From Flavobacterium ovatum (GTDB taxonomy: Bacteria > Bacteroidota > Bacteroidia > Flavobacteriales > Flavobacteriaceae): DNA of 64,000 nt. Shown here piece by piece: positions 1-64,000 of the stretch. The notes below the pieces were generated by a model that made no database searches, was not told the DNA's origin, and saw only the letters and a list, made by a program, of their open reading frames with translations. Numbering within the stretch: the stretch's first letter is position 1; each line of letters opens with the position of its first letter. A program made the translations under genes and the position numbers. The DNA lies in contig NZ_CP160035.1 of NCBI RefSeq assembly GCF_040703125.1, positions 2,817,001-2,881,000 on the forward strand, in the 5' to 3' direction.

Positions 1-408
1 GATTGTAATTTACACACCATTATTCGTTTGCCTAACTCGGTTTTTCAACCCTATGCAACAGTAGCGACCAATTTATTGTTTTTTACCAAAGGAACACCTA
101 CCAAAGAAGTTTGGTATTACGAACACCGCTTGCCTGAAGGACAAAAAGCGTACAACAAAACAAAACCGATTCAAGCTAAAGAATTCAACCCGATTAAAAA
201 ATGGTGGAACAACCGTGAGGAAAGTGATATTGCTTGGAAAGTTGACATACAAACCATCATAGACCGCAATTATGATTTGGATATAAAAAATCCAACCAAA
301 GCTGAGGAAGCACACGAATACAACAGTGCCGAATTGATGGAAATGCTACATGTTTCTTTCGAAAAAAGTAATGGATTATTGAACCAATTAAAACAAGCGG
401 TGAAATGA
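1..408 (+). CDS. hsdM: Type I restriction-modification methyltransferase subunit, C-terminal fragment
   Basis: The reading frame is open from base 1, so this is the end of a gene whose start and catalytic core lie outside the window. The first residues (NLHTIIRLPNSVF, then ATNLLFFTKG) are the stretch that follows the methyltransferase core in HsdM proteins. HsdM adds methyl groups to adenine in the target of a type I system and forms a complex with HsdS. The stop codon overlaps the start of the next gene (ATGA), so the two are translationally coupled, and hsdS follows at 1476. No hsdR is in the window; it is presumably upstream. The family call is by motif; the partial state is certain. Confidence 0.85.
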   Translation, partial: DCNLHTIIRLPNSVFQPYATVATNLLFFTKGTPTKEVWYYEHRLPEGQKAYNKTKPIQAKEFNPIKKWWNNREESDIAWKVDIQTIIDRNYDLDIKNPTKAEEAHEYNSAELMEMLHVSFEKSNGLLNQLKQAVK

Positions 409-1433
409 TAGAACCACAGTTTTCGGAAATTATAACCTTAATAAAAACGGCTCGATACAATGCATTTAAAGCGGTAAATACCGAGCTTATTAATTTGTAC
501 TGGGAAATTGGAAAATACATCACCACCCGAACACAAAATGAAGGTTGGGGAAAAGCCACTGTACAACAACTAGCGCAATTTATCCAAACACAAGAACCTG
601 AATTAAAAGGATTTTCGGATAAAAACTTGTGGCGAATGAAGCAGTTTTACGAAACTTATAATGATTCTCCAAAACTCGCCACACTGTGGCGAGTTTTAAG
701 CTGGAGTCATAATAGATTGATTTTTCCTCTAAAAACAGCAGAAGAAAGAGAATTTTACCTGCAATTATCATACAACGAAAAATATACAGTAAGGGAACTC
801 GAAAGACAAATTAATAGCTCCTATTTTGAGCGCACTATATTAAGTAATGAAAAACTCTCAACAGTGTTGAGAGTTTTACCAAATCAAGAACTCTCAGCAC
901 TGCCGAGAGTTTTGCCCAATGAAATAGAAAACATCTTCAAAGAGAACTATGTTTTAGAGTTTTTGAACCTACCCGAATTGCATTCTGAGAAAGATTTACA
1001 AAAGCAACTCATCTTGCAAATGAAACAGTTTTTGCTCGAATTGGGCAAAGATTTTTTGTTTGTGGACGAAGAATTTCGTTTGCAAGTAGGAAACAAAGAT
1101 TATCGAACTGATTTGTTGTTTTACCACCGAAACCTACAATGTTTAGTCGCTTTTGAGTTAAAAACCACCGATTTTGAACCCGAACACTTGGGTAAACTCA
1201 ACTTTTACCTCGAAGCATTAGACCGTGATGTCAAGAAAGAACACGAAAATCCAAGCATTGGTATTTTGCTATGCAAAGGCAAAGACAACGAAGTGGTAGA
1301 ATATGCCCTTAGCCGAAACCTTTCGCCAACAATGATTAGCGAATACACCATAAAACTACCCAACAAAAAACTATTACAAGACAAACTACACGAATTTTAT
1401 GAACGCATTGAACAAAGTAAGGATGAAGAATAG
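405..1433 (+). CDS. DUF1016 / PDDEXK nuclease domain protein (YhcG-like)
   Basis: A 342-residue protein. The N-terminal half has the DUF1016 pattern (INLYWEIGKYI, then LSWSHNRLI near residues 100-115). The C-terminal half has a PD-(D/E)XK nuclease core (YRTDLLFYHRNL, then LVAFELKTTDF near residues 225-255). Proteins of this family often sit inside type I restriction loci, as here between hsdM and hsdS; the role is presumed nuclease or defence but is not settled. The start overlaps the hsdM stop by 4 bases. Oddity: three short near-perfect DNA palindromes lie inside the reading frame (671-697, 851-877, 889-911), each encoding a version of LS/AT-x-x-RVL. They give the protein repeated segments near residues 90-97, 150-157 and 162-169. 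Confidence 0.85.
   Translation: MIEPQFSEIITLIKTARYNAFKAVNTELINLYWEIGKYITTRTQNEGWGKATVQQLAQFIQTQEPELKGFSDKNLWRMKQFYETYNDSPKLATLWRVLSWSHNRLIFPLKTAEEREFYLQLSYNEKYTVRELERQINSSYFERTILSNEKLSTVLRVLPNQELSALPRVLPNEIENIFKENYVLEFLNLPELHSEKDLQKQLILQMKQFLLELGKDFLFVDEEFRLQVGNKDYRTDLLFYHRNLQCLVAFELKTTDFEPEHLGKLNFYLEALDRDVKKEHENPSIGILLCKGKDNEVVEYALSRNLSPTMISEYTIKLPNKKLLQDKLHEFYERIEQSKDEE
671..697. repeat. In-frame palindrome 1 within the DUF1016 gene
   Basis: Two 13-base arms (AAAACTCGCCACA and its exact reverse complement) flank a single C. The palindrome is read through in frame as KLATLWRVL. It matches the two later palindromes in arm length, central single base and flanking AACTC/GAGTT. Confidence 0.85.
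851..877. repeat. In-frame palindrome 2 within the DUF1016 gene
   Basis: Two perfect 13-base arms (AAAACTCTCAACA and its reverse complement) around a central G, encoding KLSTVLRVL. It is the same kind of element as the one at 671-697, with different arm bases but kept pairing. Confidence 0.85.
889..911. repeat. In-frame palindrome 3 within the DUF1016 gene
   Basis: Arms of 11 bases (AACTCTCAGCA against TGCCGAGAGTT) with one mismatch around a central C, encoding ELSALPRVL. It follows palindrome 2 by only 11 bases, which suggests local duplication of the unit. Confidence 0.75.
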
Positions 1434-1475
1434 TAGTGTAATTTTGTTGAATTTGATAATACAAGAAGTGAAATA

Positions 1476-2801
1476 ATGAGTTGGAAGAAATATGTGCTGG
1501 GTGATATTCTTAAAAGAAAAAGAACACCTGAAAAGATAGATTCTGAAAAAGAATACAAACTGGTTACAATAAAACTTTACCATAAAGGTGTTATTCCTAG
1601 AAGTATTGTGAAAGGCGCTACAATTAAATCTCCAATGTCATCAGTTAAAAGTGGCGATTTTGTATTGTCTGGAATTGATGCTAGAAATGGTGCTTTTGGA
1701 ATTGTACCAAAAGAATTAGATGGTGCAGTAATTACAAATGACTTTTGGTGTATTGAACCTGATGAAACTAAGATTAGCAAAGATTTTTTTCTGTATATAA
1801 CTTCTACAGCTTTTTTTGACTATATCTGTAAGCAAAGTAGTGATGGTACAACGCAAAGGATACGATTACAAAAAGATAGATTCTTTAATTATGAAATTGC
1901 ATTACCAAGTATTGAAGAACAAAAAGAAATTTTAAAGCAATTAAACAATTTAAGTTATATAAAAGGTTCATTAACAAGTGAGTTAACCCACCAACTCGAC
2001 CTAGTAAAACAACTGCGTCAATCCTTTTTGCGTGAAGCCATGCAAGGAAAGTTGGTAAAAAGTACCAACACCAAAGAAACAGGACAACAACTCCTTAAAA
2101 AAATCAAAGCCGAAAAAGCCCAACTCATTGCCGAAAAAAAAATCAAAAAAGAAAAACCATTGCCGCTAATTATTGAGGAAGAAATTCCTTTTGAAACCCC
2201 TGAGCATTGGGCTTGGTGTAGGTTAAATGAAATTTGTGATTATATAATAGATTGTCCCCATTCTACTCCACAATACACTGATATGGAAACAGAATACTTT
2301 GGAATAGATACAAATTGCATAAATGATAAAGGTGAGATAACTCGATTAAGAGGGCTTTCGAGAGAAAGCTATTTAGATAGAATTAAAAGACTAATACCTA
2401 AAGAAAATGACATTGTATATGCAAGAGAAGGCTCTATAGGATTAGCAACATTTATACCATCAGATAAAAATATATGTTTAGGTCAGAGAGTTATGTTGTT
2501 CAGGGCTTCTAATATTATTAAACCAAAATATCTAAAATTTGTTGTTACGGATGACGAATATAAGAAAAGACTTTTGGAGAAACATAGAGGCATAGGTGCT
2601 AAACATGTTAATGTATCTGATATAAAATCCTCTTTAATTCCTCTTCCACCACTTCACGAGCAAGAGCAAATTGTAGCCAAGTTGGAGGAGTTAATGGGGT
2701 TTTGTGATGGCTTGGAGCAAAGTATAAAAGAAAGTCAAGGCTATAATAAAATATTGTTGCAACAGGTTTTAAGAGAGGCTTTGCAGGGGGAGGAAGTTTA
2801 A
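1476..2801 (+). CDS. hsdS: Type I restriction-modification specificity subunit
   Basis: A 441-residue HsdS protein, which recognises the two halves of the target sequence for HsdM and HsdR. It has the usual layout: target recognition domain 1 (about 1-155), a helical conserved region (residues about 170-200, QLRQSFLREAMQGKL), domain 2 (about 240-400) and a second helical region (EQIVAKLEELMGFCDGLEQS to the C-terminus, ending LREALQGE). Both helical repeats end in the similar FLREAMQGK / VLREALQGE motifs, the hallmark of HsdS internal symmetry. The ATG at 1476 was chosen because it gives a normal N-terminus and lies 42 bases after the DUF1016 stop, in a likely operon. Confidence 0.9.
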   Translation: MSWKKYVLGDILKRKRTPEKIDSEKEYKLVTIKLYHKGVIPRSIVKGATIKSPMSSVKSGDFVLSGIDARNGAFGIVPKELDGAVITNDFWCIEPDETKISKDFFLYITSTAFFDYICKQSSDGTTQRIRLQKDRFFNYEIALPSIEEQKEILKQLNNLSYIKGSLTSELTHQLDLVKQLRQSFLREAMQGKLVKSTNTKETGQQLLKKIKAEKAQLIAEKKIKKEKPLPLIIEEEIPFETPEHWAWCRLNEICDYIIDCPHSTPQYTDMETEYFGIDTNCINDKGEITRLRGLSRESYLDRIKRLIPKENDIVYAREGSIGLATFIPSDKNICLGQRVMLFRASNIIKPKYLKFVVTDDEYKKRLLEKHRGIGAKHVNVSDIKSSLIPLPPLHEQEQIVAKLEELMGFCDGLEQSIKESQGYNKILLQQVLREALQGEEV

Positions 2802-2810
2802 TACACAAAT

Positions 2811-3515
2811 ATGGAAAAAGACACAATTCAAAATTATGATAATTTGCTAAAAAGTAAATTAAATCATTTACAAATTCATCCTAATTATTTACCTCATATT
2901 GGTAAAAATTTTGATGACGTAAAACAGCGAATAATGATTGTAGCCGAAAGTCATTATGTTGATGGTTGTATTACAGCTGATGGTTGGTATAACAATCCCG
3001 AAGAAATATATTCAAGGCTAATTGAATCAATTGATTGGTTTAAAACGCGTAGCGTGTTACTAACTTATTTCAAACAAAGAAAATTAAGAAAAGTTGAACC
3101 TGCACTGACTATTTTTAAAAATTTAGAAACTGCCTACAAGACAGTTTTTAAAAATTCTCAATTATTTGATGAATGTGTCTATATCAACTACTTTCAACGC
3201 CCAGCAGAAAAGAAAGGAGATTCAATACAAATTGATAAACGAGATAGTGCAATAGCCTTAGATAATTTACTAGTATTAATTGATGTATTGAAGTTAGATA
3301 AAATCATTTTTGTGAGCAGTAAAGCGTATAAAGATTTTATTGTAAATACAACAGAAACACAACGAAAAGCATTACCATATATTGGTTCTGTTCCGCATCC
3401 ATCCGCAAGTGCATGGTGGAATACGACATCTACAAAGTATGGAACAAAAGAAATTCCAACAGCGACAGGGAGAGAGAAGTTTGAAAGGATAATTAAACCC
3501 AAAAAGGAAGAATAA
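2811..3515 (+). CDS. Unrecognised protein, possibly uracil-DNA-glycosylase-fold
   Basis: A 234-residue protein starting 9 bases after hsdS and probably in its operon. A hydrophobic strand with an acidic residue near the N-terminus (IMIVAESHY, residues about 38-46) and a late GSVPHPSASAWWN motif (about 195-207) recall motif 1 and the HPS loop of the uracil-DNA glycosylase superfamily. That resemblance is weak and is inference only. No signal peptide or membrane segment is visible. Its position between hsdS and a GmrSD-type gene fits an accessory defence gene. A plain hypothetical protein is the safe reading. Confidence 0.5.
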   Translation: MEKDTIQNYDNLLKSKLNHLQIHPNYLPHIGKNFDDVKQRIMIVAESHYVDGCITADGWYNNPEEIYSRLIESIDWFKTRSVLLTYFKQRKLRKVEPALTIFKNLETAYKTVFKNSQLFDECVYINYFQRPAEKKGDSIQIDKRDSAIALDNLLVLIDVLKLDKIIFVSSKAYKDFIVNTTETQRKALPYIGSVPHPSASAWWNTTSTKYGTKEIPTATGREKFERIIKPKKEE

Positions 3516-3532
3516 TAAATAACCAACAGAAT

Positions 3533-3928
3533 ATGGTACGATTTACAACTATTCAAAAAAAGGTGCATATACCTCATAGATTGAAATATTATTTTGCTTC
3601 TAGCAGTGATGAGTTTGGCAGAATTGATTTCGAAAAAAAAATAGAAACTTTTCGCTCTGTAGTTTCTAATGGTTATAGTATTTATGACCTAACAGAACAG
3701 TTTAGAAAAGATCACGCTAAATATTACGATCAAAATGATATGAAAGCAGTTTTGTGTGGTCATATTGCCGAACTGATCTATAGAGATAGAATAAACATAA
3801 TAGTTGAAAGATATTACAGAGATGACTCCTATGAAAGCGTTGCCAAAGAATTGGATAAGTTTGTAATGAATCCGATCGATAGTGATGCGTTTATGAAGAT
3901 GGTAAAAGAACGTTTTAGTATTCCTTGA
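3533..3928 (+). CDS. Hypothetical protein of 131 residues
   Basis: I do not recognise this gene. It begins 17 bases after the previous stop, so it is likely co-transcribed with it. The product is a small soluble, charged, mostly helical protein (many K, E, R, Y; no signal peptide or membrane segment). A run near residues 60-85 (KYYDQNDMKAVLCGHIAEL, then YRDR) looks like an amphipathic helix pair. Base use is the same as that of its neighbours. Confidence 0.6.
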   Translation: MVRFTTIQKKVHIPHRLKYYFASSSDEFGRIDFEKKIETFRSVVSNGYSIYDLTEQFRKDHAKYYDQNDMKAVLCGHIAELIYRDRINIIVERYYRDDSYESVAKELDKFVMNPIDSDAFMKMVKERFSIP

Positions 3929-4037
3929 TAATTAGGTTAATTAAGTTACAAACGTAAAAGTATGTTACCCATTTTCAAAATATATAATTTCTAATAAAAG
4001 TATTTATGATAGAATAAATACTTACAAATGCCAAATC

Positions 4038-6545
4038 ATGATTGCCAATCAATTACAAATAAATAACTTTTTACAAGCACCCAGTGTACAATTTGTTATA
4101 CCTGTATATCAGCGTAATTACGACTGGAAAAATGCAGAGTGTAATGAATTACTGCACGATATTATTGGTGTAGAAACAGAGAAAAGAGGAACACATTTTA
4201 TAGGGAGTATAGTATATATTCATGAAGGTATTCACCTTATCGACGAAGTAAAAGAATTGGTCATTATTGATGGACAGCAGCGATTGACAACCATTAATAT
4301 TCTATATGTTGCCTTGTATCGTTTTGCGAAAGAAAATGATAAATTACAAGATGCAGAACGATTGTACAACATGTTCTTGACCAATCAATATGTTAAAAAC
4401 GAATCTAGCAAACTAAAGCTAAAACAAACGGATACTAATTCATTAGCTTTTAAAGCTATTATGGTAGGCACAGAGAAAGAGTTTGATGGTTTTTCGAATG
4501 TAATAGAGAATTACAACTTTTTCAGGAGTAACATAAACGAGGGTAACTTCGATTTGATTTTAAAAGGTTTGAATAGTTTAGTATTTGTCCAAATATCCCT
4601 AGACAGAGACAAGGATGATCCGCAACGTATATTTGAAAGTTTGAATTCAACAGGTTTGGATTTATCACAATCGGATCTGATTCGTAACTTCATTCTAATG
4701 GATTTAGAACCCAAAGAACAAAACAGAATTTTTGAAACTGTATGGAGCCCTATAGAGGAAAATGCCAAAGATTTAGTGAAACAAAGTTCACTAGTTTCTG
4801 AGTTCATTAGAGATTACTTAACGCTACGCAACAAGAAAATACCCAACAAAAACAAGGTGTATTTTGAGTTCAAAAGCCTTTATAACAATAAGAAAGCAGA
4901 AGCCTATTATCAGGAATTAGAGAATATAAAATCATTATCAGCTCATTACAAAAAATTAGCCAATCCATCGACAGTAAAAGATGCTAGTATTCGCAATGAA
5001 CTAGAATACATCAATCGTTTGGAGATCAATGTGGCTTATCCATTCTTGCTGCAAGTATTTGAAGACACCGAGAACGGCTTACTTGATACAGCAGAATTAA
5101 TTAAGATTTTAAAATTGATTCAATCCTATACTTGGAGAAGGTTTATTGTAGGTTTACCTACGAGTGCCTTGAATAAAATCTTTATGAGTTTGTATTCGGA
5201 AGTGGATACAGAGGAATATTATGATTCTATAGCGAAAGCTTTACTAAAAAAGAAAGGAAGCGCCAAGTTCCCAACTAATGAAGATGTAAAAACAGCCTTA
5301 AAGGATAAAGATTTATACAATACCCAACCTAAAAACAGAAATTACTTGTTTGAATTGTTGGAGAATTATAATAATAAAGAATATGTCAATACCAATAATG
5401 AAGCTATTACCATTGAACATATTTTTCCAAGAAATCCAAATGAACAATGGAGCACAGACTTATCTTCAGAAGAGTTTTTTCTGTTTAAAGAAAAACATCT
5501 TAATACAATAGGAAACTTAACCTTATCAGGAAACAATGGAGCTTTGAGCAATAAGTCGTTCTTGGATAAAAAAGAAATGAATAAAGAGGGTAACGAACAA
5601 GGTTACAGTTTTAGTCGTTTATGGTTGAATTCCTATCTAAAAAAAATTGACCATTGGAATATCGAAAAATACGAAGAGCGTCAAGCGATCATTTATGAAC
5701 GTTTTTTAAAGATTTGGGAATTCCCAACGGTTATTATCTCTGAAACTAACGATTCTGAAGAGCAAAATATCTTTGATGCCGAAAGTCCTAGAAATAAAAA
5801 ACTAGAATACTATATTTTTGAAAACAATAAGATAGAAGAAGATGCAGTGGCTCAAATGTATTTTGGTGTTGTTCGTACCTTATACGCAAAGAATTCACAA
5901 TTATTGGTTAGCAGTCCAGACGTTTTTAAAATCACTAGAAATTCGTCAGATTTTAGAGCTTCACAAGAAGTGGCTAATGGGTGGTTTATGGAGTCTAACA
6001 TTGATAGTAGTAGCAAGTTTGGTACTTTAAAAAGACTTTTGACTTTATTTGAAATGGAGGAGGAGTTAAGTATCAAATATTCGCTTACGACTGATTCTGA
6101 GATCGAGCCAAGCCGCTTTGAAGTAAGAAAAAAGTACTGGACTCAGTTACTACCGTTATTAGAGAATACTACATTATTTAATAATGTGAGTGCTTCAAAA
6201 GATCATTGGATTTCATCGGGAGCAGGGACAGCTGGCTTGTCCTATACACTTGTTATAACCAAGATGTATGTTAGAATCGAATTGACTATTTTAACATCTA
6301 GTAAAGATAAAAACAAATTGTATTTCAAAAAGCTCTTAAGGAATAAAGAAACAATTGAAGAGACATTTGGACAACAGCTAGAATGGGAAAAACAACCTGA
6401 AAATAAAATGAGTAGAATAAAAATAGAAAAACAAGGCGTAAATTTATTTAGGAAGACTGATTGGCTAGAAATGAATGAATTTATTATTACCACGCTACCA
6501 AAATTTGAAAATGCATTAAGTCCGTTCTTAAAAAATATTAAGTAG
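4038..6545 (+). CDS. GmrSD-type restriction protein (DUF262, DUF1524, DUF4268-like)
   Basis: An 835-residue protein with the order of a single-chain GmrSD/type IV restriction enzyme. The DUF262 domain (about 1-230) shows VIPVYQRNYDW near the start, IIDGQQRLTTI near residue 75-85 and FESLNSTGLDLSQSDLIRNF near 197-216; it is a ParB/Srx-like nucleotide-using fold. The DUF1524 HNH-like nuclease (about 455-520) shows TIEHIFPRN and LNTIGNLTLSGNN. The last ~140 residues (KKYWTQLLPLLE onward) resemble DUF4268. GmrSD proteins cut modified, often glucosylated, phage DNA; the substrate here is unknown. It lies beside a type I locus, so this is a small defence island. Confidence 0.85.
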   Translation: MIANQLQINNFLQAPSVQFVIPVYQRNYDWKNAECNELLHDIIGVETEKRGTHFIGSIVYIHEGIHLIDEVKELVIIDGQQRLTTINILYVALYRFAKENDKLQDAERLYNMFLTNQYVKNESSKLKLKQTDTNSLAFKAIMVGTEKEFDGFSNVIENYNFFRSNINEGNFDLILKGLNSLVFVQISLDRDKDDPQRIFESLNSTGLDLSQSDLIRNFILMDLEPKEQNRIFETVWSPIEENAKDLVKQSSLVSEFIRDYLTLRNKKIPNKNKVYFEFKSLYNNKKAEAYYQELENIKSLSAHYKKLANPSTVKDASIRNELEYINRLEINVAYPFLLQVFEDTENGLLDTAELIKILKLIQSYTWRRFIVGLPTSALNKIFMSLYSEVDTEEYYDSIAKALLKKKGSAKFPTNEDVKTALKDKDLYNTQPKNRNYLFELLENYNNKEYVNTNNEAITIEHIFPRNPNEQWSTDLSSEEFFLFKEKHLNTIGNLTLSGNNGALSNKSFLDKKEMNKEGNEQGYSFSRLWLNSYLKKIDHWNIEKYEERQAIIYERFLKIWEFPTVIISETNDSEEQNIFDAESPRNKKLEYYIFENNKIEEDAVAQMYFGVVRTLYAKNSQLLVSSPDVFKITRNSSDFRASQEVANGWFMESNIDSSSKFGTLKRLLTLFEMEEELSIKYSLTTDSEIEPSRFEVRKKYWTQLLPLLENTTLFNNVSASKDHWISSGAGTAGLSYTLVITKMYVRIELTILTSSKDKNKLYFKKLLRNKETIEETFGQQLEWEKQPENKMSRIKIEKQGVNLFRKTDWLEMNEFIITTLPKFENALSPFLKNIK

Positions 6546-6663
6546 GGATTGTGCTTGTTTTGTTCCTGGGATTTGATAGTATAAAGTGTTATCGGGCAGA
6601 ATTTGGATTTGTATTTTTTGTTTGATTTATTTTTGAAATATTAACCTTTAAAAGTAAAATAAA

Positions 6664-6870
6664 ATGGCAAAAAACAAACAAGTAAATACAGGAAAAAGCT
6701 CTAATTCTCAAAAATCAGTGGACAATAGATCAAATCAATTAAACCCTAATAATAGAGCATATTTTAAATCTCGTGAAGGCAATAAACCACAAATGAGTAT
6801 GAACAAAGATACTGATAGTGATTGGGATGATGATAATTATGCAGATGATTGGGAATTTAATCATGATTAA
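6664..6870 (+). CDS. Small acidic hypothetical protein
   Basis: A 68-residue product I do not recognise. The N-terminal half is rich in K, N, Q and S, and the C-terminal third is strongly acidic (DTDSDWDDDNYADDWEF). It is probably disordered. It stands alone on the plus strand about 120 bases after the GmrSD-type gene. Whether it is expressed is uncertain; the clear ATG and the ordered charge pattern favour a real gene. Confidence 0.45.
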   Translation: MAKNKQVNTGKSSNSQKSVDNRSNQLNPNNRAYFKSREGNKPQMSMNKDTDSDWDDDNYADDWEFNHD

Positions 6871-6965
6871 TGAAAACAGGTTTTATAATCTTTTTGAAAA
6901 TTAATTTTAAGAAAATTATGAGACTTAGATTTAAATATTTTTTTAATTTATAGATAAGTAATTTT

Positions 6966-7787
6966 ATGTTTAAGCAATTTGGAGCAAACTACCTAAAAAG
7001 GTTTGAAACTTTACCTTTGGAGAAAAAAGAAGAAATGTTTAATAATATTTTGAATACGTTATACGGTGGTGAAAATGAATTAAAAGTTCATTTGACTGCA
7101 TTAAAAGAGCAATCAAAAAGCGATGAAGAGATTTCGGATATTTTAATGAAGGAAATAAATTTAGATTTTTATTTGAGACTGTCAGAAATAGTGCAATTAG
7201 GAGGCATTATGGACATAATTCAATTAGAATCTAAACTCCACGAACATCGAAATGAATTATTTAGTTTAGTTACTAACCCGAAAGGTTTAGAAAGAATGTT
7301 TCAAATCCAGAAACAATTGGCAGAGTATCAAATTAAAACTTTATTTAATATTGATCTAGAAGGGAAAACACGAGAAGAATCAAAGGAACTGCTAAAAGTC
7401 ATATTGTACACAACTAAAGAAAATATTGCTAAAGAATTTGGTATTAGTAAAAAGACTTTAATAAAGTGGTTGAAAAATTCTTTTGGGGAGAGATTTGAAA
7501 GACCCGATAGAAAGATTGCCATGAATGAATATAAAGAAATTTTTGAAGCTTTCTTTTTAAGTGATGATGAAGTACTAGACTTGAATAATGATCTAGGTAA
7601 GTATATCAGGAGAATGAATAAAGGTGTTAATTTTAATAAAAGTGACATCGCTTTCTTATGCGATTCTGATGTGAAAACTCAAAAAGCAAATCTAATGAAA
7701 ATTGCTTTATATTCATCTGCAAATATATTTTCTTATTCAGTAGCAAAAGAATTCGCAAGTAGAATGGGATGTGAACTGGATTTTTAA
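6966..7787 (+). CDS. Hypothetical protein with a helix-turn-helix-like segment
   Basis: A 273-residue protein that I cannot assign to a family. It is charged and helical, with no signal peptide. Residues about 150-170 (TKENIAKEFGISKKTLIKWL) read like a helix-turn-helix, so DNA binding is possible. Its stop codon overlaps, tail to tail, the end of the DUF6371 gene on the other strand by 4 bases. It forms the boundary between the rightward defence genes and the leftward mobility genes of the element. Confidence 0.6.
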   Translation: MFKQFGANYLKRFETLPLEKKEEMFNNILNTLYGGENELKVHLTALKEQSKSDEEISDILMKEINLDFYLRLSEIVQLGGIMDIIQLESKLHEHRNELFSLVTNPKGLERMFQIQKQLAEYQIKTLFNIDLEGKTREESKELLKVILYTTKENIAKEFGISKKTLIKWLKNSFGERFERPDRKIAMNEYKEIFEAFFLSDDEVLDLNNDLGKYIRRMNKGVNFNKSDIAFLCDSDVKTQKANLMKIALYSSANIFSYSVAKEFASRMGCELDF

Positions 7788-8731
7788 AGTTCTATATTTA
7801 AGTTCCTAAACACATCCTCCAAATCACAATTATACAAACTTTCATCTTTTAATTCTTGATCAGTTCTCCCTTTTGTCATATCCCAGATAGAAGCATTAAT
7901 ACCCATTGAGCGAAGATGAATCAGTTTGTCGTACATGATAGCAACAGCATTTTCGCTCATATCAGGAATTATAACTACAGAATGACCGATTAAGCATTTG
8001 GTTTTTTCATCTGTCAAACCATTAATTCCACCATAAGCTACCCAAACGTACTGTGGCAGTAAAATAGCACCAACAATTGCAGTTTTCTCACTTTCAACCA
8101 GAATAATGGTATGTTTTCCTTTAATTCCTTTATAGACTAAGTGCGCTCCAAATAAGCAAGCATAGTAACCATCTTCATTTTTATAGGGTACTTTGAATTT
8201 GTTAGTTCTTTTACCATTTTCGTTGTAATAGCAAATTTTAGCTTTCTGAACTTTTAAATCGGAGTTGATATTCCAGAATACTGTGCCGCCATCAATCGTA
8301 CTGCCTAAAGTATAGGATAGTTTTATATCATCTACTTTTTCGTTACCATAGGTTTTACGTAAATAGGAGAGAAGATTGTTCTCAGGATTGTGATTAAAAT
8401 GTTCCCAAATTATCGCTTCATTAATATACTTGATTGTTGGCTTTGCTATAGGAGCAGGATTGCTGTGAACGGAATTATTTTTAAAAACCCCATCATGTTT
8501 TTCAAATCTATTCTGAATTGAATTCCATGTAAATTCATTTCCATTTTCATCTTTATAAATAGGTGGAGGAATGGTTTGTTTTCCACAGGAATGGCAATAG
8601 CCGTATTGATCGGGTAGGTTTAGATAATTAATGAACTTACCGTCCTTATTCGTTCTATTACAGCATGGTGTTACTAGTTTGTAATTTCTTTTTGGATTGA
8701 ATTTGTAGTGAGTAAATACTTTAGTAAACAT
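7784..8731 (-). CDS. DUF6371 protein, CHC2-zinc/TOPRIM primase-like
   Basis: A 315-residue protein. Near the N-terminus, CCNRTNKDGKF and YCHSCGK give cysteines of a CHC2-type zinc finger (residues about 20-55). A TOPRIM-like segment follows (HTIILVESEKTAIVG, residues about 207-221, then VVIIPDMSENA). This is the layout of primase-like DUF6371 proteins, which in Bacteroidota mobile elements lie next to a DUF3987 gene, as here at 8830-10143. The pair presumably serves replication or mobilisation of the element. The DUF number is from memory of the family pattern. Confidence 0.75.
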   Translation of the reverse strand: MFTKVFTHYKFNPKRNYKLVTPCCNRTNKDGKFINYLNLPDQYGYCHSCGKQTIPPPIYKDENGNEFTWNSIQNRFEKHDGVFKNNSVHSNPAPIAKPTIKYINEAIIWEHFNHNPENNLLSYLRKTYGNEKVDDIKLSYTLGSTIDGGTVFWNINSDLKVQKAKICYYNENGKRTNKFKVPYKNEDGYYACLFGAHLVYKGIKGKHTIILVESEKTAIVGAILLPQYVWVAYGGINGLTDEKTKCLIGHSVVIIPDMSENAVAIMYDKLIHLRSMGINASIWDMTKGRTDQELKDESLYNCDLEDVFRNLNIEL

Positions 8732-8829
8732 AATGTATGTATTTTAATTTATGCAACTTGCAACTAATATTCAGTATTGTTTTAGTTGTTAATATGTTGA
8801 TTTTGATAATGTTGAGGTGGTTTTTTGAG

Positions 8830-10143
8830 TTAGTTGCGAGTTGCAGGTTGATGCTGTGCTATTTTATTCCAATGTCTTGAAACCGTTGATTTATTATAGT
8901 TTGAAATTGCAACCACTTCTTTTTGAGTTTTATTATTTTTAATGGCATATTTGATTATATCATCTAGTTCAATTTTCATAGTTTGCTTAGATAAATTCTC
9001 CTCTATTATGATTTTAAAATTGGTCAAATAAAATTCATTTATTAGGATGGCAAGTTCTACAGTTTCAACTGTGATGAGAGTATTATAATCATCATTTTCT
9101 GTGTGATTAATTAAATGGGCTAGAATTATAATTTTATGTATCGAAATCTGCATCTTTGCATTGTATTGAAATAATATATTGCCTAAGTTTTGTTGCTTAT
9201 TTATTAGATTTTGCACGTATTCCATTAACTTCAAATGGGCACTATCAGTCAATTTTAGTTCAGTAGATATAATCCCTATCTGCTCTTCATTTACTAGACG
9301 ATATTTATATAAATTGATTAATCCTTCAGAATAATTTTCCAGTACAACTGGTGAAATATTTTGAGCAGACATTATATTATTTTGTGTCAATTTGGTAGTA
9401 AATAAAATTCTATCAATAAAACCGCTCTCTAAATTACCGTTAGCAAATAGTTGTGGGATGAATTCTTTTTGCATCGAACCCATAAGAGTTGGGTATGATT
9501 TATCTATTCTATAGCAATCAGTCGTCTTTCGTGTAACTTCAATATATTTATTGTTATACCCTTGGAGAAAGAATGATCTCCAAACTGCACCCTCGTTTGA
9601 ATTTTTATTAGACATTCTTTGAATAATGCCAAATAATTCGTCAACTAATAATCCTAAAGAAAGCTTGTTCTTACTATGTGTAAACATGGCAGCTTCAACA
9701 GTTGAATCTTGAATAAACAACTGTTTTCTATTAATTCCATCTAGATTTTCTGCCTCGCTTTTAAGTTTTTCATATTCAGTGTAGCTTTTAGAATCGTAAT
9801 CATTTAACGGATCCGTCGCTAAATCAATTGCTAATGACTTAACATCTCCTCGGCTCCCAATGATAGTAAAGAATAGATTTGCATAGTTTGTAAATCCTAA
9901 GGCATTCATTTTAAAAGCAAGTCCTGCGGCATTGCTGTAAGCAAACAGTATGGAACTCAATAAGTATTCCTTAGGAATGCGTTGGTAATCGAAAGCTTCT
10001 TCTACTATATTTGACATATTAATTGGTAAAAGCTTTAAGATTTGAGTTAATTGTGTCAGCGCTACTTCTTTTAAAGGCATTGCATCCTGTTTAGCATTTT
10101 CAATACCAATTTGAACGTCATTTATATTGTTTATTTCCATCAT
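8830..10143 (-). CDS. DUF3987 protein, helicase-like partner of DUF6371
   Basis: A 437-residue protein matching the DUF3987 pattern. It has an N-terminal EVALTQLTQILKLLP segment and an LLVDELFGIIQRM stretch (acidic Walker-B-like DE near residue 166), and LMGSMQKEFIPQLF. The C-terminal ~50 residues look like a helix-turn-helix (KTQKEVVAISNYNKSTVSRHW). It is probably a replication ATPase of the element. Its start overlaps the upstream gene's stop by one base (TAATG), so the two are coupled. About 98 bases separate it from the DUF6371 gene downstream. Confidence 0.75.
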   Translation of the reverse strand: MMEINNINDVQIGIENAKQDAMPLKEVALTQLTQILKLLPINMSNIVEEAFDYQRIPKEYLLSSILFAYSNAAGLAFKMNALGFTNYANLFFTIIGSRGDVKSLAIDLATDPLNDYDSKSYTEYEKLKSEAENLDGINRKQLFIQDSTVEAAMFTHSKNKLSLGLLVDELFGIIQRMSNKNSNEGAVWRSFFLQGYNNKYIEVTRKTTDCYRIDKSYPTLMGSMQKEFIPQLFANGNLESGFIDRILFTTKLTQNNIMSAQNISPVVLENYSEGLINLYKYRLVNEEQIGIISTELKLTDSAHLKLMEYVQNLINKQQNLGNILFQYNAKMQISIHKIIILAHLINHTENDDYNTLITVETVELAILINEFYLTNFKIIIEENLSKQTMKIELDDIIKYAIKNNKTQKEVVAISNYNKSTVSRHWNKIAQHQPATRN

Positions 10144-10559
10144 TAAAAGGATTTAGTGAGATAAACAATAGTTTGAGTATGACTGTCAAAAAATGGTTTT
10201 GTGCCATCAGGTCTATTTGCTAGGTTTTTAACTGGTTGATACCGTTGTTTTAAATTAGCTAGTAAATCTTTCATATCTCCTTTCGTAGCTACTTTGTCTT
10301 CCTCCTTTGTAAATAGCGAAGTAATTGCATTTACCGCTAGTGTTCCAACAGCAGCATTACCCACACCTGCAAAACTCATTTTTTCGACTTTTAAAGGAGC
10401 TTTTTTTTCTACTTCATTTACTGGTAAGCCAAGGCCTTTTTCTTTTTTAAGATTGAATGCTCCAACTCTACAACTGTTGGAGCAAAATTTTTGTTTATTT
10501 CTTCTGTTTGGTCTGAATTCTTTGCCACAGTACTGGCATTTGTATAAATAATTGTCCAT
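10143..10559 (-). CDS. Small zinc-ribbon protein of the mobile element
   Basis: A 138-residue protein. The N-terminus carries CQYCGKEFRPNRRNKQKFC followed by SNSC, a four-cysteine zinc ribbon. The middle has a short hydrophobic stretch (AAVGTLAVNAITSLF, residues about 68-82), and the rest is basic. The function is unknown. It is translationally coupled to the DUF3987 gene. A similar cysteine pattern occurs in the HTH protein at 13218-13778 of the same element. Confidence 0.65.
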   Translation of the reverse strand: MDNYLYKCQYCGKEFRPNRRNKQKFCSNSCRVGAFNLKKEKGLGLPVNEVEKKAPLKVEKMSFAGVGNAAVGTLAVNAITSLFTKEEDKVATKGDMKDLLANLKQRYQPVKNLANRPDGTKPFFDSHTQTIVYLTKSF

Positions 10560-10588
10560 TGTGCGTAAGTATAACGTTAGGTTAACGA

Positions 10589-10918
10589 TTAAAAAAGTTT
10601 GTTTTTCAATAAGTAAGCATCAGCTAGATCTTCTTGTTCACATTTAGTTTGATGCTTTCCACTCTTTAACCATGTTAAAATTTCGGACTTTAAAAAGTAT
10701 AAACGCTTTCCTTTTTTGTGGTAGGGGATCTTGTTTTTGTGCACGAGACCATAGACAGTTGGTTTTGTAAGATCGATGAGTTTTGAAGTTTCATCGATGT
10801 TCATAAAGGTATCTTCACTGGAAGGAGTTGAGGGAGTAAGGTTCTTTAAAACCTTTTCGGCTACTTGGTCAGAGATTAGATTTATAATCTCTGAAAATGG
10901 CATGTTAAAATTGGTCAT
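10589..10918 (-). CDS. Excisionase-family helix-turn-helix protein
   Basis: A 109-residue protein with a MerR/excisionase-type HTH in its second half. It runs from FMNIDETSKLIDLTKPTVYG to LVHKNKIPYHKKGKRLYFLK, the usual helix, turn and wing in proteins of this kind. Such proteins control excision or transcription of Bacteroidota integrative elements. It is the first gene of the leftward group with the zinc-ribbon, DUF3987 and DUF6371 genes. A TAnnTTTG promoter box lies 41 bases upstream. Confidence 0.8.
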   Translation of the reverse strand: MTNFNMPFSEIINLISDQVAEKVLKNLTPSTPSSEDTFMNIDETSKLIDLTKPTVYGLVHKNKIPYHKKGKRLYFLKSEILTWLKSGKHQTKCEQEDLADAYLLKNKLF

Positions 10919-10958
10919 AATTTTTTGGTTTAAATATTATTGTGTTTTTATTTGAAAC

Positions 10959-10966
10959 CAAAAGTA
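10959..10966 (-). promoter_or_regulatory. -7 box upstream of the excisionase-like gene
   Basis: The minus strand reads TACTTTTG, a perfect TAnnTTTG box of Bacteroidota sigma-A promoters, about 40 bases before the start codon at 10918. No good TTTG -33 partner is visible. Confidence 0.5.
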
Positions 10967-11081
10967 TGAGGGATGTAAGGATAATTAAATGGGTGTCGGA
11001 TAGCGGTTCATCAAAACTTTGTTTTATAAGTTTTTGTTTTTTAGATGTTTAGTGTTTTTTTTGGTTGTGTTTGTACATGAA

Positions 11082-11109
11082 AAAACATCTGATATTCTTC
11101 AGATGTTTT
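11082..11109. terminator. Bidirectional hairpin terminator
   Basis: Perfect 11-base arms (AAAACATCTGA and its reverse complement) around a 6-base loop, with A-runs on one side and T-runs on the other. It follows the leftward gene ending at 11138 and can end transcription on either strand. Confidence 0.7.
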
Positions 11110-11137
11110 ATTTTTGTTGTTTTCTTATGTAGATGTT

Positions 11138-12082
11138 TTATTTTGTACCTATTGAAATACTTTTAAGTTTTCTTAAAAACCCTTTTGTTATATTGAGTTC
11201 TAATGTTTCAATTTTAAGCAAAATACTATCAAGATAAACTTCCTGATTCTTCTTTCCATAATGATCGATTCCTGAGGCTACTTTTTTGTAAAAAGTACTA
11301 TTTTTTGCAAGCCCTTCGAATAAACTATAATCAGTTAGTTCTCCAATTAGCAGAATTAATTTTAATTTTTCTGTTTTCTCAATTGTATCGCCCTGAAAAA
11401 AAGCTAGATTCAATAATATTATCTTTTCATTTTCATCAAAAGTTGATTTAATTTTATCAATAATTGATTTTTCATTACTAGACTTATGAGTAATTTTTTT
11501 CAAGTCAAATTTCCGTCCATATTTTTTGAAAATATTATTGATTTTAAGAACTGTAATCTTTTCACTTTCGTCAATTAAAAAAGTAGTACTAAAATCAGTG
11601 TAATTATTTAGCTCGTAAAAAAGCTTTATAGCTTCTATTAAATGTGGAATCGAATTTTCTAATCTTGCATTTACTTTTTGATACAAAGTGTATTTTAATA
11701 TTTGAGAAAAAAAACTTTCATAAGTCAATTTTTCAAATATTTCATAATCTTCTATTTTATGTTTAGAAAAAGTTTCTTTGATTTCCATAAAATTTCCATA
11801 AACTTCATTTTCTAATGTTTTAAGGATCCTGTCAACTTTTTTAGGATCATAGTTATAGCTGTGAAATCTTAAATCATTAATGATTTTTTTGAAATATTCT
11901 TTATGTTTTTCAATTAAGTTGCTTGAAAGGTATTCTTGATAAAATAGATCTGCTAAATCAGAAACTGCTCTATCAGTATTTCTTCCTTTTTCATCCTCAT
12001 TTTGTAAAAAAGTAATTATAAATTTCTTTACCGAATTAGCTTCTTTTTTGATAATGTTTTTATGTTCTTTAAGATATTCCAT
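11138..12082 (-). CDS. Hypothetical protein coupled to the integrase gene
   Basis: A 314-residue protein of unknown family, almost wholly helical and rich in K, E, F, I and L, without a signal peptide or membrane segment. Its start overlaps the end of the integrase gene by 14 bases, so the two are likely translated together; it may act with the integrase or be cargo. I considered the RteC family and did not find its motifs. Base use is very AT-rich, like the rest of the element. Confidence 0.6.
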
Positions 12083-13211
12083 CTAAGTCTAAATTTATTC
12101 GGTTTGCGGCTTCAATTTTATTTTTGTCTAATACTTTGGTGTAAATCTGCGTAGTAGAGACGTTTTTATGTCCTAGTAATTTTGAGACTGTGTATATGTC
12201 TGTTCCATTAGCCAATTGCAATGTAGCATAACTATGTCGAAAGTTATGATAAGAGATCTTTTTTCTAATACCTGATTTTTCTATCCACTCCTTCATAGGT
12301 CTTACTATTTGGTGGTACTCAATTTTTCCAAATATGAATCCATCTGTAGTATCTTGTTTCTTCAAAATATCATAAGCTGTTTTGGATATAGGATGATTCT
12401 GAATAGATTTTGTTTTCTGCTCCCGTAGAATGATGTAATGATTTTGATGTTTGTCGTTAAAAACATCATTCCAATCTAGGTTATTGACATCCACAAAACG
12501 AAGACCTGTTAGTGCCGAAAAGAACGCCATGTGTTTTACTTTTTCAATTTTAATCTCGGTATTCCATAAGACACCGAGTTCTTCTTCGGTCAAGTATTGT
12601 CTATGTGTTTCTTGCTCTTTAATGTATTCTGCTTTTTCGGCTAAATTTTCAGTTATTATTTTTTCGTCAAACGCTAATTTTAAAATAGCTATGAAATTCT
12701 TGAAGTAAGAGGAAGCGGTATTTACAGATAATTGCTTTTCAGCTTTTCCTCTAGTGGTTTTTGCCGTCAATAGGTAAGCACGATACTTTTTGACATGGTT
12801 AAGGCTAAGTTGTTGGCTCATAATTTTGTCACCATACAAGAATTTAAAGTGATTCAAAGAAGCTTTCCACGACTGATAATTTGAGTTACTTCCTTTGTTG
12901 AAATAATCATCAACAATAGATTGATAAAATGTAATAAAGTTAACGTTCAGATTTATGTTGTCTTTCAATCCGAACTCTCTATTTCTTAGCTGCACTAGTC
13001 TTTTAGCTTTTACAATTTCAGCCAAATCGTTTGTTTGTGAATTGTGTTTTTTTTCCTCAGCATTCTTAGGGTTTTCATGAATGTGGAATTTGAGGAATTC
13101 ACGTCTGGTTTCTTTTCCTGTTTTTGAATCTATGATGGGAGGATAGTAATCTAAGTAAAGACTTAGTTTGTCTCCACTAATCTTCTTGTATCTTAATGTT
13201 ACGTTGCTCAT
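12069..13211 (-). CDS. Tyrosine integrase of the mnmE-adjacent element
   Basis: A 380-residue site-specific recombinase. An N-terminal arm and SAM-like core-binding domain (about 1-190) precede the catalytic domain. Visible catalytic residues are the Arg of [13 protein letters not shown] (about 238), the HxxR box in [10 protein letters not shown], the second His in [13 protein letters not shown], and the Tyr of the same motif (near 363). This is the phage/ICE integrase type of Bacteroidota (DUF4102-free, Phage_int_SAM_5-like arrangement). It lies about 800 bases from the 3' end of mnmE, the likely attachment site. It follows the HTH gene at 13218-13778 by 6 bases, in one operon. Confidence 0.9.
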
Positions 13212-13217
13212 AGTTTT

Positions 13218-13778
13218 TTATGTTAGTAATTTTTCTATGTGTTCTTTTTTGACCAAAGTGTATTTTCCCTGCTTCCTTTTTGGAATTTTAAATTTAATAA
13301 TGATATTGTATAAAGCAGCACTTGAAATTTTGAACTTTTCTTGAATTTGTTGAATGCTATACGAATTTTCAAAACTGTAATCAGCTACAATATCTAGTTT
13401 GTTTTTCTCTAAAATTTTGAGGTTGGCATCAAAATAAAAATCGATATCCTTTCTTCTAATAGTTGTTTTTCTATCAGAGAAATTAAAGGAATTAATATCA
13501 TTTCTTTCGATCAGTCTGTAAATAGTTTTTGTTGACATATTCAATAGGAGGGAAGCCTCTTTGACAGTTAAAAAATCTTTGTCTTTTACGGGCTCTTTTA
13601 TCTTATGAATTTTCGAAAATGATTCATCATTAGTTATTTGGATTAACTTCTTTCTTTGCTTGGTTTTATAGTGCTTACTGTTGCAAGATAACGAACAATA
13701 TCTTGTTTGAGTTGTTTTTGCTGTAAACGCATTCTTGCAATTCTCGCATATTCTAGTTACTGACATGTTTGAACTCAT
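13218..13778 (-). CDS. Zinc-ribbon and excisionase-HTH regulator
   Basis: A 186-residue protein. An N-terminal zinc ribbon (CENCKNAFTAKTTQTRYC then SLSC, residues about 11-33) is followed by an excisionase-like HTH (FLTVKEASLLLNMSTKTIY, about 69-87). A second possible HTH follows (SIQQIQEKFKISSAALYNI, about 139-157). It is the gene closest to the mnmE junction and heads the integrase operon, so a role as control or directionality factor is inferred. The start could be the ATG at 13778 or the one four codons later. Confidence 0.75.
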   Translation of the reverse strand: MSSNMSVTRICENCKNAFTAKTTQTRYCSLSCNSKHYKTKQRKKLIQITNDESFSKIHKIKEPVKDKDFLTVKEASLLLNMSTKTIYRLIERNDINSFNFSDRKTTIRRKDIDFYFDANLKILEKNKLDIVADYSFENSYSIQQIQEKFKISSAALYNIIIKFKIPKRKQGKYTLVKKEHIEKLLT

Positions 13779-13800
13779 ATAAATAGACTTAAGATGAAGT

Positions 13801-13830
13801 AAGGGTATTTAAGGGTAAATAAGGGACATA
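13801..13830. repeat. Three 10-bp phased direct repeats before the HTH/integrase operon
   Basis: AAGGGTATTT, AAGGGTAAAT and AAGGGACATA follow each other without a gap, one per helical turn. They lie between the promoter (13847-13880) and the start codon at 13778. They look like a regulator or excisionase binding array. Confidence 0.5.
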
Positions 13831-13846
13831 ATTTGGCCACTTTTTA

Positions 13847-13880
13847 CAAATATAGAAATATCATCATTTCGAGGTACAAA
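13847..13880 (-). promoter_or_regulatory. Promoter of the HTH/integrase operon
   Basis: On the minus strand a TTTG (13877-13880) and TATATTTG (13847-13854) are 22 bases apart, close to the Bacteroidota consensus. Transcription would start about 60 bases before the gene at 13778. Two tandem GGTACAAA/GGTACAAAT copies overlap the upstream side. Confidence 0.6.
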
Positions 13881-13940
13881 ATCGGTACAAATAATTGCGA
13901 AAAATGTAAAAATAGTACGTAATTAGAAAATAGTAAAAAT

Positions 13941-13967
13941 GAAAAAACCCTTTAAAATAAAGGGTTT
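13941..13967 (-). terminator. Terminator following mnmE
   Basis: Ten-base arms (AAACCCTTTA and its reverse complement) around AAA are followed on the minus strand by a T-run. It stands about 30 bases past the mnmE stop, inside the presumed element side of the junction. Confidence 0.75.
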
Positions 13968-13998
13968 GCTGTGTTTTGTTTTGTGATTTTTTGTGCTG

Positions 13999-14016
13999 CT
14001 ATTTGCCAATACAGAA
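13999..14016 (-). other. Candidate attachment site at the 3' end of mnmE
   Basis: The last 18 bases of mnmE read TTCTGTATTGGCAAATAG on the minus strand, encoding FCIGK and the stop. This is almost the sequence used as attB by Salmonella genomic island 1, which enters at the trmE 3' end. Here a tyrosine integrase operon and an island abut this end. The second copy expected at the far end of the island is not in the window, so the call rests on position and analogy. Confidence 0.5.
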
Positions 14017-15399
14017 ATTAGCAAAAATATTCCCCAGCAATTCATCATTGGTAACCTGACCGGTGATCATTCCAAAATGGTACAAAGCTTCTTTGATATC
14101 GATCGCCATAAGGTCGCTGCTGAGGTTGGTTTCGATACCGTATTTTACTTTTGATATTTCGTCCAAAGCTTTAAGTAGAGAATCGTAATGTCTTGTATTG
14201 GTAATGATTGTCTCGTTGTTTCGCAATGCTCCGGTGTTTACAAAAGACAGTAATTGATTTTTGAGTTCCTCGATACCAATGTTTTGTTTTGCCGAAATTT
14301 TTAAGAGTGTAACATTCAAAGATTCCAGTTGGTTTTCTATGGTGGCAACTTCTTCTTTAGTCAGTAAATCAATTTTATTGATTACTACAACTAATGGTTT
14401 AAGAGGGAACTTGTTCTTGATTTTTTCGATTTCAACTTGAAATTGTAAACCGGATATTTTAAATTCCAAACTATTAAACAAGTAAAGAACAACTTGTGCT
14501 TGCTCAATTTTCTCGAACGTTTTCTTGATTCCGATACTCTCAACTACATCTTGAGTTTCACGAATTCCGGCAGTGTCTATAAAACGGAAACCGATTCCGC
14601 CAATAGTCAATTCGTCTTCAATTGTATCACGAGTAGTTCCCGCGATATCAGATACTATGGCGCGTTCTTCGTTTAACAAAGCATTAAGTAAAGTCGATTT
14701 CCCAACATTAGGTTCTCCAACAATAGCAACTGGAATTCCGTTTTTGATTACGTTTCCAACTGCAAAAGAGTCGATTAAGCGTTTAAGGACAAACTCAATG
14801 CGGTTGAGCAATTCGTTGAATTGCGTACGGTCAGCAAATTCTACATCTTCCTCGGCAAAGTCCAGTTCTAATTCGATTAGTGAAGCAAAATTCAATAACT
14901 CCTCACGAAGTTTTGCAATTTCGTTAGAGAAGCCACCACGCATTTGCTGCATGGCAATTTGGTGACTGGCTTCATTGTCAGAAGAAATCAAATCGGCAAC
15001 GGCTTCGGCTTGTGATAAATCCAATTTCCCGTTCAAGAAAGCACGAAGTGTAAATTCTCCCGCATCGGCCATTCGACAGCCTTTGCGAAGCAATAACTGA
15101 ATGATTTGTTGCTGAATATAAGTAGAACCGTGGCAGGAAATCTCAATGGTGTTCTCGCCAGTATAGGAGTTTGGGCCTTTGAAGATAGACACCAAAACCT
15201 CATCTAGGGTTTTAGTGTCATCCATGATATGACCAAGGTGTAGCGTATGTGTTTTTTGGATAGTTAAATCTTTGTTTTTTATAGACTTAAAAACCGAATT
15301 CCCAAGGGTAATTGCATTATGACCTGAAATTCGGATTACAGCAATGGCTCCCGCACCAGATGGTGTGGCCAAAGCCACTATAGAATCGTTGTTTAGCAT
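13999..15399 (-). CDS. mnmE: tRNA uridine-5-carboxymethylaminomethyl modification GTPase MnmE
   Basis: A 466-residue protein. With MnmG it modifies the wobble uridine of certain tRNAs. The N-terminal tetrahydrofolate-binding domain begins DSIVALATPSGAGAIAVIR. A helical domain holds the inserted G domain (G1 GEPNVGKST, G3 DTAGIRET, G4 NKID). The C-terminus ends in the essential FCIGK with its cysteine. An upstream TTG at 15420 would add seven residues, but it overlaps the promoter's -7 box, so the ATG at 15399 is preferred. The gene is intact although a mobile element abuts its last codon. Confidence 0.95.
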   Translation of the reverse strand: MLNNDSIVALATPSGAGAIAVIRISGHNAITLGNSVFKSIKNKDLTIQKTHTLHLGHIMDDTKTLDEVLVSIFKGPNSYTGENTIEISCHGSTYIQQQIIQLLLRKGCRMADAGEFTLRAFLNGKLDLSQAEAVADLISSDNEASHQIAMQQMRGGFSNEIAKLREELLNFASLIELELDFAEEDVEFADRTQFNELLNRIEFVLKRLIDSFAVGNVIKNGIPVAIVGEPNVGKSTLLNALLNEERAIVSDIAGTTRDTIEDELTIGGIGFRFIDTAGIRETQDVVESIGIKKTFEKIEQAQVVLYLFNSLEFKISGLQFQVEIEKIKNKFPLKPLVVVINKIDLLTKEEVATIENQLESLNVTLLKISAKQNIGIEELKNQLLSFVNTGALRNNETIITNTRHYDSLLKALDEISKVKYGIETNLSSDLMAIDIKEALYHFGMITGQVTNDELLGNIFANFCIGK

Positions 15400-15417
15400 T
15401 TTGTTTTGTATTGGCTG

Positions 15418-15450
15418 CAAAGGTACTAAATCTAATGTAGTATTGTCAAA
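15418..15450 (-). promoter_or_regulatory. mnmE promoter
   Basis: The minus strand has TTTG (15447-15450), a 21-base spacer and TACCTTTG (15418-15425), an exact fit to the Bacteroidota promoter. The implied transcript start lies only about 10-15 bases before the ATG at 15399. Confidence 0.75.
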
Positions 15451-15543
15451 AGGAAAACTATTAAGCAGTAATTACTGGGAATTAATAGGTTAAAATTGTA
15501 TCTTTATGGGAGAGTAAGTGTTTAATCTTTTAAATGATTTAAA

Positions 15544-16374
15544 ATGAAACGCATTCTATTTCCTACTGATTTTTCTGAAGTTGCTACCAATGCTTTTGTT
15601 CACGCTTTGGAGTTTGTCAACGCTGTTCAAGGTGAGATTATTTTATTACATTCCTATGATTTACCTCCTATTGACGATCAATTTTTTCCTGAAAACTTCA
15701 CTGAAGTATATGATACAATGGAATTAGCACATTTTGATTTGTTTAAGGATGAGATTCCCAAACTTCGCGAAATAATCGAAGAACATCATTTTACTAAGAT
15801 TAAAATGACCCATCGCTTAATGGAAGGGGATTTGGTCGAAAATATAAAAAAATCAATTAAAGAGGATGCTATTGACATTGTAATCATGGGAACCTCTGGC
15901 GCAGCCGAATGGGAAGCACTATTTGCAGGGTCTAATTCGGGATCGGTAATTTTAGGATTATCAGTTCCTATGTTGTGTATTCCTGATGGCGTTCAGTATA
16001 AAAAAATAAAAGACATTGGTTTCATAACCCATTACCGTCCTGAGGATAAGAAAGCGCTACATACTACATTGGACATAGCCAAAAGTTTAGATGCAAGAAT
16101 CAAATGCTTACATATAAAAAATGCTAATACTGAAGTAACTACAGGTACCATTAGAGAATGGGATAATGAATTTAATAAAGAACCTATCACATTCTTTACG
16201 ACTCAAAGCGACCAAATCAAACAAGTGACTTTGGATTTTATAGAACATCATAACATAGAAGTTTTATCTATGTTGACCTATAAAAACAGTTTTTTTGAAG
16301 CTATGTTTGTGCCTAATTATTCTAAAAAAACACCATCAGATATCCAAATTCCTGTTTTAGCAATTCATGCCTAA
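15544..16374 (+). CDS. Universal stress protein, tandem UspA domains
   Basis: A 276-residue cytoplasmic protein of two UspA-type domains. Domain 1 starts KRILFPTDFSEVATNAF and ends with the nucleotide-loop-like IVIMGTSGA...GSNSGSV (about 115-135). Domain 2 (about 150-276) is more divergent and ends PVLAIHA. UspA proteins respond to starvation and stress, often binding ATP. A close paralogue follows at 16465, with near identical N-termini, so this is a local duplication. The gene diverges from mnmE. Only one domain keeps a recognisable G-x2-G-x9-G-like loop. Confidence 0.9.
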   Translation: MKRILFPTDFSEVATNAFVHALEFVNAVQGEIILLHSYDLPPIDDQFFPENFTEVYDTMELAHFDLFKDEIPKLREIIEEHHFTKIKMTHRLMEGDLVENIKKSIKEDAIDIVIMGTSGAAEWEALFAGSNSGSVILGLSVPMLCIPDGVQYKKIKDIGFITHYRPEDKKALHTTLDIAKSLDARIKCLHIKNANTEVTTGTIREWDNEFNKEPITFFTTQSDQIKQVTLDFIEHHNIEVLSMLTYKNSFFEAMFVPNYSKKTPSDIQIPVLAIHA

Positions 16375-16464
16375 TGAAATTTAGAAAATTTATGCAATAT
16401 ATAATTAAAAAAAATCTTATTTTTAAATCTGATTTGAAACTATCTTACCGTAAACCTTTGTAAT

Positions 16465-17298
16465 ATGAAACGTATTTTATTTCCCACTGATTTTTCCGAA
16501 GTCGCAAATAATGCCTTCGTTCATGCTCTAGAACTAGCCAAAACCATGCAAGGCGAGTTGATCGTGCTACATAGTTTTGAATTGCCAGTAGTGGACAATC
16601 AGTTTTTTCCAGAAAACTATATGGTCATTTATGAATCGTTAGAATTGGCGCAATTTGACATGTTTAAAGATGAAATTCCTAAACTTCGTGCCATTGCCGA
16701 AGAACGAAATTTAGACAAGATTAAAATGACCCACCGATTAATGGATGGAGATTTAACGTTTAATATTAAAAAAGCCATTAAAGAAGATCATATCGATTTT
16801 GTAGTCATGGGGACCTCGGGGGCTTCAGGTTGGGAATCTTTTTTCCTAGGGACTAATTCGGGTAATGTGATAACTGATATCAGTGTGCCCATGCTTTGTG
16901 TGCCGCATGATGTGCCTTTTCGAAAAATTCACACCATTGGGTTTACCACTCGCTTTAGGCCTAAAGATAAAAAAGCATTAAAAAATGTCTTGAAAATTGC
17001 TCGTAAAACAAATGCTGAAATCAAGTGTTTGTATGTGAAAACAAATGAGTCAGATGTTGATGAAGCTACTGTGAAAGAATGGGAAAAAGAATTTGAAAAT
17101 GACTCTGTGACTTTTACTATAATTATTTCTAATGAAGTTAAAGAAACGATTCTGGATTTTATTTTACAAAGAGACATCGATATACTTACAATGCTCACCT
17201 ACAAAAAAGGCTTTTTTGAAGGCTTATTTCATTCTAGTTTGACTAAAAAAATTGCTACGGAATATTCGACTCCTGTGTTGGCTATTCCTATTGAATAA
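16465..17298 (+). CDS. Universal stress protein, paralogue of the preceding gene
   Basis: A 277-residue two-domain UspA protein, clearly a duplicate of the gene at 15544. It shares KRILFPTDFSEVANNAFVHA at the N-terminus, the VVMGTSGASGWESF loop and the PVLAIP ending. It starts 90 bases after its twin with its own leader, so it may be in the same operon or separately driven. Sequence divergence is spread evenly, which points to an old duplication. Confidence 0.9.
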   Translation: MKRILFPTDFSEVANNAFVHALELAKTMQGELIVLHSFELPVVDNQFFPENYMVIYESLELAQFDMFKDEIPKLRAIAEERNLDKIKMTHRLMDGDLTFNIKKAIKEDHIDFVVMGTSGASGWESFFLGTNSGNVITDISVPMLCVPHDVPFRKIHTIGFTTRFRPKDKKALKNVLKIARKTNAEIKCLYVKTNESDVDEATVKEWEKEFENDSVTFTIIISNEVKETILDFILQRDIDILTMLTYKKGFFEGLFHSSLTKKIATEYSTPVLAIPIE

Positions 17299-17306
17299 TT
17301 TTTTAA

Positions 17307-17447
17307 GGGCCTAATCCAGCACTATTCTATAGCCCTCATTCATAAAGCATTTTTTACAAGGGAGTTACAGGAGCTTCCTTCGGTCGCTCTGTAACTCCCG
17401 TAAAAAAAAGCTTTTTTTCACTCGGGGCTGCCGCTTCGATCTGGGGC
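17307..17447. repeat. Structured dispersed repeat, copy A
   Basis: This follows the second UspA gene. It shares with 29184-29324 the outer blocks CCTAATCCAG... and ...CTGGGGC, and with 53253-53286 the loop GAGCTTCCTTCGGTCGCT. Here the loop sits on perfect 11-base arms (GGGAGTTACAG and reverse complement), extended by TTTTTAC/GTAAAAA and AAAGC/GCTTT. It may also act as the usp terminator. Confidence 0.7.
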
Positions 17448-17498
17448 AAAAAACACCCCGTTCACCCACCTATTTATTGAAAATTTAAGCTATTGGGT

Positions 17499-17735
17499 TT
17501 ATAAGGATTTGTGTGTCCCATCGCAAAATGGTACGTTACCAGACTGCTTGCATCCACACCAAGCCACTGTTTTTTCTTAGGTTATGATTTCTATAATAGG
17601 ACTAAGGTCTGTTTTTTTATGTGAGCCGTCACGGTAAGGTTGGTTTTTACTTTCGCCGCAAGCGCACCACGCATAAGTACCGGCAGAAACCTTAATTACA
17701 TAAGGTTCTTTTTGAGGAATACTTGGTTTTTTCAT
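17499..17735 (-). pseudogene. CDGSH iron-sulfur protein gene with an internal stop
   Basis: The minus strand from the ATG at 17735 reads 78 codons in one frame as a two-domain CDGSH protein. Domain 1 is WCACGESKNQPYRDGSHK and domain 2 is WCGCKQSGNVPFCDGTHK. A TAA (17577-17579) interrupts codon 53 between the domains. Domain 1 has also lost its third ligand cysteine (RDGSH instead of CDGSH, a one-base TGY to CGY change). CDGSH proteins carry a redox 2Fe-2S cluster. Two lesions in an otherwise conserved frame point to a decaying gene, although a one-base sequencing error could explain the stop. It lies beside redox genes (msrBA, a thioredoxin-like gene). Confidence 0.8.
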
Positions 17736-17756
17736 AATCTTATTTTTTAGAGTTTT

Positions 17757-18713
17757 TTATCTTAATTTGGATTGATATAAGGTTTTGAATTTCTTTAATT
17801 TAGGGTCTATTATACTTTTACAATAACCACCATTAGGGTTGCGGTTGTAATAATTTTGATGGCGTTCTTCTGCTTTGTAGAAATACTCAAAAGGAACAAC
17901 TTCAGTTACAATTGGATTGTCGTACGCTATTTGAATTTCCTTGATCATATCGTTTACGGCGTCTTTCTCTATTTGATTTCTATAAAATAGAATACTTCGA
18001 TATTGAGTTCCCCATTCTTTCTCCTCTAATTGTGGGCGAGTAGGATTGTGGGATGTCAAATGAATCCGTACCAAATCCGAAAAGCTAATTTCATTAGGTA
18101 GATAACTAATCTCTATAACTTCAGCGTGACCCGTGGTACCACTACAAACTTCTCTATAAGTAGGATTCGAAATTCGTCCACCGCTATAACCACTTTCAAT
18201 TTTAATAATACCTTTCAATTGTTGAAAAAGGGCTTCTGTACACCAAAAGCAACCGCCACCAAAAGTGCATTTTCTTTCTTCCGAATCAATTTTTTTCAAA
18301 GCAATAGCATTAATACAAAACCGCAAACCGCTTGGTGGTGGACCATCAGGGAATACATATCCTAAATGCGCTTCGCAACTATTGCAAACTACTTCAATTG
18401 CCGAACCGTCTTTATGAAAAGCAACAGCATTTTTATTTAAAGGTTGCGTAAAACTAGGCCATCCTGTAGTACTCTTGAATTTTTCGTTACTATTAAATAA
18501 AAGGGTTTGGCAGCAGATACAAGCATATTTTTCGGCGCTAATTAAGTTGTAACTCTCGGAACTAAAAGCTCTTTCATTTCCCTTTTGACGGGTAATAACA
18601 AACTCTTCATTGGTCAAAACTAGTTTCCATTCTTCCTCTGATTTCTCTATTTTATTATCCGAAGCAGGGTTTCCGTAGTTTGCATATTTGATGATGTCGA
18701 GCCATTTAAGCAT
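17757..18713 (-). CDS. msrBA: Bifunctional methionine sulfoxide reductase MsrB-MsrA
   Basis: A 318-residue fusion that repairs oxidised methionine. MsrB comes first (about 20-145): zinc cysteines in CICC and CNSCE, WPSF, and the catalytic cysteine in RFCINAIAL. MsrA follows (about 150-310): catalytic cysteine in GGGCFWCTE, then GYSGG, and TGHAEV. MsrB reduces the R form and MsrA the S form. There is no signal peptide, so it acts in the cytoplasm. The start lies 2 bases after the stop of the thioredoxin-like gene, so the two form an operon and that protein may supply electrons. Confidence 0.93.
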   Translation of the reverse strand: MLKWLDIIKYANYGNPASDNKIEKSEEEWKLVLTNEEFVITRQKGNERAFSSESYNLISAEKYACICCQTLLFNSNEKFKSTTGWPSFTQPLNKNAVAFHKDGSAIEVVCNSCEAHLGYVFPDGPPPSGLRFCINAIALKKIDSEERKCTFGGGCFWCTEALFQQLKGIIKIESGYSGGRISNPTYREVCSGTTGHAEVIEISYLPNEISFSDLVRIHLTSHNPTRPQLEEKEWGTQYRSILFYRNQIEKDAVNDMIKEIQIAYDNPIVTEVVPFEYFYKAEERHQNYYNRNPNGGYCKSIIDPKLKKFKTLYQSKLR

Positions 18714-18715
18714 AA

Positions 18716-19216
18716 TTAATCTTGTGTAGATTGTAAATAACCTATTGCCGTTTTTGAATTGAGATGAAAGTCATTGAAAACAACGATCCCGTTTGAATCA
18801 ATAATAACAAACCAAGGTGTCCCTCTAGTTTGATAATGCTGCATTGTTTTAGAAATAAAAAGGGTAGTCGCATCGCCACTATCGTGTCCAAAAGGTATTT
18901 TTAAAGCGTATTTTTTTTGATTTACGAGGAGTTTGTCAAAGGTATTCTCAAGTTGCCCTTCAAAAACAGTTTGAATAGCAAAAATAGCAATATTTTTATT
19001 TTTAACTAATACTGTTATCAATCTCTTTAAAGCCGGAAATCCAATAGTGTGACAACCTTGACACCAATCTTGGAAAAAGAACAAAACTCTTTTTTTACCT
19101 ATATAATTTCCAAAATCAATACGGTCATCAAGTTCCCCGTTTTCATTAATCCAACTGGAAACTTCCCATTTTGGAGCAGTCTGTCCCAAAATTCCATAAG
19201 AGTGGTTTTGGTTCAT
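18716..19216 (-). CDS. Thioredoxin-fold (AhpC/TSA- or TlpA-like) redoxin
   Basis: A 166-residue cytoplasmic protein with a redox motif in FFQDWCQGCHTIGFPALKRL (WCxxC near residues 53-56) and a later cis-Pro region (RGTPWFVIIDSNGIVVF). Its fold is that of TlpA/ResA/AhpC redoxins. No signal peptide is seen. It is the first gene of an operon with msrBA, 2 bases apart, which suggests a reductant or peroxidase role in oxidative stress repair; that is inference. Confidence 0.8.
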   Translation of the reverse strand: MNQNHSYGILGQTAPKWEVSSWINENGELDDRIDFGNYIGKKRVLFFFQDWCQGCHTIGFPALKRLITVLVKNKNIAIFAIQTVFEGQLENTFDKLLVNQKKYALKIPFGHDSGDATTLFISKTMQHYQTRGTPWFVIIDSNGIVVFNDFHLNSKTAIGYLQSTQD

Positions 19217-19432
19217 AATAACATTTTTAGGTTAAATAAGTGACTTTTTACATGAGGCTTCTAATTAGTTAAGCCTGTTATTCATATGAATATGCTGAAC
19301 TATTTTTATAAGATTTTAAATAGGTTCAGACTGATATTTTACAATCTTATAAACAAATTTTGAATTCTAATTAGCGAACTATGATTAAGAGGGCGCAATT
19401 GTATTCATAGTTTATCGTACTATTTCTATCAA

Positions 19433-19732
19433 CTATTTATAACGGTCTTTGATGCTGATTTGAATAAGCACTTCGTGAGCTTCATTGATAGAATTTGCCG
19501 CAAAACCAGCCACATAAACCCCTTTCTTTCCAGAACTACATTTAATGCCATAGACTACCGCTTCGTCATCAGGATTCGAGTCGCCTTCGTATCTGTAAAT
19601 GTGTACAATCTCGTACTTACTGGGATCTTTAACGATTTCAGCTTCATTTATATTATAATCATAAGTAAAGCCTTTTTCATTTAGTTGGTCTAAAGCTTTG
19701 GATACGGAGGTATAGTGATACATTCGGGACAT
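19433..19732 (-). CDS. Small conserved flavobacterial protein
   Basis: A 99-residue protein beginning [14 protein letters not shown] and containing GFTYDYN, then [20 protein letters not shown]. Small proteins of this pattern are common in Flavobacteria, sometimes carrying the doubtful label phosphoribosylpyrophosphate synthetase. It has none of the motifs of that enzyme. It looks like a compact alpha-beta domain of unknown function. It is transcribed away from rnpB. Confidence 0.7.
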
Positions 19733-19841
19733 AATAAGGATGTTTTAAGTTGATGTTTAAAGATAACTGTTTTAAAATTAATTCTTTACAAATCTCTTGT
19801 TAAAGTATATCATTAAAAATGAAAAAACGCTTGAAATAATG

Positions 19842-19849
19842 TAAATTTG
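19842..19849 (+). promoter_or_regulatory. -7 box of the RNase P RNA promoter
   Basis: TAAATTTG fits TAnnTTTG and lies 5 bases before the first paired base of rnpB (19854), just where the transcript should start. Confidence 0.6.
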
Positions 19850-19853
19850 CATC

Positions 19854-20230
19854 ACAGACCGCCTTATCGCTTTGTGCTGAACTCGTTTCAGTACCTGCTG
19901 ATTTTTAGTTTAAATTTCATAAGGTTCCGAATCAAGTTCGGAATAAAGAGGAAAGTCCGGACACCATAGAGAAGCATAGCGGGTAACACCCGTCGGTTTG
20001 TTTTGAATTTATTCAGGATCGATTAGGACAAGTGCAACAGAAAGTATGTACAGGTAATGCTGTAGTGAAACCAGGTAAACTCTATGCGGTGAAATATCAA
20101 GTATATCAGCATTTAAGGATTTCTCGTCCGTTGCTGAAGGGTAGATAGCTTGAGCTTACGAGTAATTGTAAGCCTAGATAAATGATAAGGCTCCGATTTA
20201 TCGGTGACAGAATCCGGCTTATAGGTCTGT
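19854..20230 (+). ncRNA. rnpB: RNase P RNA (bacterial type A)
   Basis: The catalytic RNA that trims the 5' ends of tRNA precursors. The core GAGGAAAGTCCGGACACC (about 19950) is the universal P4/CRI block. Near the 3' end, TAGATAAATGATAAGGCTC and GACAGAATCCGGCTTATAG are the matching CRV and P4 3' blocks. The outer helix P1 is formed by ACAGACC (19854-19860) and GGTCTGT (20224-20230). A run of Ts follows (20229-20237) and serves as terminator. The size of about 377 nt is normal. Confidence 0.93.
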
Positions 20231-20239
20231 TTTTTTTAT

Positions 20240-20391
20240 TAGGTTAAAGTTTAAATGGTTAGGGATTAATTGTTTAAAAGTTTAGGGGTTAATTGTTTAA
20301 GTGTTACTGTTTAACTAATTAACCACATAATCGATTAACCGTTTAACCCTTTTTTAACCAACTAACCTCTAACCTTTAACTTTTTCAAAAA
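20240..20391. repeat. TTAA-rich degenerate repeats between rnpB and panE
   Basis: Copies of GGGTTAATTGTTTAA and, in the second half, of the inverse type (GATTAACCGTTTAACCC) make an imperfect inverted array. No reading frame is seen. Confidence 0.5.
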
Positions 20392-21327
20392 ATGCATACT
20401 CGAATAGGAATATTAGGATTAGGTGGAGTAGGAGGTTACTTTGGTGGACTTTTGGCCAAGGAATTTGTTGATTCGGATACTGTCGAAATTGTATTTATTG
20501 CTCGTGGGCTAACCCAAAAACAAGTTATTGAAAAGGGGTTGAAAATTGTAGATGATAAATCAGAATTAACTGTTTTTCCATCTAAAATATCTGATAAGCC
20601 TGAGGAAATTGGGAAACTCGATTATTTAATTTGCGCTACTAAGACCTATGATATAGAATCTAGTTTGGCTTCAATAGCAGGTTGTATTACCAAGAATACA
20701 CTAATCCTTCCTTTATATAATGGAGTAGATGCTGCCGAACGTATCCAAATTTTGTTTCCAGATACTGAAGTTTTGTTGGGCTGTGTTTATATCGTCTCTA
20801 AGATTGAAACTCCAGGTGTAATTCGCAAAATGGGATTATATGAAAAATTGTTTTTTGGTTCGTCAACGGCTCCTATGGGGAAATTGAAAAAACTGCAAGT
20901 GCTTTTTCAACAAGCCAAAATCCAGAGCTATTTGGTTGATACCATTGAAGAGACCGTTTGGGAGAAATTTATTTTTATTTCAGCATTAGCTTCGGCTACC
21001 TCTTATTTTAATCAAAGTATTGGTCAGATTTTAGAGAATGCCGAAAGTCGCCAACTCTATATTGCCTTATTACACGAAATCACTTTGTTAGCAGCAGTTA
21101 AAGGCTTGGATTTACCTAATGATATTATTTTGCAAACGATTTTGAAACTTGAAAAATCTCCTCATGATGAAACTTCATCAATGAATAGAGATATTCGAGC
21201 AGGAAATAAATTTGAATTAGCTTCGTTAATAGAGTATGTTGTTAATGAGGGGCTTAAATACGAGGTGGAAACACCAAGCTATAAAATGGTTTGGGAAAGG
21301 TTGTCAACTATCAAAGCTGACGTTTAA
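20392..21327 (+). CDS. panE: 2-dehydropantoate 2-reductase
   Basis: A 311-residue NADPH-dependent ketopantoate reductase for pantothenate (CoA) synthesis. The N-terminal Rossmann motif is GILGLGGVGGYFGGLLAKEF. The middle has the ICATKTYDIE strand and LYNGVDAAE. The C-terminal helical ApbA_C domain has VWEKFIFISALASATSYF and a late SSMNRDIRAGNKFELASL segment with the usual S-M-x-x-D pattern. Length is normal for the family. It stands alone, facing rsmD tail to tail. Confidence 0.88.
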   Translation: MHTRIGILGLGGVGGYFGGLLAKEFVDSDTVEIVFIARGLTQKQVIEKGLKIVDDKSELTVFPSKISDKPEEIGKLDYLICATKTYDIESSLASIAGCITKNTLILPLYNGVDAAERIQILFPDTEVLLGCVYIVSKIETPGVIRKMGLYEKLFFGSSTAPMGKLKKLQVLFQQAKIQSYLVDTIEETVWEKFIFISALASATSYFNQSIGQILENAESRQLYIALLHEITLLAAVKGLDLPNDIILQTILKLEKSPHDETSSMNRDIRAGNKFELASLIEYVVNEGLKYEVETPSYKMVWERLSTIKADV

Positions 21328-21361
21328 TACTATGTTTATTCTGGAAAAAATAGCGAAGTAA

Positions 21362-21949
21362 TTACTCCTCTTCGCCATTACCATTTTCCTCTAAAACTTC
21401 TTCGGTAGCATTATTTATCTCAAAAAAACTAAAGATAGATCCTCCGTACGTTTTTTTGAAGGAGAAATGAATCATGTGATCCAGTTTGGTGTATTTAGAA
21501 TGTTCAATAACCATCATTCCATCATCATTCAAACTGTTTCTTTCAAAGATTAAAGAAACTATTTTTTCAAAAGTTTTTTGATCAAAATTATAGGGAGGGT
21601 CAGCAAAAATAATGTCGTACGAAGCATTGTTTCTTTCTAAAAACTTAAAAATATCACTTTTAGTAGCAGCAATATTAAAGTCATATTCGTCTGCCGTTTG
21701 TTTTATAAATTTTACACAACCAAAATCACCATCAACTGAAGTTATAGGCGAACTTCCTCTAGAAGCAAATTCGTAACTGATATTTCCTGTTCCTGAAAAT
21801 AAGTCTAAGACTTTTAATCCTTCAAAATTGAAATGGTTATTCAATACATTGAATAAAGCTTCCTTTGACATGTCGGTTGTGGGACGCACGGGAAGTCCTT
21901 TTGGAGGAGAGATGCGTCTGCCTTTGAATTTTCCTGAAATGATTCTCAT
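21362..21949 (-). CDS. rsmD: 16S rRNA (guanine966-N2)-methyltransferase RsmD
   Basis: A 195-residue methyltransferase that methylates G966 of 16S rRNA. It has MRIISGKFKGRRISPPKGL at the N-terminus, the SAM-binding LDLFSGTGNISYE (residues about 47-59), and the catalytic DPPY in DIIFADPPYNFD. The C-terminal tail (about 20 acidic residues, ending NGNGEEE) is an extension. The start overlaps the stop of the DUF3822 gene by 4 bases; the same pair occurs widely in Bacteroidota. Confidence 0.92.
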   Translation of the reverse strand: MRIISGKFKGRRISPPKGLPVRPTTDMSKEALFNVLNNHFNFEGLKVLDLFSGTGNISYEFASRGSSPITSVDGDFGCVKFIKQTADEYDFNIAATKSDIFKFLERNNASYDIIFADPPYNFDQKTFEKIVSLIFERNSLNDDGMMVIEHSKYTKLDHMIHFSFKKTYGGSIFSFFEINNATEEVLEENGNGEEE

Positions 21950-22752
21950 GAGTTGAAAAGTATAAAATGTTTTCTGTTTTCGGCCTCAGAAAAATAATTG
22001 TTCCATCGCAAATCTTCAACCTCTTTTAAGTTGATATTGCGAATGTATTTATAAGCTATTTTGTAAAATGGGCAGTCTGTAGTAATATCTCCAATTAATT
22101 CCAAAGGTAAATTTTCTGGATTCATTTGGAGTTGTTCGGAAGTAAATAATAAATAGTATAGGAAATCCTCCGGAGATTGATATTCAAATGAATTGAATAA
22201 AAGCAATTTTTGATTTTGAATCACAATAATTTCAAAATGCCCTTGAGCAAAATGAACCCACATAGTTTTAGTGTCATTATTTTTGGATTCATCCATTAAT
22301 TTGGTAACCAAAATACTATTTGCATGCTTGTAATCAAAACTTCCATACTTATCAATAAAATAGTTATTCATATTGACGTATGGAATATAAACCGAATTGA
22401 TTTGGTAATTGCTGATTTCATCGAAAGCAAAAAAATCCGTATCAAAAACCTTGGTATTATATTGTAAATAACTGCCTAAGAAGTTTTCATCAAATAGAGC
22501 AGTAGGAACTAAAGTAGAAAGGTTATTGTTGTGTATAATCATTACATCATCATAGCTTTCGCTCAACTCAGGGTGTTTTTCAAAAGCATCAGAAAATAAC
22601 TCTTCAATCTTAATTCCTTTATCGATAGTATCAAAACCAACTTCATTGAAAGAAGATATCGTGTTATTCAAGGTGTCAAAACAACAAAAAGAAAGCCCAG
22701 TCAAGGAAACTTGAATGGATAGTTTTTTATATTTCTTTTCGGTGATGCTCAT
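21946..22752 (-). CDS. DUF3822 protein, co-occurring with RsmD
   Basis: A 268-residue protein of the DUF3822 family. The N-terminus has KLSIQVSLTGLSFCCFD and the middle VYIPYVNMNNYFIDKYGSF. It looks like an actin/ASKHA-type fold by its alternating strands, but the function is unknown. The gene overlaps rsmD by 4 bases and always seems to stay with it in this phylum, so a role in ribosome biogenesis is possible. Confidence 0.82.
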   Translation of the reverse strand: MSITEKKYKKLSIQVSLTGLSFCCFDTLNNTISSFNEVGFDTIDKGIKIEELFSDAFEKHPELSESYDDVMIIHNNNLSTLVPTALFDENFLGSYLQYNTKVFDTDFFAFDEISNYQINSVYIPYVNMNNYFIDKYGSFDYKHANSILVTKLMDESKNNDTKTMWVHFAQGHFEIIVIQNQKLLLFNSFEYQSPEDFLYYLLFTSEQLQMNPENLPLELIGDITTDCPFYKIAYKYIRNINLKEVEDLRWNNYFSEAENRKHFILFNS

Positions 22753-22798
22753 GAATAACGCATTTTATTTGCTACGGCAAACTTACAAATTCAAAAAT

Positions 22799-22884
22799 CA
22801 ATTGCAAAGGTCAATTGCAAAAATCAATTACAAAAATCAATTACAAAAATCAAATTCATAAAACAATTACAAAAATCAATATCA
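22799..22884. repeat. 13-bp tandem repeat upstream of the DUF3822 gene
   Basis: About six units of CAATTACAAAAAT or CAATTGCAAAAAT follow directly upstream of the DUF3822 start. It is a low-complexity satellite. The rest of 22885-23297 holds no gene and nothing else I can identify. Confidence 0.7.
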
Positions 22885-23297
22885 ACTACAATAATAATAT
22901 TAATTAAATATTCAATTTTTGCTCAACTTTCACATTGAGTACAGTCGTGATTTTTTTATGTGAGGAAGTTTTATAGAAATGGTTTTCGACTTCGTTCGTA
23001 CTGACGAGCGTTTGGTTTGTAAAGTTATAATTAGCTCTTTTTATATTGCCTTTATTGGTCTCAAATTATAGTTAAAACTATGTACTTTAGTGCATTTCGC
23101 TTTAGCTTCTAAAAACTTTTTGCCACAGATTATTTGAATTAGAAGGATTTAATCTGTGGAAATCAATTTGATCAGTGGCTAATTTTCTTTTTTTGTAATT
23201 CATCCTTGCAGACTTTAAGTCTGCCAACCAAATCTATGGATTTTAAGTCCATGGTTTAGTTTAATTGAGGAAACAATAATAGCTGGTTTTCTCAATT

Positions 23298-23465
23298 GTC
23301 ACATCGAGGAGTAATTTTTATTCTAAAAAAAGCAATATAAAATGACGTTATTTGAATGTTAGCACTTCTAATTCCCCTCTTGAGAGGGGCTAGGGGTGTG
23401 TTTTTTTTAAGTATCTATAAGTCAGATGTTTAAGCTAAAAAGTCATAGGTAGTGCAGTCGAGATA
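23298..23465. repeat. Dispersed repeat, copy 1
   Basis: It is nearly identical to 45519-45729: the shared parts include TCGAGGAGTAATTTTTATTC, GACGTTATTTGAATGTTAGC, CCCCTCTTGA and GTCATAGGTAGYGCAGTCGA. This copy has the uninterrupted palindrome CCCCTC-TTGA-GAGGGG; the other has about 46 extra bases at that point. It lies just after topB. Confidence 0.85.
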
Positions 23466-23468
23466 CAC

Positions 23469-25796
23469 TTAAAAATTTTCCCTCAAAATTTTATAAACCA
23501 GTTCTTTGCTAGGTTTTTGGTCTTTTAATTTTTCTCGAACCAAATCAAAAAGTACTTTAAAATCACAACCCAGTTTGTAGTTGCTACAGCCATAAGCCGT
23601 TTTTCCCTTGATAACGATTCCTTTTTGGCATTTTGGACAAGGTAAATCATCTGAACTAGATTTCTTATCTGTTGGTGGAGTAGGAGTCGCTGTTTTTTTA
23701 GTTTCTAGTTTTAATTTGAAATTTTCATCCAAACGCAATAAACCTTCTACCGTTCCAGCATCGGTTTTAAAGTCTTTTAAGTTGACAGTAGAACCTTTTT
23801 GTAACAATCGTAAATATTGGTTTTCGGATATTTTTTTATCGGCGAATGTAAAAGGCAAAACAAAATCACAGCCAGAGCTATAATTGCCACAGCCATAAGC
23901 CGATTTTCCTTTAATCAGGGTGTTCTTTTTGCATTTCGGACAAACTTCAGCCGTGATTCCAGCCGTTTTCTTTTTCTCAACAACCGCTTTCTCTTTCTGA
24001 ACGTTCCCTGCATGTGAAATATTGGCACGAACGGTTTCACTTCGAACTTCATACACCAAAGCATCCACCATTTGCTTCATGTTCTTTATGAAGGCTGCGG
24101 CTGAGTAAGTTCCTTTTTCTATGTCTTTCAACTGCTTTTCCCAAGATCCCGTCAATTCCGCCGACTTGATTAAATCGTTCTGAATCGTATCAATCAATTG
24201 GATTCCGGTTGGTGTGGGTAAAACCTGTTTTTTATTTCGAACAATATACTGGCGTTTGAAAAGCGTTTCAATAATATTCGCTCGCGTTGACGGACGTCCT
24301 ATTCCGTTTTCTTTCATCAATTCCCTTAAATCTTCGTCGTCGACTTGTTTTCCTGCCGTTTCCATAGCACGCAATAAAGTTGCCTCCGTAAACTGATTGG
24401 GTGGTTTGGTTTCTTTTTCTAAAAACGAAGGTTGGTGTGGCCCTTTTTCTCCAATGATAAAATCAGGTAATAAATCCGCTTCTTTTTCTTTAACATTAGG
24501 ACTGTCCTTTTTCGATGTCTCAAAAACCACTCTAAATCCTTTTTTTAGAATTACTTTACCTGTCGTTTTAAACATAACTTCAGCCGCTTTTCCTATTACT
24601 GTTGTATTAGCGACTAAACAATCGTCATAAAAAACAGCAATAAAACGCTTGGTAATCATATCATACACCAATTGCTGGTTGTGTTGTAAATTGGCTTGTA
24701 TTCCCGTTGGAATGATAGCGTGGTGATCTGTTACTTTTTTATCATTAAAAACCTTGGTCGATTTTTTAATCTTTTTTCCCAAAAGCGGTTCGGTCAATGC
24801 TGCATAATTCGTCAGCTTTTGTAAAATACCAGGGACTTTCGGGTAAATGTCATTCGGTAAAAAAGTAGTATCTACTCTGGGATAGGTTACTACTTTTTGT
24901 TCGTACAAAGTCTGAGCTATCTTCAAAGTTTCCTCTGCCGAAAATCCAAATTTCGTATTGCAATACACTTGTAAACCCGTTAAATCAAATAGTTTGGGAG
25001 CAAATTCGTTTCCATTCTTTTTTTCGATAGAAACAATTTCGAACTCGCTTTCTTGGACTTTATTCGCCAAAAGCTCTCCGTCTTCTTTCTTTAAAAAACG
25101 ACCTTCTTCATAACTAAAAAGCGTTTCTCTATATAATGTTTGTAATTCCCAATAAGGTTGTGGTTTGAAATTTTCAATGTCTTTCCAACGATCGACGACC
25201 ATTGCCAAAGTAGGCGTTTGCACGCGACCAATAGATAGTACTTGTTTGTATCCGCCGTGTTTTACAGTGTACAATCGGGTAGCATTCATGCCTAATAACC
25301 AATCGCCAATGGCTCTAGAAAAGCCAGCGTAGTATAAATTATCGTAGTTGGCAGAGGGTTTTAGGTTTTCAAATCCTTCTTTTATAGCTTCGGTTGTAAG
25401 GGATGAAATCCACAGTCGTTGTACTTCGCCTTTGTAATTGGCTTCGTTCATCACCCAGCGCTGAATCAGTTCTCCTTCTTGTCCAGCATCCCCACAGTTG
25501 ATGACCAATGTGGCTTTGTCAAACAAACTTTTGATGATTTTGAATTGCTTTTGAATTCCAGAATTCTCCACGACTTTGGTCTCGAATTTTTCTGGAAGCA
25601 TTGGTAGGTTGTTCAAGTCCCAACTTTTCCAATAGGGTTTGTAATCGTTGGGTTCTTTGAGGGTACAAAGGTGACCAAAAGTATAGGTTACCGCATAGCC
25701 ATTCCCTTCAAAGTAGCCATCATGTTTGGTGTTGGCTCCTAATACGGATGCAATTTCTCGTGCTACACTGGGCTTTTCGGCAATACAAACCTTCAT
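23469..25796 (-). CDS. topB: DNA topoisomerase III
   Basis: A 775-residue type IA topoisomerase that relaxes and decatenates DNA. The TOPRIM domain opens with KVCIAEKPSVAREIASVLG and has INCGDAGQEGELI. The catalytic tyrosine lies in VVTYPRVDTTFLP (about 305-317), and IGRVQTPTLAMVVDRW precedes it. The C-terminus carries two zinc-finger repeats (CPKCKKNTLIKGKSAYGCGN and CPKCQKGIVIKGKTAYGCSN). Bacteroidota often have several TopB copies; this one is flanked by core genes. Confidence 0.93.
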   Translation of the reverse strand: MKVCIAEKPSVAREIASVLGANTKHDGYFEGNGYAVTYTFGHLCTLKEPNDYKPYWKSWDLNNLPMLPEKFETKVVENSGIQKQFKIIKSLFDKATLVINCGDAGQEGELIQRWVMNEANYKGEVQRLWISSLTTEAIKEGFENLKPSANYDNLYYAGFSRAIGDWLLGMNATRLYTVKHGGYKQVLSIGRVQTPTLAMVVDRWKDIENFKPQPYWELQTLYRETLFSYEEGRFLKKEDGELLANKVQESEFEIVSIEKKNGNEFAPKLFDLTGLQVYCNTKFGFSAEETLKIAQTLYEQKVVTYPRVDTTFLPNDIYPKVPGILQKLTNYAALTEPLLGKKIKKSTKVFNDKKVTDHHAIIPTGIQANLQHNQQLVYDMITKRFIAVFYDDCLVANTTVIGKAAEVMFKTTGKVILKKGFRVVFETSKKDSPNVKEKEADLLPDFIIGEKGPHQPSFLEKETKPPNQFTEATLLRAMETAGKQVDDEDLRELMKENGIGRPSTRANIIETLFKRQYIVRNKKQVLPTPTGIQLIDTIQNDLIKSAELTGSWEKQLKDIEKGTYSAAAFIKNMKQMVDALVYEVRSETVRANISHAGNVQKEKAVVEKKKTAGITAEVCPKCKKNTLIKGKSAYGCGNYSSGCDFVLPFTFADKKISENQYLRLLQKGSTVNLKDFKTDAGTVEGLLRLDENFKLKLETKKTATPTPPTDKKSSSDDLPCPKCQKGIVIKGKTAYGCSNYKLGCDFKVLFDLVREKLKDQKPSKELVYKILRENF

Positions 25797-26057
25797 TTAT
25801 TCCTTCTGTTTTGAGGGTGCAAATTAGGAATTTAGAATTTGGTATCGAAATGGAAAGCGGTCGATTGCCTAATTTTTGTTAACATAAAAAAAAATCGCAA
25901 AGACCCACAAATAGTGCGGAGTACTTCGCGAAGCTTTTATAATGAGATATGATTTGAAAAAAAAATATGTTTTACTAAATAAATGGACCAATACAAATCT
26001 GCTTTCCTCAAGGAAATCAAAAGGGATATTGAGAAAATTTAGCTCTTGTTTAGTTGT

Positions 26058-26657
26058 TTAAATCGTCTCAATTACATTTTCTAATAATCGTCTCGATTTT
26101 GGTGTTTTATCAATATGGTTACTATCATCTTCTGCACCGTAACCAACTGCCATTGCAAATAGGGGTTTGTGTGAGGACATATTAAGAATCGCCATGTACT
26201 TATCTGATTCGATTCCTTCCATTGCAGTAGAATCTAGTTCCATTGCTATACTTGCGGTCAAACCTACTCCCAAGGCGATATACACTTGCTTTGCAAACCA
26301 TATTTTTAAATCGGCTTCAGAGGTGCTTGCTTTTATTTTGTTGTACCATTCTCTTCTTGCTTGTGGTAATTCAGTATCAACTACTTTTTGAAAAGCATCT
26401 AAATCCTCAACAGCACTAAAAACAACCAACAATTTAGCTTGATTAATTTTGTCGCCATTGTGCATAGATACCGCAGCTAGTTTCGTTTTTACTTCTTGAT
26501 TTTGAACGAAAGTAAATTTCCAAGGCTGAATATTAATAGACGAAGGGGTAAGACGCAGAATTTCTTTCAAAGAATCAATTTTGTCTTGAGGGATTTCTTT
26601 GTCAACATTATAGTGCTTTGCAGTGTATCTTTTTTCGATTAATTCTAAAATATTCAT
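26058..26657 (-). CDS. NAD(P)H-dependent nitroreductase family protein
   Basis: A 199-residue FMN flavoprotein of the NfsB/nitroreductase type. It shows EKRYTAKHYNVDKEIP at the N-terminus, LTPSSINIQPWKF (FMN-binding, about 36-48), and a C-terminal GYGAEDDSNHIDKTPKSRR. Such enzymes reduce nitroaromatics or quinones; the physiological substrate is unknown. It is monocistronic, with 200 bases upstream. Confidence 0.88.
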   Translation of the reverse strand: MNILELIEKRYTAKHYNVDKEIPQDKIDSLKEILRLTPSSINIQPWKFTFVQNQEVKTKLAAVSMHNGDKINQAKLLVVFSAVEDLDAFQKVVDTELPQARREWYNKIKASTSEADLKIWFAKQVYIALGVGLTASIAMELDSTAMEGIESDKYMAILNMSSHKPLFAMAVGYGAEDDSNHIDKTPKSRRLLENVIETI

Positions 26658-26859
26658 AGTTGTTTTTTCTAATGGATTCTACTGCAAAGTTAAGTGATTT
26701 GAATGTTTTATTAGTAGATTTTGGTTTCGCAAGCCAACTATTTCAAACTTTATGAATAATTAGAAGTAGGTGTAAAATCATGAGACATTTGCGAAGCTTA
26801 CAAAATGCTATTTTGTTTTAGGTTTATAGGTTTAAAAAGAGGTATTGTGTCGTTAAATA

Positions 26860-27246
26860 CTATAAATTTTGAATTACTTTTTGAAGCTTCTCTCTAATTT
26901 CTATCGCAATTTCCCCAAGTGCATCATTTTCTACCGCTTGCATGGATGCAGCTGGATCAACCGCCGAAACTTCAACTTGACCTTTTACTTTCTCCTGAAC
27001 AATTACATTGCACGGCAGCATCGTTCCTATTTTATCTTCTGCCAAAAGTGCTTTATAAGCAGCATGCGGATTACAAGCACCCAGAATGGTATAATTGTAA
27101 AAGTCTACATCCAGTTTTTTCTTAAGGGTTGCTTTCAAGTCAATTTCTGTTAATATTCCAAAACCTTCCTCTTTAAGGGCTTCTGTAACTTTTTGGATTG
27201 CATTTTCGAAACTGTCATTTATAGTTTTACTGAAATAATATTCCAT
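26860..27246 (-). CDS. DUF302 domain protein
   Basis: A 128-residue single-domain DUF302 protein. Visible features are AIQKVTEALKEEGFGILTEIDLKATLKKKLDVD, shortened here to its key parts KVTEALKEEGFG and DLKATL, then YTILGACNPHAAYKAL with the family's C-N-P. The ending is acidic and helical. The structural family is known but its function is unclear; members often sit near metal or sulfur redox genes. A 47-residue membrane protein follows 23 bases after its start on the upstream side. Confidence 0.88.
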   Translation of the reverse strand: MEYYFSKTINDSFENAIQKVTEALKEEGFGILTEIDLKATLKKKLDVDFYNYTILGACNPHAAYKALLAEDKIGTMLPCNVIVQEKVKGQVEVSAVDPAASMQAVENDALGEIAIEIREKLQKVIQNL

Positions 27247-27269
27247 GATTTTGTGTTTTTAAAATTAAA

Positions 27270-27413
27270 TTATTTTCTATTATTTTTTCTATATCGGTGC
27301 GCTACCGCTAAAATTACAAGTGCAAAAAGTAAAATTGAAGCCCACCAAAACCAATGCATTCCCATAAATGAGTAGCCCTCCATCTGCATTCCTTCATGTC
27401 CTGTCGTATTCAT
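27270..27413 (-). CDS. Very small single-span membrane protein
   Basis: A 47-residue reading frame, too short for most gene callers. An N-terminal Met/Gly/His-rich part (MNTTGHEGMQMEGYSFMGMH) precedes one membrane helix (WFWWASILLFALVILAVAH) and a basic tail (RYRKNNRK). It lies 23 bases upstream of the DUF302 gene in the same direction, so the two form a likely operon. The Met/His-rich N-terminus suggests metal (copper) contact, which is inference. Confidence 0.7.
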   Translation of the reverse strand: MNTTGHEGMQMEGYSFMGMHWFWWASILLFALVILAVAHRYRKNNRK

Positions 27414-27670
27414 AATTGTATAGTTTTAGTATTTAATTGGCGAACTGTTCTTTTTGACGCTATTTTGATTTGTTATCTATTTCTTCTTCCTTTATCATGG
27501 TGGCTTGATTATAAAAGTTCAAACAGGACTCTGTTTTTAGCATTTAATTATCTAAAAAAGTAGCTGTCCTTTTCGTTAAGTTTGAAACAAACAATTGTAC
27601 AGACTTTCAAATACTTAGATTTATTTATAATGTGTACTCGAATAGCATTCATCTTAAAAACAACTATAAT

Positions 27671-27793
27671 TTAGTGACTGCATTGCCCCAATAAAACCCA
27701 AAGGAGTATAAAAATTAAGACAGTACTAAAACAACCTCCACCTAATTTTTTCGCACCATAACCTGCTAAAAGGCCTTTAAATAAATTATTCAT
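27671..27793 (-). CDS. Tiny glycine-rich membrane protein
   Basis: A 40-residue frame: MNNLFKGLLAGYGAKKLGG, then a hydrophobic span (CFSTVLIFILLWVLLGQ) and CSH. Similar short proteins with GYGAKKLGGG are known to me in Flavobacteria only as hypotheticals. It stands 40 bases from the left end of the IS30 element, which may have separated it from an upstream promoter. Confidence 0.6.
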   Translation of the reverse strand: MNNLFKGLLAGYGAKKLGGGCFSTVLIFILLWVLLGQCSH

Positions 27794-27854
27794 AATGCTA
27801 AGTCTTAAGTTACTAATAATTTTTAAATGGTGGATTCAAGTAACAAATGCAACA

Positions 27855-28817
27855 TTATGCACATTGTTTAAGTTTTTGTTCAAAAATTTCATTTGGACTT
27901 TTAAATCCAAACCTTTTCCTGGGTCTATTGTTTAATTTATTTGTTACTCTTAAAACCTCTTCTTCTGTTATTAAATCAAAGTTATATTTTTTGGGGAAAT
28001 ATTGCCTTACTAGTCCATTTAAATTTTCATTAGCACCTCTTTCCCAACTACAATATGGGTTGGCAAAAAAGTATTTAATTTCTAGTATTTCTGACACTTT
28101 TTTGTGGTTGGCAAACTCTTTTCCGTTATCAGAAGTGATAGTGTGCAAAATAGGTTTCCATTCCATTAATAATTCAATTAATTTCCCCTGAACTTCTCGT
28201 GCTTCCTTACTATATATTTTAGCCATTTTTAGCACGCCTGTTGCTCTATCATTTATTGTTAATAAAGCTCCTTTGTGATTTCCACCAATAACCAAATCTA
28301 TTTCAAGATCACCTATTCTTTGCTTTTCTTCTACAACTAAAGGTCTGTTTTCGATACCTTCTCTGTCTTTAATAATACCTCTCGACCCCTTTAAAGCTCC
28401 CCTTTTAGCATATCTCTTACCTTTTGAGCGAAGGTGCTTATAATGTTGACCTCCTTTCTTTTTATCATCCCAAATGAATTGATAAATTCTTTCAGCAGAA
28501 ACACATTTAAAGTCTTTTATTTTGCAATGACCAACTATTTGTTCGGGACTAAAATCTTCCTTTAATAGTGATGTTACAAGTGTTTTAATCTCTTCAGTAA
28601 AGTGTATTTTCTTTGCTTTTTTTCGCTGTCGAAAATGGAATTTACTTTGAGCTAAATCTGCTTTATATACATTATTTCTTTGGTCTGAATTTCTAGAAAG
28701 TTCTCTTGAAATTACAGATTTGTCTCTACCTACAAACTCTCCAATTTTACTCATGGAAAATCCTTGCGAACGTAGTGTAGCAATTTCGTATCTTTGTTCA
28801 ATCGTTAAATGTGACAT
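27855..28817 (-). CDS. IS30-family transposase
   Basis: A 320-residue DDE transposase. The N-terminal HTH is HLTIEQRYEIATLRSQGFSM...VGRDKSVISRELSRN, typical of IS30. The catalytic core shows the first Asp in LEIDLVIGGNH, the second in TITSDNGKEFANH, and the Glu region in CSWERGANENLNGLVRQYFP. A TATTTTTG promoter box sits about 20 bases upstream of the ATG. The frame is complete. Confidence 0.93.
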   Translation of the reverse strand: MSHLTIEQRYEIATLRSQGFSMSKIGEFVGRDKSVISRELSRNSDQRNNVYKADLAQSKFHFRQRKKAKKIHFTEEIKTLVTSLLKEDFSPEQIVGHCKIKDFKCVSAERIYQFIWDDKKKGGQHYKHLRSKGKRYAKRGALKGSRGIIKDREGIENRPLVVEEKQRIGDLEIDLVIGGNHKGALLTINDRATGVLKMAKIYSKEAREVQGKLIELLMEWKPILHTITSDNGKEFANHKKVSEILEIKYFFANPYCSWERGANENLNGLVRQYFPKKYNFDLITEEEVLRVTNKLNNRPRKRFGFKSPNEIFEQKLKQCA

Positions 28818-28863
28818 CTTTTTTTGTGCTTAGTAACCCAAAAATAAGTGAAATTTTTTTCGT

Positions 28864-28915
28864 AGCCTACTGATAAGTCTTGAAGATCTAGATCTGCAAG
28901 ACTTATCAGTAGGCT
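28864..28915. promoter_or_regulatory. Long hairpin upstream of the IS30 transposase
   Basis: Perfect 19-base arms (AGCCTACTGATAAGTCTTG at 28864-28882, its reverse complement at 28897-28915) enclose a 14-base loop that is itself palindromic (AGATCTAGATCT). It lies outside the transposase promoter, so it could block read-through from the flanking chromosome, as in other IS elements. Confidence 0.75.
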
Positions 28916-29183
28916 TTATTTAATCAATTTCTAAGTGTTGCATTTATTACTTGAATCTAAGAATCATTAAAATTTCATTACGTGAAGTTCGGGATTTAAT
29001 TGCAAATCGTATTATATAAGTATTAGAAAATGTATCAAAATTAGCACTTAAAAACACAATTTAATATCGTGCTTAATTTTACAACATTGACTTCGAAACT
29101 ATTTTTATTTTGTAATTTTTTAACTTGTATAAGGTACGAAAACGAGCCAATTTGAAATTAGTTTTTAAAAATTAGTTTTTTAT

Positions 29184-29324
29184 GCGCCTATTCCAGGACT
29201 CCGCTATAGCCCTCCATTCGTTGGCTTTTTTTACTAGTCGCTAGAGGAGCTTCCTCCGGTCGCTCTCTATTGACTGTAAAAAATAGCCACCAAATTCTCG
29301 GGGATGCCACTACGGTCTGGGGCG
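29184..29324. repeat. Structured dispersed repeat, copy B
   Basis: It matches copy A (17307-17447) in its outer blocks (CCTATTCCAG..., ATAGCCCTC, CTGGGGC) and loop (GAGCTTCCTCCGGTCGCT). The stems differ but still pair: TAGAG/CTCTA, AGTC/GACT, TTTTTTAC/GTAAAAAA. The rest of the gene-free stretch 28958-29520 shows nothing recognisable. Confidence 0.7.
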
Positions 29325-29520
29325 TAACGTGCAGTTCTTATAATTTTGTAAAGAATTCCTTTTATTATTTTTCACTTTGAATTGTAAGGGTTAGCGGTTA
29401 TAAAGTATAGTAATTGAGAAAACTAAAAAATTTAATCGCATTGCAAATGATACGATTTCGTTTATAAATAAAGTAAGTACTCGTTGCAAACGAGCACCAG
29501 ATTAGGGAAATTATTACATC

Positions 29521-30318
29521 CTACCACCAAACAATAAAAAAAGTAGAATACGAGTCTTTGTGTTTTTGCCAGCACAAAGGAGATTGTTTTTCTAGCATAT
29601 TGATTTCAACTGTCTTTTTTATACTTTCAAATTCAGACCAAATTTTGCTGTTTTTGGGATCTATTCCCCATTCTTTTTTGGCGGGTAAACAATAGGTTTT
29701 CTCTTCATTGTGTTGACTGATGAAGGTTTCAAAGTTGATGTAATAACCCTTTATGGCTTTTTGATAAATAGGACTAAAATAACCTTTGTATTCATAAGGA
29801 ATAAACAAGGAAACTAATAAACATAACGCTTGTGAAAATTTATCAATTGGTAAAGTACTTAAAGTTGATTGCGTACACTTATGGTATAATAAAGGGAATT
29901 GCTTTGTTTTTAATTTTTCTAATTTCTCTTTTAAATAATCATTTCTGTTCGGGCCAATCCAGTTGTTTATCGGTTCTGTAGAAAGGGTAGGGTCAAAGAG
30001 GTAAAATTTATAAGCTAATTCCATGTGAATTAACTCTTTTGATATTTTATTTTCGATAATGAAATCAATTTCCCCAATGGTCTTTTTACCTTCAATGATC
30101 TGAATGTTTTCAGCTATTATACTATAGTTGGTAGAGGATTTAATCAATTCAGAAACAATTTTCTCCACTAGATGACCCAATCTTAGTTTAGTGGGCAACT
30201 CAAATTCCAAATCATCTTGAAGGTTCAAAACCGATAACTCAAAAGTAGGCACAGCAGTAACCGAAAAGTCGAGACTATTCGCTTGTAGTATTGAAGCTAT
30301 TCTTGGGTTGGTTTGCAT
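29521..30318 (-). CDS. DUF1853 family protein
   Basis: A 265-residue protein with the DUF1853 pattern: LRLGHLVEKIVSELI, TIGEIDFIIEN, LIHMELAYKFYLFDP and NWIGPNRNDYLKEKLEKLK. The E-x-D ... E-x-A-x-K spacing resembles a PD-(D/E)XK nuclease-like core, but the function is unknown. An upstream TTG would add four residues; the ATG at 30318 is preferred. The length is close to the usual ~270-300. Confidence 0.8.
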   Translation of the reverse strand: MQTNPRIASILQANSLDFSVTAVPTFELSVLNLQDDLEFELPTKLRLGHLVEKIVSELIKSSTNYSIIAENIQIIEGKKTIGEIDFIIENKISKELIHMELAYKFYLFDPTLSTEPINNWIGPNRNDYLKEKLEKLKTKQFPLLYHKCTQSTLSTLPIDKFSQALCLLVSLFIPYEYKGYFSPIYQKAIKGYYINFETFISQHNEEKTYCLPAKKEWGIDPKNSKIWSEFESIKKTVEINMLEKQSPLCWQKHKDSYSTFFIVWW

Positions 30319-30470
30319 TTTGTTTTTCAAATTATAGCGTAATTGTGCAAATTAATAGATAGGAAATGAAAAGACAAATAGGAGTGTGTAGTAGTTGCAA
30401 AAGTTATAGGCTACAGTTCGCACAAGAATCGACTAACTCTGCGCTTAGATAAACAAAAAGAGTTTACAAC

Positions 30471-31040
30471 TCATTCACCAATATATACATCTAATTCTTT
30501 TCGAAAGGAGTCACTGTTCCAATCTGCTGTTCCAATTTTAGCCAAAACAATATTGCCATGCGCATCAATGACATAAGTAGCTGGAATTGTCGAAGACTCC
30601 AATTCTACAGGAGGGTTGGCAGCAGCTTGATAGATGGGCAAGTTTAAATTCTGTTTAGCCAAAAAAGCATTTGTTTTTGTAAAGTCATCATTGGTAACAA
30701 ACAAGAACACCATTTTGTTTTGATAATCATCATATAACTTTTGCATACTCGGCATCTCAGCAATGCAGGGAGGACACCAAGTAGCCCAAAAATTAATGAA
30801 TATTATTTTGCCCTTATAATCGTTTAGCGAAACTGTCTTTCCGCTAGCATCCATCAATTGCCAATGGTAGCTAGAGAGTTTCTTTTGATCTGTAACCGCA
30901 ATCGTTTTTGGGGAGAACGCTATTAATCGGTTTAGTTGCACTTTTACAAAAGTACCCATAGGACTGAACAATAGTAAACCAATGAATACGAAGAAAATTA
31001 TGTTGTGAACGGTGGATTTTTTTATATTTCTTAAATTCAT
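30471..31040 (-). CDS. TlpA-family thiol-disulfide oxidoreductase, membrane-anchored
   Basis: A 189-residue redoxin. An N-terminal signal anchor (HNIIFFVFIGLLLFSPMG, residues about 12-29) puts the domain outside the cytoplasmic membrane. The active site is WATWCPPCIAEMPSM (CPPC near residues 91-94). The C-terminal part has the cis-Pro TIPATYVIDAHGNIV. Such proteins reduce apocytochrome or other envelope disulfides. It is the last core gene before the cassette array. Confidence 0.9.
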   Translation of the reverse strand: MNLRNIKKSTVHNIIFFVFIGLLLFSPMGTFVKVQLNRLIAFSPKTIAVTDQKKLSSYHWQLMDASGKTVSLNDYKGKIIFINFWATWCPPCIAEMPSMQKLYDDYQNKMVFLFVTNDDFTKTNAFLAKQNLNLPIYQAAANPPVELESSTIPATYVIDAHGNIVLAKIGTADWNSDSFRKELDVYIGE

Positions 31041-31321
31041 TTTTTATATTTTAGCAGGAAAGCTGTTTATTGCGATTACAAGTTAGGATAGCCTTATTAA
31101 TTGTGCTAACATATTAGGAAAGTTTTATACTTATAAGTTGTTTTTACTTTCCATTTTCTTCATGGCAGGCGAATAGTTCCTTATATTTTCAAACCCATTA
31201 CAGCCAATTCTGTTCAGTAGTAATAAATTGATTTTTCATCATTGAAGATTTGATGATATACTTTGAAGGAGTTCAAAAATTGGTGTTAAGGATTGTTTTT
31301 ATATCTGCCTATCGAAGAGTA

Positions 31322-31579
31322 TTAATCGTAATGATGTCTACATTTTAAAATTTGAATTTCATCATCGATAAATCGGTAGATCAATCTATGTTCGTCATCA
31401 ATCCTTCTTGACTAAAATCCAGCATATTTAGGTTTCAACCCTTCTGGTTTTCCTATTCCTTCAAAAGGATTTCTAGCAATATCTTTAAGTAGATCATTTA
31501 TTTTCTTAACTTTCTTTTTGTCGATTTTCTGCCAATACAAATAATCTTCCCATGATTCATCTACAAATACATATTTCAT
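31322..31579 (-). pseudogene. Txe/YoeB-type toxin with a nonsense mutation
   Basis: The frame from the ATG at 31579 reads 85 codons as a Txe/YoeB mRNA interferase: VFVDESWEDYLYWQKIDKK, then IARNPFEGIGKPEGLK, then SRRIDDEHRLIYRF and ILKCRHHYD. A TAG (31412-31414) stands exactly where the family has the W of the G-[FY]-W-SRRI motif, a one-base TGG to TAG change. All later conserved residues (R, H-H-Y end) are intact, so the lesion is recent or is a sequencing error. The ATG lies 1 base after the antitoxin stop. A truncated toxin would lack the catalytic C-terminus. Confidence 0.85.
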
Positions 31580-31580
31580 T

Positions 31581-31835
31581 CTATTCTTCAATTAGGTCTT
31601 TAGAAAACGTATTTCCGTTTTTAAATTTATCAATTGCAGCATCTAATCTTCTTTCGTTAGTCCTGCTAGATAATTCATAATTTGTAGCAATAAGCGAATT
31701 GTATTCCTCAAGAGATATAACCACAATTCCTGAATCTTTACCGCGATTGATTATTAGCGTTTCAAAGTTGATTGCTACTCGATCAAAATACGATTTGATA
31801 TCTTTTCTGAATTCTGAAATATTTGTAACTACCAT
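31581..31835 (-). CDS. YefM/Phd-type antitoxin
   Basis: An 84-residue antitoxin. The N-terminal Phd/YefM DNA-binding fold runs MVVTNISEFRKDIKSYFDRV...LIINRGKDSGIVVISLEEYNSL, and a charged C-terminal tail wraps the toxin. It is intact while its toxin is broken. Its promoter box TAAATTTG (31853-31860) lies between two TGTACA operators, so it should repress itself. It forms a toxin-antitoxin cassette at the end of the integron-like array. Confidence 0.9.
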   Translation of the reverse strand: MVVTNISEFRKDIKSYFDRVAINFETLIINRGKDSGIVVISLEEYNSLIATNYELSSRTNERRLDAAIDKFKNGNTFSKDLIEE

Positions 31836-31847
31836 AATTAATGTATT

Positions 31848-31867
31848 TTGTACAAATTTATGTACAA
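31848..31867 (-). promoter_or_regulatory. yefM-type operator and promoter
   Basis: Two TGTACA hexamers (31849-31854 and 31861-31866) are centred 12 bases apart within an inverted repeat TTGTACA...TGTACAA. This is the known YefM-YoeB operator layout. The -7 box TAAATTTG falls between them. Confidence 0.75.
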
Positions 31868-31965
31868 TACTTGAGTATTTTATAGTTTTTAACGATTTAT
31901 TATGGGCAAAGACAGTTTGTCATTGTTTAAGTATCTCTAGATTACCGAACGTCTTTTAAACTATC

Positions 31966-32097
31966 GCCTAACGTTTGGTCGCTTGGCGATGTGGCGATTT
32001 TTACCACAAATGTTGATGCGGAGAACCAAACTTTGATTAACCACAAAACTGTCTGCGGAGCACTGAACCGCCACTTTTGCCAAACGCCTGTTATGCC
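31966..32097 (-). repeat. attC-like site A (end of the AbiE/IS66-fusion cassette)
   Basis: It begins GCCTAAC (31966) and ends GTTATGCC (32090-32097). Arms CTTGGCGATGTGGCG and CGCCACTTTTGCCAA pair imperfectly with unpaired bases, around a variable loop. The GTTATGCCT at its right end is the exact inverse of AGGCATAAC at 36555-36563, i.e. the other end of the same cassette. It lies 38 bases after the AbiEii stop. Confidence 0.75.
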
Positions 32098-32134
32098 TTC
32101 GTTCTTCTTTCTGCAGTGTCATTGTCTGTTAAGG

Positions 32135-33154
32135 TTAGTGTTGTATTTCATTTATTCGCTTTTGCAATTCAGTCAGTCTGTTTATGAGTTTATCAAATTC
32201 TAATGGTTGACCGTAAATCATACTACCTTTCATTTCTTCATAGTCAGCTTCCCACATTTTTATGATGGAATCGGGTGGAATAAATTTGATGTTTGCAGGA
32301 TTGTGTTTTGCATAATCAATACCTGAAATAGCATTGAATTTACTGCGATGTTTTACGATTGTGTTATATAGCTCCGTGTCTTGCAATGCAATTTCTGCAT
32401 ATTCCGTTTGGCTTAGTTTTTCAATGTCGTAAAGGTGCCTGCTAAGACGTTCAACTCGTATTTTGTCAAACGGTTTCTGAAATTCTTCGTGCAATAAAAA
32501 TATCTTCTCTAAAAATGTCCGTTCAGGATTTACAATAGGAATTGTTATTGGTTTGTCTGTGAAAGGATTATCTGTGTAGATTTCAGAAACAAACGTACCG
32601 AAAGTCCTTTGTGTAAAAGGTTCTTTCAATGAGCGACTGCCAACTTCCACCAGAACACCTGGTTTTAAATAAGTATCTGTCTCTGTGAGTTTGTTGTAAT
32701 AGATTTCAATAATTAGAGGGTCTTGGTCGTGATTTTCTACTTCACGAGGTTTTATAGTTACATCTTTGAAACCCAATTCGACAAATTTATTTTTCAATTC
32801 TTCGGTAAAAACTTCTGAGATAAATTGAAACGATTTTCTTCTAAGTTTTCTGACGTCGCCTTTTGTGAGTTCGCCCGAAAAACCAAAAAATTCTCTATCT
32901 AATGCCAAATCAATATCTTCTGAAAATCGGTGTATTACGTTCCAACCTTTGCTTAATGAAGTTCCGCCTTTAAAAATCAGGGCATTGGCACATTCCATTG
33001 AAAAAATTATTGCCAATGTGTGAACTACCCACCAATCTTTTTCTGCGGCTGATGTAGAAGGCAAACCAATTTGTCGGCTTGTTTCTGCAAACAATCTGAT
33101 TTTAGTTTCATCGGGTAGTTGAAACCATTCTTGTAAATGTGTAAACTTATTCAT
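32135..33154 (-). CDS. AbiEii-type nucleotidyltransferase toxin
   Basis: A 339-residue protein of the AbiEii/AbiGii family, the toxin of a type IV abortive-infection system. The nucleotidyltransferase signature is FKGGTSLSKGWNVIHRFSEDIDLALD (GGTSLS then D-I-D-L near residues 63-83). The rest is the usual helical domain with RTFLEKIFLLHEE. It overlaps the antitoxin gene by 8 bases. Together they shut growth down on phage infection in other hosts. The start ATG at 33154 is inside the antitoxin end, as usual for the pair. Confidence 0.9.
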   Translation of the reverse strand: MNKFTHLQEWFQLPDETKIRLFAETSRQIGLPSTSAAEKDWWVVHTLAIIFSMECANALIFKGGTSLSKGWNVIHRFSEDIDLALDREFFGFSGELTKGDVRKLRRKSFQFISEVFTEELKNKFVELGFKDVTIKPREVENHDQDPLIIEIYYNKLTETDTYLKPGVLVEVGSRSLKEPFTQRTFGTFVSEIYTDNPFTDKPITIPIVNPERTFLEKIFLLHEEFQKPFDKIRVERLSRHLYDIEKLSQTEYAEIALQDTELYNTIVKHRSKFNAISGIDYAKHNPANIKFIPPDSIIKMWEADYEEMKGSMIYGQPLEFDKLINRLTELQKRINEIQH

Positions 33155-33743
33155 TGTCCAGAATCAATTTTCTAATCCAAACAGGTGCTAATTGCAAATC
33201 GTGTTGTAAGTGTTTTGGATTTTCATTTTTCAAAATCTTCTTTATCTGTTTTATTTCTTCTGCCGACGCTTGGTCTTTGCCGATTGTCCGTAATGCTTGA
33301 ATTGCCAATGTGCTGATTTCGCCAACAAACGCCAAGTTCTTGGAACTCGCTTTTTTAAACGTAATGGTTTGTTTTCCGATTTTTATTTTTCGTGCTGAAG
33401 TGTCCGAATAAAAAACAATGTTTAGCGGCACTTGCGTTGTCAAGCCCAATTTATACATTGCGTAACTTCCTGTCGGTACAATCGTAGCTCTGTCTCTTTT
33501 TGCTATTGCTATGGCAATTTCTTCAATGCTCGGTAACACTTTCCCGATATAATCGTCAATGACAGGACGAACATAAATACCTTGTGCAACTCGTTCTATT
33601 TCACCCGACTTTACTAAGCGTTCCAATGCCTTGTTTGCTGATTTAGCATTAGCAATTTTGGTAAAACTTTCCACAAAGAAAAGCGTTCCTCTTGGACTTC
33701 TCTTTAACTTATCTAACACTTGTATTTCAATGCTTTTTGACAT
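33147..33743 (-). CDS. AbiEi-type antitoxin/regulator (DUF6088-like)
   Basis: A 198-residue protein with an N-terminal winged helix (DKLKRSPRGTLFFVESFTKI...NKALERLVKSGEIERVAQG) followed by an AbiEi C-terminal domain (LPSIEEIAIAIAKRD...YAMYKLGLTTQVPLNIVF). It neutralises the AbiEii toxin and represses the operon. A 13-bp inverted repeat with the promoter box lies 14 bases before its start. It is the first gene of the AbiE operon. Confidence 0.88.
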   Translation of the reverse strand: MSKSIEIQVLDKLKRSPRGTLFFVESFTKIANAKSANKALERLVKSGEIERVAQGIYVRPVIDDYIGKVLPSIEEIAIAIAKRDRATIVPTGSYAMYKLGLTTQVPLNIVFYSDTSARKIKIGKQTITFKKASSKNLAFVGEISTLAIQALRTIGKDQASAEEIKQIKKILKNENPKHLQHDLQLAPVWIRKLILDNE

Positions 33744-33756
33744 TTTTACGCTTTAA

Positions 33757-33791
33757 TTTTGTCGCAAATTTAGTAAATATTTGCGACAAAA
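33757..33791 (-). promoter_or_regulatory. AbiEi operator and promoter
   Basis: Perfect 13-base arms (TTTTGTCGCAAAT at 33757-33769, reverse complement at 33779-33791) span the -7 box TAAATTTG on the minus strand (33765-33772). AbiEi regulators bind inverted repeats here. Confidence 0.75.
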
Positions 33792-33830
33792 AATGAATTG
33801 AGAATAATGTTTATATAAAAATTGAAGCGG

Positions 33831-36482
33831 TTACTTTTCTGAATATTCATAAATGCTTTTTTTGCCCGATTTTAAAAACTCAAAGAAATTTGTGCCTTGA
33901 TATTTACAAGTTTGAAGTATCGAAAGCAAAATCAAGTGATGTTCTATGTTTTTCTTTGAGAGGCTTTTGCTGACTTTCTTTCTCCATTTGGCAAATGGTT
34001 TTATGGAGTGTTCTGCATTATTGTTATTCCAAGGAATACCATCGTGATTTAAAAACAAAAATAATTTCTCTTTGTATTTGATAAATCGTTTTTGATAGGA
34101 AATGGCTAAGTCAGATTCAAATTCTGGTAAAATAACTTTCTTGTAAAATTTTTCTACTTCTTTTTTGTGCTTATTCAAATGAAACTTTTTTAAGCCATAT
34201 TTGTCAATCGTAGCAATGATATTCCGCAGTAGGTTTCCAAATTCTGATATTATCTGTTTAAATTCTTCGTCCAATTGATGTTTCATAAAATCTTCATTCA
34301 AATCACGAATAAGATGAACTAAACATTTTTGTTGCTCGCACTCCATAGAGTCATATCCTGTATAAAAATCAGAAACCAGAACACCTTTGAAGTCCCTTAA
34401 GAGTTCTTTCAAAAACTCAGGTTCTCTTGTTTCTCGAAATTGGTAATAAACACTATCATAATTGGCAAATACCCAAACATATCCATCAATTCCATTTATA
34501 CGTGCAATAGTTTCATCTGTATGAATGAGTTTTGACTGGCTCATTTTTTTGATAATTTCATTGTACGTTTCTTCATATTTTGTTGCTATGATTTCTTTGA
34601 AACGAGTCATTTGAGTAGCCGAAACACCTATGTTGAATGAGTCTTTCAGTAAGTTTATAATACTTTCCGTACTAAGTTTGTATTGAATTTTTTGGTTGAC
34701 TGACCACAACATTAAATTATACCCGTAGGTAGGCAATCTTCTCATATCCTCTACCATAAAGTTTTTTTTACAATTTTTACAAAAATATGCTCCACCTTGG
34801 TATTCTATAACTTGTTTTTTTATCCCAGACTTCATAAATACCAAATCAATTTGTGGCTTTTTGCTACTTCTGATTATTTTGATGTCTTTGTTACTGCATT
34901 TTTCACATTTATCAGGGAATAGGTTGATTTTTTTGTCAATGCGATTGTATTGCTTTGAAGTTTGTTTGGTTTTTGAAATGGCTTTATAAACTTTTCGTTC
35001 GGTTCGCAAAAAAACATGTTGTCTTTGGTAGTCAAAATAGGCTTTTGCATTGATTTCGTTAAAATGCTCAAGAGCAAAGACAGTTACGCCCCACTTGAAA
35101 ATATTTTGCTGTTTAATGCTATTAGCTAAAACCGTTTGGTCATTATTTTCGGAAAGTGAAATAAGCCATTCCTGAACTTTTATCAAAGCCCTACAATCCT
35201 CGATATTATAGGTAATCAATTTTTCTTTCAGGTAGTTTGTCGGATTCAACTCCCAATTATATCTCCAAATAATGCTTTGTAATCCTGATGCTTTTTCATC
35301 TGTCCAATTAAATTCCATATAGTTTCCTATATCTTTTAATCCGTTGGTATATGTCGGAGTGTAGATATCATTCGAAAATAGTGTAAGTACATTGAACGAA
35401 TTTTCAATGATTTTCTTTATTCTGTTTTGATAGGGCAGAGAAACTTTCTTGGCGATTCGTTTTAACACCTGAATTTCATAAGAACCATAATGATAAAGAA
35501 TAAAATCATTTTGCGTGTTAATTAAATCAATGAATTGTATAAAAACATTCTGTTGTTCAGTAACATTATTTGCCCAAAACGAATATTCTGTTGCTGAATT
35601 TTCTGTTTTGACGATTACTCCAATTAAGTAATAAAAATCTCTGTCGGGAATACTCTCAATATCAAAGAATATTTCCGTTGTTTTTTTTACTAATTCAGGC
35701 AATTTTTGAATAAAAACTTTTTGCTCCCTAATTGCCAATGCCTTTAATTCAGGTAGAAACTTACGTCTTCGGTATGGGTTTTTTTTCGGTCGAAAATTAT
35801 ATGATAACTGCTTTACAGAGAAAATACCTCTGTTGTTTTTTTGTTCAATTTCTTTCGGTTTTAAATTTCCTAAAAGGCTCAAATCATCTCTTTCTTGTAG
35901 CTTTTTGATACATATCGGATTAAACTCGCATACTTGACAATGGCTAATTTTATAAAATACAGGATGAGTTTCAAATTTTTTAATTTGCTCAATCGTAGCA
36001 ATTATTTTCTTTACATCTTTTGAGAGATTTCTCAATATTACTTTTGTGCTTTTCTGTTGACTGCCAAATATTATTCTGACTTCTTCAATTTTGAGGTTGA
36101 AGTTCTGTTGCAGGTAATGAGATTGTAACGCAATGAATAGTTTGTCTGATTTTTGGACTTTCTCAAATGGAGAAATAAGAATAGGTGCAAAACTGTTTCT
36201 ATGGTCGTAATAAATTCCGTCCAATTTCAAATCTACTTCTGCATTTTTGAATGAAATCTGAAGATAGGTTTTTCCTTTTTCAAACTTTAAATTAGATGAA
36301 TAATCAATATTTTGAAAATCTAATGAGAGTTTAGTTTGTATTACTGATTGTTGTTTTTGTTTTAGCGTTTCAAAAATAGTTTGAAATTCTGTCTGAGGTA
36401 ATTGATTTCCTTGAACCTTTTTTAAAAAGGCTTTGTGGTTGCAATGAATAACAGCGTGTAGAATTTCATTGGTTATTTTCAT
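33831..36482 (-). CDS. RecB-like/DEDD nuclease fused to an IS66-family transposase
   Basis: An 883-residue fusion. Residues 1-200 resemble the TM0106 RecB-like nuclease (ICIKKL preceded by CQVCEFNPIC, an Fe-S-type cysteine set). Residues about 265-445 are a YprB-like DEDD 3'-5' exonuclease (EIFFDIESIPDRDFYYLIG, then FILYHYGSYEIQVL, then YNIEDCRALIKVQEW). About 520-590 hold paired CxxC zinc motifs. About 600-865 are an IS66 TnpC DDE core: HTDETIARINGIDGYVW, LVSDFYTGYDS, NNNNAEHSIKPF. All three DDE residues are visible. No IS66 TnpA/TnpB or inverted repeats flank it. It is in the AbiE cassette, upstream and in the same direction. The role is unknown. Confidence 0.75.
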   Translation of the reverse strand: MKITNEILHAVIHCNHKAFLKKVQGNQLPQTEFQTIFETLKQKQQSVIQTKLSLDFQNIDYSSNLKFEKGKTYLQISFKNAEVDLKLDGIYYDHRNSFAPILISPFEKVQKSDKLFIALQSHYLQQNFNLKIEEVRIIFGSQQKSTKVILRNLSKDVKKIIATIEQIKKFETHPVFYKISHCQVCEFNPICIKKLQERDDLSLLGNLKPKEIEQKNNRGIFSVKQLSYNFRPKKNPYRRRKFLPELKALAIREQKVFIQKLPELVKKTTEIFFDIESIPDRDFYYLIGVIVKTENSATEYSFWANNVTEQQNVFIQFIDLINTQNDFILYHYGSYEIQVLKRIAKKVSLPYQNRIKKIIENSFNVLTLFSNDIYTPTYTNGLKDIGNYMEFNWTDEKASGLQSIIWRYNWELNPTNYLKEKLITYNIEDCRALIKVQEWLISLSENNDQTVLANSIKQQNIFKWGVTVFALEHFNEINAKAYFDYQRQHVFLRTERKVYKAISKTKQTSKQYNRIDKKINLFPDKCEKCSNKDIKIIRSSKKPQIDLVFMKSGIKKQVIEYQGGAYFCKNCKKNFMVEDMRRLPTYGYNLMLWSVNQKIQYKLSTESIINLLKDSFNIGVSATQMTRFKEIIATKYEETYNEIIKKMSQSKLIHTDETIARINGIDGYVWVFANYDSVYYQFRETREPEFLKELLRDFKGVLVSDFYTGYDSMECEQQKCLVHLIRDLNEDFMKHQLDEEFKQIISEFGNLLRNIIATIDKYGLKKFHLNKHKKEVEKFYKKVILPEFESDLAISYQKRFIKYKEKLFLFLNHDGIPWNNNNAEHSIKPFAKWRKKVSKSLSKKNIEHHLILLSILQTCKYQGTNFFEFLKSGKKSIYEYSEK

Positions 36483-36555
36483 TTAGCCAAGTGTTTACAT
36501 TTCGTTTATTCTTTTAACATTCTTTGATGTTTAGCACGGTCGTTTTATAGAATGA

Positions 36556-36681
36556 GGCATAACGTCTTGGCGCTTGCCGAGGTTGGGGGCTTTTGAAACC
36601 TAGTATTTTCGGCTTAACGTAAATGTAGTTAAAAAACGCTAATTCCACTAAATCCCCAATCTTGGCAAACGGCTGTTGAAC
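36556..36681 (-). repeat. attC-like site B (end of the IS91 cassette)
   Basis: It begins GGCATAAC (36556-36563) and ends GTTGAAC (36675-36681). Arms GCTTGCCGAGGTTGGGG and CCCCAATCTTGGCAAAC pair with a few bulges. The GTTGAAC end is matched by the inverse GTTCAAC at 38944-38950. The loop lies in a 250-bp ORF-like frame that I do not regard as a gene. Confidence 0.75.
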
Positions 36682-36830
36682 TAAACCTTCGGTAGTGTAT
36701 TGGGTTAAATAGCAGTCCTTTGTAAAAGTAAATAAAAACTTTATAGGATGAATAAAAAAAACCACTAGAAGAATTAAAGTACAACAAAATCATCAATCAG
36801 GCCATACGAAACGTACCTGATTTTGAATCC

Positions 36831-37694
36831 TTGTTGGGCAGATTTGAACGCACAATTTCAGTTTTAGGACGCAGTCAGAGCACTTTTTCTAATTACTCCC
36901 GCCATGTTGCTTCGATGGCGTTGCATTTTGGTAAGATTCCAACAGAGTTGGATGTAGAGCAAGTACAGGAGTACCTGTTTATGCTACAAAAACGATCTAA
37001 GACACCTTCTCAAACTTACTTTAAACATTGTGTTTATGGACTGAGATTTCTACTCAAGTCCGAAGGATTGCCTTATGAGTACCTGCATTTACCTTCGATT
37101 AAGCACGAGAAAAAACTCCCTACGGTACTCAGTAAAGAAGAAGTTTGGCGGATGCTCAAAAGTTGTCAGTTGCTCAAACACAAAGTCCTAATCGGACTTT
37201 TGTACGGCTGTGGACTTCGTTGCATGGAAGCGCGATCGGTACGCTTACAAGACCTTGATTTTGACCGTCAGCAACTTAAAGTAGTTCAGGGAAAAGGCAA
37301 AAAAGACCGCTATGTTCCGCTATCGGAGCATCTTATTCGGGTGCTAAAAGTATATATTGAAGCCGAAAAACCAAAAACCTATCTCTTCAACGGGCAACCT
37401 GTAGAACGCGCAGGTGGAGACTTTGACTCTCGTTATTCCCAACGTGGCGTGCAATGGGCAGTCAAACAAGCTAGTAAAGCTGCTGGAATCACCAAAGAGG
37501 TTTGCGTACATACGCTCCGACACACTTTTGCCACGCACTTACTCGAGGATGGACTTGATATTGTGAGCCTAAAAAACCTTTTGGGACACGAACAAATCGA
37601 GACTACGATGGAATACCTGCATATCGCTCAACTCGACACCCAAAAAGCTTTTAGTCCGCTCGATACCTTGTTTGCCAAGTGCGGCAAGAAGTAG
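36831..37694 (+). CDS. Tyrosine recombinase of the IS91-type unit, frameshifted N-terminus
   Basis: A 287-residue recombinase from a TTG at 36831. Catalytic residues: Arg in YGCGLRCMEARSVRL, HxxR in HTLRHTFATHLLEDG, His/Tyr in LLGHEQIETTMEYLHIAQ. The true start is probably the ATG at 36748: from there the peptide MNKKKPLEELKYNKIINQ... would join this frame if the A8 run at 36754-36761 had nine As. So there is a one-base deletion, or slippage on the A-run restores the frame. Enzymes of this type accompany IS91 transposases in Bacteroidota. Its C-terminus (FSPLDTL) resembles that of the integrase at 44358. Confidence 0.8.
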   Translation: MLGRFERTISVLGRSQSTFSNYSRHVASMALHFGKIPTELDVEQVQEYLFMLQKRSKTPSQTYFKHCVYGLRFLLKSEGLPYEYLHLPSIKHEKKLPTVLSKEEVWRMLKSCQLLKHKVLIGLLYGCGLRCMEARSVRLQDLDFDRQQLKVVQGKGKKDRYVPLSEHLIRVLKVYIEAEKPKTYLFNGQPVERAGGDFDSRYSQRGVQWAVKQASKAAGITKEVCVHTLRHTFATHLLEDGLDIVSLKNLLGHEQIETTMEYLHIAQLDTQKAFSPLDTLFAKCGKK

Positions 37695-38788
37695 CCCATG
37701 TACTAGAAAAACTCGGGACAAAGATTGATGATTTAGGACTCAACAGTTGGCAACTGCGCACCTTATCGGCAGTTCGTAGGTGCAGAACGGCAGCTTTGGG
37801 AGGTCATATTGACGCTTGTGATTCCTGCGGAAACATCAGCATAAGCTACAACTCCTGCCGCAATCGGCATTGTCCTAAATGTCAAGGCAAAAACCGAGAA
37901 GATTGGATACAAGCACGGCAAAGCGAACTCTTGCCTGTGCCGTACTTCCATGTGGTTTTCACATTGCCTGAAGGGATTAATCCACTTGCGATAAAGAATC
38001 CAAGATTGGTGTATAATTTGCTGTTCGAATCGGCTTGGGCAACGCTCAAAACATTTGGAGTACGAAAAGAAATCCAAAGCGGAATGATTGCTGTTTTGCA
38101 CACTTGGGGACAGAATTTATCACTTCATCCGCACCTGCATTGCATTGTGCCGGGTGGTGGAGTTGACAAAGGCGGCAACTGGAAAAGTATTCGAGGAGAT
38201 GGGAAATACCTCTACAATGTCAAAGCGTTGTCCAAGGTATATCGAGGGAAATTCTGCGATGCTTTGAAGCAGCGAGATCCTGATCAGTACACCCGAGTGA
38301 AGAAACAACTATGGGAGAAACCTTGGGTGGTATTTGCCAAAAAGCCTTTTGGTAATCCGAATTCAGTTGTTGAGTATCTTGGTAGATATACCCATAAAAT
38401 AGCGATTAGTAACAACCGATTAAAAAGCATTGATGATCAAAATGTAAGTTTTCATTACAAAGATTACCGTCAGAATGGGCAACGCAAAAGCATGACCCTC
38501 ACACATGAGGAATTTATCCGACGTTTTACGATGCATATTTTGCCTAAAGGATTTGTAAAATTACGGCATTATGGCTTTTTGAGTAGCAATTGGAAACGAG
38601 AGAAACTAAAGATTTTACAAGAAAAACTAAAGGTACAACCCCAAATAAAAGTAGCCAAAGAATCGAAAATAAGAAAGTGTCAATGTTGTAAAACGGGCAA
38701 TTTGCACACAATTCTAATGTTCGACCAACGAGGACCGCCTACTTGGTATCTTGGCAGTAGCCAAAAATTAGCTCCCTGTAACAATTAA
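37679..38788 (+). CDS. IS91-family (HUH) transposase
   Basis: A 369-residue transposase of the IS91/IS801 type, moving DNA by rolling-circle transfer. The N-terminal zinc cluster is CDSCGNISISYNSCRNRHCP with CQGKNR. The HUH is in HTWGQNLSLHPHLHCIVPGG. The downstream catalytic region holds YLGRYTHKIAISNNRL with the Y (residue about 235). It starts with GTG inside the end of the integrase gene, overlapping by 16 bases, so translation is coupled. The frame is intact. Confidence 0.9.
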   Translation: MRQEVAHVLEKLGTKIDDLGLNSWQLRTLSAVRRCRTAALGGHIDACDSCGNISISYNSCRNRHCPKCQGKNREDWIQARQSELLPVPYFHVVFTLPEGINPLAIKNPRLVYNLLFESAWATLKTFGVRKEIQSGMIAVLHTWGQNLSLHPHLHCIVPGGGVDKGGNWKSIRGDGKYLYNVKALSKVYRGKFCDALKQRDPDQYTRVKKQLWEKPWVVFAKKPFGNPNSVVEYLGRYTHKIAISNNRLKSIDDQNVSFHYKDYRQNGQRKSMTLTHEEFIRRFTMHILPKGFVKLRHYGFLSSNWKREKLKILQEKLKVQPQIKVAKESKIRKCQCCKTGNLHTILMFDQRGPPTWYLGSSQKLAPCNN

Positions 38789-38866
38789 CGTTGTGGGTAA
38801 GGGCATTTGTGTCCAACGGTGAAGGAAAATACAATAAAACCAGCCTAATTTACGGCTCAAAAAAAA

Positions 38867-38887
38867 AAGAGGACGTTTTGTCCTCTT
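38867..38887 (-). terminator. Hairpin near the right end of the IS91 unit
   Basis: Arms AAGAGGAC and GTCCTCTT around GTTTT, followed on the minus strand by a run of Ts. It could end transcripts from the protease cassette. Confidence 0.55.
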
Positions 38888-38943
38888 AAAATCCCTAAAC
38901 TTGTTTATCGATATCCCCATAGTGGCGGAAGTAGAGCGGTTCC

Positions 38944-39004
38944 GTTCAACCGCGGTTTCATTGTTGGCTTTTCAAGCCCAACGAAACCTTAGCTGTTATG
39001 TGCC
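38944..39004 (-). repeat. attC-like site C (end of the protease/DUF2971 cassette)
   Basis: The shortest and clearest site, about 60 bases like a classical 59-base element. GTTCAAC (38944-38950), arms GGTTTC-A-TTG-TT-GGC and GCC-CAAC-GAAACC, then GTTATGTGCC (38995-39004). The last block is the exact inverse of GGCACATAAC at 40842-40851, the other end of the protease cassette. Extra unpaired bases lie on one arm. It is 5 bases from the protease stop. Confidence 0.8.
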
Positions 39005-39008
39005 GTTT

Positions 39009-40013
39009 TTATTCGTCTTCTAATGTAAAATCTAATATTCTAGCTTTAAGAACATAGCCTTTTTTGAAGCTATCCATAAAAATAGTATGATTACATTCTA
39101 TCGTTTTAGCCAGAAATGGCTTAATTCCGTTATCTTTTCTATAACCACTAAAATAAGTATCTTCATAATAATTCACAATAACTCCTGTGTTATCATAAAC
39201 CAAAATCAATACTTTTATGCCACTTACAGATACAGGAAGATTATTTTTTATTGAAAAATTAAAACTAAATTCGTGACTACAGCCCCAAGCAAGGTTTCTT
39301 ATTATTACACCTTCTTTAATATTAGGCTTTATTACATTTGTTTTTGTAGACTTTAAAGGTTTCTTTACAGTTGAGACTGGAGTTAAAACTCCTAAATTGT
39401 TCATTAATGCTGATAAATATTCAACTGGAATTGCAAAATTTAAGTTTTGCCCTTCACTGTAAGTTGCGAAAGCAACCCCAACAACTTCGCCTTTTAGATT
39501 TACAACAGGACCACCGCTACTACCTGGCGATATTGGAGCAGTAATTTGCAAAACTTGATTTTTATCAAAATTTCGAATTCCACTAATTATTCCTTCTGAA
39601 AAAGTTCCATTAAATCCTTTTGGATTTCCTATTGCATATATTTTTTCTCCAATTTCAGGAATATTTCCTTTATTTAGAATCATACTCTTATGTTTTAGTC
39701 CTGAAACCTTTAAAATCACTAAATCATTTGATTTGTCTATTGACAAATATCCATCTATTTTATATTTTTTTTCTTGACCATTTACTAAAACATAGGCTGA
39801 AGAACTTCCTTCAATAACGTGAACATTAGTTGCTATTAATTCGTCTTCAATAATAAAACCTGAACCAAATCCTAATGGTTGTGAAGTGTTATCTAATGCG
39901 ACTATTGAAACAGTTGATTGGATTGCATTTTTTGCTATTTCAGTAGCAGATTGACTAAAGGCAAATGAAGAGGAGAGTAAAACTGTAAGTATTAATAAAT
40001 AATTTTTTTTCAT
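39009..40013 (-). CDS. Secreted trypsin-like serine protease
   Basis: A 334-residue protein with a signal peptide (MKKNYLLILTVLLSSSFAFS). The protease domain (about 35-200) has the catalytic triad: His in IATNVHVIEG, Asp in SIDKSNDLVILKV, Ser in SPGSSGGPVV. There is no PDZ; the C-terminal ~120 residues (ACSHEFSFNFSIKNNLPVSV onward, with cysteines) look like an immunoglobulin-like/FxLYD type domain. It starts 5 bases after the DUF2971 gene, in the same operon and cassette. The trypsin-like plus DUF2971 pairing suggests an effector role, but I infer no fixed function. Confidence 0.85.
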   Translation of the reverse strand: MKKNYLLILTVLLSSSFAFSQSATEIAKNAIQSTVSIVALDNTSQPLGFGSGFIIEDELIATNVHVIEGSSSAYVLVNGQEKKYKIDGYLSIDKSNDLVILKVSGLKHKSMILNKGNIPEIGEKIYAIGNPKGFNGTFSEGIISGIRNFDKNQVLQITAPISPGSSGGPVVNLKGEVVGVAFATYSEGQNLNFAIPVEYLSALMNNLGVLTPVSTVKKPLKSTKTNVIKPNIKEGVIIRNLAWGCSHEFSFNFSIKNNLPVSVSGIKVLILVYDNTGVIVNYYEDTYFSGYRKDNGIKPFLAKTIECNHTIFMDSFKKGYVLKARILDFTLEDE

Positions 40014-40018
40014 CGTGT

Positions 40019-40795
40019 TTATTTTAATATAGAGTATTTTATTTTTTTGTTTAGGTTGTATTTTATAGTTAAGTCTTGAATTATATCATAAAACCATTTT
40101 GGAGAATAAGGACTTAAAATTATTTCGTCAATCAATATTTCTAAATTATTATTTAATTGCTTTCCTGAACTATTAGCTTCGGAATCCCAATCGTATACAA
40201 GACCATTTTCTGCTTTTACTAAATGAATTAATCTCAACTCATCTTCATAATTATAAGCAATATTTTTATGAATAATCGGATAGTTTAGATTGCCTTTTCC
40301 AATTAAGTCAGTTTCGTGATTTATATATCTAACTTCACTTAATTGTATATTTTCAGTCGTTGTCTCAAATGATTTAATTAAATTTTCAATATTTGAGGTT
40401 ATCATAATTCCTTTATTTATTTCAGAATAAATTTTCCACAAAGCATAAGATTCTGAATTATATTTATTCCAACAACAAATGCAATTTAAGCTTTTAAATT
40501 TCTCTTCGATATCTTTTCTATCCGATACATCTTTTGCAACGGATTCGTCAATATTAGAAGATTTTAAATGTTTTTGTTCGTAAAGTTGTCTATACCAATA
40601 TTCGTTATATTCTAAATTAAGTTTAGGAGAAGAGCCTTCAAATTTATCTTCTAATTTATCTAAACGACAAAAAAAGAGAGATTTTGAATGTAATAAAGAG
40701 ATGAATTTTGCTAAATCCATATATTTTACAATATTGTAATTGTCCTCTGGAAAGAAAACTGGTGCTGTTTGGTCAGTTGGTTTTTCAATTGGCAT
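40019..40795 (-). CDS. DUF2971 domain protein
   Basis: A 258-residue DUF2971 protein. Typical parts are the N-terminal YMDLAKFISLLHSKSLFFCR with LDKLEDKFEG, then CICCWNKYNSESYALWKIY, and YNYEDELRLIHL. The family is of unknown function and frequent in phage-defence and mobile regions. It is first in the operon with the serine protease in a cassette of two genes. The C-terminus has the usual IDEIILSPYSPKWFYD. Confidence 0.88.
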   Translation of the reverse strand: MPIEKPTDQTAPVFFPEDNYNIVKYMDLAKFISLLHSKSLFFCRLDKLEDKFEGSSPKLNLEYNEYWYRQLYEQKHLKSSNIDESVAKDVSDRKDIEEKFKSLNCICCWNKYNSESYALWKIYSEINKGIMITSNIENLIKSFETTTENIQLSEVRYINHETDLIGKGNLNYPIIHKNIAYNYEDELRLIHLVKAENGLVYDWDSEANSSGKQLNNNLEILIDEIILSPYSPKWFYDIIQDLTIKYNLNKKIKYSILK

Positions 40796-40841
40796 AAATT
40801 CAATTTTATGGTTTTATTTTTCTGCGATTTTTTGGCAAAAT

Positions 40842-40981
40842 GGCACATAACGTTCCCGTGCTTTGCGAGGTTTGGGACTAAATTAAGATTTGTTTTTCGG
40901 TTAAACACAAGTTTTCCAAGTACAAAACCAACTTTAAATTAAGCCAAAAACCCAAATCTCGCAAAACATCGTGTTAGTGGC
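40842..40981 (-). repeat. attC-like site D (end of the STAND NTPase cassette)
   Basis: It begins GGCACATAAC (40842-40851) and ends GTTAGTGGC (40973-40981). Arms CTTTGCGAGGTTTGGG and CCCAAATCTCGCAAAA pair over about 15 bases. GTTAGTGGC is the exact inverse of GCCACTAAC at 43813-43821, the other end of this cassette. It lies 20 bases from the stop of the NTPase gene. Confidence 0.85.
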
Positions 40982-41001
40982 TGGTTTTGTTTGTCTAAAT
41001 T

Positions 41002-43755
41002 CTAATACTGTTCAATTTCGACTATTTCTTCAGCAGGTGTTGGTTTTCCATTTAATTGTAATTTAGTATACTTAATTGCTAACTTAGAGTTTAGCTCAAT
41101 AAAACCCCATCTATTCCATCCTTGGTCAAAATTATAAACGGATAAAAAGAATTGATTTTTCTCATTATCTTCTGCAAAAAGAAAATTTGAAATACCAAAA
41201 CCACGATCATCTGGAATATGATAAACTTGAACAATTATAAAGCCTTTTTGAATAAGTTCTTCAATATGTTCACTATCATAAGTAGTTTCTGTTTGATTAA
41301 CGTACCATTTTACTGAATGTAATGGATTTGGATTTAGTTTTAAATTATATATTCTTTCTAAAAATTTTTGATTTTCAAGTGAACTAATACTTTCGTTTTT
41401 CAATCTACTCAATATGTTAAAATAATGATTTGATATGAACTTTACCCAAGAAGAAATAAAATTTTCACTAAAAGTCTTTTTTGATAAAAGTATTTCAATT
41501 TCTTTTATTAATTTATTTGACTCAATACATGCTACATCTTGATAATTTTCTGTGTTAAAAATATTTTCAAAAATTTCAATTGATTTCAAAATTGTACTTT
41601 CGGTATCTTTATCAGATAAACGACTAAATTCTACACTTCTTTTGAGTGCTGAAGCTCTGTAAACGCCATACATTACCTTCCATATTGGAGAATTTTCCCA
41701 ATTTTCAGTTATAGTAATAATCTTATCATATTTGCCTAAATATAATAGGCTTAAAAAGTATAATTTAGTTATGCTATAACTAAATTTATTAGACGAAATT
41801 AACGGGTCATCATATTTTTTACTTAATAAATATTCAAATACTTTTAATGCTTCATCATAATCACTTTTGTAAAAATGATGTAAAGCAATTGCCATTTTAA
41901 TTCTTGGAGATTCAGAATTTATTTTTTCTGCGTTATTTAGAATTTCTAATTCTCCAGTTGTATCTTTTAGTTGTTTTAATATTCTAGAATAATGATATAA
42001 AAGTTGAATATCGTTAGCTCTATATCTTATAGAATCTACAAATCTGGTTTTTAATTCAATTAAATCATTATGATTTCTATTTGAAGGATGTATCGCAAGA
42101 AATTTATTGAGGTCAACAATTAATCCGTGAACAGTTGAATCTGTTTCTGTAGAAACAAATTCATCATCAAATTCAGAAACACCTAATTGTTGATTTTTTT
42201 TTGTTTGCTCAATAATTTTTTCTTTTCTCTTTTTTAAACTTTCAGAAATTTGATTTCTTATTTCAATGTTTTTTGGATTAATCAATAGTAAGTCTCTAAT
42301 TGACTCACTCAATTTATAACTGTCATTACCAAACTCTTCGGTTCTTCTAATTATTAAACTTGTTTTAGATAATTCGTTGATTGATTGAGTAATCTCTTCA
42401 TTTGAAAGGTCTAGAAAATCGATTAATTCGGATTTAGTAGAATCGCTAATTACATAAATTGCTTCTAAAATAGAAATAGAATGATTACTTAAAGATTCTA
42501 TTAAATTCTTATATGAAAAAGATGCAATATCTTTTTGAGATTTTTGTATTGATTGAGATATGTCAATACCTTTATTATACAAATCTATTGTTAATCTTAT
42601 TGCTAATGGGTTATTATTAGCAGCATCAGCAATTTTTTCTAAATCCTCTAATTTAAAATCATTAACACCTCTTTTTCTTAAATAATTTCTACTCAAATTA
42701 ACTGCATGCCTTTTAACTAATGGCTCTATTGGAACAGTAGTAGCTGAATCGATGGATATTCTACTTGTTACCATTACTCTCCATAATAGAGGAAGGGACT
42801 CATTAAATTCAATAAATTCTGTTTGAGAATGAACTAGAAGTGTTTCAAGGTTATCAATACAAATTAGAATTTTCTCGTCTTGTAATTTATTACAAGCATC
42901 CTCGAAATCATTTAGTTCTTTTTGATTGTATAATTTTTTTAAATCTTCAAGGATTGATTCTTTTATTTGTTCAATACCATTTATTGCTTCAATAATTTCT
43001 ATTCCATTAGCGGTTAACCTTTCATTTTTGAGTGTGCAAAAAAGTATAGAGCTAATTTTATTACTCCAATTAGGACTTAAGCTTAAATCTTTAAGGAATT
43101 GTAAAATTAAAGCAGTTTTACCAATACCACCAGGTGCAACAATTGCAATTAAATTATTTCTTACTTTAGAAAGAACAGAATCTAAATCTTTAAATTCCTT
43201 TTCTCTACCTAATAAGCCTGTAATTTCATGGTCAAATGAGTGAGGCAATGTATTTGGAATTGCCCAACTAACATTTGAAATCCAGTCTTCTGGAGGCATA
43301 TTTAAATTTTCTTCAACAGCAAAATTTAATGCTTGTCTAACGCTATTTAAACCAACTTTATCAATTAGTGGATCACTTGCTATAGTTGCAGCTCTGAACC
43401 AATAGCAATCGGGGAAAGGACGATTTGGATGGCTTATAGCATTTCTAATGTCAAAAACTCCTAATATTGAGCATAGCAATTTTAAATCTGTAATGTGTTT
43501 GTTTATTGAAATTCCTTGTGTTGAATCAATTGCAAAATTGAAAATTTCATCTAAATAGCTTGATTCAACAATTAAATTAATATTGTCTTTTGAAATCTCA
43601 TTTCCTTTTCTTTTTTCTCTATCAATTATTGTCGTTTTGCTTTCTTCACTAATATTGTCAAGCACTTCATTATCTAAAACATAATTACCAAGTGCTAATT
43701 CAAGTTCATAAATAATCATAGCACTTTTAATTCTTAATTTTTGTTGAGCATCCAT
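41002..43755 (-). CDS. HEPN-NB-ARC STAND NTPase with TPR-like repeats
   Basis: A 917-residue signal-transduction ATPase (STAND). The N-terminal ~170 residues are helical with a HEPN RNase motif (R-x4-H in RNAISHP). The NB-ARC domain (about 195-420) shows Walker A VAPGGIGKTALIL, Walker B ILICIDNLE and the sensor VMVTSR. Residues about 550-760 look like TPR helices (LRH of ALKVFEYLL, AIALHHFYKS). A small C-terminal beta-rich domain follows. An earlier ATG at 43830 is inside the attC-like site E, so the ATG at 43755 (MDAQQKLRIKS) is preferred. A phage-defence ATPase with an RNase effector is the likely role; that is inference. Confidence 0.75.
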   Translation of the reverse strand: MDAQQKLRIKSAMIIYELELALGNYVLDNEVLDNISEESKTTIIDREKRKGNEISKDNINLIVESSYLDEIFNFAIDSTQGISINKHITDLKLLCSILGVFDIRNAISHPNRPFPDCYWFRAATIASDPLIDKVGLNSVRQALNFAVEENLNMPPEDWISNVSWAIPNTLPHSFDHEITGLLGREKEFKDLDSVLSKVRNNLIAIVAPGGIGKTALILQFLKDLSLSPNWSNKISSILFCTLKNERLTANGIEIIEAINGIEQIKESILEDLKKLYNQKELNDFEDACNKLQDEKILICIDNLETLLVHSQTEFIEFNESLPLLWRVMVTSRISIDSATTVPIEPLVKRHAVNLSRNYLRKRGVNDFKLEDLEKIADAANNNPLAIRLTIDLYNKGIDISQSIQKSQKDIASFSYKNLIESLSNHSISILEAIYVISDSTKSELIDFLDLSNEEITQSINELSKTSLIIRRTEEFGNDSYKLSESIRDLLLINPKNIEIRNQISESLKKRKEKIIEQTKKNQQLGVSEFDDEFVSTETDSTVHGLIVDLNKFLAIHPSNRNHNDLIELKTRFVDSIRYRANDIQLLYHYSRILKQLKDTTGELEILNNAEKINSESPRIKMAIALHHFYKSDYDEALKVFEYLLSKKYDDPLISSNKFSYSITKLYFLSLLYLGKYDKIITITENWENSPIWKVMYGVYRASALKRSVEFSRLSDKDTESTILKSIEIFENIFNTENYQDVACIESNKLIKEIEILLSKKTFSENFISSWVKFISNHYFNILSRLKNESISSLENQKFLERIYNLKLNPNPLHSVKWYVNQTETTYDSEHIEELIQKGFIIVQVYHIPDDRGFGISNFLFAEDNEKNQFFLSVYNFDQGWNRWGFIELNSKLAIKYTKLQLNGKPTPAEEIVEIEQY

Positions 43756-43812
43756 TAATTTATTTTTATTATTTTCTAGACAATATTTTCTTCTGTATTC
43801 GGTAATAAACTT

Positions 43813-43945
43813 GCCACTAACGGTAAGCATTGTTGCAGTTGTGGTTTTGACTGCCTAATATCTTGATTTAAAAACCATAAAAACAAGTACAAAAAATAAT
43901 AACCAAAGCCAAATGCCACAATTGCTACAATGCATTGTTAGGGAA
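43813..43945 (-). repeat. attC-like site E (end of the small-ORF cassette)
   Basis: It begins GCCACTAAC (43813-43821) and ends GTTAGGGAA (43937-43945). Arms GCATTGTTGCAGTTGTGG and CCACAATTGCTACAATGC pair over 18 bases with two mismatches. GTTAGGGAA is the exact inverse of TTCCCTAAC at 44247-44255, the first cassette's start at the attI-like site. Confidence 0.88.
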
Positions 43946-43968
43946 TCGGCTTTTTTAAACTAAATATT

Positions 43969-44229
43969 ATGAATATTCAAGACGAATTACAAAAAATCCA
44001 TCATCAATATGGAACTACAGAAAAAGCTAATTATGAGATACAAAAAATGTTTGATTCTGAAATTAACAAATACAAGAAAAAAGCTGAGAAATGGGATAAA
44101 CTGGGTGATGAAATCGAAAAATATTATGAATCAGAGGACGAGGACAATGATGACGATGAGTATGATAGAGAAGAAGGTAATTTACTAGATATAGGAGAAG
44201 CGGCAGCTAGTGCTTATGGGTATCTTTAA
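43969..44229 (+). CDS. Small acidic hypothetical protein in the first cassette
   Basis: An 86-residue helical protein (MNIQDELQKIHHQYGTTEK) with a very acidic segment (ESEDEDNDDDEYDREE, residues about 57-72). I cannot assign a function. It is the only gene of its cassette and reads against the array direction. Acidic small proteins in such places are sometimes antitoxins, anti-restriction proteins or DNA mimics; this is only a possibility. Confidence 0.55.
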   Translation: MNIQDELQKIHHQYGTTEKANYEIQKMFDSEINKYKKKAEKWDKLGDEIEKYYESEDEDNDDDEYDREEGNLLDIGEAAASAYGYL

Positions 44230-44246
44230 CCGTTCCAACTAAGCTG

Positions 44247-44327
44247 TTCCCTAACTAGTATATATGTGTGACAAAGTCACACAAAGCCACCCATTTATGG
44301 GTGTATATGTGTGATAACTATCACACA
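44247..44327 (-). other. attI-like site with three palindromes
   Basis: Between the array and the recombinase gene there is the core TTCCCTAAC (44247-44255, on the minus strand GTTAGGGAA). Next come three perfect palindromes: TGTGTGAC-AAA-GTCACACA (44265-44283), CACCCAT-TT-ATGGGTG (44288-44303) and TGTGTGATA-AC-TATCACACA (44308-44327). The two TGTGTGA repeats about 43 bases apart fit integrase-binding sites. The recombinase stop is 30 bases away. Confidence 0.65.
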
Positions 44328-44357
44328 ATATTTACTTTCAAATATATTATTTTTTTC

Positions 44358-45401
44358 TTACAAATCATCAAAAGGACTTTTTATTTGTTGCAAACTTTTT
44401 GTACTTACGTGGGTGTAGATTTCGGTTGTTTTGCTACTGTTGTGGCCTAATAGTTCTTGAATATAACGTAAATCGGTTCCGCTTTCTAATAAATGGGTGG
44501 CGTAACTGTGTCGCAGCCAATGTAAGGTAACGGGCTTTGTATTGCCTATTTTTTTTAAGGCTTGTTTTAAAACACTTTGCAAACTATATTCAGAGTACAT
44601 TTCTCCTGCATTTTGTCCTTCAAACAGCCATATTTTAGGCTTGTACGCGATGTAATATTCACGAAGCATTGCTAATATTTTGGGTGATAAGGGTGCGATT
44701 CTGTCTTTTTTTCCTTTGGCGTTTTTTAGCAACACAATATTTCTTTTAGAATCGATATCTGAGAATTTTAAATTTAAAAGCTCACTTCTGCGCAATCCAC
44801 AACTGTAAATCATGCTTAGCATCATTTTGTGTTTGATGTTGGAGTGAGCATTGAGTATCAGTTTTACTTCTTCTTTGCTCAAAACATTGGGTAAAACTTT
44901 GGCACGTTTTGGACGATGTATTTTATCAACTAACATCTTGGTGTCTCTAATGGTCTGAAAAAAGAGTTTTACCGCATTTACCGTTTGGTTTTGATAAGAA
45001 GCTGAAAGATTATTCTTTAAGATATAGTCATTATTATAGATAATCACATCTTCATTAGTGATTTCGGCAATTGGTTTTTCTCTATAAAACACCAAAAAAG
45101 ATTTTAAAGCTTCGCTATAGGTCACAACTGTGCTTTGGCTATATCGTTTGGAACGCAACCATTGCTTAAATTTTTCGATTTGTTCCATTCCTTCGGATGA
45201 CGGAAGGTTATTGGATTGTGGCACTATTTTAAATCGAATTCGGTTTTCGACGGTGTCGGGAAGATGCCAAGCCACGAGTGAAGGACTCCATCTAGCGCCC
45301 TCGACTTGTTTTATGCGACGGATTAAGTCCGTGTTTTTTTCAAAATACACGGCTATTCTGTTGTTGCCTTTGTATTTTATGGGTTTTGCTGACCAATTCA
45401 T
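44358..45401 (-). CDS. Tyrosine recombinase at the head of the cassette array
   Basis: A 347-residue recombinase. Residues 1-60 form a small extra domain (RIAVYFEKNTDLIRRIKQ, then RWSPSLVAWHLPD). The core-binding domain covers about 75-165. The catalytic domain has Arg in YSCGLRRSELLNLK, HxxR in HWLRHSYATHLLES, and His/Tyr in LLGHNSSKTTEIYTHV. The end QIKSPFDDL resembles the IntI ending. The extra helix patch that marks canonical IntI, inserted before HxLRH, is absent. It ends 30 bases from the attI-like site, so it is the likely recombinase of the array. It reads toward the array, as in reversed integrons. Confidence 0.85.
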   Translation of the reverse strand: MNWSAKPIKYKGNNRIAVYFEKNTDLIRRIKQVEGARWSPSLVAWHLPDTVENRIRFKIVPQSNNLPSSEGMEQIEKFKQWLRSKRYSQSTVVTYSEALKSFLVFYREKPIAEITNEDVIIYNNDYILKNNLSASYQNQTVNAVKLFFQTIRDTKMLVDKIHRPKRAKVLPNVLSKEEVKLILNAHSNIKHKMMLSMIYSCGLRRSELLNLKFSDIDSKRNIVLLKNAKGKKDRIAPLSPKILAMLREYYIAYKPKIWLFEGQNAGEMYSEYSLQSVLKQALKKIGNTKPVTLHWLRHSYATHLLESGTDLRYIQELLGHNSSKTTEIYTHVSTKSLQQIKSPFDDL

Positions 45402-45518
45402 TTCTACTGATTTATAAAATAAAGGTAGTTAATTTTCTTATAAAGTAGTTTGTGTTAAAATAATTGATAATATGATGTAATAACAAATGCCTATCCAATA
45501 TAGTCCAATCTAATTTTT

Positions 45519-45729
45519 GTCAGATCGAGGAGTAATTTTTATTCTAAAAAAAGCAATATAAAATGACGTTATTTGAATGTTAGCACTTCTAATTCCCCTC
45601 TTGAAATCGGAGATTCAACGATTCCAAAAACAAATATCAACTAGAGTTATAGGGGCTAGGGGTGTGTTTTTTAGGTGTCTGTAATTTAGGTATTTAAATC
45701 AAAACGTCATAGGTAGCGCAGTCGAGATG
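45519..45729. repeat. Dispersed repeat, copy 2
   Basis: It is nearly identical to 23298-23465, but about 46 bases (from 45605) separate CCCCTCTTGA from GGGGCTAGGGG. It lies between the recombinase gene and the IS4-type element. Confidence 0.85.
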
Positions 45730-45756
45730 CTATGTGTGGTTCTCGACTGCACTCGA

Positions 45757-47224
45757 CCTCAATGTCATTAAGTTAATGTTTTATTTAGTTGATTAACAGT
45801 TATTTAATTGATTTTAAATTGGTCATATCGTATTATTTTTCTTATATTTATACTATAAAATATATAGTTTTGAATATGCCAAAGAACTCAATCGCGATAG
45901 TTGAAATATTAAAAGAAGTGATATTTAGTGATAAAATAAGAATTGAATTTAAAATGAATGATAAAGATTTTAGTCGAAAACGTAAACAGCCTTTTGGAGA
46001 AGTTTTACTTTTCATGTTCAATTTATTGAGAAAAAGTTTGGCAATAGAAATTGATAGTTTTATAAATCATCTTAATTCAAAACTCGAATCCGAGCCTATT
46101 AAAAATTTCACTAAAAGTGCTTTTGTTCAGAAAAGACAAAAGATAAATCCAGAGGTTTTTAAATATTTATCGAGAGTAATTATGGAAAATACTTACATTG
46201 AAAGAAATAAAAATGTCCAACTATTTTATGGTTATAGACTCCTTGCAGTTGATGGTTCTATGGTTACTCTACCATATACAGAGAATTAAAGAATGTATTT
46301 GGAGTATCAAAAAACAACACTAAAACAGTTCTAGTGCAAGGAAGGGCTTCTGTTTTGTATGACGTACTGAATCGTCTCGCATTGGATTCGTCGTTGAATA
46401 ATTCAGCATTGGGAGAAAGACAATTGGCATTGAAACATTCTGATTATTGGGCCAAGAACGATTTGATTATATATGATAGAGGCTACGTGGGTTATGATTT
46501 TCAGTATGAACATTTTAAAAAGAATATAGATTATTTAATCAGAACAAGTGTTTCCCATAGTGACCTAATAAAAGATTTTGTAAAAAGCAAGAAACAATCA
46601 GCCATAGTTGATTTATTTCCAAATCAAAAACACGCTATAGTTGATAAGCAATACACAAAAGAGACATCGCTAAAAGTTCGATTAATTAGAATCGTTTTGT
46701 CTAATGGAGAAATTGAAGTTTTGATAACATCTTTATTGGATAGTCAAACTTTTCCAGCCAGTATATTTAAAGAATTATACTTTTTGAGATGGGGCATTGA
46801 GACATTTTACGACGAATTGAAAAACAAACTGAAATTGGAATACTTCACGGGTTATTCCAAAGCAAGTATAGAACAGGACTTTTTCTGCACGATATTCATA
46901 AGTAATTTGCAATCGACCATTGTAAATGACTTACAAGATGACTTAAAATTAAAGAACAAAACCACAAAACTGGATTACAAGATAAACACAAACTTGTCTT
47001 ACGGTTTTTTAAAAAATAGAATACTAGAGTTGCTTTTTAAAGAAGCTCCTTTGGATGAAGTATTCGAAGAATTAGAAAATCTATTTCTTAAAAATACAAT
47101 TCCAATTAGATTAAATCGGAATAATAAACGAGAAGCAGGTAAATATCTCAATCGAAAAAGACCTTTAGTACTTAAAAATCAGAAAGATGCAATATGAAAA
47201 TTGCTTAACTTAATGACATTGCAG
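45757..47224 (+). mobile_element. IS4-type insertion sequence, frameshifted
   Basis: Inverted ends of 20 bases (CCTCAATGTCATTAAGTTAA at 45757 and its inverse ending 47224, two mismatches) enclose a transposase gene. A TCGA is repeated directly on both sides (45753-45756, 47225-47228), which suggests a 4-bp target duplication. Length is about 1.47 kb. Confidence 0.85.
45876..47197 (+). pseudogene. IS4-family transposase, split by a -1 frameshift
   Basis: Two frames (to 46289 and from about 46274) make one DDE protein. The first starts MPKNSIAIVEILKEVIF and has LLAVDGSMVTLPYTE (first Asp). The second continues ELKNVFGVSKNN, YDRGYVGYDF (second Asp) and FLRWGIETFYDELKNKLK, the YREK-type box with the Glu. 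The break lies at ACAGAGAATTAAAG (about 46280), where one base is missing after ACAGA. The ORF start at 45789 is too far upstream; the ATG at 45876 fits the family. The element is likely inactive. Confidence 0.85.
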
Positions 47225-47294
47225 TCGAACTGACAAATAGGATTATTTTATAAAAAGTGTTGGTATTACAAAAAAAAATCCAAATCTTTCTCTC

Positions 47295-47367
47295 TAGCCC
47301 CAATAGCAGTGAAAATCCTTTTTATCCCGACTTTTTCGGGATAAAAAGATTGTAACGAATAGCGGGA
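47295..47367. ncRNA. Flavo-1-like structured repeat
   Basis: TAGCCCCAATAGCAGTG ... GAACGAATAGCGGGAA ends enclose a perfect hairpin (ATCCTTTTTATCCCGA-like arms, TATCCCG/CGGGATA). This motif recurs in flavobacterial genomes and, from memory, resembles the Flavo-1 RNA. It lies about 110 bases before fabI. Confidence 0.5.
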
Positions 47368-47426
47368 ACCCAATTTTCCTAAAAGACCAAATCATTCGCT
47401 CCCCGAAAAAAAAGACAATGAATAAT

Positions 47427-47456
47427 TTTGACTCTTGGACTGATTGTTTATTTTTG
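47427..47456 (+). promoter_or_regulatory. fabI promoter
   Basis: TTTG (47427-47430), an 18-base spacer and TATTTTTG (47449-47456) precede the ATG at 47480 by about 23 bases. The TTG at 47444 read by gene callers overlaps this promoter. Confidence 0.65.
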
Positions 47457-47479
47457 GTGGACTAAAAAAAACGACAACC

Positions 47480-48286
47480 ATGTATAATTTATTGAAAGGG
47501 AAAAGAGGGATTATTTTTGGCGCTTTGGACGAGAGTTCTATAGCATGGAAAACGGCCGAACGGGTGCATGAAGAAGGCGGTGTTTTTGTGTTGACCAATG
47601 CTCCGGCATCGATACGATTGGGGAATATTGAGGCTTTGGCGCAAAAAACCAACTCGCAAGTGATTGCAGCAGATGCAACTTCGGTGGCCGATTTGGAGAA
47701 CTTGGTAGAGCAAGCCATGCTGATTTTGGGCGGTAAGATTGATTTTGTTTTGCACTCCATCGGGATGTCGGTGAATGTGCGCAAAGGGAATCACTACACC
47801 AATCAGAATTATGAATTTACTGAGAAGGGGTGGAATGTCTCTGCGGTTTCGTTTCATAAGGTGATGCAGGTTTTGTATAAAAAAGATGCCATGAATGAGT
47901 GGGGGAGTATTGTGGCTTTGTCTTATATGGCGGCGCAGCGAGTGTTTCCTGACTACAATGATATGGCCGATAATAAAGCGTTTTTGGAATCGATTGCCCG
48001 TAGTTTTGGCTACTTTTTTGGGAGAGATAAAAAGGTGAGAGTCAACACGATTTCGCAATCGCCTACAGAAACGCGTGCGGGTACCGGAGTGAAGGGTTTT
48101 GGTGGTTTTATCGCTTTTGCCGATAAAATGTCGCCTTTAGGAAACGCTACTGCTGAGGATTGTGCCAATTATGCCATCACGCTTTTCTCTGATTTGACCA
48201 AGAAAGTGACACTGCAAAACCTACTACACGACGGCGGATTTTCGAATATGGGCGTGAGCCAGGAAGTGATGGAGATGTTTGAATAA
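47480..48286 (+). CDS. fabI: Enoyl-[acyl-carrier-protein] reductase (NADH)
   Basis: A 268-residue short-chain dehydrogenase that makes the last step of fatty acid elongation; the target of triclosan. The start MYNLLKGKRGIIFGALDESS with SIAWKTAERV is the FabI nucleotide motif. The active-site region is WGSIVALSYMAAQRVFPDYNDMADNKAFL (Y-x6-K equivalent, Y156-type tyrosine and Lys in NKAF). The C-terminus is NMGVSQEVMEMFE. A TTG start at 47444 would add 12 residues inside the promoter and is rejected. Confidence 0.93.
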   Translation: MYNLLKGKRGIIFGALDESSIAWKTAERVHEEGGVFVLTNAPASIRLGNIEALAQKTNSQVIAADATSVADLENLVEQAMLILGGKIDFVLHSIGMSVNVRKGNHYTNQNYEFTEKGWNVSAVSFHKVMQVLYKKDAMNEWGSIVALSYMAAQRVFPDYNDMADNKAFLESIARSFGYFFGRDKKVRVNTISQSPTETRAGTGVKGFGGFIAFADKMSPLGNATAEDCANYAITLFSDLTKKVTLQNLLHDGGFSNMGVSQEVMEMFE

Positions 48287-48289
48287 GTC

Positions 48290-48720
48290 TTGAAAGATTA
48301 ACGAATTGAGATTTCTGATTTTTGATTTGTTGGAATGTATAAAAAGATTAACGATTTTTGATTAACGATTTCTGATCTTTGATTTGTTGGAATCTGTAAA
48401 AAGATTAACGAATGATGACTAACGATTTTTGATTTTTGAATTGTTGGAATCTGTAAAAAGATTAACGATTTTTGAATAACGATTTTTGATTTTAGATTTG
48501 TTGGAATCTGTAAAAAGATTAACGATTTTTGATTAACGATTTCTGATTTTTGATTTGTTGGAATCTGTAAAAAGATTAACGAATGATGACTAACGATTTT
48601 TGATTTTTGAATTGTTGGAATCTGTAAATAAGTTTAACGAATGATGATTAACGATTTTTGATTTGTTGGAATCTGTAAAAAGATTAACGATTTTGGATTT
48701 GTTGGAAATTGTATTAATGC
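48290..48720. repeat. Minisatellite after fabI
   Basis: Seven to eight units, mostly 55-65 bases, share TTGTTGGAATCTGTAAAAAG, ATTAACGAATGATGACTAACG and ATTTTTGATTTTTGA parts in changing order. The 300+ base stretch from 48721 to the next gene holds the palindrome cluster noted below and nothing else coding. Confidence 0.85.
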
Positions 48721-48761
48721 GAATCAAGGTTTGAAATGTTTCGTAGGTTTAGGTTTTCTTG

Positions 48762-48901
48762 CGTCAGTACGAGTGTTTTTTGATAGTAATGCGATAGCTT
48801 TACTATCAAAAAATGTATCGAGAAGATACAATCAAGACCGTTCTCGATACATTTTATTAAAAAAGCTGTCGCATTCGCCGAGGCGAACACTCGAACTGAC
48901 G
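48762..48901. repeat. Nested palindrome cluster
   Basis: An outer stem CGTCAGTACGAGTGTT/AACACTCGAACTGACG (48762-48777, 48886-48901, one mismatch) encloses two perfect hairpins. One has 13-base arms (TTTTTTGATAGTA, 48776-48813). The other has 12-base arms (ATGTATCGAGAA, 48813-48852). AATGCGATAGC (48788-48798) can alternatively pair with GCTGTCGCATT (48865-48875). Confidence 0.75.
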
Positions 48902-49135
48902 AATCGTTAACTTAATATGTCCATTAGTCCTTGAGCCACATAAACAATTAACGATTTGTGATTATGGATTTTGGTTTTCTACTGATTGCTCAAAAAAACA
49001 TGATTTGATAGAAAAATATGATTTTACAACGATTTTACATCGTTAATGCTTCGCCAGTTCGCACTTTCAGGCTCGGGTCAAAAATCGTTGATCAAAAATC
49101 TTAAATCATTTTATCAAGTCTGTTCCAATATCCAT

Positions 49136-49143
49136 TATATTTG
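49136..49143 (+). promoter_or_regulatory. -7 box upstream of the glycosyltransferase gene
   Basis: TATATTTG fits TAnnTTTG and lies 37 bases before the ATG at 49181. No clear -33 box is seen. Confidence 0.5.
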
Positions 49144-49180
49144 CGGTCAATTTCTATTTTAATTTAATCCTTGTTTGAGT

Positions 49181-50179
49181 ATGTTTTTCTCATTAATAAT
49201 ACCGGTGTATAATCGTCCTGACGAAGTGGCTGAACTTTTAGAAAGTTTGACGCTATCAACTTACCAAAATAAATTTGAAGTGGTCTTGGTCGAAGATGGT
49301 TCTTCGATTCCCTGTTTGGAGGTTGCTAATAAGTATGTTGATAAATTGGCAATATCCTATTATAATAAGGAAAACTCAGGACCTGGAGACTCTAGGAATT
49401 TTGGAATGAAAAAGGCGCAAGGAGATTATTTTATCATCTTTGATTCTGATTGTATAATTCCCGCTCAGTATTTGAATGAAGTCGAAAAAGCATTAACAGC
49501 AGATTATGTGGATTGCTTTGGTGGACCCGATGCGGCTTTGAAGAGTTTTTCGGACATTCAGAAAGCGATAAATTTTACCATGACTTCGTTCTTAACCACT
49601 GGCGGAATCCGTGGTGGATCAGAGAAAATTGGAAAGTTTCAACCCCGTAGTTTCAATATGGGATTGTCTCGCAAAGCGTTTGAAGCTTCGAAAGGTTTTG
49701 GAAACATACACCCAGGAGAAGATCCAGATTTAACTATTCGTTTATGGGAATTGGGTTTTGAAACCCGATTGTTTACCGATGCTTTTGTGTACCACAAACG
49801 CCGAATAGACTGGGATAAATTCACACTTCAGGTGAGTAAATTTGGCAAAGCACGCCCTATTTTGAATAGCTGGTATCCTAAGTACAGTAAGTTGACTTTC
49901 TTTTTTCCATCTCTATTTGTGATTGGATTTTTTATTGCGGTACTCTCGTTGATTTTTAATAATGACTATTTGCTAAAATTATATTTCTTATATTTCTTCT
50001 TTATATTTTTGGCTTCGACTTTCAAAAACAAGAACCCTAAAATTGGATTTTTTTCGGTTGTGGCGGCATGGAAACAATTTTTCGGCTATGGTCTTGGTTT
50101 TATTGAATCCTACATCAAAGTAATTATTTTGAAGCGAAAACCAGAAGTCGCATTTCCAGCGTTATTTTTTAAAAAATAA
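49181..50179 (+). CDS. Family 2 glycosyltransferase with C-terminal membrane segments
   Basis: A 332-residue protein. The GT-A fold starts SLIIPVYNRPDEVAELLESL and has FDSDCIIP (DxD-like, residues about 95-102) and GEDPDLTIRLWELG. Two or three hydrophobic segments (LTFFFPSLFVIGFFIAVLSL, then LYFLYFFFIFLA) follow near residues 240-290, so it is membrane bound. It probably adds sugars to an envelope polymer; the substrate is unknown. The TTG at 49175 is rejected. coaE follows 3 bases later. Confidence 0.88.
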   Translation: MFFSLIIPVYNRPDEVAELLESLTLSTYQNKFEVVLVEDGSSIPCLEVANKYVDKLAISYYNKENSGPGDSRNFGMKKAQGDYFIIFDSDCIIPAQYLNEVEKALTADYVDCFGGPDAALKSFSDIQKAINFTMTSFLTTGGIRGGSEKIGKFQPRSFNMGLSRKAFEASKGFGNIHPGEDPDLTIRLWELGFETRLFTDAFVYHKRRIDWDKFTLQVSKFGKARPILNSWYPKYSKLTFFFPSLFVIGFFIAVLSLIFNNDYLLKLYFLYFFFIFLASTFKNKNPKIGFFSVVAAWKQFFGYGLGFIESYIKVIILKRKPEVAFPALFFKK

Positions 50180-50182
50180 ATT

Positions 50183-50779
50183 ATGACAAAAACCATCGGA
50201 TTGACAGGAGGTATCGGCAGCGGAAAGACAACGATTGCCAATTATTTTCAGTCAAAGGGAGTCCCTGTATATATAGCTGATAATGAAGCTCGAAAGCTAA
50301 TGCAGTCGGAAGTGATTCTTGAAGCTATAAAAAACAGTTTTGGAGAATCTATTTTTGAAAATGGCGTTTTGGTTCGACAAAAATTAGCCGGAATTGTGTT
50401 TAACGATGCCGAACAACTAAAACGCTTAAACTCCATAATTCATCCTGCAGTAAAAGAACATTTTGAGGAGTGGTTAGCCCAAAAAAAAGACATTCCGTTC
50501 ATCATTTATGAAGCGGCCATTTTATTCGAAAATGGCAATTATAAAAATTTTGATACAATAATCACCGTTACCGCTCCGTTAGAAACTCGAATACAGCGAG
50601 TTATAAGTCGTGATCAAACGAATAAAGAACAGGTGATGAAGCGGGTTGCTGCACAATGGACTGATGAAGAACGCATTTCAAAAAGTGATTATGTTATTGA
50701 AAATACGGACTTTGTGGAAACCAAAATAAAAATCGATGAAATTCTTAAAATTTTAAAGATTAAACAAAAAGATTCTTAA
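50183..50779 (+). CDS. coaE: Dephospho-CoA kinase
   Basis: A 198-residue P-loop kinase that makes CoA from dephospho-CoA. The Walker A is GLTGGIGSGKTTIA (residues about 5-18), followed by VYIADNEARKLM and RLNSIIHPAVKEHF. The catalytic lid has ETRIQRVISRDQTNKEQVMKR. It begins 3 bases after the glycosyltransferase stop and is probably co-transcribed. Confidence 0.93.
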   Translation: MTKTIGLTGGIGSGKTTIANYFQSKGVPVYIADNEARKLMQSEVILEAIKNSFGESIFENGVLVRQKLAGIVFNDAEQLKRLNSIIHPAVKEHFEEWLAQKKDIPFIIYEAAILFENGNYKNFDTIITVTAPLETRIQRVISRDQTNKEQVMKRVAAQWTDEERISKSDYVIENTDFVETKIKIDEILKILKIKQKDS

Positions 50780-50804
50780 ATGTTAATCTTTGGTTAATGC
50801 ATTA

Positions 50805-50833
50805 TTGTCTAAACTGTTAAAATGCTAATTTTG
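50805..50833 (+). promoter_or_regulatory. Promoter of the histidine kinase operon, near-leaderless
   Basis: TTG (50805-50807), an 18-base spacer and TAATTTTG (50826-50833) lie directly before the ATG at 50839. The transcript would start at or next to the start codon. Confidence 0.55.
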
Positions 50834-50838
50834 CTTTG

Positions 50839-52419
50839 ATGAATAAATTATTTTTTAAATTACTGGTTTTATTAATGAGTTTATCTCTGATAGGCATCAT
50901 TCTAGTTCAGGTATATTGGTTCAATACGTCATTTAAAAATAACGATGAGCAATTTAAATTCCACGTTAAGCAAGTAATAGGCAATGTTGCTGACAAATTA
51001 CAAAAGCAAGAGGCATATAGTTTTTATGATAAATACAATCATTATAAAGACAGTACAGGTAAAATTCCGCAAAAAAATGATTTGTTAGAGTTTTATTATG
51101 TACAAAAAAATCCAAAAACAAACGAAACTATTGTGTATACTAATAGTCTAATGGCGGAGGATTACAATATTTCGGCGACGCTTTTTGATAAAAAGTTTAG
51201 CACGGATAGGTTTAAAAACTTTAGCAGTCGTAGAACTACAGAAGTTTATAATAATAGCGGAATTGATAAATCAGGTTTACAGCAAAGCTTAACACCAGAT
51301 GTTAAAATTGAAAAAAGTGGTAGCTTAGACATCTTAGATAATGCGCAGTTTGAAATATTTTTCAAAGACATTGCTTCAGTAATGCCTATTAATGAACGAA
51401 TTTCGAAAGAGAAATTAGCGAAATTAATAAAAAAAGAATTAGAGCAATACGGTGTGAATACCAAGTTTGAATTTTCTATTTTCAATAATGGAGTTCAAAC
51501 AAAAATAATGTCCAAAGGGTTTTGTCATAAAGAAGAAGGGTATTCTATCCCGATTTTTACAGACAATGAAGGAAACGAAAAGTATAAGTTATTTGTAATG
51601 TTTCCTTATAAGAAAAAGTTTTTGCTTTCAGAACTATTGAGTATTACGATATTATCCATCGTTTTTACCTTAATCATACTTATAGCATACACCAGTGCGT
51701 TAAATCAATTAATTAGACAGAGGCAAATATCAGAGATTAAAACCGATTTCATCAATAATATGACGCACGAGTTCAAAACGCCAATAGCGACTATTAACTT
51801 AGCACTAGACGCGATAAAGAACCCTAAAATAATTGATGACAAGGAAAAGGTCTTTAAGTATTTACAAATGATTCGGGATGAGAATAAGCGAATGCATGCC
51901 CAAGTGGAAAATGTATTGCGTATTTCTAAACTAGAGAAAAGAGAGTTAGATATCGAAAAAGAATCTAGCAATGTAGAAGATGTTATAAGCGACGCAATCG
52001 AACATGTAGGTTTGATTCTTGAAGATAGAGGAGGAGCAATCACCACTCATTTTGACGCTGCTCGCACCACTGTATTAGTAAATGAGGTTCATTTTACCAA
52101 TGTAATAGTGAATATCCTAGAAAATGCAATAAAATACACCGCAGGAATTCCTGAGATTGATATTTTTACAGAAAACATCAAAGACATGATTTTGATAAAA
52201 GTTCAAGATAATGGATTAGGAATGAGTAAGGTGGCTCAGAAAAGAGTTTTTGAAAAATTCTATAGAGAGCATACCGGCGACATCCACAATGTAAAAGGGC
52301 ATGGTCTTGGATTAGCGTATGTAAAAAGAATTGTTGAAGACCATAATGGTCAAGTATATGTAGAAAGTGAAAAGGGAAAAGGAAGTACCTTTATTATAAA
52401 AATACCCCTAATAAATTAA
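50839..52419 (+). CDS. Two-component sensor histidine kinase
   Basis: A 526-residue membrane kinase. A first membrane helix (LFFKLLVLLMSLSLIGIILV) and a second (LSITILSIVFTLIILIAYTS, about 270) flank a ~240-residue periplasmic domain. The cytoplasmic part has HisKA (FINNMTHEFKTPIATINLAL, phospho-His), then HATPase_c with NILENAIKYT, KVQDNGLGM and HGLGLAYVKRIVEDH. It is coupled to the regulator gene 3 bases downstream. The signal is unknown. The ATG at 50839 is used; the preceding TTG belongs to the promoter region. Confidence 0.92.
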   Translation: MNKLFFKLLVLLMSLSLIGIILVQVYWFNTSFKNNDEQFKFHVKQVIGNVADKLQKQEAYSFYDKYNHYKDSTGKIPQKNDLLEFYYVQKNPKTNETIVYTNSLMAEDYNISATLFDKKFSTDRFKNFSSRRTTEVYNNSGIDKSGLQQSLTPDVKIEKSGSLDILDNAQFEIFFKDIASVMPINERISKEKLAKLIKKELEQYGVNTKFEFSIFNNGVQTKIMSKGFCHKEEGYSIPIFTDNEGNEKYKLFVMFPYKKKFLLSELLSITILSIVFTLIILIAYTSALNQLIRQRQISEIKTDFINNMTHEFKTPIATINLALDAIKNPKIIDDKEKVFKYLQMIRDENKRMHAQVENVLRISKLEKRELDIEKESSNVEDVISDAIEHVGLILEDRGGAITTHFDAARTTVLVNEVHFTNVIVNILENAIKYTAGIPEIDIFTENIKDMILIKVQDNGLGMSKVAQKRVFEKFYREHTGDIHNVKGHGLGLAYVKRIVEDHNGQVYVESEKGKGSTFIIKIPLIN

Positions 52420-52422
52420 GAT

Positions 52423-53127
52423 ATGGAAAGTATAAATAAAAGAATACTCTTAGTAGAGGATGATTTGAATTTTGGAGCTGTTCTAAAAGATTATTTAATG
52501 CTAAACGACTTTGATGTTACTTTAGCGAAAAATGGTATGGAAGGTTTTGAAAAATTCAAGAAAGACACCTATGATTTATGTATCCTAGATGTCATGATGC
52601 CATACAAAGACGGTTATACATTGGCCAAAGAAATTAGAGAGAAAAATAGCGAAGTGCCTATTATTTTCCTAACGGCTAAATCAATGAAAGAGGATGTTTT
52701 GAAAGGATATAAAGCAGGAGCAGACGATTACTTGAACAAACCGTTTGATTCTGAAGTTTTGTTGTTGAAAATCAAAGCGATTATCCAGCGCAAATCATCT
52801 GATGTAAAAGCAGAGCAAGTGCAGTTTGAATTCAATGTGGGGAAATTTCACCTGAACTCTAAACTGCGTTTCTTAACTTTTGATAATCAAGAGCCATCTA
52901 AATTATCTCCAAAAGAGAACGAATTGTTGAAAATGTTGATTCTTCACGAAAATGATTTGATGCCAAGAGAATTGGCCTTGACAAAAATATGGAGAGACGA
53001 CAACTACTTCACCTCTCGTAGTATGGACGTTTATATCGCCAAATTACGTAAATATTTAAAACAAGACGAAAACGTCGAAATCCTAAACATACATGGAGAA
53101 GGTTTCAGACTAGTAGTCAAAAAATAA
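52423..53127 (+). CDS. OmpR-family response regulator
   Basis: A 234-residue regulator, partner of the kinase at 50839. The receiver domain has KRILLVEDDLNFG (acid pocket), the phosphorylated Asp in LCILDVMMPYKDGY (about residue 53-58), FLTAKSMKEDV and the Lys of DDYLNKPFD. The C-terminal winged-helix domain (about 140-232) has KLSPKENELLKMLI and MDVYIAKLRKYLKQD. It resembles RprY/RagA-type regulators of Bacteroidota. Confidence 0.92.
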   Translation: MESINKRILLVEDDLNFGAVLKDYLMLNDFDVTLAKNGMEGFEKFKKDTYDLCILDVMMPYKDGYTLAKEIREKNSEVPIIFLTAKSMKEDVLKGYKAGADDYLNKPFDSEVLLLKIKAIIQRKSSDVKAEQVQFEFNVGKFHLNSKLRFLTFDNQEPSKLSPKENELLKMLILHENDLMPRELALTKIWRDDNYFTSRSMDVYIAKLRKYLKQDENVEILNIHGEGFRLVVKK

Positions 53128-53149
53128 TACGCAGTACTAATTGTAATGC

Positions 53150-53178
53150 TAAAAAGCTTCGAGAAATCGAGGCTTTTT
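53150..53178 (+). terminator. Terminator of the two-component operon
   Basis: AAGCTTCGA and TCGAGGCTT pair around GAAA (one G-U) and are followed by eight Ts. It lies about 25 bases after the regulator stop. Confidence 0.8.
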
Positions 53179-53236
53179 TTTTAGGAACTATTTCCTGTTC
53201 CCGAGACTTCGGGACATTACAATATTTTTTATAAAA

Positions 53237-53303
53237 GCCTCAATTTTAAAGATCTAGCAAGAGCTTCCTCCGGTCGCTATGCTAGACCAAGAAATTGGGT
53301 TTT
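53237..53303. repeat. Structured dispersed repeat, copy C (core only)
   Basis: The loop GAGCTTCCTCCGGTCGCT is the same as in copies A and B, here on TCTAGCA/TGCTAGA arms (53253-53259, 53280-53286), extended by CAATTT/AAATTG. The outer blocks are missing. The rest of the gene-free stretch 53128-53693 has only a short CCCGA...TCGGG hairpin and low-complexity DNA. Confidence 0.65.
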
Positions 53304-53693
53304 TTATTTCAAAATGCTTTCCACTACAATCAGGGTTAGGGGAGTTGGGAGTGATTGGTTTTTTGTTTTTATGAGTTGTATAAAGGAAAGATAGAGATTC
53401 GCAAAGTTTTTCAAACAGTTTGATGCTTTGAATGAATCAGTAAGGGTTTTTAAACCATATAAGTCATATAAGATTTTAGAACTTTAAAGTTAAATAGAAG
53501 TTCATATAAGTAAAGTCGCTTAAAAGCGCCTAATTAAACACAGATCATTGTGAGGAACAGCCTGTCCCGATTTTTCGGGAAAGCAATCACGTAAGCTACT
53601 TCGACACAGTTTGTTATTCTGAAAAAATCGCTACCCATTTTTGATTTAGACAATGTAATAAAGGAATTTTTAATGTATTTTTCTTAAAGTTTG

Positions 53694-54197
53694 TCATTCA
53701 AAAAAAATTTCAAAGCTCTTGATTTGTCTCAAATCGATTGGTTTACTTTCCGTAAGATCTACAAAATAGTCAGCTTGCCAAAACTGCGTTTGTTGTGCTT
53801 GTTTACTAGTAGTTTTATCCCAAATCGGATACACTCTAAAACCCCGTTTCCCATCTCTAGAATCGTCTGATAAAATACGGTTTTCGTGTAAAACAGCTTT
53901 CGGAAAAAGGAAAATCCCAAAATTTCTGTCTTGTCGTGTTACAATAATATAAAAATAAAAATCGTCCGATATGCTATGCGGTGCTGTGATTCCTTGATTG
54001 TCGCGTTTCCAGAGCGTTACAAATTGCCCAGTTTTTGTTGGAGTGATTTTTGCAGTCCTGAATTTTACTTTATATTGCCCCAATTGAAAAGTATGTGCAA
54101 AATATTCTTTGCTTTCTAATTCTGTTTGCAAAATTGAAAGTTCAAGCCCAGAAGGTTTGAAAACTAATTCGTTAAGGTTTTGCAGTTCGGGATACAT
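53694..54197 (-). CDS. MepB-family protein
   Basis: A 167-residue protein resembling MepB of Staphylococcus: GQYKVKFRTAKITPTKTGQFVTLWKRD, shortened here to KFRTAKITPTKTGQFV and WKRD, then DFYFYIIVTRQDRNFGIF, FPKAVLHENRIL and KRGFRVYPIWD. It is small, soluble and of unclear function. The end of the gene is convergent with the direction of the upstream two-component operon. No signal peptide. Confidence 0.85.
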   Translation of the reverse strand: MYPELQNLNELVFKPSGLELSILQTELESKEYFAHTFQLGQYKVKFRTAKITPTKTGQFVTLWKRDNQGITAPHSISDDFYFYIIVTRQDRNFGIFLFPKAVLHENRILSDDSRDGKRGFRVYPIWDKTTSKQAQQTQFWQADYFVDLTESKPIDLRQIKSFEIFFE

Positions 54198-54230
54198 GTT
54201 TTTATTTTATGTATAAATAGAAAAACTTTG

Positions 54231-54971
54231 TTACACCAAATTCAATTGCAAAGCAAAGCAGTTTTTGTCCTCCTTAGTGATACTGAAAACAATCGATTCA
54301 TCAGATATATTTTCGTGAATGACTACTTGATCTCGAAGGGAGAGCTCTCGCATGAAGTTCATTTCAAAACTATTTATTTTTTGGTTCAAAATAATTTTTT
54401 CATCCACCACATCCATGCACCATTCTAGGTATTTTACATGATTCACATGATTGACGATATCTAAGTCAGATAGAATGACAGATTTACCAAAAACTTCTTC
54501 TTTTTCAGGGTTTATGATGATTTTGGAAAAGCTTTCTTCTGTGGCTTTTAAGTCTGGGAATAATTCAAAATGTTCGTGTTCCAAAGCCAATGATTCGGGA
54601 CGACGTTTCTCAGTATTGAAAACAGCCCAAAAGGTCTCACAACCTATTATTTTTTCACCATTAAGATGTATTTCTAAGGCACGAATGGAACGAGAGTTCT
54701 CTAAGGTGTTAATCCATGTTTTGACAGTTACAATATCCTTCCATTGTGGTAAGGCTTTAATTTCAACGCGCATGCGGCTCAAAACCCATGCTTGGTTGAA
54801 TTTTTGCATGTCTGTAAAGCTAATACCTCCTAAGTCAGCGTGAATAGCTGCCGTAAGTTGCAAAAGATTACACAATTCGGTGTATTTCAATCGTCCTGAT
54901 GGCAAGCATTGGGTGAAATTGATTTCGAATTCTTTGTGAAATACAGAGCTGAAAGTAGGGTCTATTAGCAT
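54231..54971 (-). CDS. Acyl-[acyl-carrier-protein] thioesterase
   Basis: A 246-residue double hot-dog thioesterase of the FatA/FatB-like (acyl-ACP_TE) family. Visible are the N-terminal EINFTQCLPSGRLKYTELCNLLQ, AWVLSRMRVEIKALP, and SDLDIVNHVNHVKYLEWCMD, which carries the catalytic N-x-H-like pattern. It releases fatty acids from ACP. It starts from the ATG at 54971, and the MepB-like gene follows on the same strand 34 bases after its stop. Confidence 0.9.
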   Translation of the reverse strand: MLIDPTFSSVFHKEFEINFTQCLPSGRLKYTELCNLLQLTAAIHADLGGISFTDMQKFNQAWVLSRMRVEIKALPQWKDIVTVKTWINTLENSRSIRALEIHLNGEKIIGCETFWAVFNTEKRRPESLALEHEHFELFPDLKATEESFSKIIINPEKEEVFGKSVILSDLDIVNHVNHVKYLEWCMDVVDEKIILNQKINSFEMNFMRELSLRDQVVIHENISDESIVFSITKEDKNCFALQLNLV

Positions 54972-55335
54972 TTGTGAGTAGTATTCGGTTTGGGTTGGCA
55001 GTTTTTTTAGACAGTTTGGTTAATTACAAAAATAATGAAAACTATGGATTTTTTACTAGTTTTCAGCCACTGATTAAAAGGATTAAATAGATTTTTTTAT
55101 ACGTGTTTCTGAGAATCGTCAGTTCGATTAATTTTAACTTAAAAAGCGACAGTATTTGGCGTCAAAAGAGTGTCGATAAATTTGGCAAAAACAAGACAAA
55201 TTCTCAATACCTGTTTGTGGATATAGGCATTTTTGGTACCATTTAATTATATGAAAAAAAAACTCATACGGATGGTTATAAAAGCAGGAATGATATTTTA
55301 AATCTGTGATAATCTGTGATAATCTGTGTTGCGTT
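54972..55335. other. Gene-free stretch between thioesterase and miaA genes
   Basis: About 360 bases without a plausible gene. The right end has three tandem AATCTGTGAT units (about 55300-55330). Elsewhere I see only AT-rich DNA. Confidence 0.5.
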
Positions 55336-56253
55336 TTAAATTTTACTCTTTATATAATCAATAATTTTAGGTGTCGGCGTTTGAAAATCGAACCATTTTG
55401 TATTCTCATCTCGTTTGAACCAAGTGAGTTGTCGTTTGGCAAAACGACGGGTGTTTTTCTTGATTTCTTCGATGGCAAATTCTAAACTAATCTCTTTGTT
55501 AAAGTATTGAAATAACTCTCTGTAACCAACAGTTTGTAAGGCATTTAGATCTTTGTTTGGAACTAGGTTTTTAGCCTCTTTTAAAAGTCCTTCGACCATC
55601 ATGATTTCCACACGCTGATTGATGCGATTGTACATGACAGAGCGTTCCGCTTCCAGTCCAATAAGAATAGGAGTGAAGGAACGGTTGTTTTTTTTCTGAT
55701 TCAAAAAAGAGGAATAGGGTTTTCCTGTTCCGATGCAAACTTCTACAAATCGCATCATGCGTTGTGGGTTCATTAGCGTTTGCTGATTTTCGGTCGTGAT
55801 GCTTTCGTAGTATTTCGAATCTAAAACTTTAAGTTGTTCTTGGAGATAACCAATACCTAGTTTTTCGTATTTGTCATTGACAGCAGTTCGTACCGATGGG
55901 TCAATTTCTGGAAATTCGTCAAAACCTTTTAAAACGGCATTTACATACAAGCCCGAACCACCAACCAAAACTACATAATCATTGGTTTGAAATAATTGTT
56001 CGATTTTGGCAATGGCTTCTTTTTCGTAATCGCCAACGGTATAATTTTCGAAAATGGATTTATTTTGAATAAAATGGTGCGTCGCTGCTTCTAGTTCTTT
56101 TTGATTGGGAACAGCAGTTCCAACAGTCATTTCTTTGAAAAACTGACGGCTATCACAGGAAACGATGTCGCATTGAAAATGATTGGCCAATTGAATGCTC
56201 AAGGACGTTTTGCCAATAGCTGTGGGACCGATAATGGTAATAAGATATTTCAT
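55336..56253 (-). CDS. miaA: tRNA dimethylallyltransferase
   Basis: A 305-residue enzyme that adds a dimethylallyl group to A37 of tRNAs reading UNN codons. The P-loop is IIGPTAIGKTSLSIQLA, then CDSRQFFKEMTVGTA (DSRQ), VGGSGLYVNAVLKG, and the C-terminal RRFAKRQLTWFKRDENTKWFD. Length is normal. The gene has its own leader of about 150 bases on the upstream side. Confidence 0.93.
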   Translation of the reverse strand: MKYLITIIGPTAIGKTSLSIQLANHFQCDIVSCDSRQFFKEMTVGTAVPNQKELEAATHHFIQNKSIFENYTVGDYEKEAIAKIEQLFQTNDYVVLVGGSGLYVNAVLKGFDEFPEIDPSVRTAVNDKYEKLGIGYLQEQLKVLDSKYYESITTENQQTLMNPQRMMRFVEVCIGTGKPYSSFLNQKKNNRSFTPILIGLEAERSVMYNRINQRVEIMMVEGLLKEAKNLVPNKDLNALQTVGYRELFQYFNKEISLEFAIEEIKKNTRRFAKRQLTWFKRDENTKWFDFQTPTPKIIDYIKSKI

Positions 56254-56413
56254 ATTGTGTGTTTAGCCCAGATAAAAACGAAAACCCCGGACGGTTGCAA
56301 GTTAGTATTTCTTGCTATAAAAGAGCGATTTTATGAGCTCCTTTTATGGCTTAGAAATACAAATTGCAGACGGAGGAGTTGTAGTATATAGCTGGAAATA
56401 GCTTCAAATAAAA

Positions 56414-57247
56414 CTAATTGTCTAGAGAATGTCCGCATTTGTGACAGAAATTCGAGTTTTCGGGATAATCATCGGTTCCGCAACCTGCACAAGGTGTTTC
56501 GGGATGTAGTGTCGTTTTTTGATGTGATTTGGCGATTTCAGCTGTTACGATTCCGGTGGGAACAGCAATGATGCCGTAACCCAAAATCATCACTAGGGAT
56601 GCTATAAATTGCCCCAGTGGTGTTACGGGCGAAATATCGCCATAGCCCACGGTGGTAAGTGTTACAATGGTCCAATAAATTCCTGCAGGAATGCTGGTAA
56701 ATCCGCTTTCGCTGCCTTCGACTACGTACATTATCGAGCCGATCAGGATAGTGATTATTAATACAAAATAAATGAAAACGACTATTTTTCCACGGCTGGC
56801 ATTGATGGCTTGCTTGAGTTGAATGGACTGACTATGGAATTTAGGGTGGTTTAATATTTTAAATAGTCGTAAGAGTCTTAAGGAGCGTACGACTGTAAAA
56901 ATATTGGAACCTACAAATACAAAAGTTAGGTACATGGGTAAAATAGCAAGAAAATCAATTACACCGTAAAAGCTAAAAATGTATTTCCAAGGTTTGTTGA
57001 TGCTGATAATGCGCATAGCATATTCGATAGTAAAGAAAATGGTAATGATCCACTCTAGGAAAACTAGTTCAGAATGGTATTTTAAATTGAAATCGGCTAC
57101 GGTTTCCATCATAACCAAAAGTACGCTCAGCATGATGAGTCCTAGTAAAATAAAGTCAAATATACGTCCCGCTCTGGTGCTAGTCCCGTAGATGATGATG
57201 TAAGCACGCTGTTTGAAGAGATCGTATTTAGACTTGATATTTGGCAT
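56414..57247 (-). CDS. Voltage-gated-type K+ channel with C-terminal zinc ribbon
   Basis: A 277-residue ion transporter with about six membrane helices. The voltage-sensor-like S4 has RSLRLLRLFKIL (residues about 115-127). The pore filter is TLTTVGYGD (about 191-199), typical of K+ channels. After the last helix a tail ends CAGCGTDDYPENSNFCHKCG, a four-Cys zinc ribbon, which is not part of the core family. It starts 4 bases after the stop of the gene at 57251, in one operon. Confidence 0.9.
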   Translation of the reverse strand: MPNIKSKYDLFKQRAYIIIYGTSTRAGRIFDFILLGLIMLSVLLVMMETVADFNLKYHSELVFLEWIITIFFTIEYAMRIISINKPWKYIFSFYGVIDFLAILPMYLTFVFVGSNIFTVVRSLRLLRLFKILNHPKFHSQSIQLKQAINASRGKIVVFIYFVLIITILIGSIMYVVEGSESGFTSIPAGIYWTIVTLTTVGYGDISPVTPLGQFIASLVMILGYGIIAVPTGIVTAEIAKSHQKTTLHPETPCAGCGTDDYPENSNFCHKCGHSLDN

Positions 57248-57250
57248 ACG

Positions 57251-58612
57251 TTAGAATTTCATGATTTTGTAACCCTTATTTTTCTTGAGATAGGTTTGTA
57301 TGATGTGTTTTGTATCTCGATTGTTAGGCATCGCGATCAAGATGTTTTTCAATATATCGATATTGGTGATTTGGTAATTCAAATCATAGAAAGCATATCC
57401 TTTCAATTGTCCGTTTTCGATCAAAATGGCCGAACGTTCGCTAACAGTCCTGCCACGGTCAATGATGACGATGTTAGTATTGTCGAAATTGTTTTTGGTA
57501 ATGAATTTTTGAACACGTTCATTGTATTCGGCTGGCGAAACTTCGCCTAAGCAAGCTCCGTCGCATTCCTTAATTTTATGCTTAAAGCAAGCAGTCTTAG
57601 TTGGGTATAAACCAGTAAGTTTTTGGCATAATTTGTAGTCATCAGTAATTCTGAAAAGAGCATTCTTTCCATCAGTTTCGTTATTGTATGAAGTGATATC
57701 TTTTTTGCGTCCGTCTGTTTTTTGAAGCTTTAAATTTAGGTAGCCGTTACTGTCTTTTTCGGAGTAAATTGACCAGGGTAAAGTGTTTCTTCGGGGAATC
57801 CTATTGTAAACAGGGCGGTTGGTTTTGACAGCTTCTGTTTCCTTTAGGACTGCTATGAGTTCGTTTCCGGTTTCTTCGTAAGTCACCTCAAAAACTTCTT
57901 TTTGAATTTTCTTGGCGGTGTTTGTAATGCCCGTGAAAATCTGATTTACTCGTTTCTTGATGTTTCGGCTTTTGCCAATATTAATAATATTTCCCGCTTG
58001 ATTGTGAATGTAATATAGTCCTGTTTTAGCAGGTGTTTTATTGATGATGTCTTGTAGTTTGGGGGTAATTCCTTTTTCGATTTCAAGTTTAATGAAATCT
58101 TTGACGATGTTTTTCTCCACGTCTTTTTCAAGTAACATTTTGAATAACTTGACGGTTGCCAAAGCGTCACCACTAGCACGATGTCTGTCGGTTACAGGAA
58201 TTCCAAGCGCTCGAACCAACTTCCCTAAACTGTAAGAAGGTTGCTCTGGAATCAATTTTTTGGCCAATTCTACAGTACAAATCGTATGAGATTCAAAATC
58301 ATACCCCAAACGGCGAAACTCTGTGCGTAGAATGCGATAGTCAAAACTCGCATTATGAGCTACCACGACGCAATTTTCAGTCATTTCGACGATGCGCTTT
58401 GCTACTTCGTGAAACTTAGGTGCCGATTTCAACATGGCGTTGTTTATTCCTGTAAGTTGTACCACAAATGGCTGAATCGGAATTTCAGGGTTAACCAAGC
58501 TGATAAATTGATCCACAACGTCGTGTCCATCAAATTTATAGATAGCGATTTCCGTAATTCCCTCTTCGTTGAATTGCCCTCCGGTGGTTTCTATGTCTAG
58601 TATTGCGTACAA
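57251..58612 (-). CDS. Exonuclease (DEDDh) fused to a GIY-YIG (UvrC-like) domain
   Basis: A 453-residue protein. The N-terminal exonuclease (1-160) has the DEDDh motifs ILDIETTGGQFNEEGI, VVAHNASFDYRIL and HRASGDALATVKLF. The middle (about 195-290) has a GIY-YIG nuclease (TGLYYIHNQAGNIINIGKSR), as in UvrC/Cho. The rest shows CFKHKIKECDGACLGEV, a UvrC-like cysteine region. It resembles DNA polymerase epsilon subunit-UvrC fusions of Bacteroidota, for DNA repair. The start is TTG, the only sensible one for MYAILDIETTGG. It is next to the K+ channel gene in an operon. Confidence 0.9.
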   Translation of the reverse strand: MYAILDIETTGGQFNEEGITEIAIYKFDGHDVVDQFISLVNPEIPIQPFVVQLTGINNAMLKSAPKFHEVAKRIVEMTENCVVVAHNASFDYRILRTEFRRLGYDFESHTICTVELAKKLIPEQPSYSLGKLVRALGIPVTDRHRASGDALATVKLFKMLLEKDVEKNIVKDFIKLEIEKGITPKLQDIINKTPAKTGLYYIHNQAGNIINIGKSRNIKKRVNQIFTGITNTAKKIQKEVFEVTYEETGNELIAVLKETEAVKTNRPVYNRIPRRNTLPWSIYSEKDSNGYLNLKLQKTDGRKKDITSYNNETDGKNALFRITDDYKLCQKLTGLYPTKTACFKHKIKECDGACLGEVSPAEYNERVQKFITKNNFDNTNIVIIDRGRTVSERSAILIENGQLKGYAFYDLNYQITNIDILKNILIAMPNNRDTKHIIQTYLKKNKGYKIMKF

Positions 58613-58720
58613 AATAAGTATTCAGTTTACAGTTAAAAGTGTTCAGTTATTGTAAAGTCCCAAATTCGTTGTGAACACAAAATCAAAAATCGTTAATCCC
58701 TAATCAGAAATCGTTAATCA

Positions 58721-59380
58721 TTATCTTCCTCCAAATATACTACTTCCAATGCGAACCATGGTGCTACCACATTCAATCGCTAATTGATAGTCTCCTGACA
58801 TTCCCATCGAAATGGTATTGAGATTACAATGTACAGGATTTTGTGCTTTTAAATTGTCGAAAATCGATTTTAAATGCGTGAATTCCTTTTTTACTTGGTT
58901 TTGGTTGTCAGTAAATGTTGCCATTCCCATTACGCCTAGAATTCGGATGTTTTGCATTGCTGAAAATTCGGGTGAAGCTATAATTTCGTTGAGTTCTTGC
59001 TCGTCCAAGCCAAATTTAGTTTCTTCCTTTGCAATGTGAAATTGTAATAAGCAATCAATAATTCTGTTGTTTTTGGCGGCTTGTTTGTTGATTTCTTTTA
59101 GTAGCTTGAAACTATCTACACCATGAATCAAACTCACAAAAGGAGCCATGTATTTTACTTTGTTCGTTTGTACGTGTCCAATCATGTGCCATTGAATGTC
59201 CTTTGGCATTTCTTCCCATTTGTCTGCCATTTCTTGGATTTTGTTCTCTCCAAAAACACGCTGGTTAGCTTCATAAGCTTCAGTTAAGTCGCTTATTGGC
59301 TTAGTTTTAGATACCGCAACTAAAGTAACAGTTTCAGGTAATGTAGATTGTATATGTTGTAAGTTCTGGGCTATTGTCAT
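58721..59380 (-). CDS. YggS-type PLP homeostasis protein
   Basis: A 219-residue PLP-binding protein (fold III barrel). VTLVAVSKTKPISDLTEAYE has the PLP lysine (K26-type), then GENKIQEMADKWE, WHMIGHVQTNKVKY and the C-terminal SMGMSGDYQLAIECGSTMVRIGSSIFG. It keeps the cell's pyridoxal phosphate pool in balance and has no known catalysis. It stands alone, with a short repeat region on its upstream side. Confidence 0.93.
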   Translation of the reverse strand: MTIAQNLQHIQSTLPETVTLVAVSKTKPISDLTEAYEANQRVFGENKIQEMADKWEEMPKDIQWHMIGHVQTNKVKYMAPFVSLIHGVDSFKLLKEINKQAAKNNRIIDCLLQFHIAKEETKFGLDEQELNEIIASPEFSAMQNIRILGVMGMATFTDNQNQVKKEFTHLKSIFDNLKAQNPVHCNLNTISMGMSGDYQLAIECGSTMVRIGSSIFGGR

Positions 59381-59432
59381 TGTGTATATTTTTTATCGCA
59401 TTAGAATTTTATTCCAAATTGATTTTATTTAA

Positions 59433-59553
59433 CTTCTAAGATTTCTCTAATCTGTGTTCCAAAAAGGATGTATTCGAGTTTAAAGATTTTATTGAGTAAC
59501 AAATTAAAAATCTCTTTTTATTTCTAATATTTCTCCAATCTGTGTTCCAAAAA
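59433..59553. repeat. Duplicated 33-bp segment
   Basis: TTCTAAGATTTCTCTAATCT with GTGTTCCAAAAA (59433-59465) is nearly repeated at 59521-59553. The intervening DNA is unrelated. It lies between the YggS-type and the dehydrogenase genes. Confidence 0.6.
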
Positions 59554-59558
59554 AAAGA

Positions 59559-60449
59559 TTATTTAGAAAACTGCTTCGAAACCTTTTCAGCTTTTTTGCT
59601 TTCACGGTAATCATAAAAACCTTCTCCAGATTTTACTCCCAGTTTTTTAGCATTCACCATATTGACTAATAAGGGGCAAGGTGCATATTTAGGATTTTTA
59701 AAGCCATCATGCATCACATTCATGATTGATAAACACACATCAAGACCAATAAAATCGGCTAATTGTAGCGGTCCCATTGGGTGACTCATTCCGAGTTTCA
59801 TCACAGCATCAATTTCATGAACTCCTGCTACTTGATTGTAAAGCGTTTCAATCGCTTCGTTAATCATGGGCATCAAAATTCTATTGGCAACAAACCCAGG
59901 GTAATCTTGAACTGTTACCGCTGTTTTTTCAAGTTTTTTAGCTAAGGCTAAAGTAATTTCAACCACTTCGTCACTCGTATTATATCCTTTAATCACTTCT
60001 ACCAAAGGCATTAGCGGAACAGGATTCATAAAATGCATTCCTATCACGCGCTCTGGATGTGCCACGACTGCTGCAATTTGAGTAATCGAAATAGATGAAG
60101 TATTCGTTGCGAAAATCGTATTATGAGGACAAAATTCATTTAACTGCTTAAAAATAGCCAGTTTTAAATCTAGGTCTTCAGTCGCCGCTTCAATCACAAA
60201 ATCTACTCCCGTAACGCCATCTTTCATGTCGGTATAGGTGATGATATTGGTAATTGTTTTAGCAAAAATATCAGTAGTGATGGTGCCTTTGGTGACCATG
60301 CGATTCAAATTATTAGCTATGGTTTCCATGGCTCTGTCCAAAGCTTTTTCCGAAACATCAATTAATTTGACTACAAAACCATTTTGAGCAAAAGTATGTG
60401 CAATTCCGTTGCCCATTGTTCCAGCACCAATTATAGCTATTGTTTTCAT
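59559..60449 (-). CDS. 3-hydroxybutyryl-CoA dehydrogenase
   Basis: A 296-residue NAD-dependent enzyme. It starts KTIAIIGAGTMGNGIAHTFA (Rossmann GxGxxG). The core has VIEAATEDLDLKLAIFKQL, FATNTSSISITQIA, and GMHFMNPVPLMPLVEVI with the catalytic His. The C-terminal domain has GFVANRILMPMINEAI and GMSHPMGPLQLADFIGLD. It oxidises or reduces acetoacetyl-CoA. An earlier ATG at 60503 would add 18 residues without family resemblance; the ATG at 60449 is used. Confidence 0.9.
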   Translation of the reverse strand: MKTIAIIGAGTMGNGIAHTFAQNGFVVKLIDVSEKALDRAMETIANNLNRMVTKGTITTDIFAKTITNIITYTDMKDGVTGVDFVIEAATEDLDLKLAIFKQLNEFCPHNTIFATNTSSISITQIAAVVAHPERVIGMHFMNPVPLMPLVEVIKGYNTSDEVVEITLALAKKLEKTAVTVQDYPGFVANRILMPMINEAIETLYNQVAGVHEIDAVMKLGMSHPMGPLQLADFIGLDVCLSIMNVMHDGFKNPKYAPCPLLVNMVNAKKLGVKSGEGFYDYRESKKAEKVSKQFSK

Positions 60450-60466
60450 TCTCTGAATTTGTTTAA

Positions 60467-60531
60467 AGTTAAAAAGTTTAAAGTTTAAAGTACTCATCAG
60501 CAACCTTAAACCTTAAACTTTAAACTAAATT
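60467..60531. repeat. GTTTAAA inverted repeats between two dehydrogenase genes
   Basis: AGTTTAAAGTTTAAAGT and TTAAACCTTAAACTTTAAAC face each other around a CATCAGCAACC centre. The hairpin may end transcription of the oxidoreductase gene upstream. Confidence 0.6.
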
Positions 60532-60538
60532 TTTATAT

Positions 60539-61504
60539 TTATTTCTTAAAACAATCAATAATTTGATAAGCAATTCGCAATGCTTCTGTAGCTTGTTCAA
60601 GCGTAACTACCGGTTCCGTATCGTCAATAATGGCACCCGCAAAACTTTCTAATTCGTCCAGAATAGCGTTATTTTGATTCACATCCGGATTTGAGAAATA
60701 GATTTGTTTTTTTACACCTTCGGCATTTTGTAAAATCATATCAAAATCACCTGGATTTTCAGGTGCATCTTTCATTTTTACCACCTCACATTTTTTCTCC
60801 AAGAAATCAACCGAGATGTAAGCGTCTTTTTGAAAAAACCGACTCTTACGCATGTTTTTTAACGAAATACGGCTCGCAGTTAAGTTTGCTACACATCCGT
60901 TTTCAAATTCCAAACGAGCATTAGCAATATCTGGAGTCTCACTAATAACTGATACGCCACTAGCAGAAACATTTTTTACTGGAGAATTCACAACGCTCAA
61001 AATCGCGTCAATATCGTGAATCATCAAGTCTAAAACTACAGGAACGTCTGTTCCTCTAGGATTGAATTCCGCCAATCTATGCGTTTCTATAAACATCGGA
61101 TTTTCAATCATGTTTTTAGTCGCAATGAATGCAGGATTGAAACGCTCTACATGTCCCACTTGTCCTTTTACGTTGTATTCCTGGGCAAGTGCAATGATTT
61201 CCTCGGCTTCTTCCACTGTATTCGAAATTGGTTTTTCGATAAAAACATGCTTTCCAGATTTGATAGCCGCTCGTGCACATTTATAGTGGGAAAGTGTAGG
61301 AGTCACAATATCTATCACATCTACAGCGTGAATTAGTTTAGCAATAGTTTCAAAATGCTTATATCCAAATTCCTTTGAAATCTTCTCTGCATTTTCTTGA
61401 TTAGGGTCGTAAAAACCCACCAATTCATATTTTTCAGATTGTTGTAATAATCGCAAATGTATTTTTCCTAGATGACCAGCACCTAATACTCCAATTTTCA
61501 GCAT
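60539..61504 (-). CDS. Gfo/Idh/MocA-family oxidoreductase
   Basis: A 321-residue NAD(P)-dependent oxidoreductase. The N-terminus is LKIGVLGAGHLGKIHLRLLQ, then VDIVTPTLSHYKCARAAIKS and the conserved E-K-P in GKHVFIEKPISNTVEEAEEI. The C-terminal domain has LDLMIHDIDAILSVV, with the family's H-D-I-D. The substrate is unknown, commonly a sugar or inositol. The ATG at 61504 is used; upstream codons give no family resemblance. Confidence 0.9.
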   Translation of the reverse strand: MLKIGVLGAGHLGKIHLRLLQQSEKYELVGFYDPNQENAEKISKEFGYKHFETIAKLIHAVDVIDIVTPTLSHYKCARAAIKSGKHVFIEKPISNTVEEAEEIIALAQEYNVKGQVGHVERFNPAFIATKNMIENPMFIETHRLAEFNPRGTDVPVVLDLMIHDIDAILSVVNSPVKNVSASGVSVISETPDIANARLEFENGCVANLTASRISLKNMRKSRFFQKDAYISVDFLEKKCEVVKMKDAPENPGDFDMILQNAEGVKKQIYFSNPDVNQNNAILDELESFAGAIIDDTEPVVTLEQATEALRIAYQIIDCFKK

Positions 61505-61904
61505 AATGATGTAATTTCTACAAAAATAACAATTATAAACTAACATCAAACAGCTATTCACTACAAATATCTACCAAAATTCATTTCATTTCGATAGTTA
61601 TTTGGGTGCCCCAGAAGTATCGGAGCTCTCCAGAAAAAAGCACCAGTTCAGTTTACGCTTATAAGTTTTTTTTGGCTGCTGTCGTACTATCCGGATCCGA
61701 CACGGCGGATGGCTTTTATCACTCTCACGAGGTACAGGTTCTCCAAATATCTATATATCTAAAAGATCAATCTATTTATCTCCATGAACTCCAATAGCTT
61801 ATAACGAACATCAAAAATAACGGCTAATTGTTAAAAACAGCTTTCATTTGAATCCATAATATTAGAAATTCTTTCCTATTTTTACCAAATATAAATACCT
61901 CACA
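61505..61904. other. Gene-free stretch with a structured-looking element
   Basis: No convincing gene. About 61603-61735 is GC-richer than its surroundings (GGTGCCCCAGAAGTATCGGA, then CCGGATCCGACACGGCGG) and resembles the structured repeats elsewhere in the window. A 63-codon frame here starts with GTG and has no family features. Next to it, 61736-61904 is plain AT-rich DNA leading to pcm. Confidence 0.4.
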
Positions 61905-62546
61905 TTGAAAGACACCGCCAAACATCAAGGACTTCGAAATCAACTAGTAAACGTTTTACACGAAAAAGGAATTACAGATAAAAATGTTTTAGAAGCCATA
62001 AAAAAGATTCCAAGACACCTTTTTCTGAATTCTAGTTTTGAAGATTACGCTTATCAAGACAAAGCATTTCCTATTGGTGCAGGGCAAACGATATCACAAC
62101 CTTATACCGTAGCTTTTCAATCCCAATTATTAGAAATTCAAAAAGACCATAAAATTTTAGAAATAGGTACGGGGTCAGGATATCAAACCGCTGTTTTGTG
62201 TGTGATGGGAGCAAAAGTGTTTAGTATTGAAAGACAAAATGAGTTATTCAAACAAACGTCTGCGTTATTGCCCAAATTAGGAATTCGTCCTAAGCACCTC
62301 ACTTTTGGTGATGGTTACAAAGGATTACCTGGTTTCGCACCATTCGACAGTATTATTGTAACAGCTGGAGCCCCTTTTATTCCCAAACCACTCATGGCAC
62401 AGTTAAAAATAGGAGGTAGGCTTGTTATTCCATTAGGAGATGAAGTTCAAATAATGACGTTGCTAATTCGTAAAAACGAAACCCAATTTGAAAAACATGA
62501 ACTAGGAGAATGTAAATTTGTCCCTTTACTAGAAGATAAAAATTAA
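61905..62546 (+). CDS. pcm: Protein-L-isoaspartate O-methyltransferase
   Basis: A 213-residue enzyme that repairs isoaspartyl residues in aged proteins. It has IKKIPRHLFLNSSFEDYAYQ, PIGAGQTISQPYTVAFQ (catalytic Ser region), the SAM motif ILEIGTGSGYQTAVL, VFSIERQ and FDSIIVTAGAPFIP. The start is TTG at 61905: the conserved N-terminus KDTAKHQGLRNQLV begins right there, and the only later Met codons are far inside the SAM domain. Stand-alone gene. Confidence 0.9.
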   Translation: MKDTAKHQGLRNQLVNVLHEKGITDKNVLEAIKKIPRHLFLNSSFEDYAYQDKAFPIGAGQTISQPYTVAFQSQLLEIQKDHKILEIGTGSGYQTAVLCVMGAKVFSIERQNELFKQTSALLPKLGIRPKHLTFGDGYKGLPGFAPFDSIIVTAGAPFIPKPLMAQLKIGGRLVIPLGDEVQIMTLLIRKNETQFEKHELGECKFVPLLEDKN

Positions 62547-62700
62547 GTTTGCTAAATTTGAGAGATTTTTTTTGGACACGAACCTGTCTGCCTATAGATC
62601 GATTACACGAATTGCCACCAATTAATTTAATAAACTCGTTCGTCATTAAATTAAAAAATCCGTTTAATCCACCTCCCATTTCACGTCACAATTAAAACAC

Positions 62701-62729
62701 AAAAGCCGTTCGCAAAACGAATGGCTTTT
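62701..62729. terminator. Bidirectional terminator between pcm and the Fic gene
   Basis: AAAAGCCGTTCG and CGAATGGCTTTT form a stem with a short AAAA loop, with A and T runs at either side. It serves two convergent genes. Confidence 0.75.
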
Positions 62730-62730
62730 C

Positions 62731-63783
62731 TTACTGCCCAATAATCCCGATATAACGCTCTAAAGATTCTTTTTCTATTTGAGCGATAAATAACAAAAAA
62801 TCTTCTTTATTATTTTGTGTTTGGGCCGTTTCTAGTGATTGATAATAACGCATCCTATTGTCATAATCACCTTTAATATTAGCAATCACATAACCATGTT
62901 GCAATAAAATCAAGTTCATCACCAAACGAGAAGTTCTACCATTACCATCAATAAAAGGATGAATAGTAACCAGTCGCTCATGCATCTCAGCCGCCAAAAC
63001 TACAGGATGAAGGTTGTTTTTATGGGTTTCATACCAAATGTAGAAGTCTTCCATATCCTTGGCAACCATATAAGGCTGTGGTGGCAAATAACTACTTCCT
63101 TTGATCATTACTTGTACTTTTTTTCTATAACGTCCAGCATCTTCGGGATTAATCCCTCTTAAAATCAAGTTATGAATAGACAATACTTCTCTTTCATTCA
63201 AGGAGCTGTTTTTCTCCATCAAATGTTTGATGTGGGCTATGGCTTCTTGATGGTTAATCGCTTCAAGGTGTTCTCGCATGCTTTTTCCAGAAATGGTCAA
63301 TCCTTCATTGATAACCAAATCGGTTTCACGAAGCGTAAGTGTGTTACCTTCAATACGATTACTTTCAAATGTATATTCAAGTTCTAAGGCTTGTGCAATC
63401 CTATAACTATCAAATTGGCGAAATTGATCTAATTTTTTTTTCAAAGCATCAATTTCATCCAATACTACTTGTAGTTGTTTTGAAATAATATTATTCGTGG
63501 CGCTTCTTAGGTATTTGATTTCTTCTTCGGCTTCTTTTAAAGCTTTTAAGGCTAGTGCATCGTCGCCAATTTCATAAAGGATTTTTTCTTTTAACCAAGC
63601 CACCATCAATGTCTCATAGCTAATTTCTAGAATTGTCGACAGTTTTAAAACTTGGTCTTTAGTTGGTTTACGAGTGCCGCTTTCAAACTTACTTACTAAT
63701 GCTTGGTCTATACCCATCATTTGGGCCAGTTCTCTTGTTTTGAGTCCTTTTTGTTCTCTAGCTGTTTTTAGTAAGGTTCTCAT
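62731..63783 (-). CDS. Fic-family protein with N-terminal HTH
   Basis: A 350-residue protein. The N-terminal XRE-type HTH is LKTRELAQMMGIDQALVSKF (about 14-33). A coiled linker leads to the Fic domain: an inhibitory helix motif in FESNRIEGNTL (S-x3-E-G), then the active site IHPFIDGNGRTSRLV (HPFxDGNGRxxR, near residue 273). It transfers AMP to hydroxyls of other proteins and is self-inhibited. The HTH suggests that it also binds DNA. Its direction is toward pcm. Confidence 0.9.
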   Translation of the reverse strand: MRTLLKTAREQKGLKTRELAQMMGIDQALVSKFESGTRKPTKDQVLKLSTILEISYETLMVAWLKEKILYEIGDDALALKALKEAEEEIKYLRSATNNIISKQLQVVLDEIDALKKKLDQFRQFDSYRIAQALELEYTFESNRIEGNTLTLRETDLVINEGLTISGKSMREHLEAINHQEAIAHIKHLMEKNSSLNEREVLSIHNLILRGINPEDAGRYRKKVQVMIKGSSYLPPQPYMVAKDMEDFYIWYETHKNNLHPVVLAAEMHERLVTIHPFIDGNGRTSRLVMNLILLQHGYVIANIKGDYDNRMRYYQSLETAQTQNNKEDFLLFIAQIEKESLERYIGIIGQ

Positions 63784-63890
63784 AATTTATATTATTTTTG
63801 CACTTAAAAAGTGTCATGACAAATTTAGTCATATTTTATAAGTAAAAAAAACATTACCCAATTTTAATTAAATAATGTTCTAATTTATAG

Positions 63891-64000
63891 CTATTTATAT
63901 ATTTTCTTGATTCGGTCTAAATCTCTTTTGGTATCTTGTTCTTTCAAAGATTCTCTTTTGTCATAGGTTTTCTTACCTCTACAAAGACCTATTTCTAATT
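63891..64000 (-). CDS. smpB: SsrA-binding protein SmpB, C-terminal fragment
   Basis: The minus strand from the window edge reads LEIGLCRGKKTYDKRESLKE, then KRDLDRIKKIYK and TAG. This is the basic C-terminus of SmpB (GKK-x-YDKRE), which binds tmRNA for ribosome rescue. Only 36 codons are in the window; the start lies beyond 64000. Confidence 0.88.
   Translation of the reverse strand, partial: LEIGLCRGKKTYDKRESLKEQDTKRDLDRIKKIYK

Follow-up and report, generated by a model that had tools for sequence, protein, structure and literature searches.

A probable integron-like cassette array in Flavobacterium ovatum headed by a tyrosine recombinase that lacks the I2 region

Results and Discussion

Organization of the locus

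The window analysed is a 64,000-nucleotide stretch of the F. ovatum contig NZ_CP160035.1. As the preliminary description had recognized, an array of gene cassettes is headed by a tyrosine recombinase of 347 residues (44358..45401, minus strand; identified from Pfam and NCBIfam matches, alignment to PDB structures, anchor lengths and an AlphaFold2 model). The recombinase adjoins a conserved attI-like region that runs from its stop codon to a crossover at G|TT (44255..44357, minus strand; delimited in an alignment of 39 sequences). Four cassettes follow on the minus strand, each delimited by the pairing of its two ends and by a match to R1, a covariance model made from 40 attC-like sites (39 from relatives plus the window's own 36560-36680).

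Cassette 1 (43821..44254; R1 match 43818-43942) holds a small acidic ORF on the plus strand (43969-44229), with R'' at 43937-43945 and the attC body at 43822-43936. Cassette 2 (40851..43820; R1 match 40848-40978) carries an NB-ARC/AAA-type NTPase ORF found with Pfam (41002-43830) and an attC body at 40852-40972; the first ATG of this ORF precedes the cassette, and the start codon likely lies inside it. Cassette 3 (36563..40850; R1 match 36560-36680) contains, with Pfam support, genes for a DUF2971-type protein (40019-40795) and a trypsin-like protease (39009-40013). Its attC is split by an IS91-like element into R'' (38995-39004) and the remainder (36564-36674). Cassette 4 (31972..36562; R1 match 31969-32095), annotated with Pfam and PADLOC, encodes a fusion of Cas4-like, RNase_H_2 and IS66 transposase parts (33831-36482), AbiEi (33147-33743) and AbiEii (32135-33154), with R'' at 32090-32098 and the attC body at 31973-32089. 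In all four cassettes, bases 0-8 of the start and the bases that precede the hairpin are reverse complements (9/9 each), and base 10 is an unpaired A.

The end of the array (31325..31971, minus strand) contains a YefM-like antitoxin gene (31581-31835) and a YoeB-like ORF interrupted by an in-frame stop. This toxin-antitoxin pair had been counted among the cassette cargo, but no R'' with 8/9 or 9/9 matches closes the unit (31325-31835, beyond the last attC) within 4 kb. Two 7/9 candidates were found over that distance, neither with a model match, and the pair is retained as a candidate only. An Rfam search of the region gave two chance-level matches only.

An IS91-like element inside the attC of cassette 3

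All five palindromes and five inversely matching pairs of ends listed in the preliminary description are present in the sequence, and R1, run as the covariance-model check proposed there, finds four of the five sites. The fifth, at 38944-39004, is missed by R1. We considered it as a short attC and rejected it, as the same hairpin ends an IS91-like element in three species; it also recurs at five further places in the F. ovatum genome. The GTTGAAC/GTTCAAC pair thus marks the ends of this element, not those of a cassette, and the window has four cassettes rather than five.

The element occupies about 36675-38994 (plus strand; Pfam), between R'' of cassette 3 and the rest of its attC, and encodes a tyrosine recombinase (36831-37694) and an IS91 transposase (37679-38788). 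In two other species (L044 and L046), cassettes carry a 72%-identical element at the equivalent position. The helper recombinase of the F. ovatum element shows 37% identity to the array recombinase, and the element lies precisely within the attC; we read it as a transposable element that targets the array and does not drive it.

Sequence and fold of the attC-like sites

Full-length R1 matches range from 65 to about 190 nt, and genuine short (65-nt) attC-like sites do exist, in L160. The core starts with a nearly fixed GTT, followed by A or G at position 3 in 290 of 291 cassettes. Purines occupy position 4 in just 146/291, so that the GTTRRRY/RYYYAAC motif is not followed, and R positions 5 and 6 carry little sequence information (0.18 and 0.10 bits). 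Base 10 is A in all 291 cassettes that pass the test for pairing with their own end.

Both stems carry a fixed A that is almost always unpaired. The strands pair without gaps and in register over 20 stem positions, within which R position 10 is mismatched and position 14 shows a two-sided A-C mismatch in 80/92 sites. The bottom strand of a canonical attC is described with one-sided extrahelical bases, T12'' and G20'' (PMC3053210, PMC2727003). The stems studied here show two-sided mismatches in ungapped pairing and no such one-sided bases. The stems covary, with 247 cells changed on both sides; shuffles averaged 77 and no slid control exceeded 59. The percentage of paired arms in the first 40 sites is partly built in, because these sites were picked for paired arms.

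As outgroup controls we used a 599-kb Vibrio record and 52 kb of that record, with sites located by a motif derived in part from examples seen in an earlier scan. R1 matched none of the Vibrio control sites. The bottom strand is the more stable one in 266/283 of the sites studied here, against 8/34 in the canonical Vibrio control, so fold energy alone does not identify the strand used.

Cassette ends and orientation

The inverse match between the two ends of each cassette, first seen in the window, extends to relatives. At the first 21 loci, 106/123 sites pair with the start of their own cassette and 8/123 with that of the next one (three partial or cut model matches of 127 left out). In held-out named records the counts are 183/201 and 26/201, with 18/201 cassettes unpaired with their own start (one match upstream of the recombinase and one partial match of 234 left out), and 12 loci of more distant Bacteroidota gave 26/31 and 2/31. 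Cassettes with fewer than 20 bases of following sequence (16 for the 12 distant loci) were left out of these counts, as were, in the hairpin scan, the Vibrio control and the distant loci, site pairs more than 6,000 bases apart (3,500 in the Vibrio control). When starts and ends are paired at random among relatives, 6.6% reach 5/6 matches at the variable positions 3-8. The same test on the Vibrio integron gave 22/34 own and 5/34 next.

All 234 model matches, from 80 loci, lie on the strand of the recombinase. Where at least 2 kb of sequence follows the recombinase, 41/44 loci have sites and 3/44 have none.

The attI-like region and cassette mobility

The attI-like region contains a promoter-like TAnnTTTG box (44339-44346), inverted repeats and a terminal TATATACTAG|TT. 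Of 44 attI sequences, 39 were aligned, five having been set aside because of their length or because they duplicated the window; AGTT served as one of the criteria by which the attI ends were gathered. Loci L145 and L146 match at 92.8% identity as far as the attI crossover; past it, they share a single stretch of 613 bp. We infer that cassettes enter at this site, next to the recombinase.

Several cassettes recur as complete units. L107 and L140 have in common a 99.6%-identical cassette with both junctions at G|TT, placed first in one array and third in the other. Similarly, L121 and L138 have in common a cassette (99.7% identical, G|TT junctions) with unlike neighbours. Near-identical duplicates (94-100%) were also found inside the arrays of L040, L053, L107, L145 and L160. 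Judged from these sequence comparisons, cassettes occur as exact whole units at different places.

The palindromes might alternatively be terminators, REP/MITE-like repeats or element ends within a defence island built in some other way; one of the five is the end of the IS91-like element, and transposases lie close by. A terminator or MITE would not, however, predict the match of a site to the start of its own unit (183/201 held-out cassettes, against 26/201 for the next unit), nor junctions placed exactly at G|TT, and we find this explanation hardly credible.

The array recombinase

The recombinase consists of an extra N-terminal alpha/beta domain (residues 1-58), a SAM-like domain and a catalytic domain (AlphaFold2 pLDDT 85). 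By eye and by rank the N-terminal domain is HARP-like, with no significant sequence or fold match to the HARP domain of SMARCAL1 and no HARP among the VIA matches listed for it. In viral contigs we found 66 relatives (21-53% identity).

The family lacks a region of about 42 residues specific to IntI (I2) in 46 of its 47 aligned members; the remaining one (L020) is interrupted by an in-frame stop. Indeed, 61-62 residues separate two anchors in 46/47 members, whereas 104 separate them in 12/12 integron integrases, most of them named as Vibrio. A Xer-like protein of the F. ovatum genome, outside the family count, has 67. Positions 177-238 of TIGR02249, the curated IntI model, are unmatched, and the AlphaFold2 model shows no helix at 254-270.

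An ordinary, merely divergent integron of the known IntI class would have the plan seen here of integrase, attI, cassettes and R''/R' complementarity; the Vibrio integron is positive in the own-end test, and its IntI4 is the best solved structure found by Foldseek. Against this reading, the recombinase reaches 198.2 bits with TIGR02249, in two stretches and below the cut-off of 265, which no protein from 21 related genomes exceeds, and the anchor spacing differs. The family also forms a clade (100/99) separate from the ten IntI rows in the tree, most of them named as Vibrio. With no Vibrio site found by R1, and fixed A-C mismatches in place of one-sided extrahelical bases, an IntI-class integron is very unlikely.

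The best NCBIfam match of the recombinase is XerA (NF040815; 217.3, below the cut-off of 220), and XerA also gives the highest VIA Z score (23.9, but with an rmsd of 13.7). A Xer/dif site is short, conserved and double-stranded, with two fixed 11-bp arms. Recombination of this double-strand kind, on ordinary sites palindromic by chance, would agree with these matches and with the fixed GTT/AAC, yet double-strand recognition would fix sequence and not complementarity. The sites found here are 65 to about 190 nt long with long covarying stems, and R positions 5 and 6 are near random while the cassette ends still pair. We therefore judge Xer/dif-like recombination very unlikely. XerA, XerC, XerD and XerH have catalytic fold and sequence in common with the array recombinase; they use a conserved dif, in contrast to the variable-core hairpins and extra N-terminal domain of the present system.

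A model for cassette recombination

The preliminary description had called the locus a non-canonical integron, and the relatives bear this out in the array, the attI-like site, the cassette-specific ends and the whole-unit movement of cassettes. We interpret it, with a probability of roughly 0.9, as an integron-like chromosomal cassette array, in which the head recombinase likely transfers cassettes between attC-like sites formed by folding of a single strand and an attI-like site in double-stranded DNA. The system would work like an integron, yet its recombinase does not have the I2 domain that defines integron integrases and is considered essential to them.

In the proposed mechanism, what the recombinase recognizes would be the folded shape of the site and not the R-stem sequence. 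The R stem consists of GTT, a variable stretch, position 10 with its unpaired A, and a further four pairs; the inner stem has a second fixed A-C mismatch. The bottom strand would be the likelier substrate, because the A-C mismatches turn into T-G wobbles there. Cleavage would take place at G|TT, so that the two ends of each circle would together restore a full hairpin. New cassettes would enter beside attI, behind the predicted TAnnTTTG promoter. The least certain step is the choice of strand: in the absence of I2, which provides this choice in integrons, it would have to come from the fixed mismatches together with the added N-terminal domain. The experiments summarized in PMC7790495 assign single-strand recombination to the I2 helix, and the absence of this helix from the array recombinase makes them count against our best explanation.

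We lean towards the broader view that the Bacteroidota have a second class of integrons, with an I2-less Xer-type recombinase, its own N-terminal domain reading DNA structure, hairpins marked by mismatches and cassette exchange across the phylum. According to PMC7790495, integrases became single-strand recombinases by gaining the I2 helix. If a second class exists, single-strand cassette recombination also arose by another route, and an I2-less enzyme active on folded sites would offer a natural counter-example to the I2 route or a second solution.

Comparison with known systems and distribution

Like the Vibrio superintegron, the array has an integrase at its head and an attI, its cassettes are oriented, its attC hairpins are similar in size, and each R'' is complementary to the start of its own cassette. 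It differs in that its recombinase lacks I2 and has an additional N-terminal domain, in that both stems show fixed A-C (or A-G) mismatches rather than extrahelical bases, and in lying downstream of the recombinase. As described in PMC3607928, Treponema integrons likewise have the recombinase gene and the cassettes read in the same direction, but they belong to another phylum and have a true intI, with a GTTAGGT R' site in one species.

R1 sites were detected in 114 of 247 sampled Bacteroidota genomes; the best 28, 11 or 13 candidates per genome were scored in the searches that spanned more than 40 genomes, and site numbers are therefore at least those given. Across the order, 70 genomes have recombinase and sites, 12 the recombinase only, 41 sites only and 173 neither. 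Within the genus, the link between a close recombinase and sites is not significant (42/2/64/13, p=0.08), because sites occur in many genomes that have no close recombinase; at E 1e-60, 58 of 121 genus genomes gave no recombinase match.

Reports of integrons in Bacteroidetes are rare: a review lists the phylum among those with integrons (PMC8618304), and in the IntegronFinder 2.0 survey the one complete integron named for Bacteroidetes is that of Salinibacter (PMC9024848). In the open-licence literature we found no apparent description of the present system. It may have been missed because IntI profiles presuppose a domain that is missing from this recombinase. It may be a major route of gene capture, largely unrecognized in the whole phylum Bacteroidota, and it may also provide tools for cassette engineering in Flavobacterium.

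Cassette cargo

The window is rich in defence-like genes: AbiE, the NB-ARC-type NTPase, the DUF2971/PDC-S31 protein and the protease, which has an RT-Protease match. The collection of defence genes, proposed from this window, found no support as a general function among relatives. We scanned 150 of their 167 cassette proteins (those of at least 60 residues); no PADLOC family had more than two matches and no Pfam family more than four, and the named families were mixed. Defence appears to be only part of the cargo.

Cassette organization and cargo of the window

The genome around the window is closed (4.25 Mb). A tyrosine recombinase gene (44358-45401, minus strand) stands at the head of the array, and 3′ of it are found about 100 bp of inverted repeats with the terminus TATATACTAG|TT, followed by four cassettes. 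In all four, start bases 0-8 are the reverse complement of the pre-hairpin bases (9/9), with an A lacking a partner at base 10. As cargo, one cassette encodes a small acidic protein, on the opposite strand, and another an NB-ARC/AAA-type NTPase. The third combines a trypsin-like protease with a DUF2971-type protein, and the last, a large one, carries a Cas4-like/RNase_H_2/IS66 fusion with AbiEi/AbiEii. The Cas4-like nuclease, RNase_H_2 domain and IS66 transposase are fused in a single 883-aa ORF (33831-36482). The NTPase had been labeled HEPN, but no HEPN model matched it at E 0.01. The TA pair (YoeB-like ORF, 31325-31579, and the adjoining YefM-like antitoxin) looks broken because of an in-frame stop in the YoeB-like ORF; Pfam YoeB_toxin matches the piece before the stop. 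The collecting of defense genes holds for much of the window's cargo; as the purpose of the system, it is not supported. Directly upstream of the recombinase, a single disrupted transposase gene (45789-47197) may account for two consecutive ORFs, 45789-46289 (without Pfam match) and 46334-47197 (DDE_Tnp_1).

Identification of attC-like sites and pairing of cassette ends

A scan of 21 loci for arm complementarity that took no account of cassette ends detected, at the chosen threshold, 96 sites on the cassette strand and 5 on the opposite one, versus 0 in shuffled sequence; a laxer threshold yielded 105, 8 and 7, respectively. A covariance model, R1, was built from 40 of these sites. An attC covariance model had been proposed as a check in the preliminary description. 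R1 gave 127 matches (124 complete) in the same 21 loci, all on the cassette strand, and 234 in 80 named loci, all on the recombinase strand. The 19 stem pairs covary: cells with changes on either side number 247, whereas shuffling gives 77 on average and sliding the partner never more than 59.

Since the sites of R1 were picked for paired arms, the cassette end is the independent test. The pre-site bases were scored as pairing with the start of a cassette if they agreed at 5 or more of the 6 variable positions, a level that random pairing of starts and ends reaches in 6.6%. Own ends paired in 106/123 cassettes of the first set (8/123 with the next cassette), in 183/201 held-out cassettes (26/201) and, in 12 loci from Bacteroidota further removed, in 26/31 (2/31). 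The inverse-matching ends specific to each cassette, first described in the window, are borne out for its four cassettes and for most of the held-out ones.

The outer stem starts at the crossover G|TT with nine or, often, ten pairs; an A and four further pairs follow. This A is invariant in the cassettes passing the own-end test (291/291); its partner is C or G in 196/201, T in 3 and A in 2. In the inner stem, 13 mostly paired positions are followed by an A-C mismatch that is fixed (80/92) and by six further pairs. The two stems are separated by a single base on the left side and by five bases on the right. Almost no sequence information resides in R positions 5 and 6 (0.18 and 0.10 bits), yet these are paired. 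The A-C mismatches turn into T-G wobbles on the bottom strand, which has the more stable fold in 266/283 sites, by a mean of 4.1 kcal/mol. Integrons use the bottom strand (PMC2727003), but the same energy calculation favored it in only 8/34 Vibrio sites, so that fold energy is a hint and no proof of strand. Folded single-stranded DNA is likely to be the substrate. Three near-identical cassettes in one F. paronense array (L160; 11146-11584, 17275-17713 and 18893-19331) have a short-looped attC of 65 nt, about half as long as is usual.

Cassette movement and the attI-like region

Cassettes move as units. The first cassette of F. saccharophilum L107, directly at attI, is 99.6% identical to the third of Flavobacterium sp. 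LC2016-12 (L140), the identity starting precisely with the G of GTT and ending at most 5 bases from the next GTT; a second common cassette (95%) lies in reversed order. One unit, the second cassette in both L121 and L138, is 99.7% identical between them, with junctions of the same kind but unlike neighbors. Near-identical duplicates within an array (94-100%) were seen in L040, L053, L107, L145 and L160. Among the held-out cassettes (median length 767 bp), the longest ORF points towards attC in 153/167. Identity between L145 and L146 is 92.8% over the recombinase and as far as the attI crossover; past this point, they have only one common stretch, of 613 bp (96%), within the 10 kb compared.

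The attI-like regions were collected by distance from the recombinase stop plus AGTT, and 39 were aligned. TAnnTTTG, which we take to be the Bacteroidota -7 promoter box, occurs within the first 50 nt in 32 of the 44 collected, in 30 of these 9-15 nt past the stop. The region mostly ends like TATATAC(A/T)AG|TT. The sequence of its inverted repeats varies between species. By eye (window 44264-44345 and aligned sequences), their complementarity is kept, and they often lie on either side of a CACCC...GGGTG core. Binding sites co-evolving with the recombinase, or an RNA structure, may explain these repeats.

The recombinase and its relation to integron integrases

Pfam identifies the array recombinase as a tyrosine recombinase; among solved structures, XerA and the Vibrio integron integrase match it best. 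Aligned to PDB 2a3v, its residues 250-270 span 181-243 of the integron enzyme. The inter-anchor length is 104 residues in 12/12 integron integrases (most named as Vibrio), versus 61-62 in 46/47 members of the array-recombinase family, the remaining one (L020) being cut by an in-frame stop; it is 67 in a Xer-like protein of the same genome and 69 in the IS91 helper. In the tree, the family is a clade (100/99) separate from that of the ten IntI sequences used (99/96). Residues 1-58 form an extra alpha/beta domain, for which the window sequence gave no significant Pfam match; DUF5710 matches it in 13/34 relatives (best E 2.7e-4). Foldseek ranked the SMARCAL1 HARP domain, a reader of fork DNA, first, below significance (E 0.49), and we treat this likeness as a lead.

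Messier and Roy (2001, as cited in PMC9668308 and PMC2426708) call the integrase-specific domain necessary, and PMC7790495 names its helix I2 as the step turning integrases into single-strand recombinases. That the N-terminal domain and the mismatches replace I2 here is a guess. The array system works like an integron, but its recombinase lacks the defining integrase region and its site differs. The term non-canonical integron is supported by array, attI-like region, own-end pairing and unit movement in relatives. The array is very likely a cassette array with site-specific, integron-like exchange. In Treponema integrons, the integrase also reads in the cassette direction (PMC3607928). Bacteroidota are among the integron-carrying phyla in a review (PMC8618304), and for Bacteroidetes the IntegronFinder 2.0 paper mentions a single complete integron, that of Salinibacter (PMC9024848). 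Among the open-licence journal papers listed by full-text searches, none seems to describe such a system.

An IS91-like element at attC

The palindrome at 38944-39004, initially counted as a fifth attC, was rejected: R1 gives no match there, equivalents of the element to which it belongs occur in L044 and L046, and its hairpin is found at five further places in the same genome. It begins directly after the R″ end (the cassette end before the attC hairpin) of cassette 3. From there an IS91-like element (36675-38994) extends to GTTCAAC at 36675-36681, beyond which the remainder of the attC resumes; it encodes a helper Y-recombinase (36831-37694) and a transposase (37679-38788). A 72%-identical element occupies the same position in L044 (about 3425-5770) and L046 (about 2135-4469; both numbered in cassette orientation). 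We read this as insertion into attC, and the element appears to target cassette sites, as it lies exactly after the R″ of an attC in three species. At the five other genomic places (L071-L075), the hairpin end follows R″-like ends, mostly without the element itself; some have solitary attC-like sites nearby, and two of the five adjoin GTTGAACCCTTCGACT-type repeats. These hairpins could represent a small derivative of the element, or remnants of former arrays.

Distribution across Bacteroidota

Within the genus, the recombinase was found in 63/121 genomes (E 1e-60) and sites in 106/121 (E 1e-3); co-occurrence with close recombinases was weak (both 42, recombinase only 2, sites only 64, neither 13; p=0.08). 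For the order, the figures were 82/296 (1e-50) and 111/296 (1e-4), with strong co-occurrence (70, 12, 41 and 173, respectively; p=2.8e-26). R1 matched 114/247 genomes of the phylum, in 66/121 genera (1e-4). The sole outgroup control was a Vibrio integron, of which 52 kb contain 37 sites located by motif; at E 1, R1 matched none of this stretch, nor anything in the full 599-kb record. Among the recombinase loci, 36/80 end less than 2 kb past the gene in draft-genome contigs, as expected if attC repeats break assemblies, and arrays in draft genomes are probably undercounted.

A recombinase relative adjoins the array in 4/12 loci from R1-positive phylum genomes, the stretches not having been selected for array heads. 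L244 (65% identity) and L248 (40%) have it at the array head in the same direction, and L249 gives a partial match. In L252 (45%; 10603-11409), the relative heads a distant array but is encoded on the other strand, an arrangement known from classical integrons; the orientation of the recombinase gene may therefore vary.
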